Positions 1 through 37,704 of a stretch of 37,704 bases of DNA are shown here, piece by piece (positions within the stretch are counted from its first letter, which is position 1; every line of letters starts with the position of its first letter). The translations under genes were made by a program, and so were the position numbers. The notes below the pieces were generated by a model. The model was not told where the DNA came from. It did not search any database and saw only the letters and a list, made by a program, of their open reading frames with translations. Source of the stretch: Lachnospiraceae bacterium (GTDB lineage: Bacteria > Bacillota > Clostridia > Lachnospirales > Lachnospiraceae); the NCBI GenBank assembly GCA_024696005.1, contig JAILHF010000015.1, positions 1 to 37,704 on the forward strand, read 5' to 3'.

Positions 1-200
1 CGAGCGAGAGCCACAGCAGGGATGCTGTGTTAGGGAGGCGCCATTACGCGAAGCGTAATCTCAAATGCGCCGACCGATGTGCCGCCGACCGTAGGGAGGG
101 GGCGTTTCCGCTCGAGCGGTCCCGGGCTGTACCCGGAATGAGAGCAGCGACTTAGAGCTGCGTGGCTCCGGAGTGGTGCCCGGACTTATGTGCTTCTGCT
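1..200. repeat. Hairpin-rich intergenic repeat cluster
   Basis: No credible gene lies here. Perfect or near-perfect hairpins follow one another: CACAGCA/TGCTGTG (12-29), ATTACGC/GCGTAAT with a GAA loop (43-59), the palindrome CCGCTCGAGCGG (108-119) and CCGGG/CCCGG (122-136). The stretch around 144-171 (GCAGCGACTT...GCTGCGTGGCTCCGGA) resembles the GCCACGCA/TGCGTGGC hairpin at 37671-37692 and 14632-14653. It looks like a REP/BIME-type dispersed palindromic element truncated by the window edge. Confidence 0.55.
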
Positions 201-266
201 CCAAATCATTCATGCCCCTCATCCCGCAAAGCCGTCCTGCGAACGGAACCGTCAATCGCTTTCTTC

Positions 267-295
267 TTGACAAATTCCGCATTTTTTCTGACAAT
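267..295 (+). promoter_or_regulatory. Promoter of the acyltransferase-permease gene
   Basis: A perfect TTGACA -35 box (267-272) is followed after 17 bp by GACAAT (290-295), a 4/6 match to the -10 consensus. The start codon lies 55 bp downstream. The gene therefore appears to carry its own promoter rather than being the distal member of an ABC-transporter operon. Confidence 0.5.
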
Positions 296-349
296 GATAT
301 CTGTCGGGCATGATCCGGCGACTATACCGCATCGGAGAGTTTTCCTATC

Positions 350-3142
350 ATGAAAATATTGATCAAACGCAGAAAAAGCATTCTGTTTTCCCTTCTTCTC
401 CTGATGGTGATGGGCATTTACATCACGATCGGAAGCAAGGGCGAGGAAAAATCGAAATTCGGGGATACGGTCCAGGATAAAAACGGTGCCCTGACTTACA
501 TTCGCGAGATCGACCTGAACGTATCCACTCCGAAGACTTATCTTCGTTTCTTCCCGGACACCACCACCCGCGTTGTCGCAACGGAGATGAAACGCCTCAG
601 CATGGATTTTCTCGCCCTGTCCCAGGACTATTGCGATCTGTGGGAATTCTACATACTCCCCTCCGCTTCCGCTCCCGGCAGGGATTTCTGCGAGCAGCAG
701 ATCCTGGCATCCACAAACGAATATGAGCTTACAAGCACTCCTGCCTATGAGCAGCTTTCGCTTGGTGAACTTACGTTCATGAGGACCTGCTACAGCAGAA
801 AAAACATAGCCTTCGGTGACAACAGTGTGGTCGCCGACTATTTCACCTTCCTCGACAACTGCATCCTGGAGATACGCTGCTATCACGAAGAAAGCGCAGA
901 GCTGCCCTACGACCAGACCCTGGCGGATCTGCTCAAGAACTGCGAGAGCTCGCTGGCGCGATACAGCCGCGGTCCCGCGAAGGGAGGATCGGATGACGGG
1001 CCCTATCTCTGGGCAAGATGGAAGGGCCTGACCTTTGCGCCCTGGCTTCTTCTGATCCCCTTCGTGTTCATTCTTCTGGACGGTGCCGCCTGGATGGGCC
1101 GGAGCGAGCGATTGTATGACAGCGAGCAGAAACGTTACTATTATGTCGGCGAAGGCTGCAGCGGATGGAATGAGGACTTCCTTTCCCTTTCCTCCTCCAA
1201 GCTGATCCTGGGCTTTATGGCCGTGCTCATCGTATTCCATCACATGGTCCAGCAATCCGATCCGATGGATGTGGGCATGCTGGGCTTTCTGGAAAACGCA
1301 GGCGTGGGATTTGTCGGAATGTATTTCTTCTTTTCGGGCTACGGTCTGCACGAAAGCCTCAAAGCAAAGAAGGATTACCTCTCCGGTTTTCTGAAAAAAA
1401 GGCTTCCCCCGATCCTGATCCCGTTCTACGTCTGCATCCTGGTCTTCGTGGCATGCGAGCTGCTCACGAACGGGCCGGTGAAAGCCGGGCGGCTCATCGG
1501 CTGGCTTTCGGGCTGGGATCTCATCAATTCCCACATGTGGTACATTGTCGAGATCACGATCCTCTACCTTCTGTTCCTGCTCTCCTTCCGCCTGATCAAA
1601 AACCGGAAGCTTGCTTTGTTTCTGCTGTTCTGTTCCACGGCGGCAATGGTTGCAGGCTCCCTGCTGCTCGGGCACGGCGACGCGTGGTTTCAGGGAGAAT
1701 GGTGGTACAACACCACCCTGCTCTTCCCGTTCGGAATATGGTTTTCGATGCACAGGGAAAAGCTCGTCGATTTCATGAAGCATTACTATGTCGTCCTGCT
1801 TCCCCTGACGGCCGTTCTGTTCATCCTGTTCCAGAAAGCAACGGAATACATGCTGATGACCTACAGCTACTGGAGTGAAACACTCATGGACAAAGGCTAT
1901 GACGACAAGCTCCGCTGTCTGTCGGTGCAGCTGCCCATGGTCCTGTTTTTTGTCCTGCTCATGCTGCTGGCGGGAATGAAGCTGAAGATCGGAAACGCGG
2001 CACTGCGCTTTCTCGGAGACATCTCCCTGGAGCTCTACCTCATCCACAATCTGTTCATGGGAGCGTTTTCATCGATCAAGGGAACGGGCGCTTTCTTTGT
2101 GAGCGTGCTCATCACCGCCATTCCCGCCGCAGCCCTGCTTCATTTTCTGGACAGCTGCCTGCTGTGCCTGATCCGGAAGAAACCACTTCCCGACCTGCGC
2201 GCCGGTTTCCGCACTCTTGTCGAAAGCACAAAACGCCGGCATGAGGAATCCCTTGCGGCTGCCGCGCTCCGGCACCGGAACCTGCGAGAAGCCATGCGCA
2301 ACCGCAAGCGCTTTGTGCGGCTCATCTTCCGGCAGCTGGTCTGCACCCTGATCACCCTGATCACGGTCTTTCCCATATGCCTTCTGGTGATCAACGCCAC
2401 GAAAAACCCGCAGGAGCTCAAACAGATCCTTTCCTTTCTTCCGGGCGGACATTTTGCCGAAAACTACATGAGCGTCAAAGCGACCCTGGCCGATTACGGC
2501 TTGAACGTATATACGCTGGTCGGAAGATCCACGGCCATTTCCGCATCCTGCGCCGTTTTCGCCACCTATCTGGGCGCCATGTGCGCTTACGGCTTTGAGC
2601 ATTACTCCTTCAAGGGGAAAAACGCATTCTGGTGGATGGTCATCGTCTCCATGATGATCCCCTCGATCGCCGGGGCCGTGGGCTTTTTGAAGCTGGTAGA
2701 TACCTTTCATATCTACAACAGCATCGTCCCCATCATACTGGTGAGCATCACGGTTCCTTCCTGCGTCTACTTTTTCCGGATGTATCTCCATACACTCCGC
2801 CTGCAGGAGGTCATCGAAGCCGCAAGGATAGACGGCTGCAACGAGATCCTCAGCTTTTTCAGGATCATTCTTCCGATCATGAAACCTGCGGTCTACCTGG
2901 AACTCATAATCAATTTTTCGCTGAGCTGGAACAACACCGTTTATCAGAATCTGGTGCTCATAGATGTAAAGAAAAAAACGATCGCCACCTTCATGAACCT
3001 TCTGGCAGGCTGGAGCGGATCCGGCGGGAGTCCGTGGATCTACTGTCTGCTGCTGGTGTCCACGATCCCTTCGCTGGTGGTGTACATCCTTTTTTCGGAA
3101 GGCATCATGGCAAATATCAATATCGGCAGCGTAAAGGAATGA
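350..3142 (+). CDS. Acyltransferase-3 / ABC sugar permease fusion protein
   Basis: A 930-residue integral membrane protein. Residues about 11-28 form an N-terminal membrane segment, then comes an extracytoplasmic region to about 220 and another membrane segment (about 228-246). Residues about 280-610 read as an acyltransferase-3 (OafA-like) domain, with the FHHM motif in its first helix, many membrane helices and a C-terminal ISLELYLIHN helix. Such enzymes O-acylate cell-surface sugars. From about 649 to the end there is a full CUT1 (MalG-type) permease with the cytoplasmic loop motif EAARIDGCNEILSFF at about 823, which normally docks to the transporter ATPase. The frame is open throughout. 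The start ATG follows GGAGAG at a 10-nt spacing. No partner permease, binding protein or ATPase gene is present downstream; the gene ends 7 bp from the convergent YfcE-like gene. The fusion is unusual, but both halves look intact. Confidence 0.8.
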   Translation: MKILIKRRKSILFSLLLLMVMGIYITIGSKGEEKSKFGDTVQDKNGALTYIREIDLNVSTPKTYLRFFPDTTTRVVATEMKRLSMDFLALSQDYCDLWEFYILPSASAPGRDFCEQQILASTNEYELTSTPAYEQLSLGELTFMRTCYSRKNIAFGDNSVVADYFTFLDNCILEIRCYHEESAELPYDQTLADLLKNCESSLARYSRGPAKGGSDDGPYLWARWKGLTFAPWLLLIPFVFILLDGAAWMGRSERLYDSEQKRYYYVGEGCSGWNEDFLSLSSSKLILGFMAVLIVFHHMVQQSDPMDVGMLGFLENAGVGFVGMYFFFSGYGLHESLKAKKDYLSGFLKKRLPPILIPFYVCILVFVACELLTNGPVKAGRLIGWLSGWDLINSHMWYIVEITILYLLFLLSFRLIKNRKLALFLLFCSTAAMVAGSLLLGHGDAWFQGEWWYNTTLLFPFGIWFSMHREKLVDFMKHYYVVLLPLTAVLFILFQKATEYMLMTYSYWSETLMDKGYDDKLRCLSVQLPMVLFFVLLMLLAGMKLKIGNAALRFLGDISLELYLIHNLFMGAFSSIKGTGAFFVSVLITAIPAAALLHFLDSCLLCLIRKKPLPDLRAGFRTLVESTKRRHEESLAAAALRHRNLREAMRNRKRFVRLIFRQLVCTLITLITVFPICLLVINATKNPQELKQILSFLPGGHFAENYMSVKATLADYGLNVYTLVGRSTAISASCAVFATYLGAMCAYGFEHYSFKGKNAFWWMVIVSMMIPSIAGAVGFLKLVDTFHIYNSIVPIILVSITVPSCVYFFRMYLHTLRLQEVIEAARIDGCNEILSFFRIILPIMKPAVYLELIINFSLSWNNTVYQNLVLIDVKKKTIATFMNLLAGWSGSGGSPWIYCLLLVSTIPSLVVYILFSEGIMANINIGSVKE

Positions 3143-3149
3143 TGCCCGC

Positions 3150-3629
3150 TCAGAGATAGCGGATCTCGCATTCCGGCTCCCTGTCCGGCGCCAGTTCGAT
3201 CACGCCGTAGCTCTTTCTTCTCCCGGCCTGTCTCGGAAAACAGAGCGAGCCGGGATTCATCACGGTCACTCCCTGCTCCCTGTGGATATCGGGCACATGC
3301 GTATGCCCGTACAGTGCGATGTCGGCATCACAGACAGCCGCCTCTTCCGCCAGCGTCGCCGTATCAAAATTCACGCCCAGCCTGTGGCCGTGCGCAAAAA
3401 AGATCCTGTGTCCTTCGGCTTCCACGATGTCATCGGTCGGAAGCTGCCAGCTGAAATCCATGTTCCCGCCGACCATGCGGCAGGGACAGATCAGCCTCTG
3501 GCGGAGTCTGTCTTCGTCTCCGCAGATATCTCCGCAATGCAGCAGAAGATCCGGCATGCCTTCCTTTTCCAGCACATCATCCAGCGTTTCTATGTGGCCA
3601 TGGGTATCACTGATCACAATGATCTTCAA
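3150..3629 (-). CDS. yfcE: YfcE/MJ0936-type metallophosphoesterase
   Basis: A 159-residue calcineurin-like phosphoesterase of the small YfcE family, cytoplasmic, with phosphodiesterase activity on unknown physiological substrates. Metal-binding motifs run in the usual order: SDTHGH near the N-terminus, LLHCGD, GGNMDF and GHTH. Length is normal for the family. The start is a TTG (3629-3627) whose last bases overlap the TGA stop of the upstream pyrophosphatase gene (TTGA). A strong AGGAGGGG site inside that gene's last codons sits at the right distance, so translation is probably coupled. It is the last gene of the minus-strand unit 8688-3150. Confidence 0.88.
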   Translation of the reverse strand: MKIIVISDTHGHIETLDDVLEKEGMPDLLLHCGDICGDEDRLRQRLICPCRMVGGNMDFSWQLPTDDIVEAEGHRIFFAHGHRLGVNFDTATLAEEAAVCDADIALYGHTHVPDIHREQGVTVMNPGSLCFPRQAGRRKSYGVIELAPDREPECEIRYL

Positions 3630-4240
3630 AGCTGCCCCTCCTGCATGAGCTTATCCCGCATCGCGCGCAATGCCTTGCCGCGATGGCTGATGGCATTCTT
3701 CTGTTCCCTTGTCATTTCCGCAGTGGTGCAGCCGTATTCCGGCACGAAGAAGAAGGGATCGTATCCGAAGCCCTCTTTCCCGCGTATTTCCCTTGCCACA
3801 CGCCCTTCCACGCATTCCTGCACGGTAAGCTTCTCTCCGTCCGGCAGACAGGCAGCGATGGCACAGACAAAGCGCGCTCCTCTCTTTTCCTCCGGCACAT
3901 CGTCCATGTCCCGGATGATGTCCTGCATGGCCTGCTCATACGTGCGCTCGCCCAGCCAGCGGTGGCTGTGCACGCCCGGCATCCCGTCCATGGCATCGAT
4001 CTCGAGTCCCGAATCATCCGCAAGAACGATCGCTTCCGCGTATTCCGGTTTATGGCGCGCGATGAAATCCGCCACGGCAGAAGCCTTGATCAGCGCATTG
4101 TCCCGAAAGCTCGTCCCGTTCTCTTCGATCTCCTCATCAAAGCCGATCTCATTCATCGGGAGGATCTCCGCCCCGCTCAGGATCTCGCGGATCTCCTTCA
4201 TCTTGTCTTTGTTCCCTGTTGCAAACACGATCGTTTTCAT
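3626..4240 (-). CDS. rdgB: XTP/dITP (non-canonical purine NTP) pyrophosphatase
   Basis: A RdgB/HAM1/YggV-type house-cleaning enzyme, about 204 residues, that hydrolyses XTP, ITP and dITP to monophosphates and keeps deaminated purines out of nucleic acids. Diagnostic elements are FATGNKDKMKE at the N-terminus, the catalytic ADDSGLEIDAMDGMPGVHS stretch, the GYDPFF motif and the SHRGKAL C-terminal motif. I chose the ATG at 4240 because GAGAAGGAGAC lies just upstream; a TTG 30 bp earlier lacks a ribosome site. The gene sits 26 bp after the C11 protease gene and overlaps the YfcE-like gene by 4 bp. Pairing of RdgB with a YfcE-like phosphoesterase is common in Firmicutes. Confidence 0.95.
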   Translation of the reverse strand: MKTIVFATGNKDKMKEIREILSGAEILPMNEIGFDEEIEENGTSFRDNALIKASAVADFIARHKPEYAEAIVLADDSGLEIDAMDGMPGVHSHRWLGERTYEQAMQDIIRDMDDVPEEKRGARFVCAIAACLPDGEKLTVQECVEGRVAREIRGKEGFGYDPFFFVPEYGCTTAEMTREQKNAISHRGKALRAMRDKLMQEGQL

Positions 4241-4266
4241 TCCGTCTCCTTCTCTCAGCCCCTTTC

Positions 4267-6561
4267 TCAAGGCAGCTGCTCACTCCAATATACATTATCA
4301 TAAATGTCCGTGAAACGATAGCTCGCGATATAGCCGCTTCCCACTTTCGTGTCGCTGATCAGCGGCTCGCCGCTGACCACCCACTGTTCGCCGAGGAAAT
4401 AGCTGTCCCTGTAGTTTCCGTCATAATCGTAGTAATCACAGATAAAGTCCACTTTATCCCCGTCCTGAAGCTCCACAAGGCCTCTGGCGACGGTTTCGGT
4501 CACCGTATCCTCATAATCCGGATCGGCGCCGGCGATATAGCCTTTGGGATTCTCATCCGTAAAGAGCAGGATCAGGTTCACACGCTCTCCGTTGAGCATG
4601 GCGGGAACATAGCCGCTGATCGTATAGTGCGTCCCGTCGTCCACCGTGTCCAGATGGTAATACGCAACCGGCTGGCTGTTGATCGAGAGCCAGGTCCCGT
4701 CAACATCCGCTACCAGATCCCCGTCATCGTTGATGGAATAGATATTGTCCAGGCCCATGTCCACATAGCCGGAACCGTCGTCGACAAACATGTTCAGATC
4801 CACCGTATGAACAAGATCCCACTGATCCTCCGGCAGGGAGATCTTGTAAGAAGTCCCGGCCTTTTTCCATTTCAGCAGGCCGGCATCCAGCTGATGGGCG
4901 CTGACATAATCCGCCGCCTTCTCTCCGCTCATGCTCCTGCCGTCAAAGCTCATGCCCGAGACAAGGGAAAGGATGCTCTCGAGACTCTGGACGGACGAAG
5001 AGATGTCGCCGCCGGAAAGCATGCCGATGGGGGACGCCGAAGAACCGCTGCCGGCTGCCTGCCCCACGCCCTGCACGTCCGCAAATTCACGAATGCAGTC
5101 GGTGTATTCCTCGTCCATGCCGATCTGCGAATAAAGCCGGCCGGCCGCCTTAACCTTGGTACTCTTCCGGTAAGGGAAATAGACCGAGATCCCGTAGGCA
5201 TTGGTCATGTTGGAGGAAGTCCTGTTATACTTCACTGCCGAAAGCAGCGTTTTCGCCAGTTCCTCTCCTTCTTTTGTATTCAAGTTCTTCGCGAAATGGA
5301 CCAGATCGATCTGGTCGATCGCGGAAGACTGCGCGAACTCACGGCTATTGCAGCGTGCATCCGAAACAAGGGCATACTGCTCGTCCTTGATCAGCTGCGA
5401 AGTGCTCTGGGAGAATGCCTTAAAATCGTCCCCGATGGTCTGCGAAAGCTCGGACAGATCCACGACGGACAGCGTTGTCTTCTGCCCGCGGCAGCTCGTC
5501 GCGCAGTAATCCACGAAATCATCCGCGATCCGTTTTCCGATCTCAATGGCCGGCTTGGACGTATCCTTGGAAAGCTCCGTCAGCCAGTTGGTATAATACC
5601 AGCCGACACCGGGCTCGGTCTCTTCCGAAGCGATCAGGTAATCCGCGTATTCCGCGCACATGAGGTCGGTTTCCACGGTCGCCATCAGGCAGGCGTCAAA
5701 ACCGATGATCTCGAAACGCACGCCCGCGTCCTTCAGTGCCCCGTTCATCGCGCTCAGATCCATGGACCCGCTTCCGGTCTTTGTCTCATCGTAGCCGTAA
5801 CCCGAGAGCGACCCGCCGCCGTGATCCCAGAAGATCAGCATGTTGCGGTTCGCGGGATAGTTCTTGGCACAATAACGGATAAAACCGGTCAGGTTCGACG
5901 GATCCGTCATGGCTCCGCTCCCGTATTCCTCTTCCAGCAGTTCCAGCTTGCCTCCCCGGATCCGGTAGATCTGGTGATGTTTGTTGGAGATCCCGCTCGT
6001 TTTCCAGGACTTGCAGCCGCCGGTGTAAAGGAGCAGATTGACCTTGTCGGACAGGGATGCCGCCATCATCTCCTTGATGTCGTTCGTGGCCATGCCGTAC
6101 TTGGACTCCAGATCCGTTCCGCAGAGATAGACCATCAGCGTGACGGTATCCTTGCCGTTCCCGAGGATCTCCGTGTATTTCACACGCGCTTCGGGCGCCA
6201 CATCCGTATTGAGCGTTCCGCTCGTGCCGCTCTCGACCCAGCCTGTGCTGCTGCCGCCGAGGTCCGCATAGCCGGAAACGGGCGCCGACGTTCCCACGCT
6301 GCCCACCGTGCCATCGCTTCCTCCCAGGCCCCCGAGCAGGGAACCGAGGCCTCCTCCGCCTCCCAGAAGGAGCAGCACGACGATCACGATCAGGCCGCCC
6401 AGGCCTCCTCTGCCGCCTCCTCCGCGCCGGGGGCCGCCACCCCCGCCGCCGGGCATCTGTCCGCCGCCCACGGGGCCGCTGCCCAGTCCGCTTCCTCTGC
6501 GATGTACGCCGGCACCTCCGCCGGTTACGTTTTTCTCTCTGGCTCTCGGTCTGTCTGCCAT
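4267..6561 (-). CDS. Clostripain-like (C11) cysteine peptidase, membrane anchored
   Basis: A 764-residue protein whose central part (about 130-480) matches the C11 clostripain family: TLMVYLCGTDLES opens the fold, FWDHGGG carries the catalytic His (H247) and GFDACLMATVE the catalytic Cys (C291). The first 55 residues are an extreme Gly/Arg/Pro-rich cytoplasmic stretch. One membrane helix follows (about 56-70, IVIVVLLLL), so the peptidase domain should lie outside the membrane. The C-terminal 300 residues form an additional region without a motif I recognise. Family members cleave after Arg or Lys; the substrate is unknown. The ATG follows AGGAGGAGAAAA. It lies 16 bp after the pseudo-amidase gene, probably in one transcript. 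Confidence 0.9.
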   Translation of the reverse strand: MADRPRAREKNVTGGGAGVHRRGSGLGSGPVGGGQMPGGGGGGPRRGGGGRGGLGGLIVIVVLLLLGGGGGLGSLLGGLGGSDGTVGSVGTSAPVSGYADLGGSSTGWVESGTSGTLNTDVAPEARVKYTEILGNGKDTVTLMVYLCGTDLESKYGMATNDIKEMMAASLSDKVNLLLYTGGCKSWKTSGISNKHHQIYRIRGGKLELLEEEYGSGAMTDPSNLTGFIRYCAKNYPANRNMLIFWDHGGGSLSGYGYDETKTGSGSMDLSAMNGALKDAGVRFEIIGFDACLMATVETDLMCAEYADYLIASEETEPGVGWYYTNWLTELSKDTSKPAIEIGKRIADDFVDYCATSCRGQKTTLSVVDLSELSQTIGDDFKAFSQSTSQLIKDEQYALVSDARCNSREFAQSSAIDQIDLVHFAKNLNTKEGEELAKTLLSAVKYNRTSSNMTNAYGISVYFPYRKSTKVKAAGRLYSQIGMDEEYTDCIREFADVQGVGQAAGSGSSASPIGMLSGGDISSSVQSLESILSLVSGMSFDGRSMSGEKAADYVSAHQLDAGLLKWKKAGTSYKISLPEDQWDLVHTVDLNMFVDDGSGYVDMGLDNIYSINDDGDLVADVDGTWLSINSQPVAYYHLDTVDDGTHYTISGYVPAMLNGERVNLILLFTDENPKGYIAGADPDYEDTVTETVARGLVELQDGDKVDFICDYYDYDGNYRDSYFLGEQWVVSGEPLISDTKVGSGYIASYRFTDIYDNVYWSEQLP

Positions 6562-6577
6562 TTTTCTCCTCCTTTAT

Positions 6578-7543
6578 TTACGGCCAAAGCTGACGGAATG
6601 CTTCTTCCGCTCCTTCTGCCAGGCACTCTGCCGCTCGTAATATGTCTTCTTCCCCGGAAAGCGCGATCCGGACCGCACAGACGACTTTCCCCGATCCGCG
6701 CAGCTCATCATCCGCGGAAAGCGGCAGGACATCGCCCGCCGGCCCGCCCAGGCCTCCCAGAAGTTTCCGTTCCAAAAGCTCTGCCAGCGAAACGCTGTCC
6801 AGGCCCGGGATATAATAGCTTTCATCACAAAAGGCCTGTGTCACGCCTCCCTGCGTGCTTTCCACACGCACATAAAGATCGGGATCGCAGATCCGCAAAA
6901 ACTCCGCGCGCTGTTCCTCCGTCAGCCGTTCGTCCTCCCGGTCGATCACAAAACAGCATACCCCGTTTTCCTTGAGCTTTTCCGCCGCCTGCACGAGGAT
7001 CTGCGGCGTATCGGGCCCGCCTGCCGCTTCCATCACCAGACATTTTTCTTCCTTTTTCCACTCCGAAAAAGGCGCAAGGCGCAGGATCGTTGCCTCCGGC
7101 GTGCATTCCGCACTGCAAAGCGTCATGGAGTGCAGGAGAAAACGGTATTCTTCTTCCTCCCCGAATACGGAAAGCTCCGCCGATTCCAGGATATCCAGAT
7201 CCGCCAGGATCGTTCTGGCACCGTTCTCCTCTTTTTCCCGCGTCAGCTCCACGGAAAGCCTCCGGCCCGCCGTATCCTCACTGACGCTGAGCGCCACTGC
7301 CGGCGGAAGGATCAGACAGCCGTCTTCGGGGCTGTCCGTCACATAAAGCTGCGTGTTCTTTCGTTCCTTCTTCTGTTCCTCGATCTGACGGGGAACGAGC
7401 TCCATTTCGGCAGCCGCCTCTCCCCTGCCCGCGAAGAGCATGAAAAGGACGGGTATCCCGGCAAAGACCAGCAGAAAAGCTTCTGCAAGAAGAATGACCA
7501 GCTCCCGGGGAAGTCTCTTTTTTTTGCGTGCTTCTTTGCTCAC
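6578..7543 (-). CDS. Membrane-anchored amidase_3-like pseudoenzyme (putative)
   Basis: A 321-residue protein with one N-terminal membrane helix (about 14-34) and an extracytoplasmic part. Residues from about 175 resemble the layout of zinc-dependent N-acetylmuramoyl-L-alanine amidases (Amidase_3): a first strand CLVMEAAGG where the family has DxGHGG, then LKENGVCCFVIDREDERL like the TRxxD segment, then DPDLYVRVEST where the family has DlfiSIHaN. The zinc-binding histidines at both places are missing, so it is unlikely to be an active amidase. The start is a GTG overlapping the TGA of the upstream methyltransferase gene (GTGA), and C11 peptidase follows 16 bp downstream. The family assignment is inference from weak resemblance; a hypothetical membrane protein is the cautious reading. 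Confidence 0.5.
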   Translation of the reverse strand: MSKEARKKKRLPRELVILLAEAFLLVFAGIPVLFMLFAGRGEAAAEMELVPRQIEEQKKERKNTQLYVTDSPEDGCLILPPAVALSVSEDTAGRRLSVELTREKEENGARTILADLDILESAELSVFGEEEEYRFLLHSMTLCSAECTPEATILRLAPFSEWKKEEKCLVMEAAGGPDTPQILVQAAEKLKENGVCCFVIDREDERLTEEQRAEFLRICDPDLYVRVESTQGGVTQAFCDESYYIPGLDSVSLAELLERKLLGGLGGPAGDVLPLSADDELRGSGKVVCAVRIALSGEEDILRAAECLAEGAEEAFRQLWP

Positions 7544-8688
7544 GGCTTTCTCTTCGGAGGCTTGGCGCCCATGTATTGCAGGAAATAGGTCTTCAGCATT
7601 CCGTTATAGATCTTCCGGTTTTTGTCGGCTTTCCGACCGATATCCCTTTCCGCGTCCGCATAGGACGTGATCAGGAACATGGACCAGTCCTGCAGCTGGC
7701 GATAGCGCTCCCCGATGGTCCGGTAAAGCTCCGGCAGTGCCGAGGCCTCTTCCAGCCGCTCGCCGTAGGGCGGGTTGGTGATGATGAAGCCGTAACGCTT
7801 CGGATGGGAAAGCTGCGCCACATCACGCGTCTGAAAATGGATCAGCTGTTCCACGCCGGCCCTTTTCGCGTTCTCCCTGGCCGCCTTGATGATCGCCGGG
7901 TCGGCATCATAGCCCTGGATATCACATTCCGGAGCCGCTATCTCCTCCGCTGCGGCTTCTTCCCTGGCATCCTTCCAGAAGGACGCGGGGATCAGATGCT
8001 CCCATTGCTGGGCGGTAAAGCTACGGTGCAGGCCGGGCGCGATGTGCGCTGCCATCATGGCCGCTTCGATCGGAAACGTCCCGCTGCCGCAAAAAGGATC
8101 CACCAGGATGCGGTCGGCCTTCCAGGGGGTAAGCCCGATCAGTGCCGCTGCCAGATTCTCTGCCAGCGGTGCCTTCGATGTCAGCAGACGATACCCCCGC
8201 TTGTGCAGGGAATCCCCGCTGGTATCCAGCCCAACGGTCACCACATCTTTCTTTATAAATACACGCATCGGAAAAGGAGAACCGCTCTCGGGAAACTGCG
8301 TGATCCCGTAGACCTTCCCGAGACGTTCCACCATGGCTTTTTTCATGACCGACTGGATGTCGGAGGGGGAAAAGAGCGTGCTTTTCACGCTGGCTGCCTT
8401 TGCCACCCAGAAACGCCCGTCCTTCGGGATGAAACGTTCCAGCGGGAGCGCTTTCGTCCCCTGAAACAGCTCTTCAAAGCTGGTCGCCTCAAAGCTCCCG
8501 AGCTTGATCAGCAGGCGTTCCGCCGTGCGGGACCCGATATTGACACGACAGACCGCCTCCGCATCGCCCGCGAAGCTGACGCGTCCGTCTTCCACTTCCG
8601 TCACATCATAGCCGAGATCCGTGATCTCCCGTTTCAAAACCGCCTCCAGCCCGAAATGGCAGGGGGCAATGATCTCATAGCGTTCCAT
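7540..8688 (-). CDS. THUMP-domain class I SAM-dependent RNA methyltransferase (RlmL N-half/YpsC type)
   Basis: A 382-residue enzyme predicted to N2-methylate guanosine in 23S rRNA. The N-terminus (MERYEIIAPCHFGLEAVLKREI) starts a ferredoxin-like/THUMP RNA-binding region (to about 165). The Rossmann methyltransferase part has DPFCGSGTFPIEAA (from D197) for SAM binding and the catalytic NPPYGERL (from N305). This is the single-domain form found in Firmicutes, not the RlmL-RlmK fusion. The frame is open about 1.1 kb further upstream, but similarity begins at this ATG, which has a weak site (AACAGGAAA) in front. A promoter candidate is at 8720-8749. It begins the unit that runs down to the YfcE-like gene. 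Confidence 0.92.
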   Translation of the reverse strand: MERYEIIAPCHFGLEAVLKREITDLGYDVTEVEDGRVSFAGDAEAVCRVNIGSRTAERLLIKLGSFEATSFEELFQGTKALPLERFIPKDGRFWVAKAASVKSTLFSPSDIQSVMKKAMVERLGKVYGITQFPESGSPFPMRVFIKKDVVTVGLDTSGDSLHKRGYRLLTSKAPLAENLAAALIGLTPWKADRILVDPFCGSGTFPIEAAMMAAHIAPGLHRSFTAQQWEHLIPASFWKDAREEAAAEEIAAPECDIQGYDADPAIIKAARENAKRAGVEQLIHFQTRDVAQLSHPKRYGFIITNPPYGERLEEASALPELYRTIGERYRQLQDWSMFLITSYADAERDIGRKADKNRKIYNGMLKTYFLQYMGAKPPKRKP

Positions 8689-8719
8689 TTTCCTGTTTCT
8701 CCATATTTTTTCGGCACTC

Positions 8720-8749
8720 AGTATATCACAAGGCCATGGGAAAGTACAA
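8720..8749 (-). promoter_or_regulatory. Promoter of the methyltransferase-to-yfcE unit
   Basis: On the minus strand TTGTAC (8744-8749) and TATACT (8720-8725) are separated by 18 bp, about 32 bp before the methyltransferase ATG. The -10 box is a 5/6 match; the -35 box is weak. Confidence 0.4.
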
Positions 8750-8802
8750 GACGTTCGGCCGCCGGGGGATAACACGCCTGCCGCCACGTCAGGTAAAACT
8801 TT

Positions 8803-8825
8803 GCCGATAGGCGGCAAGCCTGCTG
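8803..8825 (+). repeat. Remnant copy of the GGCGGCAAGCC hairpin repeat
   Basis: The sequence GCCGATAGGCGGCAAGCCTGC (8803-8823) differs at one position from 37629-37649, where it is the right half of a perfect hairpin. Here the left half is lost, so this appears to be a decayed copy of the same dispersed element, in the divergent intergenic region before the GGDEF gene. Confidence 0.55.
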
Positions 8826-8842
8826 CTATCAAAAAAAAACTC

Positions 8843-8871
8843 TGTTCAGAGGCTGTGTTATCTGATATAAT
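8843..8871 (+). promoter_or_regulatory. Promoter of the sensor-GGDEF / transporter operon
   Basis: A perfect TATAAT (8866-8871) lies 33 bp before the ATG at 8905. The best -35 candidate, TGTTCA at 8843 with a 17-bp gap, is poor, so an activator may be needed or the box is simply weak. Confidence 0.5.
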
Positions 8872-8904
8872 GAATTCGTGATTGTGCATTCCCGAGGGAG
8901 AGTA

Positions 8905-10830
8905 ATGAAGAAAAAAATCGCTGTTTACGCAAACGGCTGGAGCATGGAAGCCATGCAGCAGATTGTGGAAGGGATACGGAAGTATGCGGTCAACGAGGAT
9001 TTCGATACTTTCGTCTTCTTGAGTTTTGCGTCCTACAGCGAATATGCCACCCTCAACCAGGGCGAACTGAACATCTACAAACTCGCCGACATGGAGGATT
9101 TTGACGGGCTCATCGTCCTTTCCACCATGCTCAACTCCAACGAAACCGCCGAAGAACTCTGCCGCCAGGCCCTCGAAAAGAAGATCCCCTGCGTCAGCAT
9201 CGGCATGGAAGTGGAGGGCGTTCCCTGCGTGCGCATCAGCAATGCCAAAGGCATGCGGGATCTGGTAACGCATCTGATCGAAGATCACAATGTAAAACGC
9301 ATCCTCTTCATAGGCGGCACTCCCGATCATGTGGACAGCCTCGAGCGTCTGCAGGTCACAAAGAGCGTCATGGCCCGCTACGGCCTTACCCTGGCGGAAG
9401 AGGACATCGTATACGGCGAATGGGGCAATTCCGTGCCCCAGCATCTCATGGATAAACTGGTGGACTCGGGTGAAAAGCTCCCCGATGCCATCGTCTGCGC
9501 CAACGACATCATGGCGCTGGCAGCCTCTTCCGAACTGCTGCGCAAGGGCGTTTCCCTTCCGGAAGACGTCATCGTGACCGGTTTCGACAACATCCGGCCC
9601 GGTATGGATTTTTATCCCGCCCTCAGCACCGTCAGCCAGAATTACGCAAACGTAGGCTTCCAATGCTGCGAGCTGCTGTTCAACATCATCCGGGGCCGGG
9701 AATACGAGCCCACGCTCATACTCCCCTCTTCCTTTGTAAAGGGGGAAAGCTGCGGCTGCTCCGGAGACCGGGATTATGCTTCCCATCACCGCAACTACTG
9801 CCAGCGTTCCTATCAGGTCTTTGTGGATACTTCACTCCTGGAGCAGACGGAGCGCGTGATGAGGCAGAAGATCTCGGAGATCCCGGATTACAATTCCCTC
9901 AAGACGATCCTGCAGAACCACTATACCGCGCATCACCGCTTCGAGGGGCCGGATTTCTATCTGATCCTGAATTCCGAATACTTCCGGGATGCCACAGCCG
10001 ACGAGGAGGAGCTCTGGACCAAGGGCTTCGGCGACAAGCTGGAGGTGATCGTTGCCCTCAAGGACGGGCGCATCCAGCGGGAAAACGAGGTGGATCACAA
10101 GACCCTCGTCCCCGGTTACCGGAAGATCCAGGGCAAACAGCATGTATTCTACTTCATGCCCCTACATTATTATCAGTATAATTACGGCTATGTTGTCCTT
10201 GCGGATGATCCTCCCCTTCTTTCGGAGAATTCCCTGTACCCTTATCTGGAAAAACTGCAGCAGTCCCTGAAGCTGCTCCGGAGCAATCTGCGTCTGGATG
10301 CCCTGAACAAGAACCTGACCCTGATCTATGACAAGGATCCGATGACGGGACTGTACAACCGCTTCATATATGAGAACAAAGCCACTCCTCTCTATGAGGA
10401 ATGCCGGCGCAAGAATTCCCACATGATGGTCATGTTCGTGGATATCAACTACATGAAGAGGATCAACGACCGCTTCGGACACATCCACGGCGACAACGCC
10501 ATCAAGACCGTCGCGGACTCCATCAAAGCCAACGTCCGCGAGGGTTGGATCCCCGTGCGTTTCGGCGGTGACGAATTCCTGATCATCGCACCAGACAGTG
10601 ATGAAAACGATGCAGTGAAGGTCAAAAACGCGATCCTGGATTTCCTGGAGAAAAGGAACAACAACGGTTCGCGCCCCTACCGCATCTCGGTCAGCTGTGC
10701 CTACGTGGTCACGGATCCGAACAGCGAGGAAAGCCTGCAGGAATATGTCAAGGAAGCCGACCGGCTGATGTACGAAGTCAAACAGCGTGTCCACGCCGCG
10801 GACGCCAATCCGGCGAAGCCCGAGTCGTAA
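8905..10830 (+). CDS. LacI-type sugar-binding sensor with GGDEF diguanylate cyclase
   Basis: A 641-residue soluble protein. Residues about 1-280 form a periplasmic-binding-protein-like domain of the LacI/GalR type (KKIAVYANGW at the start, IVCANDIMALAASSELLRKG and VTGFDNI later), but there is no helix-turn-helix in front and no signal peptide, so it should sense a cytoplasmic ligand. A Cys-rich junction (SCGCSG) and a GAF-like middle region follow. The C-terminal GGDEF domain is intact: DPMTGLYNR, FVDINYMKRINDRFGHIHGD, and RFGGDEF with GGDEF at 554-558, so it should make cyclic di-GMP. The usual RxxD inhibitory site before GGDEF reads REGW and is missing. The ATG at 8905 is preferred over an upstream GTG because GAGGGAGAG precedes it. 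The transporter gene starts 3 bp after the stop. Confidence 0.88.
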   Translation: MKKKIAVYANGWSMEAMQQIVEGIRKYAVNEDFDTFVFLSFASYSEYATLNQGELNIYKLADMEDFDGLIVLSTMLNSNETAEELCRQALEKKIPCVSIGMEVEGVPCVRISNAKGMRDLVTHLIEDHNVKRILFIGGTPDHVDSLERLQVTKSVMARYGLTLAEEDIVYGEWGNSVPQHLMDKLVDSGEKLPDAIVCANDIMALAASSELLRKGVSLPEDVIVTGFDNIRPGMDFYPALSTVSQNYANVGFQCCELLFNIIRGREYEPTLILPSSFVKGESCGCSGDRDYASHHRNYCQRSYQVFVDTSLLEQTERVMRQKISEIPDYNSLKTILQNHYTAHHRFEGPDFYLILNSEYFRDATADEEELWTKGFGDKLEVIVALKDGRIQRENEVDHKTLVPGYRKIQGKQHVFYFMPLHYYQYNYGYVVLADDPPLLSENSLYPYLEKLQQSLKLLRSNLRLDALNKNLTLIYDKDPMTGLYNRFIYENKATPLYEECRRKNSHMMVMFVDINYMKRINDRFGHIHGDNAIKTVADSIKANVREGWIPVRFGGDEFLIIAPDSDENDAVKVKNAILDFLEKRNNNGSRPYRISVSCAYVVTDPNSEESLQEYVKEADRLMYEVKQRVHAADANPAKPES

Positions 10831-10833
10831 GCC

Positions 10834-11979
10834 ATGTCACGCGTCATTGCCTTTCTGAAAAAAGATGCCATGCTTGCCGTTTCGCTGGCAGCCGCCATAT
10901 TCTCGCTTTTCCTGACGCCGCCTTCCGTGGCGCTTTTTAAGGATATCGACTGGCATACCCTGGGCACGCTCCTCATGATGCTCTGCGTGCTCGAAGGCTT
11001 CAAGCAGGAAAACATCTTCCGCCCGCTGATCCGTCTGAGCACGCATTTTTCCACGCAGGCAGGTCTCTCTCTTTTTCTGATCTTCGGCGTGTTTTTCACC
11101 TCGATGTTCGTTACGAATGACGTGTCACTTCTTATTTTTGTGCCATTGACGATCCTTCTGTTTCGCGGAGAAAAAAAGGAGCATTATATCCTGCCCGTGA
11201 TCTCGATGGAGAATATCGCCGCGATCCGCGGATCCCTTCTGATGCCCTTCGGCAGCCCGCAGAACCTCTTTCTGTATTCCCAGTCCGGGATCAGCGCTCC
11301 GCACTTCATGCTTCACATGTCCCCTCTCTGCCTCATGTCGGCCGTGCTTTTGATCCTCTTTGTTTTTGTCCTGTACCGGAAAGACCGCAAAGAACTCATC
11401 AGGATCGACCAGAAGGAAGTGGCCGGAGAATGGAAGAAAGAGGGACGCGTCCGGCGCATCGCCTACCTTTCCCTCTTTGTGCTTGTGCTGCTCACCATCG
11501 TGACGCGCACGAAGTACTGGCCCTTTGCCGTCGGCATCGTGCTGCTTGTGATCGCCATCGTGGACCTGAATCTTTTTACCAAGGTGGATTATGTGCTGCT
11601 TGTCACCTTCTTCTGCTTCTTCATCTTTTCATCCCAGGTTGCGTCCAATCCCGGGATCTCGGCCTTTCTGAAAAAGGCTGTCGCAGGACACGAGTACTTC
11701 TGGGCCATCGGCTTGAGCCAGGTCATCTCGAACGTGCCTGCCTCCATCGTGCTCTATCCCTTCAGTGAGAACTTCTCGGGCCTGATCTATGGTGCGGATA
11801 CCGCCGGCCTGTGTTCCCTGATCGGCTCACTGGCTTCGGTCATCAACTACCGCATCTATGTACGGGAATATCCGGGCAAAGGAAAGGACTTCATCAAGAC
11901 CTTTACCCTCATCAGCTGGGCGTTCTTTGCCATCGTGGTGATCCCCGGCTGGCTGCTTTCCCACTGGCCGTTCTTTTAA
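10834..11979 (+). CDS. ArsB/NhaD/SLC13-superfamily transporter
   Basis: A 381-residue polytopic membrane protein with about ten hydrophobic helices. Features of the ion-transporter superfamily are visible: VTNDVSLLIFVPLTILL in the first half, SLLMPFGSPQNLFLY with its helix-break Pro/Gly/Asn residues, and a matching ISNVPASIVLYPF in the second half. The family moves anions (arsenite, citrate, dicarboxylates) or exchanges Na+ and H+; the substrate cannot be read from sequence. It starts 3 bp after the sensor-GGDEF stop with no clear ribosome site, so it is probably translationally coupled. That makes the sensor's ligand or c-di-GMP output a plausible partner of this transporter. Confidence 0.8.
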   Translation: MSRVIAFLKKDAMLAVSLAAAIFSLFLTPPSVALFKDIDWHTLGTLLMMLCVLEGFKQENIFRPLIRLSTHFSTQAGLSLFLIFGVFFTSMFVTNDVSLLIFVPLTILLFRGEKKEHYILPVISMENIAAIRGSLLMPFGSPQNLFLYSQSGISAPHFMLHMSPLCLMSAVLLILFVFVLYRKDRKELIRIDQKEVAGEWKKEGRVRRIAYLSLFVLVLLTIVTRTKYWPFAVGIVLLVIAIVDLNLFTKVDYVLLVTFFCFFIFSSQVASNPGISAFLKKAVAGHEYFWAIGLSQVISNVPASIVLYPFSENFSGLIYGADTAGLCSLIGSLASVINYRIYVREYPGKGKDFIKTFTLISWAFFAIVVIPGWLLSHWPFF

Positions 11980-11994
11980 GCCATTGCCCGATTG

Positions 11995-12023
11995 TTGCGA
12001 TTTTCTGCTTAAATTTTTCGCAA
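11995..12023. promoter_or_regulatory. Inverted repeat before the GH94 promoter, possible operator
   Basis: TTGCGA (11995-12000) and TCGCAA (12018-12023) form an inverted repeat ending 7 bp before the -35 box of the GH94 promoter. It has no T-tract for a terminator. A regulator-binding site is possible; the arms are only 6 bp. Confidence 0.25.
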
Positions 12024-12030
12024 TACCATC

Positions 12031-12059
12031 TTGTTATCCGTTCCCCCATATTATATAAT
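12031..12059 (+). promoter_or_regulatory. Strong promoter of the GH94 phosphorylase gene
   Basis: TTGTTA (12031-12036) and a perfect TATAAT (12054-12059) are spaced by 17 bp. The leader to the ATG is about 55 nt and carries the ribosome site AAAAAAGGAG. Confidence 0.7.
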
Positions 12060-12121
12060 GTAGCGGATAGGGCTCAATGACGGGCCTTTGGCAAAAAACT
12101 ATGAAAAAAGGAGAATCAAGC

Positions 12122-14605
12122 ATGAAATTCGGTTACTTTGATGACGCCAACAGAGAATACGTCATCACCACTCCCAAAACCCCTTATCCCTGGATCAACT
12201 ATCTGGGAACACAGGGCTTCTTTTCCCTGATCTCCAACACTGCCGGCGGTTATTCCTTCTATAAGGATGCCCGTCTCCGCAGGATCACCCGTTACCGCTA
12301 CAACAATGTCCCCATTGACATGGGCGGCCGGTATTTCTATATCAATGATAACGGCACCATCTGGAATCCGGGCTGGTCTCCCGTAAAGACCGAGCTCGAC
12401 GCCTACGAGTGCCGTCACGGCATGGGCTACACCATCATCAGCGGCAAAATGGCCGACCTGAAGGCGCAGCTCACCTTCTTTGTTCCTCAGGATTATGACG
12501 GGGAAGTACAGCAGCTGGTGCTGACCAACGAAGGAAGCGCCGACAAGACCTTCTCCCTCTTCTCTTTTGCCGAGTGGTGTCTGTGGGATGCGCAGGACGA
12601 TTCCAACAACTTCCAGCGCAACTTCTCCACCGGCCGCGTAGAGGTGGACGGCTCCGTGATCTATCACAAGACCGAGTACAGAGACCGCCGCAACCACTAT
12701 GCTTTCTATTCCGTAAATGACAGCATCGACGGCTACGATACCGACAGGGATTCCTTCATCGGCCTGTACAACGGATTCAACAATCCTGAAGCCGTCCTTG
12801 ACGGGAAGGCAACGGATTCCTTTGCAGACGGCTGGGCTCCCATCGCTTCCCATTACAAGAAGATCAGCTTAAAGCCCGGCGAGACCAAGACCCTTGTCTT
12901 CGTGCTGGGTTATGTGGAGATGCCTCAGGATCAGAAGTTCGAGGCCGACGGCAAGACCATCAACAAGGTGAAGGCCAAGGAGATGATCGCGAAGTATGAC
13001 ACGCCCGAGAAGTTTGCAGCGGGCATGAAGGAGCTCCGCGCTTACTGGGATAAGCTTCTCGGCATCCTGAATGTTGATACGCCGGACGACAAGGTCAACC
13101 GCATGGTCAACATCTGGAACCAGTACCAGTGTATGGTCACCTTCAACCTTTCCCGTTCCGCTTCCTACTTTGAGAGCGGGATCGGCCGCGGCATGGGCTT
13201 CCGTGATTCCAACCAGGATATCCTGGGCTTCGTTCACCAGATCCCTGACCGTGCAAAGGAGCGCATCATCGACATCGCTTCCACCCAGTTCCCGGACGGC
13301 GGCTGCTACCATCAGTACCAGCCCCTCACCAAGAAGGGCAACGCGGATATCGGCGGCGATTTCTCCGATGATCCCCTGTGGCTCATCCTCTCCGTTTCCG
13401 CATACATCAAGGAGACCGGCGACTGGTCCATCCTGGACGAGATGGTTCCTTACGACAACGACATGTCCGTTGCACAGACCATGCTGGAGCACCTGAAGGT
13501 TTCCTTCTATCACATCGTAAACAACCTGGGACCTCACGGCCTGCCTCTGGCAATGCGCGCGGACTGGAACGACTGCATCAACCTTTCCTGCTTCTCCGAC
13601 ACGCCGGGCGAGTCCTTCCAGACCTATACCAATCCGAAGTTTGCGGCAGAGGGCGGTTATTCCAAGACTGCCGAGTCCGTGATGGTTGCCGCACTCTTCA
13701 CCTACACCGGTCCCAACTATGTGGCGATCCTCAAGCACCTCGGCAAAGAGGATGAGGCTGCAGCTGCACAGGCCGAGATCGACAAGATGAAGAAGAACAT
13801 GATGGAATCCGCATGGGACGGCGACTGGTTCCTGCGTGCTTACGATGCAAACGGCGAGAAGATGGGCTCCAAGGAATGCGAGGAAGGCCAGATCTTCATC
13901 GAGCCCCAGGGCTTTGCCATCATGTCCGATGTAGGCAAGGAGCAGGGCACCGCAGAAAAGACCCTTGCCGCCATCGACGAGCGGCTGAACACGGAATTCG
14001 GCCTTGTGCTGAACAATCCTGCTTTCTCCAAGTATTACATCCAGTACGGTGAGATCTCTACCTATCCCGGCGGCTACAAGGAGAATGCCGGCATCTTCAC
14101 CCACAACAATGCATGGATCATCTGCGCCGCGGCCTATGCCGGTGCCGGCGATCAGGCATTCAAGTATTATTCCGAGATCGCTCCTGCCTTCACCGAGGAG
14201 ACCTCCGACATCCACAAGACCGAGCCCTATGTATACGGTCAGATGATCGGCGGCAAGGATGCCGGTTCCGATATCGGCCGCACCGGCCGCAACTTCGGTC
14301 AGGGCAAGAACTCCTGGCTCACCGGTACTGCCGCATGGAACATGGTCGCGATCTCCCAGTACATCCTGGGTGTGCAGCCCGACTTTGACGGTCTGCGCAT
14401 CGATCCTTCCATCCCCTCCGCATGGGACGGCCTTGAGGCTACCAGACAGTTCCGGAATGCCACCTACAAGATCAAGGTAAGCAATCCTTCCCATGTCTGC
14501 AAGGGCATCAAGAGCGTCACCGTGGACGGCAACGCCATCGAGGGCAACCTCATCCCCGCTTTCAGCGACGGAAAGACCCACGACGTGGTCGTTGTGATGG
14601 GCTGA
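12122..14605 (+). CDS. Cellobiose phosphorylase (GH94)
   Basis: An 827-residue cytoplasmic enzyme that phosphorolyses cellobiose to glucose 1-phosphate and glucose, saving ATP during cellulose or cellodextrin use. The N-terminus [29 protein letters not shown] and the catalytic-barrel stretch [10 protein letters not shown] are characteristic of the family; the general acid should be Asp484 (the D of NDC). Other GH94 marks are [15 protein letters not shown] and [14 protein letters not shown]. Length fits cellobiose phosphorylases (about 810-830). Specificity toward cellobiose rather than another beta-glucoside is inferred from overall resemblance. The ATG at 12122 follows AAAGGAGAATCAAGC. Codon use looks more biased (many GCC, AAG, ATC) than in neighbours, consistent with high expression. 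It has its own promoter and terminator. Confidence 0.92.
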
Positions 14606-14631
14606 TCGAACGCCGGGCTGATCCTACTTCG

Positions 14632-14653
14632 GCCACGCAGCTGTATGCGTGAC
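14632..14653. repeat. GCCACGCA hairpin repeat copy
   Basis: GCCACGCA - 6 nt - TGCGTGAC followed by TCGGGAC. The same element is at 37671-37699 (GCCACGCA - 6 nt - TGCGTGGC, then TCGGGAC), with a relative near 144-171. It lies between the GH94 stop and its terminator. Confidence 0.6.
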
Positions 14654-14682
14654 TCGGGACGTAACAAAGAACAGTGCATCAG

Positions 14683-14709
14683 AAAAGGGCTGCTGCTGCA
14701 GCCCTTTTT
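14683..14709 (+). terminator. Rho-independent terminator of the GH94 gene
   Basis: AAAA-GGGCTGC-TGCT-GCAGCCC-TTTTT: a 7-bp GC-rich stem (14687-14693 with 14698-14704), a TGCT loop and a T-tract, 78 bp after the stop codon. Confidence 0.9.
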
Positions 14710-14742
14710 CGTTTCCTTTTCGATTCCTTTTCGTTTCCCTTG
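14710..14742. repeat. Three 11-bp tandem repeats
   Basis: CGTTTCCTTTT, CGATTCCTTTT and CGTTTCCCTTG follow directly on each other, a pyrimidine-rich run just past the terminator and before the hairpin array. CGATTCC (14721) can also pair with GGAATCG (14743). Confidence 0.5.
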
Positions 14743-14827
14743 GGAATCGTCTCCTGCCCTGTCGGTCAGTGAATGAGCTTTCCTTACGGTGACGGACGGT
14801 TTTACGTCGATCGGGGTGGGAGATACA

Positions 14828-15108
14828 GGGACGGAATCCAGAGAATCGGGTTTTCCGTCCCCTCATTTCGTTTGATCGAGCGATAAAAGGGACGAAATTC
14901 GTGAAAAAGGGTTTTCCGGCCAACGATCATGTGGGATTGGATGATAAAAGGGACGATTTTCAGGAAAAATGAATTTCCGTCCACTGATTTTATGAGAACA
15001 GTAGCTAAAAGGGGACGAATTTACAGAAAACCGAGATTTCCGGCCACGGTTTTTGTTACCCCGGCGGAAAAAAAGCAACGAAATTCAGGAAAATGTGAAT
15101 TCCGTTGC
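14828..15108. repeat. Tandem array of five imperfect hairpin units (61-63 bp period)
   Basis: Left arms lie at 14829 (GGACGGAA), 14890 (GGACGAAA), 14951 (GGACGATT), 15013 (GGACGAAT) and 15076 (CAACGAAATTC). Matching right arms end near 14860, 14921, 14982, 15045 and 15107 (TTCCGTCC, TTCCGGCC, TTCCGTCC, TTCCGGCC, GAATTCCGTTG). Spacers vary but three of the four end in a TAAAAG-like run. Unit 5 replaces GGACG/CGTCC by CAACG/CGTTG on both sides, keeping the pairing. Units 2 and 4 share the same right-arm change (GGCC), giving an alternating pattern. No gene fits this stretch, which lies between convergent genes. The units are too divergent for a CRISPR array. Confidence 0.75.
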
Positions 15109-15139
15109 CGGATACAGAGCGTCAAAGGAAGGGTTTCTG

Positions 15140-15988
15140 TCAGGGTTTCGAAAGGAGCAGTTCCTCTCCGGGTTTCAGGATCTTTGCCCCTGCCGGCGCG
15201 AACAACGCTGCGTTATCCGCATCAAAATCCGTTTTGGACGCATCTCCCGTATGATAGGGAATGTTCACCTTCGCTCCGACCAGCTCCGCACAGGCAGCCG
15301 CTTCCACGGGATCCATGTTGTATACCCCATCGCAGCAGTAAAAGGCATAATCGAGCTTTTCCTCTGCGAGCGTTGCCATCTGATCGGTCGTGGAGGTATC
15401 TCCGCTGATGTATACGCTCACCTCGTTGGGAAAACGAAGGATATATCCCACACTGGTCAGCTTGTAATGATTTGCGTTGTAGGCTTCCACCGCTTCGACC
15501 TGAACGTAACCCAGATCAAAATTCTGATATTCCCCGCCGGCCAAAGCCTCCTTCTGCGTGATGAGCTCACAGTCATCCGCTCTGGACGTGATCTTGGAAA
15601 GCACGTTGTGATCGAAATGATCGTGTGTCTGCAGGATCAGGTCGGCTGTCATGTCATAGTCCGATCCGCTGAAGGGATCCACATAGATGACCTTTCCTTC
15701 CCCGGTAACGATCCTGAGGCTCGCGTGGCCCATGTACAGCAGGGTCGGATCCGCTAAAGCTGCCCCGTCATCCTGCTTCTGCGTCTCAGTCGTTCCGTCG
15801 GCAGGTTCCGTCTGCTGCGCTTCCGTCTGTTCCGGTTCCGTCACTTCCGGTTCCGCTTTTTCCGTTTCCGGATTTTCCGTTTCGGTCTTTTCCGCCGCTG
15901 CCGGCGCCTCCGTTCCCGAAGAGCAGGCCGTCAGGCAGAACGCTGCGGACACAACACAAAAGAATTCAAATGCTGTTTTTCCTCTCAT
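15140..15988 (-). CDS. Metallo-beta-lactamase-fold hydrolase, lipoprotein
   Basis: A 282-residue exported lipoprotein. The signal peptide ends in LTAC-SSG (lipobox), then comes a 50-residue Glu/Thr/Pro-rich linker, then a UlaG-like metallo-beta-lactamase fold starting LLYMGHASLRI. The metal site is visible as THDHFDH, with ISGDTS as the second Asp motif and IPYHTGD near the C-terminus. Family members are metal-dependent hydrolases; substrate unknown, and its place is the outer face of the membrane. I chose the second of two close ATGs (15988) because GGAG lies 8 nt before it; the first ATG would be too close. A good promoter is at 16017-16046. The gene is monocistronic and converges on the hairpin array. 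Confidence 0.85.
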   Translation of the reverse strand: MRGKTAFEFFCVVSAAFCLTACSSGTEAPAAAEKTETENPETEKAEPEVTEPEQTEAQQTEPADGTTETQKQDDGAALADPTLLYMGHASLRIVTGEGKVIYVDPFSGSDYDMTADLILQTHDHFDHNVLSKITSRADDCELITQKEALAGGEYQNFDLGYVQVEAVEAYNANHYKLTSVGYILRFPNEVSVYISGDTSTTDQMATLAEEKLDYAFYCCDGVYNMDPVEAAACAELVGAKVNIPYHTGDASKTDFDADNAALFAPAGAKILKPGEELLLSKP

Positions 15989-16016
15989 GTGCATTACTCC
16001 TTTCCACATGCGCCCC

Positions 16017-16046
16017 ATACTATCATATATGGCACAGTGCTGTCAA
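16017..16046 (-). promoter_or_regulatory. Promoter of the MBL-fold lipoprotein gene
   Basis: On the minus strand a perfect TTGACA (16041-16046) and TAGTAT (16017-16022, 5/6) are 18 bp apart, 28 bp before the ATG and just past the YfhO-like stop codon. Confidence 0.7.
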
Positions 16047-16051
16047 CCGCC

Positions 16052-18472
16052 TCACTTCGGCTTCAAAAGCCACCACCACAGTGAGGAGGGCAGGATCGCC
16101 AGAAGGATGTTGCAGAGATAAGCAATGAAGAGCACGCCCGCGAAGACCGCCCCAAACATCCCGGCCGCCGCATGGGAAAGGACCGAGCCTTCCAGACGCT
16201 CCATCGGCTTCTTCCGGCATGCCAACACAAGAAGCGGCAGGCCGATGAAGAAAAGGACGAGCCCCTCCGCAAGCCGCGGCGGATGATAGCTCAGCTCAAG
16301 GACATGGCTTCCCTCGCCCGGCAGGCGGATCCCGAGAAGGCCGCCCGGCAATGACAATGTCTGCGCCTTTTCTCCGTCGATCCGGCAGTCCCATCCTTCA
16401 GGTCCCGGAATGGGCAGGAAAAGAATGCGTCCCGCATCCGATACCGCAAGGTCCGCGCGCAGTCCGTGCCCGCTTAAACTTATGCCGCTTAAGGGTGCTT
16501 CCGGCGAAAGCGCGAGGATCTCATCCGGGGCGCAATGCAGCAGTTTTCCGTCATGATCTGCTTCCAGACAAAGCTCACCGCGGCGGATCCCCAGAAAGGC
16601 AATCCTTGCGCCACCGACCGTGATGGTCTCACCGCCAATCCGTATCGTCACCTCTTCGGCGAGCGGATTGTCATAATAGAGCAGCTGCTCATCTTCAAAA
16701 CAGAGCGTCTGCTCATCTCCCGCTTTGAGAACGGCAGTCCCAAACAGCTCCGTTCCCGTCAGCGCACGGGCATATGCCGCCTGGTATTCCGCCGCCCCGT
16801 CACATGAGGCCGAAAGCGCTTCCTCGTCCAGCAAAAGCCCGAAAGGCAGACGCAGTCTGCTCTCCGCAATGGTAAGGCCATCTGTTTCTTCGCAGTTCTC
16901 ATACAGCCTCTCATCCGGCTGCTCATCCATCAGAACGTAACGTCCTCCGAGCAGGGCGTCGGAAAAGAAGGTCCCGCCCTTCCCGTAGATCGCGGATCCC
17001 GCATGATAATAGCCCAGCTTGTCGCAAAGATCGGGGAGCGAAGCCGGAACGATATGCACCCAGTTCTTCAGGGACGGCACGGCCGATACCAGCGGGAAAT
17101 TCAATTGCAGGCTGTCCGTCTTGTCCAGATAGCGCTGCGTCTTGTCATTTCCGATGCTGCGGTCATAAAGCGCAAGCTCGCTCCCGTACAGCCCCTCCTT
17201 GGAACGGTGCATGCCAAGCTCCGCCCGCAGCATGCGCTGCTTTCCGAGCGCCGTCATCCCCACAAAGGACATCAGCAAAACGAGCACCCCGAGGATCGCC
17301 CGGAGACGCGGTGAAAGCGTGATCTTTTCGGGAAGCAGCTTTGCCAGAAGCAACAGTCCCACACAGAGATACAGATAGCCGCCGCGAAGGGGGAAGCAGA
17401 GATAGACCCCGCCCTGCCAGAAATAATGGCAGCTTTCAAGCGCGACGGGCAGCAGGAGCAGAAGCTCCGTCAGCAGGAGCGCAAGCACAAAACGGTCCGG
17501 TTTCTTTTTCCCGATGCGCCGTCCGATCAAGAGCAGCAGGGATGCCAGCGCCGCATTCAGAGCGGTATAACTCAATATCGCCTTTTCCGCATCATAGCTG
17601 TGGTCCGGATCCGCATTGGAACGGAGCATCTCCTTGAGCGTGTACAGAACGGAATTGTTCATCCTTGCCGAACCCGTTACCTGTGTGACCGCAGGAAGCA
17701 GGATCGGTGCCGCAATAAGGAATGCCAGAAGGCTGCAGATCCCCAGGCGAAAGACGGCGGCCCGGCGCTCTTTCGCGGAAAACTCCCCGCACAAAAGAAA
17801 CACGCCGGAGAACAGGATCAAAAAGATCACCAGCATGTAATCCTGCTGGACGCAGATCAGAAAAGCCGCCGCCAAAAGCAGGACATAAAGCAGGCGCCTG
17901 CTGACGTCACGCAGCAGACCAAGCAGCGCGTAAAGCAAAAACGGAAGAAGAATGGCCGGATCCAGCCATTGTGAGAAATAAAGATAATGAAAGGTCCAGC
18001 TGTTGCAGGCATAGAGCGCCGAGAGAAGGATCACCGGCAGCATTCCCGTCTCTTCGGGAAGCAGGCGTCTTAACAGAAAGCGGAAAGAAAACGCCATCAG
18101 CAAAAGACGCAGAAGCGCCATCCAGGAAGTGCTGTAAAGCACCGCGCTGCGCGGGATGAAAAGGTAGAGGACATGCAGGGGACTGAGCATCCCGAAATGA
18201 AGCACCGCGCCGGAAGGGTTGCAGCCCAGCGCCAGATCCCAGTCGAAAAAGAGCTCCTTCTTTCCGTGAAGAAGATCCCAGAGATAGTACAGCATCGGAA
18301 TGTGCTGGCGGTATCCGTCGTCCCCTTCGATCGTCAGCGTTCCGAACGGCCACTCCCCATGCAGATAAAAACAGATCGCAACGAGCAGAAAGACAAAGCA
18401 AAACAGCAGGACGCATTCAACAAGGCGTCTCGGCTTTCCCACGCGCCTTTCCTTCTCAGAGCTTGTTGCCAT
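16052..18472 (-). CDS. YfhO-like multispanning membrane protein
   Basis: An 806-residue protein with about 12 membrane helices in the first 430 residues, a soluble extracytoplasmic region (about 440-740) and final helices. The early loop IEGDDGYRQHIPMLYYLWDLL and the later QQDYMLVIFLILFSG match the YfhO family, GT-C-type membrane proteins linked in Firmicutes to glycosylation of lipoteichoic acid and other surface polymers. The acceptor and donor here are unknown. Two ATGs are possible, 18481 and 18472; AGGATT is close to the first, so I took the second, with moderate certainty. Either start overlaps the upstream PHP gene. It is the last gene of the cluster beginning at 24698. Confidence 0.82.
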   Translation of the reverse strand: MATSSEKERRVGKPRRLVECVLLFCFVFLLVAICFYLHGEWPFGTLTIEGDDGYRQHIPMLYYLWDLLHGKKELFFDWDLALGCNPSGAVLHFGMLSPLHVLYLFIPRSAVLYSTSWMALLRLLLMAFSFRFLLRRLLPEETGMLPVILLSALYACNSWTFHYLYFSQWLDPAILLPFLLYALLGLLRDVSRRLLYVLLLAAAFLICVQQDYMLVIFLILFSGVFLLCGEFSAKERRAAVFRLGICSLLAFLIAAPILLPAVTQVTGSARMNNSVLYTLKEMLRSNADPDHSYDAEKAILSYTALNAALASLLLLIGRRIGKKKPDRFVLALLLTELLLLLPVALESCHYFWQGGVYLCFPLRGGYLYLCVGLLLLAKLLPEKITLSPRLRAILGVLVLLMSFVGMTALGKQRMLRAELGMHRSKEGLYGSELALYDRSIGNDKTQRYLDKTDSLQLNFPLVSAVPSLKNWVHIVPASLPDLCDKLGYYHAGSAIYGKGGTFFSDALLGGRYVLMDEQPDERLYENCEETDGLTIAESRLRLPFGLLLDEEALSASCDGAAEYQAAYARALTGTELFGTAVLKAGDEQTLCFEDEQLLYYDNPLAEEVTIRIGGETITVGGARIAFLGIRRGELCLEADHDGKLLHCAPDEILALSPEAPLSGISLSGHGLRADLAVSDAGRILFLPIPGPEGWDCRIDGEKAQTLSLPGGLLGIRLPGEGSHVLELSYHPPRLAEGLVLFFIGLPLLVLACRKKPMERLEGSVLSHAAAGMFGAVFAGVLFIAYLCNILLAILPSSLWWWLLKPK

Positions 18473-19211
18473 GGCGGTCATAATCCTGTGCGCCGTCGGT
18501 CAGAAGATACATTTCATCGCCCATGATCAGGGAAATGAAATCCTGCGGATCCTGAAGCGGCCTGGCCGTGCAGATCCCTCCGCCGAAAATGTTGGTGGAA
18601 TGCACATCCGATCCCGCCGTCATGGGCTTGTTATTGGCCCGCGCCAGTTCGATCGCCTGCGGGTTCCAGACATCACTCTTATGAGACATGCTCTTCGGGC
18701 TGGAATGCGTCGCGTTCACGCCTTCGATCCCGTCCGAATGCTCCGGGTAAAGACGCACTTCGGGAATGTAGAATTCTTCCCGGTAAGGATGTGCCTGCAC
18801 AACGATCCCGCCTCCGGAATGGATGATCTCCCTCTGTTCCGGTATCGTGGCATCGTGAAGCTCGGGATGATCCGCCATCCATTCGGGCGTGATCCCGTAG
18901 ATCAGGAACTCCGTTCCGTGGAAGCCGGACTCGTAGCCGTACCAGACCTTCAGGCCGTTTTCGTCTCCCCACTCCTTTGCATGCCGGTAGCCCAGCGCGA
19001 AAAGCTCCACCCACTCCCGCCAGGGAAGGCTGCGGTCCACTGCCGTATTTCCGCCCCAGGCATGATCGGTCACAAAGATCCCGTCATAACCGGCCTCCTT
19101 GCAGGCTCTCGCCATCTCCGCACCGGGGCACTTCCCGCAGGCACTGCCTTCCGAAGTATGAAGATGGGTCTCATACAAATAAGGAAAATCACTCCGTTTT
19201 ATCTTGCTCAT
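18456..19211 (-). CDS. PHP-domain metal-dependent phosphoesterase
   Basis: A 251-residue polymerase-and-histidinol-phosphatase (PHP) domain protein, cytoplasmic. The metal-binding motifs are ETHLHTSEGS, FVTDHAWGG, VVQAHPY and GSDVHS in the expected order. Substrates in this family range from histidinol phosphate to nucleotides and nucleic-acid ends, and none can be chosen here. Start: the ATG at 19211 has GCGGAGGAGCGGT in front, and the ATG 15 bp earlier is itself part of that site. The gene overlaps the end of the DUF1232 gene by 23 bp and the start of the YfhO-like gene by 17 bp. Confidence 0.88.
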   Translation of the reverse strand: MSKIKRSDFPYLYETHLHTSEGSACGKCPGAEMARACKEAGYDGIFVTDHAWGGNTAVDRSLPWREWVELFALGYRHAKEWGDENGLKVWYGYESGFHGTEFLIYGITPEWMADHPELHDATIPEQREIIHSGGGIVVQAHPYREEFYIPEVRLYPEHSDGIEGVNATHSSPKSMSHKSDVWNPQAIELARANNKPMTAGSDVHSTNIFGGGICTARPLQDPQDFISLIMGDEMYLLTDGAQDYDRHGNKL

Positions 19212-19671
19212 ACCGCTCCTCCGCATGCTGCTTTCTGTCTGCCTTCTGTTCTTCTTCCGCCGTTTTCTTCCGGTCCGTCTCTTTTCCCGAGCCGCTCCGG
19301 CGCATCTGTTTTTTCTTCCACTCCCGGTATTTCTTCAACTCGGAGGACACACCGCAATCCATGATGATGCTGACCACCAGGATGTCATCGATAAAGCCGG
19401 GCAGAAGCTCGAGCGGACAGACCACATAGAGCAGCGCACCCACGATGGCTGCCAGAAAGCGCTTCGGGATCGCAGTGTACTCTCCTTCCGCATAGTCATT
19501 TACCAGATCGATCATGTCCGAAAGGTCCTGCGCCATGGAACCCAGAACAGGCTTGTCACGGAACTTTTCCAGCCAGGCCTTTGCCCCTTCCGAAAACTTC
19601 CTCAGCTTCCCTTTATCCTCTGCCAGTTTTTCCGCTTCAGCGCGGATCTTTTTCTTCCGTAACAGATTCAT
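19189..19671 (-). CDS. YkvA-like DUF1232 protein
   Basis: About 160 residues. The central hydrophobic stretch FLAAIVGALLYVVCPLELLPGFIDDILVVSI is the DUF1232 signature (PxDllPxfxDD-like), a short membrane-associated domain of unknown function. The C-terminal 45 residues are highly charged (Lys/Glu/Arg). The ATG at 19671 forms an ATGA overlap with the stop of the YczE-like gene, matching the ATGA junction one gene upstream; another ATG at 19686 is possible. Function unknown. Confidence 0.8.
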   Translation of the reverse strand: MNLLRKKKIRAEAEKLAEDKGKLRKFSEGAKAWLEKFRDKPVLGSMAQDLSDMIDLVNDYAEGEYTAIPKRFLAAIVGALLYVVCPLELLPGFIDDILVVSIIMDCGVSSELKKYREWKKKQMRRSGSGKETDRKKTAEEEQKADRKQHAEERYEQDKTE

Positions 19672-20297
19672 CGTTTCTTCATCCACTTCCCGACCAGCGA
19701 GACAGCCGGTCCCAACAGAAAGACCATGAGCACATGCCCGATCCCGGGCAGCTTTCCGCAGAGTATCCCCACCACAACCGCCGTCCCGTCATACGCGATC
19801 CGCAGCAGAAAGAAGGGGATCTTCTTCAGCGGCTTATGGAGCAGCTGCGGGATCGCATCATAAGGAGACAGTCCCGCATCCGCATTCATGTATACGGCAG
19901 CCGCGATCACAAAGCAGAGCAGCGCCAGCGCAAAGATCACGGCGCGCATCGGCCATTCCGTAAAGAAGCGCTGCGGTATGATCTTATGCCAGAGAAAGCG
20001 GCAGAAATCGGCGATATAACCGATGCAGACCATGTTCATCACGGTTCCGGGACCGATGTATCTGCGCCCCCAGATCAGCACCGGTACAAACATCAACGCG
20101 TTCAGGATCAGTTCCCATGTCCCGAAGCTGATACCCAGGCGCTCCGAAAGCACTACGTTCATGAAAGTGAAGGGATCGGTCCCCAGATCCACTTCGATCA
20201 GAAAAGAAACAAATACTCCCATAAAGAAAATGCCCGTCGCCATGACCAGGCATTTCTTCAAGGGGTAACGTTCACAAAAGCGTTTCCATGCGTTCAT
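19668..20297 (-). CDS. YczE/YyaS/YitT-like membrane protein
   Basis: A 209-residue protein with about five membrane helices. The start, LVMATGIFFMGVFVSFLIEVDLGTDPF, and the later AAAVYMNADAGLSPYDAIP show the internally repeated 'Gly-x-ADLG-x-xP' pattern of the YczE family. Bacillus YczE influences surfactin synthesis by an unknown route; nothing more specific can be said here. The ATG overlaps the stop of the nucleoid-associated-protein gene (ATGA), suggesting translational coupling. No strong ribosome site is present. Confidence 0.82.
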   Translation of the reverse strand: MNAWKRFCERYPLKKCLVMATGIFFMGVFVSFLIEVDLGTDPFTFMNVVLSERLGISFGTWELILNALMFVPVLIWGRRYIGPGTVMNMVCIGYIADFCRFLWHKIIPQRFFTEWPMRAVIFALALLCFVIAAAVYMNADAGLSPYDAIPQLLHKPLKKIPFFLLRIAYDGTAVVVGILCGKLPGIGHVLMVFLLGPAVSLVGKWMKKR

Positions 20298-21283
20298 TTC
20301 AAAGTACCGTTCACGTCATGGATATAAATGCTCACCATTCCGTTCTCCTGCTTGTATTCAAAGATGTTCTTGTCTTCCAGGCACTCCACCGGCACCGAGA
20401 TCTCGATCCCGCTCTTGGTGACGATCTTCTGCTTTTTGGCCAGTGTCCTTCTGGTCTTCGGGCTCACCGGCATGGGGCTGTCCTGGATCTTGAGTTCCTC
20501 GCTGCGCTCTTCATAGCGCTCCTGCGCCTTCGGATTGTCCTCAAACAGCCTCTTCGGGATGCGGACCGGATTGATCTCGCCGTGCTCTTTGGCCTCTTCC
20601 GCAACGGCTTTCCGATAGGAAAAGACCTTGGCCGCAGCCTCATCCTCATAGCATTCCCGTATCGTGTCCAGGACCGCTTCCTGAATGCACTGGACCGTTT
20701 CCTTTTCCGACTTGTTCAGATCAAGCTGCAAAATGCGCTCTGCCATGTAATTGACGCTTTCTCCGTCGATCATGCAGCGCATGTCCGACATCCAGACCCG
20801 TCTCTCATAAACGTTGATGAAGAAATAATCATATTCCTTCTGGGTATGCGCGGGAAGCAGATGCACATCCTTGGTCCATACCACCTTGTCTCCCTTTTTC
20901 TCGCAAGCAAAGCGGCTTTGATAATTCAGCTTGAAGAAAGCGATATGCGGCTGCTCATTCACGGTGGCAAAGACAAAAAGGCCGCTGCCCGGCTGCATGC
21001 CGTAGGCGACCTTCAAGAGCTCGTGCATCTCGTCCGTGATCACATCCACGAAAGCATCAAAACCGTCCGCTTCAAGAGGCGTGATCTGTGCCAGGAAGGA
21101 GTCTTCCGCAAAACGGGCCTTCCCGGCACCGGTCTCGTCAAAATTGTGTGCAAAAAGCTGCAGGATATAGGCAAACATCTCCCCGTCCGGGTCGATCAGC
21201 CATTCATTATAATCCACATATGCTTTTGCGGCGTCTATGGAGCTGATAAAGCAACGCTCGATCTCGATCGCAGATCTGTTCAT
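20294..21283 (-). CDS. Nucleoid-associated protein (37-kDa NdpA/YejK family)
   Basis: A 329-residue soluble protein resembling the 37-kDa nucleoid-associated family (Pfam NA37) as it occurs in clostridia: an N-terminal alpha/beta region, a middle stretch around KLNYQSRFACEKKGDKVVW, and the C-terminal region with the RRTLAKKQKIVTKSGIEISVP strand. Proteins of this family co-purify with the nucleoid and their exact role is unsettled; some members are phage anti-defence or conjugation-linked factors. The ATG shares one base with the upstream TAA (TAATG) and the stop overlaps the next gene (ATGA). Family assignment is by overall look and is fairly confident; a DNA-binding role is inferred. Confidence 0.72.
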   Translation of the reverse strand: MNRSAIEIERCFISSIDAAKAYVDYNEWLIDPDGEMFAYILQLFAHNFDETGAGKARFAEDSFLAQITPLEADGFDAFVDVITDEMHELLKVAYGMQPGSGLFVFATVNEQPHIAFFKLNYQSRFACEKKGDKVVWTKDVHLLPAHTQKEYDYFFINVYERRVWMSDMRCMIDGESVNYMAERILQLDLNKSEKETVQCIQEAVLDTIRECYEDEAAAKVFSYRKAVAEEAKEHGEINPVRIPKRLFEDNPKAQERYEERSEELKIQDSPMPVSPKTRRTLAKKQKIVTKSGIEISVPVECLEDKNIFEYKQENGMVSIYIHDVNGTLK

Positions 21284-22242
21284 TATTCCGTCACCGTAAC
21301 ACTGATCTCGACCGTCTCACATCCCGTGCCGCTGACCGTAAGAGTGGTCTTGCCTTCCGATTTTCCTTCGATCGTGACCGCATCATCATAATCCTTGACG
21401 ATCTTCATGATCTTCTTGTCACCGGTCTCATATTCCAGGTAGAGGTTCTTCACTTCCATCTTCAGGTCTTCGTAGTTCTCCACGCGGATCGTGATCTCTT
21501 CGCCTTCTTCGATCTTGACCTTGGTCTTATCCAGCTCGATCTCCTTCTTCGGCCCGATGAAGCCTTTCAGGAAAAGAATGGCCACGCCGCCTCCGAGCAG
21601 AAGCAGAAGAACGATCACCAGGGCGATGATGATGCCCGCGCCGCCCTTCTTCTTGGCCGGTGCATTTGCTGCGGGAGCCGCCATGTTCTGCTGGGGCATT
21701 CCCATATTCTGCTGCGGCATCCCCATGTTCTGCTGCTGCATTCCCATGTTCTGCTGCGGCATCCCCGCATTCTGCTGGGGCATTCCCATGTTCTGCTGGG
21801 GCATTCCCGCATTCTGCTGCGGCATTCCGATGTTCTGCTGCGGCGGCATTCCCATGTTCTGCTGCGGCATCCCCATGTTCTGCTGCTGCGGCATCCCCAT
21901 GTTCTGCTGCTGCGGCATCCCCATGTTCTGCTGCGGCGGCATCCCCATGTTCTGCTGCTGCGGCATCCCCATGTTCTGCTGCTGCGGCATCCCCATGTTC
22001 TGCTGCTGCGGCGCCTCCATGCTCGGCTGCTGAGGCGCTTCCACACTCGGCTGCTGAGGCGCTTCCATGCTCGGCTGCTGAGGCGCTTCCATGCTCGGCT
22101 GCTGCGCTGCTTCCGCGCTCGGCTGCTGAGGCGCTTCCGCGCTCGGCTGCTGCGCTGCTTCCATGTTCAGCAGGGGCTGTACTCCCATATCCGGCTTGGG
22201 GGTATCCGTTCCGTTGTTGTTCTGCATATTCTGTCCGTCCAT
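21283..22242 (-). CDS. Gln/Met/Pro repeat protein with one membrane helix and a Big_2-like outer domain
   Basis: A 319-residue protein in three parts. Residues about 25-190 are low-complexity repeats, first EAPQQPSM-type octapeptides, then about 17 copies of GMPQQQNM/GMPQQNM. A KKK stop and a single membrane helix follow (about 204-226). The last 90 residues are a beta-rich domain (KVKIEEGEEITIRVENY ... GKSEGKTTLTVSGTG) reminiscent of bacterial Ig-like Big_2 folds and expected outside the cell. The repeat part would then be cytoplasmic. At DNA level the units are 21 or 24 bp. Start ATG follows GGGAGGAAGAAGAC. Function unknown; it lies directly downstream of the VirD4-like gene and shares a base with the next gene. 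Confidence 0.78.
   Translation of the reverse strand: MDGQNMQNNNGTDTPKPDMGVQPLLNMEAAQQPSAEAPQQPSAEAAQQPSMEAPQQPSMEAPQQPSVEAPQQPSMEAPQQQNMGMPQQQNMGMPQQQNMGMPPQQNMGMPQQQNMGMPQQQNMGMPQQNMGMPPQQNIGMPQQNAGMPQQNMGMPQQNAGMPQQNMGMQQQNMGMPQQNMGMPQQNMAAPAANAPAKKKGGAGIIIALVIVLLLLLGGGVAILFLKGFIGPKKEIELDKTKVKIEEGEEITIRVENYEDLKMEVKNLYLEYETGDKKIMKIVKDYDDAVTIEGKSEGKTTLTVSGTGCETVEISVTVTE
21680..22163. repeat. 21/24-bp coding tandem repeats
   Basis: On the plus strand units read like CCCATGTTCTGCTGCTGCGG CAT (24 bp) or the same with one fewer GCTG-type triplet (21 bp) between about 21680 and 22010. A second 24-bp family (CTCGGCTGCTGAGGCGCTTC-like) runs from about 22015 to 22163. High unit identity suggests recent expansion and likely length variation between strains. 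Confidence 0.8.
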
Positions 22243-22273
22243 GTCTTCTTCCTCCCTGATATCCTATCCTGAG

Positions 22274-22304
22274 AACAGCCCGCAGTAGCATACTCCGGGC
22301 TGTT
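22274..22304. other. Stem-loop between the VirD4-like gene and the repeat-protein gene
   Basis: AACAGCCCG (22274-22282) pairs with CGGGCTGTT (22296-22304) around a 13-nt loop. Neither side has a T-tract, so it is not a normal terminator. It may be an mRNA processing or stability element, or a partial attenuator, that sets different levels of the two halves of the cluster. Confidence 0.5.
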
Positions 22305-22326
22305 GTCACGCTTTATTATATTCCTT

Positions 22327-23823
22327 TTAGTCGGGATTTGCAAACGGTACGCCATCCGCGATGAACGCGAATTTCGTCGTAAACTTGATAACGTCAAACG
22401 TAGGCGGATGCGGGATCTCGATCGGCGGGATCGGCACAACCTTATAATTTGCGAATGCCGGATACTGATCGATATCCGCCATGTAGGTAATGAACGGATA
22501 TTCACGTCCGTGAAGGATCAGGCATTCACCCTTTTCCTTGCTGAAACGCTGCAGCTCGGTGACCGAGATCAGGCGGCGTTTTTCGGCTCCGCCCGGACCC
22601 CAGGCATCGATCTCGCCGCAGAGGAAACTCATCTCATTCAGCAGATCGCGCTCACGGGAAGTAAGGAAGATCCAGTTATCGCAGTTACCCTTGATGGTAT
22701 CGGCATCCTCTCCGTAACGGCCCTTCAGCTGATGCAGGGACTGCACCACCAGATAGAAGCGCATGTTACGGCTACGGGCTGCGGATATCATGGAAGGCAT
22801 ATCCGGAACCTTCGGGATATTACAGAACTCGTCCAGAACGAAATTGACACGGACCGGAAGGGAAAGGGAAGCCTGACGCTGTGCCTCACCGATCAGGATC
22901 TCGTATACCTGCTTGATGAACATCGTCACCAGGAAGTGGCAGGTCGTCTTTTCATCGGGGACGATAACATATACGGCCGTCTTTTCATGGCCGAACATGC
23001 GGATATCGAAAGTGTTATGACAGAGCATGTCCGTCAGACGCTTGTTCAGGTTGAAGATGGAGACCATTCCGTAAAGCACGCTCATGATGGAGGAAATGGT
23101 CTTTTCATTCTCACCCAGAAGCGTACCCTTGAACAGCATACCGATGGTATTCTGCGTGCTCATCTTGCCGGCCAGGGTCTTCAGGGATTCCAGTGCTGCC
23201 TGGGAGCAGAGTGCCGTAAGGGAACGCATGTTGACCGCGTTCTCCGCTGCTGCCGCTTCAAAGAGCAGATACATGTTTGCGGTCAGCAGTGTCTCTGCCA
23301 TCAACGGATACAGAAGGTCGGTGGTATTTTCCTTCTGACGTGCGGAAAGCGTAGCTGCAAGGTCGTTGACCAGGTTGTTGGCTTCGTCCTTACGTCCGGT
23401 ACGGTAGTACTCGTAAGGCAGTGCCAGGGGATCCCACATATCGCCGTAACCGATATCACGGAAGTTCAGGACCACGGTCTTGTAGCCGTGCTCCTTTGCA
23501 AAGCCGCCGGTACGCACATAAAGCTCGGCCTTGGGGTCGGTGACCACGAAGGACTCACCGGAACGGATGAACATGTTCAGGGTCGGCATGCAGAAGATAC
23601 GCGTCTTCTTGGAACCGGTAGCACCGAAGATCAGGGTATGCGTATCACGGCCGTCCAGATATGCGGTATGTCCGTCCGACATGATGGGCACCCCGCCGAC
23701 GGGATAGGTATCCGAGTCAATATCCACACGTGTGGCGGAACGCTGGACCTCTTCCACCGTTGCCCAACGTGTCGTTCCCATATTACTCTTATATCTTGTA
23801 TTTTTGATCTGACTGCTGCTCAT
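22327..23823 (-). CDS. Orphan TraG/VirD4-like ATPase without membrane segments
   Basis: A 498-residue protein of the type IV coupling-protein (TraG/TraD/VirD4) AAA+/RecA-like class. P-loop GATGSKKT at 67-74, followed by TRIFCMPTLNMFIRSGESFVVTDPKAELY, as in VirD4. Walker B is VNFVLDEFCNIP with D331/E332, and the later SMISAARSRNMRFYLVVQS is the family's conserved helix-strand. The P-loop has Lys where most coupling proteins have Gly. VirD4 proteins normally carry two N-terminal membrane helices; here the protein starts directly with a soluble MGTTRWATVEEV-type segment. No relaxase, VirB4 or other transfer gene is nearby. ATG follows AAGGAGGGTAGCA, 11 bp after the 287-aa gene. A DNA- or protein-pumping role is inferred only from the family. 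Confidence 0.87.
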   Translation of the reverse strand: MSSSQIKNTRYKSNMGTTRWATVEEVQRSATRVDIDSDTYPVGGVPIMSDGHTAYLDGRDTHTLIFGATGSKKTRIFCMPTLNMFIRSGESFVVTDPKAELYVRTGGFAKEHGYKTVVLNFRDIGYGDMWDPLALPYEYYRTGRKDEANNLVNDLAATLSARQKENTTDLLYPLMAETLLTANMYLLFEAAAAENAVNMRSLTALCSQAALESLKTLAGKMSTQNTIGMLFKGTLLGENEKTISSIMSVLYGMVSIFNLNKRLTDMLCHNTFDIRMFGHEKTAVYVIVPDEKTTCHFLVTMFIKQVYEILIGEAQRQASLSLPVRVNFVLDEFCNIPKVPDMPSMISAARSRNMRFYLVVQSLHQLKGRYGEDADTIKGNCDNWIFLTSRERDLLNEMSFLCGEIDAWGPGGAEKRRLISVTELQRFSKEKGECLILHGREYPFITYMADIDQYPAFANYKVVPIPPIEIPHPPTFDVIKFTTKFAFIADGVPFANPD

Positions 23824-23834
23824 TGCTACCCTCC

Positions 23835-24698
23835 TTAATAGTTGAACTGCGCCGTGAACACACGCGCATTATTCTGGATCAGCTCCGAAACATAGATACC
23901 GTCCGGGGCGTATGCGCTGATCATGTCCTTTGTTACGACGCCGTCATAAGGCGGTGCGGAAGTATATACGGAGTATACGATATCCGCTGCCAGACGATCC
24001 AGCATGTCATAGCCCGCAAAATACTGGTCTTCACGAAGCCGGTTCACGGTAGCAATGATCATTTCCTCGGAATCCCTGTCAAGATTCAGTCCAAACTCCG
24101 AGATCTCCTTGCGGATGTAATTGCAGAGTTCTTCACTGTCGGGCAGTTTCATCCGGATGACCTGGATGCGGAAGAAGAGCACCAGAAGCCTGGTCAGCTG
24201 CTCCACCGCCTGGGGATTGATGTTCGGGATCTGGAAGACGTAGGTGATGTCATCATCCATCGTCTGCAGGAACTTCATCACATCGATGAAATACGGATCC
24301 TCGAAATGTCCGACCCATTCGCTGACATCGATGGAGAGGATGCCATGGTATTCCGAACGGAACCCTGCGGCATCACGGATCTTCTCCGCCATCTTTTCGA
24401 TCTCGTGGCATTCCTTGTCGGCCGGAACATAATCCATAAAGTACTCGAGGCAACGGACGTTTCCGTAGAATGCCAGAAGATTTCCGGACGTGTACATGAA
24501 ATTCGTCAGAAGCATCAGGAGATTTTCCCGATCCAAACCGTTATCCGCTGCCCACAGCAGATTCGGCAAGACCAGTTTCTGTTTGGCATGGAATTTTTCC
24601 ACATTCTGACTCAGACGATTCCATTGATCAATGGTCTCTTTGAAGTCATCCATACCATGGAGAGCCATAATCTCTCTGTAATAGACGTTTTCGGCCAT
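23835..24698 (-). CDS. Unknown 287-aa partner protein of the VirD4-like ATPase
   Basis: Not recognised. The protein is 287 residues, soluble, acidic and apparently mostly helical, with no signal peptide or membrane helix. Segments such as GILSIDVSEWVGHFEDPYFIDVMKFL and the later YVFQIPNINPQAVEQLTRLLVLFFRIQVIRM, separated by charged stretches, suggest an alpha/beta core with a helical bundle, possibly a degenerate nucleotide-binding fold. Start: the ATG at 24698 has AAAGGTGGG before it; a GTG 12 bp upstream is weaker. It opens the cluster behind an extended -10 promoter and ends 11 bp before the VirD4-like gene, so the two are almost certainly co-expressed. A role as adaptor, regulator or helper of the ATPase is inference. 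Confidence 0.75.
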   Translation of the reverse strand: MAENVYYREIMALHGMDDFKETIDQWNRLSQNVEKFHAKQKLVLPNLLWAADNGLDRENLLMLLTNFMYTSGNLLAFYGNVRCLEYFMDYVPADKECHEIEKMAEKIRDAAGFRSEYHGILSIDVSEWVGHFEDPYFIDVMKFLQTMDDDITYVFQIPNINPQAVEQLTRLLVLFFRIQVIRMKLPDSEELCNYIRKEISEFGLNLDRDSEEMIIATVNRLREDQYFAGYDMLDRLAADIVYSVYTSAPPYDGVVTKDMISAYAPDGIYVSELIQNNARVFTAQFNY

Positions 24699-24762
24699 AG
24701 AACTACCCACCTTTCATCCTGATAGATTTTATGAGCGGAACTGGAAAACCCGCGCTTCACAT

Positions 24763-24773
24763 ATTATAGCAGA
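24763..24773 (-). promoter_or_regulatory. Extended -10 promoter of the VirD4-like cluster
   Basis: The minus strand reads TGCTATAAT, an extended -10 box (TGn plus perfect TATAAT, at 24763-24771), 65 bp before the ATG. No good -35 box is visible at 16-18 bp, as expected for this promoter type. Confidence 0.55.
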
Positions 24774-24861
24774 TTTAGTCTACTTTTACTATGAAAACTT
24801 TCAAAACTTCGGAATATTCAGAGAATCTGCACAAAACGCCCTATCCTTTTTCTAAAAGGCA

Positions 24862-25743
24862 TCAGGGAATGATGGAATAGTCCGATACGGGGGAACCTTT
24901 TTCGATCTCGTCGGCCGTATGCACTACCGAACGGAAGAGCAGGCCTTCGTAGCGGAAATCGCCGTTCTGTATGGTCTGGTTATAGATATCGTGCCCAAGG
25001 CCTTCGTAATCGTCGCTGTTCATGTAGCACAGGATGGAGCGGATCGCCGCCTTCACGTAGTCGGAAGAGGACGCATTCCTGCCCTGTTCGACGACAAGCA
25101 CATCCTTCTCGCTGTTGCTGCCCTTCGAGACCTTCATCCGGATGCCGAGATCCGTATCGCCGCTGACGACCTTGTATTCGCCCTCGTTACCGGACGCTGC
25201 AAGCTGCATGTTATCCGCGGCGAGGGATGCGTTCAGCTTGTCGATCAGAGCCGTGCCGCTCAGCCCCTGTGCCCCCGTATTGCTGTCCGGCTGCTGCGCG
25301 GGAACGGGCGTCGGTGTCGGCGGCAGCGTGTTCGTTCCGCCGTTATCCGCCGCGGACTGATCCACCGGGATCTCGATGTGCACGTCCTCCGTCAGCGTCG
25401 GAAGAGCGGCCTCTCCCGTAACGGAAGGCTCTTCCTTCTGCTCTCCCGCGTCGGCACGCATGGGAGAGCCCTCCGGATATTCCAGGGTCCCGTTCTCGTA
25501 CATTTCGGAATAGGTCCGGACCATGTTGCCGGAGACAGCGATGCGGGGGTCGTTGAGGCAGTCATCGCAGATATAACGTGTAACGCCCAGCACATCGTAT
25601 TCCCCGCAGACGCGCTTTCGTCCGCAGAAGTCGCATACCTTGAACGAGCAGCCGCAAAGCGGAAGCACCAAAAAGAGCATCGCCAGAAGCGAGACCGTAT
25701 TTCCCAGGATGCGCTTGTGTTTTCCCGTACGTTTCATTTCCAT
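24862..25743 (-). CDS. Lipoprotein with a zinc-ribbon-like Cys cluster
   Basis: A 293-residue exported protein. After a basic start (MEMKRTGKHKR) and hydrophobic core, the lipobox LPLCGC puts the lipidated Cys at C32. Directly after it lies a CxxC cluster: CDFCGRKRVC (C37, C40, C46) and CDDC (C59, C62), which looks like a small zinc ribbon, odd for a protein on the outer face of the membrane. An acidic and Pro-rich linker (PPTPTPVPAQQP) leads to a C-terminal globular domain (about 165-293) I do not recognise. The start ATG is only about 8 nt beyond the T-tract of the tRNA-Arg terminator and has no ribosome site, so expression is unusual. Confidence 0.75.
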   Translation of the reverse strand: MEMKRTGKHKRILGNTVSLLAMLFLVLPLCGCSFKVCDFCGRKRVCGEYDVLGVTRYICDDCLNDPRIAVSGNMVRTYSEMYENGTLEYPEGSPMRADAGEQKEEPSVTGEAALPTLTEDVHIEIPVDQSAADNGGTNTLPPTPTPVPAQQPDSNTGAQGLSGTALIDKLNASLAADNMQLAASGNEGEYKVVSGDTDLGIRMKVSKGSNSEKDVLVVEQGRNASSSDYVKAAIRSILCYMNSDDYEGLGHDIYNQTIQNGDFRYEGLLFRSVVHTADEIEKGSPVSDYSIIP

Positions 25744-25748
25744 ATCTT

Positions 25749-25782
25749 ATAGAAAAAAGAAAACCCCGGAAACTCTCCGGGG
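25749..25782 (-). terminator. Terminator of tRNA-Arg
   Basis: On the minus strand CCCCGGA-GAGT-TTCCGGGG forms a strong stem (25764-25782), followed by TTTTCTTTTTT. It begins 6 bp after the tRNA 3' end. Confidence 0.9.
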
Positions 25783-25788
25783 CCTGAG

Positions 25789-25862
25789 CGTGCGCGACAG
25801 GATTCGAACCCACGACCTTCTGGTCCGTAGCCAGACGCTCTATCCAGCTGAGCTACGCGCAC
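25789..25862 (-). tRNA. tRNA-Arg(ACG)
   Basis: Perfect 7-bp acceptor stem GTGCGCG/CGCGCAC with discriminator G; D-arm GCTC-AGCTGGATA-GAGC; anticodon arm TCTGG-CTACGGA-CCAGA giving anticodon ACG (read as inosine after deamination, decoding CGU/CGC/CGA); T-loop TTCGAAT. The 3' CCA is not encoded. Length 74 nt. Confidence 0.96.
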
Positions 25863-25908
25863 ATTGACATTGAGGATTGCCTGGGCTTCCCCGCAACGTC
25901 CATTTGGT

Positions 25909-25937
25909 ACAATAGCACAAGCCCATCCAAAAGTCAA
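25909..25937 (-). promoter_or_regulatory. Promoter of tRNA-Arg
   Basis: TTGACT (25932-25937) and TATTGT (25909-25914) on the minus strand, exactly 17 bp apart, about 47 bp before the tRNA 5' end. Confidence 0.75.
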
Positions 25938-25946
25938 ATAGTTTTT

Positions 25947-28448
25947 TTATTCTTCTGCCCAGATCCGCTTATTCAGCGCTTTATCCTGCTTTCCGATCAT
26001 GTCCAGGACTTCCTTGGCCTTCTTCTGTTCCTCGATCGCCTTGTTCTCGTCCCGGATCAGAAGCTCCAGGCTTCCGGAAATGGTATCGATGTTGTTCCGG
26101 AACTCTTCCACCATCTGGGCGGTACGCTGCTGGGCCACCTTGATGACTTCCTCTTTGTAGGCGATGAACTGCTCCACGGTCTGCGCATTGAAAGCCCGCT
26201 CCAGATCACGCTTGTAGGCCTTCTTGTCCATGGTGTTAAAGATCAGGATCGCCTTCTGCTCGTTGATGTAATCGTTCATCTTGAGTGCGCCGATCTCGGA
26301 AGGCGGGATCTCGGTATCGGAGATATTGGCGATCCTGCGGATCAGCCCCTCATCGATACCCTTATATTCCTTGATCTTCTTGACGATGATGCTCTTCAGC
26401 TCCTGCACCTGTGCCTGCAGGATGTCCCCGCGGACCTTCTTGTAATAGTCATCAATCTCCTGCAGATAACGGTTCAGTTCGCTGATGATGATGGTATTCT
26501 TCTTTTCGAAGATCTCGGGCTTCAGGGCGATCCACTGCATCTTGTCGGCCTGCCGGCTGGCAAGCTCCTGCCGCTTCTCGATCTCGCGCACCAGCTCCTT
26601 GATCTCCTCAACCTGCGTCTCCAGGCTGTCGTCGGTGATGCGGGCCACGAATTCCTCATGGGCGTTCTCGATGTCCTGCACCATGCTGGTCTTCATGATC
26701 TCGATGTTCTTTTCGATGTGCTCCTTCGACAGACGGGCCTGGTTTTCGATGGCCTCGTAGTCGACACGCACGAAGTCGATCAGGCCTTCGATGCCGTCAT
26801 ACAGGCCCTTGGCCTTCACGGCCAGGGCATATTTCTGGGCATACTTGATGATCTCCTGCTCGATGGCATACATCCCGGAATTGATATAGATCCTGTGGAT
26901 CACGCCCTCAAGGGAGGTATCGCAGGCAGAAGCCGCTTTCTCGCAATCCGCAAGAAGCTGCTTGGTCTCAAAATCGGCATCCGCCAGTTTATCATAGCGA
27001 TAGAAGATCCCGTTGTCGGAAGAGATCTTGGTAGGCTCCTCCGTGAAAGGATCGGTGGTAGGTTCGTTGTTGATCTCTTTTTTGTGGTTGGCGAGCCAGG
27101 TACGCTCGTCCTCCAGATCCACATTCCCTTCAATGGCCTTGCTGATGTAGGCCGCCTTGGACGATGCAAAGAACAGACGCGCGCTGGCGAGATCGATCTC
27201 CATGTCCTCCTCGTCGTAGATCTTGTCCTCCTCCTTGAGGCTGACCAGGACCTTCTTGTTCCGAAGGAGCTTCAGATCCTTGCTCGACTTGGTATCCGCC
27301 TGGTTGATCACATGGAAGGAACGGTCCAGGTCGATGGATACCCCTGCCTCGTTCCGGTTATTCTTGAACCCGCCGATCAGCTTGTAAAGGACCGAATTAC
27401 CGGTTCCTTCCATCTTGGTCGGCTCGTAGATCACGATCAGGATCGAATTGGTCTGCTGCTGCAGCGCTTCCTTCAGGATCAGGAGATGCTCGCTGGAATT
27501 GGAATCCGTTCCCGGCGTATCAAAGAAGGTGAAGTTGATGTTCCGGCACATGGGGATCGGGAAGCCCACTTCGATGATCCCGCCCACGTAACCGGAGCCG
27601 TCCTTCTGCTCCTGGTTGGGCACGTCGTTGAGCTTCTTTAAGATCCTGCAGAGCTGCTCGTGCTGCCTGAGCCCCAGCTCGGCAACAGCGGTAGCCTCCA
27701 GCTCCAGCTGATGGCGGATGTGTTCCTCCACATTTCCCTGGCCCCGGGCCACTTCAAACTGGTTGATCGCATCGTTCCAGTTGATCACCACATTGTCGGG
27801 ACGCGTATCCCTGGTGGTCCGGACCGCGAAAGAGACCCGCGGGGTCTTTTCGTTATGGATCTTGAACATCTTTGCCGTTTCGGAATTGATGCTCTCCGGA
27901 AGAATGCGCTTTCCGATGATGGCATTGATAAAAGTGGATTTCCCGGCGGAATAGGTTCCCACCAGGCAAAGGTTTACTTCATTGTTGTTCAGCGCTTCCT
28001 TCCGTTCCTCAAAGAGGGCCTTGCGCTTGTGGAAGAGCTGCTTGGTCTCGTTGTTCTTCAGCTCCTTCTCGAACTGTTCGATGGTCTCGTCACAGAATTC
28101 CAGTATCAGCTCGTAGATCTCGGATACACTGGGCAACTCGATGTATTTCACGATCTTAAAGATCTGTTTCCCTTTGGAATCGTTGTAATCCTGGATCTTT
28201 TTCTGCAGATCCTCGTAATCGATCTTGGTCCCCTTAAAGGTGATGTTCACATTATCTTTTGAAAACTGCTCCCAGATATCATCGAAGAAACGGCTTCCCT
28301 GATTCTGAAGCAGAAATTCCGTTCCGGGCCCGTACTTTTTAAGGCGCGGGCACTCGTCGTAGGGGATCTCCACAAACTCCCCCTTAAAGCGTCCGCAGAA
28401 GCGTACCTCCTTCTTAACGGGATGATACATGAGCATGAGTTCCTTCAT
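25947..28448 (-). CDS. Dynamin-like GTPase
   Basis: An 833-residue bacterial dynamin-family large GTPase. Residues about 1-130 are an extra N-terminal region. The GTPase domain follows: G1 GTYSAGKST (164-172), a switch-I Thr region around ESINSETAK, G3 DTPGTDS (from D310) and G4 NQAD. The remainder (about 490-833) is long, charged and helical with coiled-coil character (QVEEIKELVREIEKRQELASRQADKMQ). No clear membrane helix or hydrophobic paddle is visible. Bacterial dynamins act in membrane fusion, repair, cell division or phage resistance; the role here is unknown. The ATG lies 12 nt after GGAGG. It has its own promoter (28522-28550) and ends 10 bp before the tRNA promoter. Confidence 0.85.
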   Translation of the reverse strand: MKELMLMYHPVKKEVRFCGRFKGEFVEIPYDECPRLKKYGPGTEFLLQNQGSRFFDDIWEQFSKDNVNITFKGTKIDYEDLQKKIQDYNDSKGKQIFKIVKYIELPSVSEIYELILEFCDETIEQFEKELKNNETKQLFHKRKALFEERKEALNNNEVNLCLVGTYSAGKSTFINAIIGKRILPESINSETAKMFKIHNEKTPRVSFAVRTTRDTRPDNVVINWNDAINQFEVARGQGNVEEHIRHQLELEATAVAELGLRQHEQLCRILKKLNDVPNQEQKDGSGYVGGIIEVGFPIPMCRNINFTFFDTPGTDSNSSEHLLILKEALQQQTNSILIVIYEPTKMEGTGNSVLYKLIGGFKNNRNEAGVSIDLDRSFHVINQADTKSSKDLKLLRNKKVLVSLKEEDKIYDEEDMEIDLASARLFFASSKAAYISKAIEGNVDLEDERTWLANHKKEINNEPTTDPFTEEPTKISSDNGIFYRYDKLADADFETKQLLADCEKAASACDTSLEGVIHRIYINSGMYAIEQEIIKYAQKYALAVKAKGLYDGIEGLIDFVRVDYEAIENQARLSKEHIEKNIEIMKTSMVQDIENAHEEFVARITDDSLETQVEEIKELVREIEKRQELASRQADKMQWIALKPEIFEKKNTIIISELNRYLQEIDDYYKKVRGDILQAQVQELKSIIVKKIKEYKGIDEGLIRRIANISDTEIPPSEIGALKMNDYINEQKAILIFNTMDKKAYKRDLERAFNAQTVEQFIAYKEEVIKVAQQRTAQMVEEFRNNIDTISGSLELLIRDENKAIEEQKKAKEVLDMIGKQDKALNKRIWAEE

Positions 28449-28521
28449 AAGAATCCGTAACCTCCGTCACATACTTCAACAAACCATCCAAAGAAAAAGG
28501 ACGGTCTGAGCACATATAATG

Positions 28522-28550
28522 ATTATACCGAAGGCCGCCCCAAAACACAA
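28522..28550 (-). promoter_or_regulatory. Promoter of the dynamin-like gene
   Basis: TTGTGT (28545-28550) and a perfect TATAAT (28522-28527) on the minus strand with a 17-bp gap, in the 129-bp interval between deoD and the dynamin gene. Confidence 0.65.
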
Positions 28551-28577
28551 GATATTTTCCGTTTGTTTTCGCAAATG

Positions 28578-29300
28578 TTAATCCAGTGCCACCGCTGTAT
28601 GAAGTGCCACTTCCATCATCTGCGTAAAGGAGTTCTGCCGCTCCTCCGCAGACAGGGCCTCACCGGTCAGGATGTGATCCGAAACCGTGAACATGCCCAG
28701 TGCCCTTTTCCCCGCTTTGGCAGCGTTCATGTAGAGCCCCGCCGTCTCCATCTCGATACAGAGTATCCCCATCCGGATCCAGCGCTCGTTTGCGTCTTCC
28801 TGGGCATCGTAGAAGGTGTCCGAGGAAAGGATGTTCCCGACATGGTAGTTCGCCTTCAGTGCCTCCGCCTGTTCCACCGCCGTCTTTAAGAGGGTGTAAT
28901 CGGCGATGGGCGCAAAGGTCCCGGGAAGCTCAAACTGCCTTGCATAGGCGGAATTGGTTGAAGCGCCCATGGCGAAAACCAGGTCGCGCACCTTGACGTC
29001 ATTGTTAACGGAGCCGGCGGACCCGATGCGGATGATGTTCTCCACGCCGAAAAAGTGAAACAGCTCATAGCTGTAGATCCCGATGGAGGGGATCCCCATC
29101 CCGCTGGCCATCACCGTGACGCGGTGACCGTCGTAGGTTCCCGTATATCCCTGCACGCCCCTTACATTATTGATGAGTTTTGCATCCGTAAGGAAATTTT
29201 CGGCGATGAACTTTGAGCGCAGGGGATCCCCCGGCATCAGTACCGTCTTTGCGAAGTCCTCGGGCGAAGCCGCGATATGCGGCGTAGGATATGCTGCCAT
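28578..29300 (-). CDS. deoD: Purine-nucleoside phosphorylase, DeoD type
   Basis: A 240-residue hexameric (NP-I) purine nucleoside phosphorylase that splits purine (deoxy)ribonucleosides with phosphate for salvage. The sequence tracks E. coli DeoD closely: PHI near the start, VLMPGDPLRSKFIAENFL, NNVRGVQGYTGTYDG, GMGIPSIGIYSYEL, IRIGSAGS, CIEMETAGLY and TVSDHILTGE (with the catalytic Asp). Two ATGs stand close together; AGGAGG is ideally spaced for the second (29300). It starts 12 bp after the anti-sigma-like gene, so it seems to be the last gene of the ECF sigma operon. Confidence 0.96.
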   Translation of the reverse strand: MAAYPTPHIAASPEDFAKTVLMPGDPLRSKFIAENFLTDAKLINNVRGVQGYTGTYDGHRVTVMASGMGIPSIGIYSYELFHFFGVENIIRIGSAGSVNNDVKVRDLVFAMGASTNSAYARQFELPGTFAPIADYTLLKTAVEQAEALKANYHVGNILSSDTFYDAQEDANERWIRMGILCIEMETAGLYMNAAKAGKRALGMFTVSDHILTGEALSAEERQNSFTQMMEVALHTAVALD

Positions 29301-29312
29301 TTTCATTCCTCC

Positions 29313-30152
29313 TTATTCGTTTTCGATCCGTTCCTTCCCTGCAGCCAGGATCGTTCCGTCCTCGGCCACGCGGTAATGATAACGGTAACCTTCTGTTTCA
29401 AATTCAACGGTATAGACCAGACCGTAGGAGGTGTGCATCACGCTGCTCACCGAATACTCCCCGGTCATTTCCTCGCGGATCCCCGCATCTTTCAGGGCCC
29501 ATTCCAGGGCCTGTCTGTCAGTGAGAAGACGTACCGCCTCCCCGTCTTCCGGATCGTACTGCTCCTCATCCGTGCTCCCGACCGCCGAAAGCGTCTCCGC
29601 TTCGTTTTCGGAAACCGCGTTCTGTGAAACGGCTTCGGCTGCCTTGTCCTCGGACACGGCCGCAGCTGTCTCTTCCTCCGGCAGCTCTTCCGGCTCTTCC
29701 GTCACCGGGATCACCGGTTCGGGTTCTTCGTTCACCACCACCGGTGCCTCTTCAGCCGGCTTTTTGACATTGCTCAGGATGGTATCCAGCTCCGAAATGC
29801 TGTATGCAGCCAGCTCTTCCGGTGTGTAATCGGGATCGATCGCCACGATCTGGTCGATCAGGAGTGCCTCGCCTGCCGTGGGAACATGCGGATCGAGGAC
29901 CACGACACGGTTGCCGAGCTTCCCGCCGAAAACACCGAAATAGAGGAGGCCGCCCACGCCAAGAACGAGGAGCGCCGCAGCCGCAACGATCCAGCCTGCG
30001 GAGATCCCCCGCTTTTTCCGGCGCCGGCTCAGATCCATGGGGATCGTCCCTTCCTGCTCGGCAGCCACCCGTTCCCGGACCTTGTCCAGGACATCCGGCG
30101 TGATCTGATCGACCGCTCTCTGTAATCTCTTCTCAATCTCTCTGTTATTCAT
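29313..30152 (-). CDS. Anti-sigma-like membrane protein with C-terminal PepSY-type domain
   Basis: A 279-residue protein. Residues 1-50 are a cytoplasmic, charged helical segment (a likely sigma-binding region), then one membrane helix (about 51-72). A long outside linker rich in Glu, Pro, Val and Ala follows (VNEEPEPVIPVTEEPEEL and so on). The last 70 residues have the PepSY pattern (ALEWALKDAGI ... YGLVYTVEFETEGYRYHYRVAEDGTIL). Its ATG overlaps the TGA of the sigma gene (ATGA), the classic sigma/anti-sigma arrangement. The signal it senses is unknown. Assignment as an anti-sigma factor rests on position and topology rather than a recognised zinc-binding motif. Confidence 0.75.
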   Translation of the reverse strand: MNNREIEKRLQRAVDQITPDVLDKVRERVAAEQEGTIPMDLSRRRKKRGISAGWIVAAAALLVLGVGGLLYFGVFGGKLGNRVVVLDPHVPTAGEALLIDQIVAIDPDYTPEELAAYSISELDTILSNVKKPAEEAPVVVNEEPEPVIPVTEEPEELPEEETAAAVSEDKAAEAVSQNAVSENEAETLSAVGSTDEEQYDPEDGEAVRLLTDRQALEWALKDAGIREEMTGEYSVSSVMHTSYGLVYTVEFETEGYRYHYRVAEDGTILAAGKERIENE

Positions 30153-30724
30153 CTCTCACCGATCACCTTTTTCATCTTCTTCAATGCCCGGTTGTATTTC
30201 GACAACACCGTTGCCAGAGGCATATCCAACATTTCCGCGATCTCACGGTGCTTGAGCCCCGCCACGGCGTGCAGCATCACGATATTGCTCTCTTCCCCGC
30301 TCAGAACGCGGAGCGCTGCATCCAGCACCATCCTGTCCTCGGTATGAAATTCACTGTCCGAATCTTCCAGAGCTTCCCATTCATACTCCGGCAGATCGGC
30401 CATCCGCCTGCGCCCTCTCAATTTCATCAGGGAAAGGTTCCGCGCTATCGTGAGGATCCACGCCATGGGCTTTCCCTGGCTCTGGTACTGATCCGCATTC
30501 AGGCACAGCTTAACGTATGTGTCCTGCAGCAGATCCTCCGCATCCTCCGTATTCCGCACGATGGAAAGGATGAAACCGTATACGGCGGATGCGGTCCTCG
30601 CGTAAACATCGCTGACCGCCTCCCGGTCTCCTTTTCCGATCTTCTGCAATGCGGCGTCCAGCTCGGCATTGCGTTGTGCTTCACTCTCTCCCTCCGGCGC
30701 ATGGCTCTGTAACAAGCCAAACAT
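30149..30724 (-). CDS. ECF-type RNA polymerase sigma factor
   Basis: A 191-residue sigma-70 family protein of the extracytoplasmic-function group. Region 2 is visible as VYGFILSIVRNTEDAEDLLQDTYVKLC followed by PMAWILTIARNLSLMKLRGRRR. Region 4 is the helix-turn-helix IVMLHAVAGLKHREIAEMLDMPLATVLSKYNRALKKMKK. It probably directs transcription of an envelope-response regulon, held in check by the next gene product. The ATG lies about 11 nt after a GGAGGAG. A gap of 51 bp separates it from the cytidylate-kinase-like gene upstream, with no clear promoter of its own. Confidence 0.93.
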   Translation of the reverse strand: MFGLLQSHAPEGESEAQRNAELDAALQKIGKGDREAVSDVYARTASAVYGFILSIVRNTEDAEDLLQDTYVKLCLNADQYQSQGKPMAWILTIARNLSLMKLRGRRRMADLPEYEWEALEDSDSEFHTEDRMVLDAALRVLSGEESNIVMLHAVAGLKHREIAEMLDMPLATVLSKYNRALKKMKKVIGER

Positions 30725-30775
30725 CCTCTATTTCACTCCTCCTGATGTGCTAATGCAAAAAGCCGGATTTTTATT

Positions 30776-31378
30776 TCACTCTTCCAAACAGCTTTTTATC
30801 AATTCGACGGCTTTGTCGATCCCGAGCTTCCCCGTGTTGATCGTCAGGTCATAGCTGCGGCTGTCTCCCCAGCTGTGATCGGCATAATAGTTATAATAAT
30901 TTGCGCGGTCCTTGTCTCCCCGGCGGCACTTGTCCTCTGCCTCCTTGCGGCTGCACTTTTCCCACTCGGCCACGCGCCCCGCCCGGAAATCCATGTCGGC
31001 ATGGACAAAAACATTCAGGATATTCTCCATGTCGGACAGGACATAATCCGCGCAGCGTCCGATGAAGATCCCGCTGCCCTCCTCGGCCAGTTTGCGCATG
31101 GTGTTGAACTGGGCCAGATAAAGCTCGAGCACGAGCGGTCTCTGGTAGGTCAGGCCGAAGCTCCCGGCCCCCATGGCGAGCGAATAGAGCAGGCTGGTCG
31201 TCGGTTTCTCATCATGTTTTTCAAAGATCTCCTTGCTGTAACCGCTCTTTTTGGCTGCTTCATCCAGAAGCTCCCTGTCATAAAACGGGATGCCCAGATC
31301 GGCAGACAGACGTCTGCCGATCTCGCGTCCTCCGCTTCCGAGTTCACGCCCGATCGTGATGATCTGCTTCTCCTTCAT
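30776..31378 (-). CDS. Cytidylate kinase-like family protein
   Basis: A 200-residue P-loop NMP-kinase-like protein (the Cytidylate_kin2 group). The phosphate-binding loop is GRELGSGGREIGRRL near the N-terminus, followed by IPFYDRELLDEAAKKSG, the RCADYVL segment and the closing NYYNYYADHSWGDSRSYDLTINTG. These proteins resemble CMP kinases but their substrate has not been established in general, and this is not the housekeeping Cmk. The ATG at 31378 has AAAGGAGGGG at the right distance; upstream in-frame codons lack a site. Its extended -10 promoter faces the cheY promoter. Confidence 0.88.
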   Translation of the reverse strand: MKEKQIITIGRELGSGGREIGRRLSADLGIPFYDRELLDEAAKKSGYSKEIFEKHDEKPTTSLLYSLAMGAGSFGLTYQRPLVLELYLAQFNTMRKLAEEGSGIFIGRCADYVLSDMENILNVFVHADMDFRAGRVAEWEKCSRKEAEDKCRRGDKDRANYYNYYADHSWGDSRSYDLTINTGKLGIDKAVELIKSCLEE

Positions 31379-31419
31379 CCTGTAACCCCTCCTTTCGGAT
31401 TTACCTGTATTATGCACTG

Positions 31420-31428
31420 ATTATAGCA
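31420..31428 (-). promoter_or_regulatory. Extended -10 promoter of the cytidylate-kinase-like gene
   Basis: The minus strand reads TGCTATAAT (TATAAT at 31420-31425), 42 bp before the ATG, without a recognisable -35 box. Confidence 0.5.
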
Positions 31429-31449
31429 CATTCTTTACAAAAAAAGGGA

Positions 31450-31478
31450 TAGACAAAACCTTTTTTTTGGTGTAGTAT
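31450..31478 (+). promoter_or_regulatory. Promoter of cheY
   Basis: TAGACA (31450-31455, 5/6) and TAGTAT (31473-31478, 5/6) with a 17-bp gap. It is a sigma-A type promoter; no sigma-D (motility) motif is seen. Confidence 0.6.
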
Positions 31479-31530
31479 ATGCATAGTGCTTTGTGAGCAT
31501 TCTATTATGCAATGATGAGGAGTGAACAAA

Positions 31531-31890
31531 ATGGCCAAGATACTTGTAGTTGACGATGCCGCATTCATGCGCATGATGATTAAAGATATACTTACCAAGA
31601 ACGGATATGAAGTAGCCGGCGAAGCCGAAAATGGTGCGGTCGCCGTTTCCAAGTACAGCGAATTGAAGCCCGATCTGGTGCTCATGGATATCACGATGCC
31701 GGAAAAGGACGGCATTCAGGCTCTGAAGGACATCAAGGCAAGCGACGGAGGTGCCAAGGTGATCATGTGCTCCGCGATGGGTCAGCAGGCGATGGTTATC
31801 GAAGCGATCCAGTCCGGTGCAAAGGATTTCATCGTTAAGCCCTTCCAGGCCGACCGTGTTATCGAGGCCGTCAAGAAGGTAGTCGGTTAA
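31531..31890 (+). CDS. cheY: Chemotaxis response regulator CheY
   Basis: A 119-residue single receiver domain. Acidic pocket D8/D9, phosphoacceptor D53 (LVLMDITMPEKDG), S81 and K103 are all in place. The C-terminal half (SAMGQQAMVIEAIQSGAKDFIVKPFQ) is nearly the textbook Firmicute CheY sequence. When phosphorylated by CheA, CheY binds the flagellar motor switch. Here it stands alone with its own promoter and terminator, with no chemotaxis or flagellar genes in the window, so another single-domain role cannot be excluded. ATG at 31531 follows GATGAGGAG. Confidence 0.9.
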   Translation: MAKILVVDDAAFMRMMIKDILTKNGYEVAGEAENGAVAVSKYSELKPDLVLMDITMPEKDGIQALKDIKASDGGAKVIMCSAMGQQAMVIEAIQSGAKDFIVKPFQADRVIEAVKKVVG

Positions 31891-31903
31891 GATCAGACAT
31901 CGG

Positions 31904-31933
31904 AAAGCCCCGCCTGCAGGCGGGGCTTTTTTT
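31904..31933 (+). terminator. Terminator of cheY
   Basis: AAA-GCCCCGCC-TGCA-GGCGGGGC-TTTTTTT: a perfect 8-bp stem (31907-31926) and a seven-T tail, 13 bp after the stop. Confidence 0.95.
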
Positions 31934-31946
31934 GTGCTCTGCTTCC

Positions 31947-31973
31947 GGATCAGGGACGTATCCCGATCCTTTT
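31947..31973. terminator. Second stem-loop between cheY and mtaD
   Basis: GGATC-A-GGGA-CGTA-TCCC-GATCC then TTTT: a 9-bp stem with one bulge. In the plus direction it could back up the cheY terminator; in the minus direction it lies 11 bp past the mtaD stop and lacks a T-tract. Confidence 0.45.
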
Positions 31974-31983
31974 CCGAAATGTG

Positions 31984-33279
31984 TTACTTTCCGATCCGTT
32001 CCATGATCCGTTCCGTTTCGAAATAGATCCGTTCCTCATCCATCGTCAGGATCTTTCCGTTTTCCATCGTGATCTCGCCGTCGATGATGACGGTCTCCGT
32101 CTCACTGCCGTTGGCCGAATAAGACAACGCCGCCACGGGATTATTCACGGGCCACATGGACGGTCTTCTCAGGCTCAGGATCGCGAGGTCCGCTTTTTTG
32201 CCCGCCTCGACGGAGCCGATCTCGTTCTCCATGCAAAGAGCTTTCGCACCCTGAATCGTTGCCATGCGGAAGGCCTCTTCCGCGCTCACGCACTGCGGGC
32301 TCAGATGCGTCCCCTTATGGATCAGCGTGAGCAGACTCATCTCCCGGATCATGTTCAGCGCATTGTTGCTGCCGGCTCCGTCCGTCCCCAGACAGAGGTT
32401 GATCCCCTTGGCCATCATCTCCGGCACCGGCGCGAATCCGTTCCCGAGCTTCATGTTGCTGGCCGGATTCGTCACCACGCTCACTCCGTGACGTGCCAGG
32501 ATCTCCATGTCCTTTTCATCCACCTGCACGCAATGGGCTGCGATAAAGGGCACATCGAAAAGCCCCGTGCGCTCAGCCAGTTCGATGGGGCTTGCGCCGT
32601 AGTCCTTCCGGCAGTTCTCGATCTCGGTCCTGCTCTCCGAAAGATGCATGTGGATCCCCATGTTGTTTTTCTTTGCTTCCTCCGCCACGATGCGAAGAAA
32701 GGCCTCATCACAGGTATAAGGTGCATGAGGTCCCAGGCGGAAACTCAGGCGGTCGCAATCCGCAAAGGCTGCCTTTTCCTCATAGGCCTGCTTCAGGCGG
32801 CTGCTGCCGGCTTCATCGTTTCCGCTGCCCACCAGTCCGCGGCTGATCACCGCGCGCATCCCGCTCTCCTTTACGGCACGGCTCGTCTGGCAGATGTTCA
32901 TCTGCATGTCGTTAAAGCAGGTGGTGCCGCTCTTCATCATCTCAACGATGGCCAGGCAGGCGCCCCAGTATGCGTCCTCATCCGTCATCTTCTGCTCGAT
33001 GGGATCGATACGCCCGAACAGCCAGTCCATGAACGACAGATCATCCGCCACATTTCGCATGAAGCTCATGTAGGAATGGGTGTGGCAGTTGACCAGTCCG
33101 GGGATCAGCAGTCTGTCTTTTCCGTCGATGGTCTTTTCCGGCCGGAAACCGGCAGGTACCTCTCCGACTGCTTTGATCCGTTTTCCTTCAATACAAACGC
33201 TTGTGCGCTCCACCCGCTGCGGAGCGGTCTCGTTCTCTCCCGGAAGGATCGCCAGTATGTCTTTGATCTCGATATTCAT
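31984..33279 (-). CDS. mtaD: 5-methylthioadenosine / S-adenosylhomocysteine deaminase
   Basis: A 431-residue amidohydrolase-superfamily enzyme that removes the 6-amino group of S-adenosylhomocysteine or methylthioadenosine. Metal ligands are visible: H66 and H68 (NCHTH), the HMHLSES and AAHCVQVD motifs, and LGTDGAGSNN with the catalytic Asp. RLGPHAPYTCDEA is the substrate-pocket segment of the MtaD/TrzN-like group. Length is normal. It begins 30 bp after the adenosylhomocysteinase gene, with AAGGAGACAAACG before the ATG, so both dispose of the same methylation by-product and are co-expressed. Confidence 0.93.
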   Translation of the reverse strand: MNIEIKDILAILPGENETAPQRVERTSVCIEGKRIKAVGEVPAGFRPEKTIDGKDRLLIPGLVNCHTHSYMSFMRNVADDLSFMDWLFGRIDPIEQKMTDEDAYWGACLAIVEMMKSGTTCFNDMQMNICQTSRAVKESGMRAVISRGLVGSGNDEAGSSRLKQAYEEKAAFADCDRLSFRLGPHAPYTCDEAFLRIVAEEAKKNNMGIHMHLSESRTEIENCRKDYGASPIELAERTGLFDVPFIAAHCVQVDEKDMEILARHGVSVVTNPASNMKLGNGFAPVPEMMAKGINLCLGTDGAGSNNALNMIREMSLLTLIHKGTHLSPQCVSAEEAFRMATIQGAKALCMENEIGSVEAGKKADLAILSLRRPSMWPVNNPVAALSYSANGSETETVIIDGEITMENGKILTMDEERIYFETERIMERIGK

Positions 33280-33309
33280 TCGTTTGTCTCCTTCTTTGAC
33301 AGGCCCCTC

Positions 33310-34551
33310 TTATTTCCCGTACAGATATTCTCTCTGTTCCGGCGTGAGCACATCGATCTCCTTGCCCAGAAAAGCAAGTTTCTTTACCGCCACTTCACGA
33401 TCGACTTCCTCCGGAACATCGATCAGCTTCTCTTTCAGATCCTTTCCGTGCTCGACCAGGTACTTGGCCGACAATGCCTGGATCGCAAAGCTCATGTCCA
33501 TGATCTCAGCGGGATGTCCGTCGCCGCAGGCCAGGTTCACGAGCCGTCCTTCTCCGAGCACCGCAAGGGTTCTTCCGTTGCTCAGCGTGTATCCAATAAT
33601 GTTATTTCGCATCTCTGCGCTGTTTTTGGCGATCCGGCGCAATCCGGCCATGTCGATCTCGCAATCGAAATGTCCCGCATTGCAAAGGATGGCTCCGTCT
33701 TTCATCTCGTAGAAGTCCTCTTCGTCAATGACCTTGTCACAACCGGTGACCGTCACGAAGAAATCTCCGAGCGCCGCTGCTTTCTTCATGGGCATCACTT
33801 CGAAGCCGTCCATGACCGCCTCGATCGCTTTCACCGGGTCGATCTCGGTCACGATCACCTTGGCCCCCAGCCCCTTTGCGCGCATGGCAACGCCCTTGCC
33901 GCACCAGCCGTAGCCGGCTACCACCACCGTCTTGCCTGCCACGATCAGATTGGTGGTGCGGTTGATCCCGTCCCACACCGACTGTCCGGTGCCGTAACGG
34001 TTATCGAAGAAATGTTTGCACTGGGCATTGTTCACCTTTACCATGGGAAAGAGCAGCGTGCCTTCGCGGTTCATGGTCTCCAGACGCAGGATGCCGGTCG
34101 TGGTCTCCTCACAGCCGCCGATCACCTGCGGGATCAGTTCCTTAAACTCGGTATGCATCATATGCACCAGATCCCCGCCGTCATCGATGATGATGTTCGG
34201 TCCCACCGAAAGCACGGCACGGATATGGGCATCATATTCCTCCGCCGTGCAGCCGTGCCAGGCGTGAACCTCCAGCCCCGCCTTTACCAGCGCCGCCGCC
34301 ACATCATCCTGTGTGGAGAGCGGATTGGATCCGGTCACGTACATCTCGGCGCCGCCTGCCGCGAGCACCTTGCAAAGATAAGCCGTCTTGGCCTCCAGAT
34401 GGACCGAAAGCGCGATCTTCTTTCCCGCGAACGGCTTTGTTTTCGAGAATTCCTCCTCCAGCGTCCGAAGCAGATCACAATGGTTCTTTACCCATGCGAT
34501 CTTCATCTCACCGCCCGGCGCCAGAGCGATATCCCTGATCTCACTGCCCAT
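33310..34551 (-). CDS. ahcY: Adenosylhomocysteinase (SAH hydrolase)
   Basis: A 413-residue NAD-dependent enzyme splitting S-adenosylhomocysteine into adenosine and homocysteine, which relieves inhibition of methyltransferases. The start MGSEIRDIALAPGGEMKIAWVKNHC, the substrate part (SGN-like TGSNPLSTQDDVAAAL, CEETTTG), the NAD-binding VVVAGYGWCGKGVA and the NAGHFDCEID motif are all typical. The length and lack of the long insertion fit the bacterial/archaeal short form. ATG at 34551 follows AAGGAGGATACATC; upstream frame is excluded by this site. The leader contains a long hairpin (34581-34609). It is the first gene of a two-gene unit with mtaD. Confidence 0.97.
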   Translation of the reverse strand: MGSEIRDIALAPGGEMKIAWVKNHCDLLRTLEEEFSKTKPFAGKKIALSVHLEAKTAYLCKVLAAGGAEMYVTGSNPLSTQDDVAAALVKAGLEVHAWHGCTAEEYDAHIRAVLSVGPNIIIDDGGDLVHMMHTEFKELIPQVIGGCEETTTGILRLETMNREGTLLFPMVKVNNAQCKHFFDNRYGTGQSVWDGINRTTNLIVAGKTVVVAGYGWCGKGVAMRAKGLGAKVIVTEIDPVKAIEAVMDGFEVMPMKKAAALGDFFVTVTGCDKVIDEEDFYEMKDGAILCNAGHFDCEIDMAGLRRIAKNSAEMRNNIIGYTLSNGRTLAVLGEGRLVNLACGDGHPAEIMDMSFAIQALSAKYLVEHGKDLKEKLIDVPEEVDREVAVKKLAFLGKEIDVLTPEQREYLYGK

Positions 34552-34580
34552 GATGTATCCTCCTTGAAAATAGTTCGATC

Positions 34581-34609
34581 GGAACGGCGGATCTTCTCCG
34601 CCGCGTTCC
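34581..34609 (-). other. Leader hairpin of ahcY
   Basis: CGGCGGA (34585-34591) pairs with TCCGCCG (34597-34603) around a 5-nt loop, and the flanking GGAA/TTCC extends the stem across a 2-nt bulge. It lies in the 5' leader, about 30 nt before the start codon. It has no T-tract. A regulatory or stabilising role is possible; I see no match to the SAH or SAM riboswitch cores. Confidence 0.4.
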
Positions 34610-34628
34610 CACAAAGCTATAATGAAAC

Positions 34629-34637
34629 AGTATAGCA
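34629..34637 (-). promoter_or_regulatory. Extended -10 promoter of ahcY-mtaD
   Basis: The minus strand reads TGCTATACT (TATACT at 34629-34634), 78 bp before the ahcY ATG. No -35 box is evident. Confidence 0.45.
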
Positions 34638-34655
34638 TAATATTCCGCATTTGGC

Positions 34656-34684
34656 TTGCGGTTTTTTCATATTCGGTTTATGAT
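34656..34684 (+). promoter_or_regulatory. Promoter of the DUF2752 gene, possibly giving a leaderless transcript
   Basis: TTGCGG (34656-34661) and TATGAT (34679-34684) are 17 bp apart. The predicted transcript start (about 34690-34692) coincides with the ATGATG start of the gene, which has no ribosome site. Confidence 0.4.
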
Positions 34685-34689
34685 AGCGC

Positions 34690-35202
34690 ATGATGAAAGC
34701 AAAAATGCAGCAGGCTTTCCGCTTGTTCGTGAAAGACCTGCGTTCCAACCTGAAGCTGTTTTTCATGCTCTTCCTCATCTGGGGCGGGCTCTCTCTTTTG
34801 CTGCGCGCTTTTTGTCCCATGGTGGTCCTCTTCGGACTGCCCTGTCCCGGCTGCGGGATCACACGTGCGGCACTGCAGCTTTTGACCTTTCATCCGCTCA
34901 AAGCGTGGGATTACAATCCCTCCCTCTACCTTTGGATCATTCTGGTACTGGCGGCCGCCTACCGGCGTTACTGGCAGGCCCGTCCCCTTCGGGCCCTTCG
35001 CCCTCTGCTCCTTTTTGTGCTGCTTTCCACCATAGCCATTTTCGTTTATCGCATGTACCGCTCCTTTCCGGAGCATCCGCCGCTGATCTACCGGGAGGGC
35101 AATGTCCTTTCCCGGCTGGTCCCCTCCTACGGGAATTTCATGCACAGCCGCTTCGGAAGCGCCGAAGGGATGGAGCAGCATATCTTTCATGTTGCACCGT
35201 AA
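34690..35202 (+). CDS. DUF2752 membrane protein
   Basis: A 170-residue protein with three or four membrane helices. The motif LPCPGCGITRAALQLLTFHPLKAWDYNPSL matches DUF2752 (CPxCGxTRA ... NP), a family of unknown function. The two cysteines of CPGC could bind metal or form a disulfide. Two adjacent ATGs (34690, 34693) start the frame; no ribosome site is visible before either, and an ATG at 34705 is a third option. Possibly co-transcribed with nothing; the next gene has its own promoter. Confidence 0.8.
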   Translation: MMKAKMQQAFRLFVKDLRSNLKLFFMLFLIWGGLSLLLRAFCPMVVLFGLPCPGCGITRAALQLLTFHPLKAWDYNPSLYLWIILVLAAAYRRYWQARPLRALRPLLLFVLLSTIAIFVYRMYRSFPEHPPLIYREGNVLSRLVPSYGNFMHSRFGSAEGMEQHIFHVAP

Positions 35203-35254
35203 AGCTTCTTCCGCTTTCTTTCGGCGGGCAGCATCCGCCGGCCGTTCAAATCTT

Positions 35255-35283
35255 TTGCAAGATCGGGATTTCTGTGGTATAGT
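35255..35283 (+). promoter_or_regulatory. Promoter of the low-complexity membrane protein gene
   Basis: TTGCAA (35255-35260, 4/6) and TATAGT (35278-35283, 5/6) with a 17-bp gap, 39 bp before the ATG. Confidence 0.65.
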
Positions 35284-35321
35284 ATGCGGGTAATGGATCA
35301 ACACTTTTCGGGAGGAAAAAA

Positions 35322-36047
35322 ATGGATAATAACAATATGAACCAGGGAAACAGCGGCGTACCTGCCGGCAATGACAATCCCTACCTGAGCGGAACCCCCG
35401 GCCAGGATCAGAACTCCTTCGGGAGCACCCCTGCATCTCCGGAACAGAGCAGCTTCGGGAGTGCACCTGTGTCACAGGAGCAGAACAGCTTCTTAAGCGG
35501 GAATCCCTCTCCGTCGCAGAACCCCTTCGGGAGTGCAGCTGCGTCTCAGGAGCAGAGCAGCTTCCAGAGCTCCTTCCAGGGCGGGAGCGCCTACCAGAGT
35601 GCAAATCCCTATATGGGAGGAAACACTTCCCAGCCTCAGAGCCCTTTTCAGTCTTCTGCCGGCTATCAGCCCCAGGGTTCTTTCCAGGGCGGAAACGCTT
35701 ATCAGCCCGGCACTGCCGATCAGAACAGCAACGGCATCCAGGGCATCGGTTACCAGCCCGTTGTGCAGCCCAGCGGCTATCAGCCGGATCTGGAGGCTCC
35801 CGTCACACTGGGCGACTGGATCCTGACCATCATCCTTTGCACCATCCCCTGCGTCAATCTGATCATGCTCTTTTCCTGGGCTTTCGGCAACAGCGCACCG
35901 AAATCCAAAGCCAACTGGGCAAAGGCACAGCTCATCTTCACGGGCATCGTTGTCGCCATCACGGTGATCTTCTATATCATCATGGGAGCAGCGATCTTTT
36001 CCCTGGTCCAGAGCGGCGGCTCCGGTTATTCCGGATACCCTTTCTGA
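35322..36047 (+). CDS. Asn/Gln/Ser-rich protein with two C-terminal membrane helices
   Basis: A 241-residue protein. Residues 1-155 are low-complexity (Asn, Gln, Ser, Gly, Pro) with loose repeats of the type SFGSxPxSxEQ and later SFQGGNAYQ. The C-terminal part has two membrane helices: TLGDWILTIILCTIPCVNLIMLFSWAF and IFTGIVVAITVIFYIIMGA, joined by a loop NSAPKSKANWAKAQ. This C-terminal helix-loop-helix with a disordered head occurs in many clostridial proteins of unknown function. ATG follows GGGAGGAAAAAA. Architecture recalls the Gln/Met repeat protein at 21283, but helices and repeats differ. Function unknown. Confidence 0.8.
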   Translation: MDNNNMNQGNSGVPAGNDNPYLSGTPGQDQNSFGSTPASPEQSSFGSAPVSQEQNSFLSGNPSPSQNPFGSAAASQEQSSFQSSFQGGSAYQSANPYMGGNTSQPQSPFQSSAGYQPQGSFQGGNAYQPGTADQNSNGIQGIGYQPVVQPSGYQPDLEAPVTLGDWILTIILCTIPCVNLIMLFSWAFGNSAPKSKANWAKAQLIFTGIVVAITVIFYIIMGAAIFSLVQSGGSGYSGYPF

Positions 36048-36075
36048 GAAACGATCCCCCGGCGGGACATCCTTC

Positions 36076-36108
36076 AAAAAGGAGGGCGAAGCATCGCCCT
36101 CCTTTTTT
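36076..36108. terminator. Bidirectional terminator
   Basis: GGAGGGCGA (36081-36089) pairs with TCGCCCTCC (36094-36102); AAAAA lies on the left and TTTTTT on the right, so it can end both the plus-strand gene at 36047 and pepT (stop at 36121). Confidence 0.92.
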
Positions 36109-36120
36109 AATACGTTTCGT

Positions 36121-37347
36121 CTACAGCGCCCACTCGCGGACCAGCGCCTTCAGGATCTCTATCGTCGTCAGCATCTCATCCACACAGAGATATTCGTGCT
36201 TTCCGTGAAAGTTCCCGCCCCCCGTGCAGAGGTTCGGGCAGGGCAGTCCCAGAAAACTCAGGCGCGAACCGTCCGTGCCTCCGCGGATCGGCTTGTTATC
36301 CGGCTCCACGCCGCACTCCCGCATGGCCTTCATGGCCTTTTCCATTACCTCGGGATGCGGTTCAAGGCGCCTGCCCATGTTGTAATACTGATCCTCCAGC
36401 TTGCAGAAGAGCACCTCCCCGCCGTACGCCGCATCGGTTTCCTCCACGGCTCTTGCAAAGATCTCCTTGCGCTCCTCAAACTTCGCATCGTCATGGTCAC
36501 GGATGATGTATTCCGCTTTCGCGCTCTCCACATCCCCGCTCATCTCCGTCAGATGGAAAAAGCCTTCGCGATCTTTCGTATGCTCGGGACGGTCCTTCTC
36601 CGGCAGGCGCGCGTGAAAATCCATGAGCACCTGCACCGCATTGATCATGCGTCCGCAGGCATCCCCGGGATGCACGCTGCGTCCCTTCACGGAAAGCTTT
36701 GCACCGGCCGCATTAAAGGTCTCGCCGGCAATATCCCCGAGCCGTCCTCCGTCAACGGTATAGGCAAAGTGCGCGCCGAATCCGGCCACATCAAAATGAT
36801 CCACGCCGCGGCCGGTCTCCTCTTCCGCCGTAAATGCGATGCAGATGGTCCCGTGCTTCTCCTCGGGATGAGCCAGAAAATACAGGAACATCTCCATGAT
36901 CTCGGTCACTCCGGCCTTGTCATCGGCCCCCAGAAGCGTGGTCCCGTCCGTCACGACAATGGTCTTCCCTTTCATCCCGCGCATCTCCGGAAAATCCTCC
37001 ATGCGCGTCACGACGCCGAGTTCCTCGTTCAGCACGATGTCTTCTCCGTCATAGTTTTCGATCACACGGGGTTTCGGATCCTTGCCGCTCATGGCTTCGG
37101 ATGTATCCACATGCGCGATGAATCCGATCGCGGGTATCGTCCGCTCCGGACAGTTGGACGGAATGCTTGCATAGACGCAGCCGTATTTTGCATCCTGCCG
37201 CACATCCGGCACCCCCGCCTCCTGAAGCTGGCTGCGCAGATGATCCAGAAGCTCTCGCTGTCCCGGGGTGCTGGGATAAGCGTCGATCGACTCGATCGAC
37301 ATCGTGTCAAAACTCACATAATCCAGAAATCGCTCCAATGCTGTCAT
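36121..37347 (-). CDS. pepT: Peptidase T (tripeptide aminopeptidase)
   Basis: A 408-residue M20 zinc aminopeptidase that removes the N-terminal residue from tripeptides in the cytoplasm. Metal ligands: H79 (FIAHVDTSE), the LLGADDKAG Asp, TAEEETGRG with the catalytic Glu pair, and the C-terminal NFHGKHEY His. The Ser/Thr-Gly rich RGGTDGSRLSFLGLPCPN is PepT-specific. Length matches the family. ATG follows GCAGGAGGAGAAATAA. A promoter candidate (TTGACG/TAAACT) is at 37428-37457. Single-gene unit. Confidence 0.96.
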   Translation of the reverse strand: MTALERFLDYVSFDTMSIESIDAYPSTPGQRELLDHLRSQLQEAGVPDVRQDAKYGCVYASIPSNCPERTIPAIGFIAHVDTSEAMSGKDPKPRVIENYDGEDIVLNEELGVVTRMEDFPEMRGMKGKTIVVTDGTTLLGADDKAGVTEIMEMFLYFLAHPEEKHGTICIAFTAEEETGRGVDHFDVAGFGAHFAYTVDGGRLGDIAGETFNAAGAKLSVKGRSVHPGDACGRMINAVQVLMDFHARLPEKDRPEHTKDREGFFHLTEMSGDVESAKAEYIIRDHDDAKFEERKEIFARAVEETDAAYGGEVLFCKLEDQYYNMGRRLEPHPEVMEKAMKAMRECGVEPDNKPIRGGTDGSRLSFLGLPCPNLCTGGGNFHGKHEYLCVDEMLTTIEILKALVREWAL

Positions 37348-37427
37348 TTATTTCTCCTCCTGCCATGGCCTGTTCCTTCGCTTTCCCGTCCTGCGGGCAA
37401 AGCACAGGTTGCGTGTTGTTCCGGAAT

Positions 37428-37457
37428 AGTTTACGATAAAGCAGGCATCATCGTCAA
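37428..37457 (-). promoter_or_regulatory. Promoter of pepT
   Basis: TTGACG (37452-37457, 5/6) and TAAACT (37428-37433) on the minus strand with an 18-bp gap, about 80 bp before the ATG. Confidence 0.5.
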
Positions 37458-37479
37458 GATAAGCTTATCCGCTGCAGGC

Positions 37480-37508
37480 TTGCATCCCCTGCGAAAACAT
37501 AGTAAAAT
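37480..37508 (+). promoter_or_regulatory. Promoter facing the terminal hairpin repeats
   Basis: TTGCAT (37480-37485, 4/6) and TAAAAT (37503-37508, 5/6) with an exact 17-bp gap. No gene follows inside the window; the transcript would run through the hairpins at 37564-37692 and out of the window. Confidence 0.5.
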
Positions 37509-37563
37509 CTCATAGGTCATTGGCCTGCGGCCGGGAACATTGCCTGCCGACAGCCGAAAAAAA

Positions 37564-37704
37564 GTTACTGTTCAGTGGCTTGCCAGCCACTGAACGTAAC
37601 TGGCTTGCCGCCATGCATAATCGGCTTCGCCGATGGGCGGCAAGCCTGCCAGCCCAAGCGTCGGCCCGTAGCCACGCAGCGAAGTGCGTGGCTCGGGACT
37701 GAAC
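37564..37704. repeat. Cluster of three strong hairpin repeats
   Basis: Hairpin A: GTTACTGTTCAGTGGC (37564-37579) with GCCACTGAACGTAAC (37586-37600), 15 bp with one bulge. Hairpin B: GGCTTGCCGCC (37602-37612) with GGCGGCAAGCC (37636-37646), enclosing a second perfect stem ATCGGC-TTC-GCCGAT (37620-37634). Hairpin C: GCCACGCA (37671-37678) with TGCGTGGC (37685-37692), followed by TCGGGAC. Parts of B and C recur at 8803 and 14632, and a C-like form near 144-171. No protein-coding potential is convincing here. This is either a mobile palindromic repeat family or a structured RNA. Confidence 0.75.

Follow-up and report, generated by a model that had tools for sequence, protein, structure and literature searches.

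The conserved unit at this locus is a pair of genes, encoding a VirD4-like ATPase and its 287-aa partner (P287), and not the eight genes among which they lie. The pair was analysed in a 37,704-nucleotide stretch of a Lachnospiraceae genome (hereafter the window), and both genes are permanent core chromosomal genes in their genus of gut bacteria. Judging from sequence comparisons, we consider it about an even chance (a probability of roughly 0.5) that the pair acts as a two-ATPase complex which remodels proteins and descends from a VirD4–ClpP machine. Such a complex would be resident, vertically inherited and cytoplasmic, with the VirD4-like protein as an ATP-driven ring and P287 as its adaptor or gate, the latter probably not binding ATP in the lineage of the window. 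In the ancestor, VirD4 would have unfolded proteins or fed them to a ClpP-type peptidase, and the [IL]GF tail of P287 may have docked ClpP in the manner of the ClpX loops. More tentatively, and at clearly less than even odds, a VirD4 ring may have replaced Clp ATPases as the ClpP motor in relatives, in one branch with the P287 tail and in another as a bare VirD4–ClpP pair. The pair in the window would then be a derivative which retained the motor with its partner, lost the protease and now serves as a strongly constrained remodelling complex of the genus.

The preliminary description had placed both genes in a cluster of eight minus-strand genes (16052..24698). The layout was borne out by the ORF listing, including the places and sizes of all eight ORFs, the 11-bp gap, the 84-bp gap with a stem-loop, and the TAATG and ATGA junctions. 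The 11-bp gap separates P287 from VirD4 and holds a GGAGG ribosome-binding-like stretch; TAATG joins the repeat gene to the NA37 gene, and ATGA was found at both the NA37/YczE and the YczE/DUF1232 junctions. In the 84-bp gap, 3' of VirD4, a strong hairpin (22274..22304, minus strand) folds at -26.2 kcal/mol (z -4.2, with 0 of 200 shuffles as low); it was not among the results of the terminator scan. Domains over the cut-off in the window were T4SS-DNA_transf (E = 5e-38), NA37 (1.3e-14), YfhO (4e-59) and PHP_C (1.5e-5). DUF1232 (0.0024) and the matches of the YczE-like ORF (DUF6198, 4.4e-4; YitT, 1.3e-3) stayed below it, and P287 had no match reaching any cut-off in the domain scan. The reading of the eight genes as one cluster, however, failed on comparison. 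NA37 was present in 14 other loci and lay on the strand opposite to VirD4 in 11 of them, on which ground an eight-gene operon with NA37 was rejected; DUF1232 occurred near the pair in one other locus (L045), a PHP protein (30% identical) in L049 only among the compared loci, and YczE and YfhO in no other locus compared. Neither strand nor occurrence among loci supports the part that had been suggested for NA37 as a nucleoid-associated protein.

In 51 of the 52 loci that could be assessed, by contrast, VirD4 and P287 were neighbours with the same orientation, separated by a median gap of 14 bp. An apparent gap of -1473 in L046 is an artefact, since the match runs past the stop and the ORFs give 27 bp. 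P287 was found in 31 of the 35 genomes of the genus and in 21 of the 23 high-quality ones; the genome scans for P287 give lower bounds, one of them having used a single query sequence and another having scored at most 6 candidates per genome. The identity of VirD4 to the window protein exceeded that of P287 (29/29), the lipoprotein (18/18), NA37 (14/14), dynamin (19/19), PNP (16/16), ahcY (5/5) and, with one exception, the glycoside hydrolase (5/6). VirD4 is thus more conserved than nearly all of its neighbours, which argues for a resident function and not for a decaying integrative and conjugative element (ICE). The earlier suggestions that the 287-aa protein is a dedicated partner, and that the ATPase, an orphan, has a resident chromosomal role, therefore stood: the adjacency on which the pairing depended is conserved, the pair belongs to the core of the genus, and on its contig, often a fragment, no PF03432 relaxase or above-cut-off CD1110 VirB4 was found.

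As the preliminary description had it, no relaxase or VirB4 was found among the 19 window proteins scanned, and the whole genome of the window gave no match to PF03432 or CD1110. We looked for both just outside the pair in relatives as well. Among 33 distinct carrier genomes PF03432 was present in 12, in none of them on the contig of the pair (many contigs are short), and CD1110 VirB4 passed the cut-off in 4, always on other contigs; one sub-cut-off CD1110 match on the pair's contig (G202:C169) fell at VirD4's own place. Orphan status is to be understood here in terms of these two profiles and on fragmentary contigs. Together with the constraint on VirD4, the lack of matches to both profiles on the pair's contig led us to reject a decaying ICE. 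That the pair is what remains of an integrative element at tRNA-Arg would agree with the position of the block after this tRNA gene and with the conjugative origin of the VirD4 family. However, no 12-base stretch of the tRNA is repeated elsewhere in the window, P287 has no match on plasmids or in viral contigs, and the strong constraint on VirD4, the core status and the missing PF03432 relaxase and CD1110 VirB4 all speak against it, so that this already disfavoured explanation appears highly improbable.

The VirD4-like ATPase (22327..23823, minus strand, 498 aa) has the VirD4/TraG ATPase core (PF02534, E = 5e-38; TraG-D_C, 7.5e-24; NCBIfam CD1115, 266.5 bits with a cut-off of 250), without the N-terminal extension of its conjugative relatives. 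Ring ATPases of this type usually move DNA from cell to cell in mating bacteria. In the CD1115 relatives alignable from its start, that start matches residue 81–188 (stop-to-stop frames). By eye, we saw no hydrophobic stretch in the 66 residues that precede its P-loop, and no N-terminal membrane domain; with this, and with an AAA+-fold partner, the proposed DNA handling at the membrane finds no support. Instead of the canonical GxxGxGK[ST], the P-loop reads GATGSKKT (23602..23625, minus strand), its last glycine being replaced by lysine. GxTGSKK[ST] was present in 46 of 47 distinct family contexts and in 0 of 28 readable CD1115-type P-loops; the SKK P-loop goes with P287, and it could weaken hydrolysis by VirD4. 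A quick tree placed the VirD4s of the pair in one clade apart from the conjugative VirD4s (SH-aLRT 97), the position of the ClpP-linked VirD4 of L002 being unsure because of its long branch. In L171, a KK-type VirD4 (P-loop GNTGTKKT) is preceded by a protein ending in FGF, which was ruled out by sequence as a P287 relative.

P287 (23835..24698, minus strand) begins at the ATG at 24698; a start at the GTG at 24710 instead would lengthen it to 291 aa. Its AF2 model (pLDDT 90.2, pTM 0.83) predicts an AAA+ fold nearest CbbX, the best Foldseek match being 3syk (E = 4.7e-9, TM 0.59), and profile comparison added a weak match to holA. Elsewhere, a P287-homologous domain is fused N-terminally to active AAA+ proteins of the SpoVK/CbbX/EccA type, and these fusion N-termini matched P287 with an hhalign E of 1.4e-23. 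P287 of the window is degenerate, with an eroded Walker A: in the alignment ADNGLDRE (24525..24548, minus strand) stands where L057 has AKSGVGKT. This motif is intact in 6 of the 40 P287s.

The link to ClpP begins at the C-terminus of P287. Outside the window's clade, 20 of 21 P287s end in [IL]GF and the remaining one in PGF; as P287s share descent, the count does not stand for 20 independent events. A similar C-terminal tripeptide was present in 14 of 18 distinct fusions (strictly L/I/V-G-F/L in 12 of 18), as against 1 of 84 distant ORFs. PMC8745299 describes (L/I/V)-G-(F/L) as the docking tripeptide for ClpP, which in ClpX sits in a loop and not at the C-terminus. Among 30 non-clade loci, 5 had ClpP itself directly 3' of VirD4 and the other 25 no adjacent ClpP; in the three distant loci that combine P287 with ClpP, the motif is missing from L154 and L156, and L155 shows MGL. 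For another orphan VirD4 family, ClpP was adjacent in 17 of 17 cases, as against 0 of 13 for longer CD1115-type matches of the same list (about 1.5 kb on each side of the profile match was covered). Within the genus this family stands beside ClpP in 10 of 11 cases, including the window's own genome, where the ClpP–VirD4 pair lies on contig C54. An AAA+-fold partner and, in relatives, a tripeptide like that docking ClpP would point to protein and not to DNA. In the window's clade the [IL]GF tail was found in 0 of 19 P287s (the window protein ends in TAQFNY, 23838..23861, minus strand, where non-clade relatives carry [IL]GF) and an adjoining ClpP in 0 of 30 loci; the ClpP part thus concerns ancestry and not the window locus. 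With the ATP site of P287 lost as well, the complex in this clade would most likely perform protein remodelling or translocation without a dedicated peptidase, possibly in joint action with the upstream lipoprotein.

The same machine might still be proteolytic in the window's lineage, if ClpP were supplied from elsewhere through a different contact. The proposed ancestral VirD4–P287–ClpP architecture and the C54 pair are compatible with this, but no motif replacing the tail lost in all 19 clade members was identified, and C54-type VirD4s, unlike P287, are patchy in the genus (16 of 35 genomes match the profile, some with CD1115-type proteins), which makes continued proteolysis quite unlikely. 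We also find it unlikely that the pair is a membrane export or DNA-handling motor, namely a T4CP-like ring without a membrane domain held by a partner such as the lipoprotein. T4CPs without a membrane domain are known, certain of them working with small membrane proteins (PMC7434980), and the lipoprotein gene is upstream of the pair in 18 clade loci (coverage over 60%). Yet the lipoprotein is expected outside the membrane and P287–VirD4 inside, it evolves fast (mean 43% identity) and was not found in the non-clade loci compared, and the pair's contig has no PF03432 relaxase or CD1110 VirB4.

Certain neighbours suggest an anti-phage or stress-signalling module, a conflict system in which the pair would serve as sensor or as effector. 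L062 combines the pair with a Card1-like nuclease (PF09002, 5.9e-8), a TIR-kinase (TIR_2, 3.5e-8; Pkinase, 1.5e-47) and a protein that matches RyR weakly (0.077). The Card1-like cluster of this nuclease (c48) also has members in L057 and L076, L076 showing in addition a sub-cut-off STAND-like NTPase, and a Card1-like gene, named by resemblance, adjoins the fusion of L090/L157. However, conflict genes were recognised in at least 3 of 22 non-clade loci among the matches listed, and of the 130 ORFs lying within 3 kb in these 22 loci PADLOC matched 2 as CARF-nuclease members, compared with 1 CARF member among 84 ORFs beyond 5.5 kb. Defence-island enrichment near the pair was rejected, as there was no clear excess. 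With PADLOC 2.0.0, P287 had no match at E<=1 and VirD4 only a weak, partial one to mad8 (2.6e-4); VirD4, moreover, belongs to the core of the genus and evolves slowly, and we regard a conflict role as rather unlikely. Conflict-type genes surround the pair in L057, L062 and L076, an observation which fits readings other than the remodelling complex. The Pfam families listed for the near ORFs, 25 of 126, were those of ordinary chromosomal genes, and because 25 of 126 were listed a single relaxase could hide among these ORFs.

The proposed remodelling complex shares features with several known systems. Like VirD4/TraG-type T4 coupling proteins (CD1115), the window VirD4 has the same ATPase core and passes their cut-off, but it differs in the missing N-terminal extension, the SKK P-loop, the adjacent P287, its separate clade and the lack of a PF03432 relaxase or CD1110 VirB4 on its contig. 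Non-clade relatives share a ring ATPase, the partner's [IL]GF and, in a few cases, an adjacent ClpP with ClpXP/ClpAP-type proteases, whereas their motor is of VirD4 type and not a Clp ATPase, and their tripeptide is C-terminal; the window's clade has neither tripeptide nor ClpP neighbour. Among CbbX/SpoVK/EccA AAA+ proteins, CbbX is nearest to the P287 model, and SpoVK-like fusions carry the homologous domain at their N-terminus, but P287 stands alone and its ATP site is eroded in the window. HerA–NurA is a two-gene system of the HerA/FtsK superfamily, made up of a ring ATPase and a dedicated partner nuclease. Our pair likewise combines a ring ATPase of this superfamily with one dedicated partner, but P287 has a predicted AAA+ fold and is not a nuclease, and the pair has no strong PADLOC match. 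A literature search found no VirD4–P287 or VirD4–ClpP unit named in titles or abstract openings, and a term count in PMC7159879 gave 0 mentions of VirD4, TraG, RyR, SpoVK and CbbX. As the NCBI family model names the window VirD4 a conjugal transfer ATPase, it would count as a trace of mobile DNA, though here the gene is chromosomal and core. Should the ClpP link be true, a conjugation pump turned protease motor would be a new way of building an ATP-dependent protease, and what VirD4 rings translocate would become testable outside conjugation.

The lipoprotein gene (24862..25743, minus strand) lies upstream of the pair, outside the eight genes described initially; across much of the window's clade the unit includes it as a third gene. 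In its product the lipobox is directly followed by a C4 zinc-ribbon motif, and the AF2 model of this protein (pLDDT 74.8) matched no PDB fold at E<=0.001. The block is preceded by tRNA-Arg(acg) (25788..25862, minus strand), a gene that a tRNA scan of 27 clade loci showed to accompany the pair in 19. In L018 and similar loci the lipoprotein–P287–VirD4 block is on the same strand as the repeat gene and NA37, and relative to these loci the block appears to be inverted in the window.

The 287-aa protein (P287; 23835..24698, minus strand) and the adjoining 498-aa VirD4-like ATPase (VirD4; 22327..23823, minus strand) form a conserved pair, in line with the dedicated partnership supposed in the preliminary description. 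A genome scan for VirD4 gave 58 loci. In 51 of them the gene immediately upstream, with the same orientation, is P287, and six others start at a contig edge; in the sole remaining locus, L073, VirD4 is truncated and rearranged. There (9656-18000) the C-terminal half of a VirD4-family protein is fused to a membrane-like N-terminus and adjoins genes which, judged by eye, resemble type III CRISPR. The closest VirD4 relatives are Lachnospiraceae, mostly of ruminant origin, and the pair extends to Oscillospiraceae and other Clostridia (identity of 48-62% for VirD4 and 23-33% for P287). P287 occurs in 31 of the 35 genomes of the genus; in wider samples its family is patchy, being found, with fusions counted in, in at least 14/299 genomes of the family and at least 12/391 of the class.

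The AlphaFold2 model of P287, with 40 relatives aligned, had a pLDDT of 90.2, and Foldseek matched it to AAA+ proteins, the best being CbbX (E 4.7e-9, TM 0.59), followed by RuvB and clamp loaders. This predicted fold agrees with the sequence evidence, namely Walker A and a weak holA match (0.0089 for P287, 4.8e-5 for the corresponding part of a fusion), which leads to the same identification. Walker A is intact in 6/40 members (L050, L057, L063, L070, L076 and L077) and eroded in the window's P287. The P287 domain also forms the N-terminal part of 600-800-aa fusions continuing into a SpoVK/CbbX/EccA-type AAA+ module (hhalign against these N-termini, E 1.4e-23), which suggests that the active ATPase partner of P287 may be fused to it in cis or, as here, supplied in trans.

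The P-loop of VirD4 is unusual. The form GxTGSKK[ST] was found in 46 of 47 distinct contexts, the exception being the canonical P-loop of L006/L077, a single genome. An SKK VirD4 is also the next gene in all four standalone P287 relatives from the class scan whose surroundings were retrieved (L153-L156; GGSGSKKN, GETGSKKT, GSTASKKS and GETGSKKT, respectively). No KK was present in the 28 readable P-loops from 30 loci of the CD1115 VirD4-type family, nor in the 27 readable ones from 29 phylum loci. L171 (4060-6674), a locus without recognisable P287, has GNTGTKKT; the gene before its KK-type VirD4 encodes a 306-aa protein, unrelated to P287 by sequence, whose last residues, FGF, likewise give a -GF end.

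A ClpP gene follows VirD4 in three of the loci L153-L156, and a profile made for this analysis from ten loci found ClpP directly adjoining the pair also in L050 and L063. Among VirD4 loci outside the window's clade with at least 700 bp downstream, ClpP adjoins the pair in 5/30, near-duplicates such as L048/L054 being counted, and with the same profile in 0/30 loci of the clade. The listing behind both counts gave 32 and 31 and includes L075, of another VirD4 family. Pfam confirmed CLP_protease for all five neighbours. ClpP adjoins 3/18 distinct fusions, several with short flanks. That other family, a second orphan VirD4 of about 420 aa, has ClpP adjoining in 11/12 loci chosen by frame size, in all 17 short ones among the 30 matches retrieved from 250 Lachnospiraceae genomes (6 places new, 11 overlapping previously examined ones), and in 10/11 loci of the genus, where the distance is ≤374 bp for nine and 1,175 bp for the tenth; a contig end truncates the remaining locus. 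This ClpP pair is widespread in Lachnospiraceae, at times multi-copy; the window's genome has one (contig C54, 77540-78790; L075 8716-10800), a 427-aa ATPase with a canonical P-loop directly after the ClpP gene. No ClpP was found beside control VirD4 genes in 30 CD1115, 29 phylum and 3 plasmid loci, nor beside 13 CD1115-type matches in the 250-genome set.

According to PMC8745299, Clp ATPases bind ClpP via an (L/I/V)-G-(F/L) tripeptide; there the docking tripeptide lies within a loop, whereas the similar tripeptide of P287 relatives is C-terminal. The tail [IL]GF ends 20 of 21 aligned P287s outside the window's clade (L077 ends PGF) and none of 19 inside it. A similar tripeptide ends 14/18 distinct fusions (12/18 strictly L/I/V-G-F/L), and three other fusions end FGF or FGY, although the fusion C-terminus is a different domain from P287. 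The background was 4/130 near ORFs, a count to which the fusions in the set necessarily contribute three, and 1/84 far ORFs. L154 and L156 have ClpP without the tail motif and L155 ends MGL; these tails count against a simple docking model.

The evidence speaks against a role in conjugation, although an NCBI model would still label VirD4 a conjugal transfer protein. We searched 33 distinct carrier genomes (34 handles, G004 and G684 being one genome by their identical match places), on fragmentary contigs, with two profiles. The PF03432 relaxase was found in 12/33 and CD1110 VirB4 over cut-off in 4/33, never on the P287-bearing contig, and neither in the window's genome; one sub-cut-off CD1110 match (G202:C169) was the VirD4 gene itself. 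P287 had no plasmid match with the L057 member as query, its profile had none among viral contigs, and every plasmid match to VirD4 was below 60% identity. Locus by locus, VirD4 identity to the window exceeded that of each compared neighbour, except for one of six glycoside hydrolases. In a quick tree with some long branches, the 33 VirD4 sequences sampled grouped in a single clade (SH-aLRT 97), apart from 19 sequences of plasmids and conjugative elements. The main rival explanation is a conflict role, since in L057, L062 and L076 the pair lies among Card1-like, TIR or STAND-like genes; however, conflict-type genes were recognised in 3/22 loci, and no clear enrichment was seen near the pair. 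These three loci and L157 are Clostridia operons that combine a Card1-like nuclease with either a P287-AAA+ fusion or a STAND-like NTPase, with TIR or TIR-kinase, and with a TrkA/RyR-like protein whose match is weak, the genes being partly named by eye; three contain the pair, and they may represent an undescribed conflict or signalling system.

The P287-VirD4 family resembles a machine for processing proteins, driven by VirD4 and equipped with an AAA+ partner that docks ClpP. In the ancestral type, VirD4 would be the motor and P287 would dock ClpP. The window's clade has retained motor and partner under strong constraint; it lacks the docking tail, partner ATP site and ClpP neighbour, and has a lipoprotein besides. 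We thus propose that the pair there remodels or translocates proteins and has no peptidase of its own. Apart from the orphan status of VirD4, its constraint, the pairing and the predicted fold of P287, we infer all steps. The combination of parts had no good PADLOC model match and was not met in the literature searched; the component folds are already known.

The eight minus-strand ORFs of the preliminary description were present with their junctions, as ORF and junction inspection confirmed, and a strong hairpin lies inside the 84-bp gap (source assembly 3.75 Mb, 74 contigs, completeness 99.94%). Family scans of the window confirmed the VirD4/TraG core, NA37, YfhO and PHP_C; DUF1232 and YczE-like matches were sub-cut-off, and P287 reached no Pfam cut-off. 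The eight genes are not a conserved unit, locus comparison placing NA37 and the remaining genes beyond the pair outside it. Within the window's clade, a frequent arrangement of the unit is tRNA-Arg (19/27 loci scanned), zinc-ribbon lipoprotein, P287 and VirD4, a block inverted in the window versus L018 and similar loci. The lipoprotein (24862-25743) has a C4 zinc-ribbon immediately downstream of its lipobox and a confidently modelled C-terminal domain without a PDB match. The repeat protein at 21283-22242 (PQQNMGM-type) has one apparent membrane helix, and its L024 relative starts with a zinc-ribbon-like motif. A dynamin-like GTPase (25947-28448; LeoA match weak) is a conserved neighbour of the block, with 20 loci in its cluster, and is usually convergent with it.
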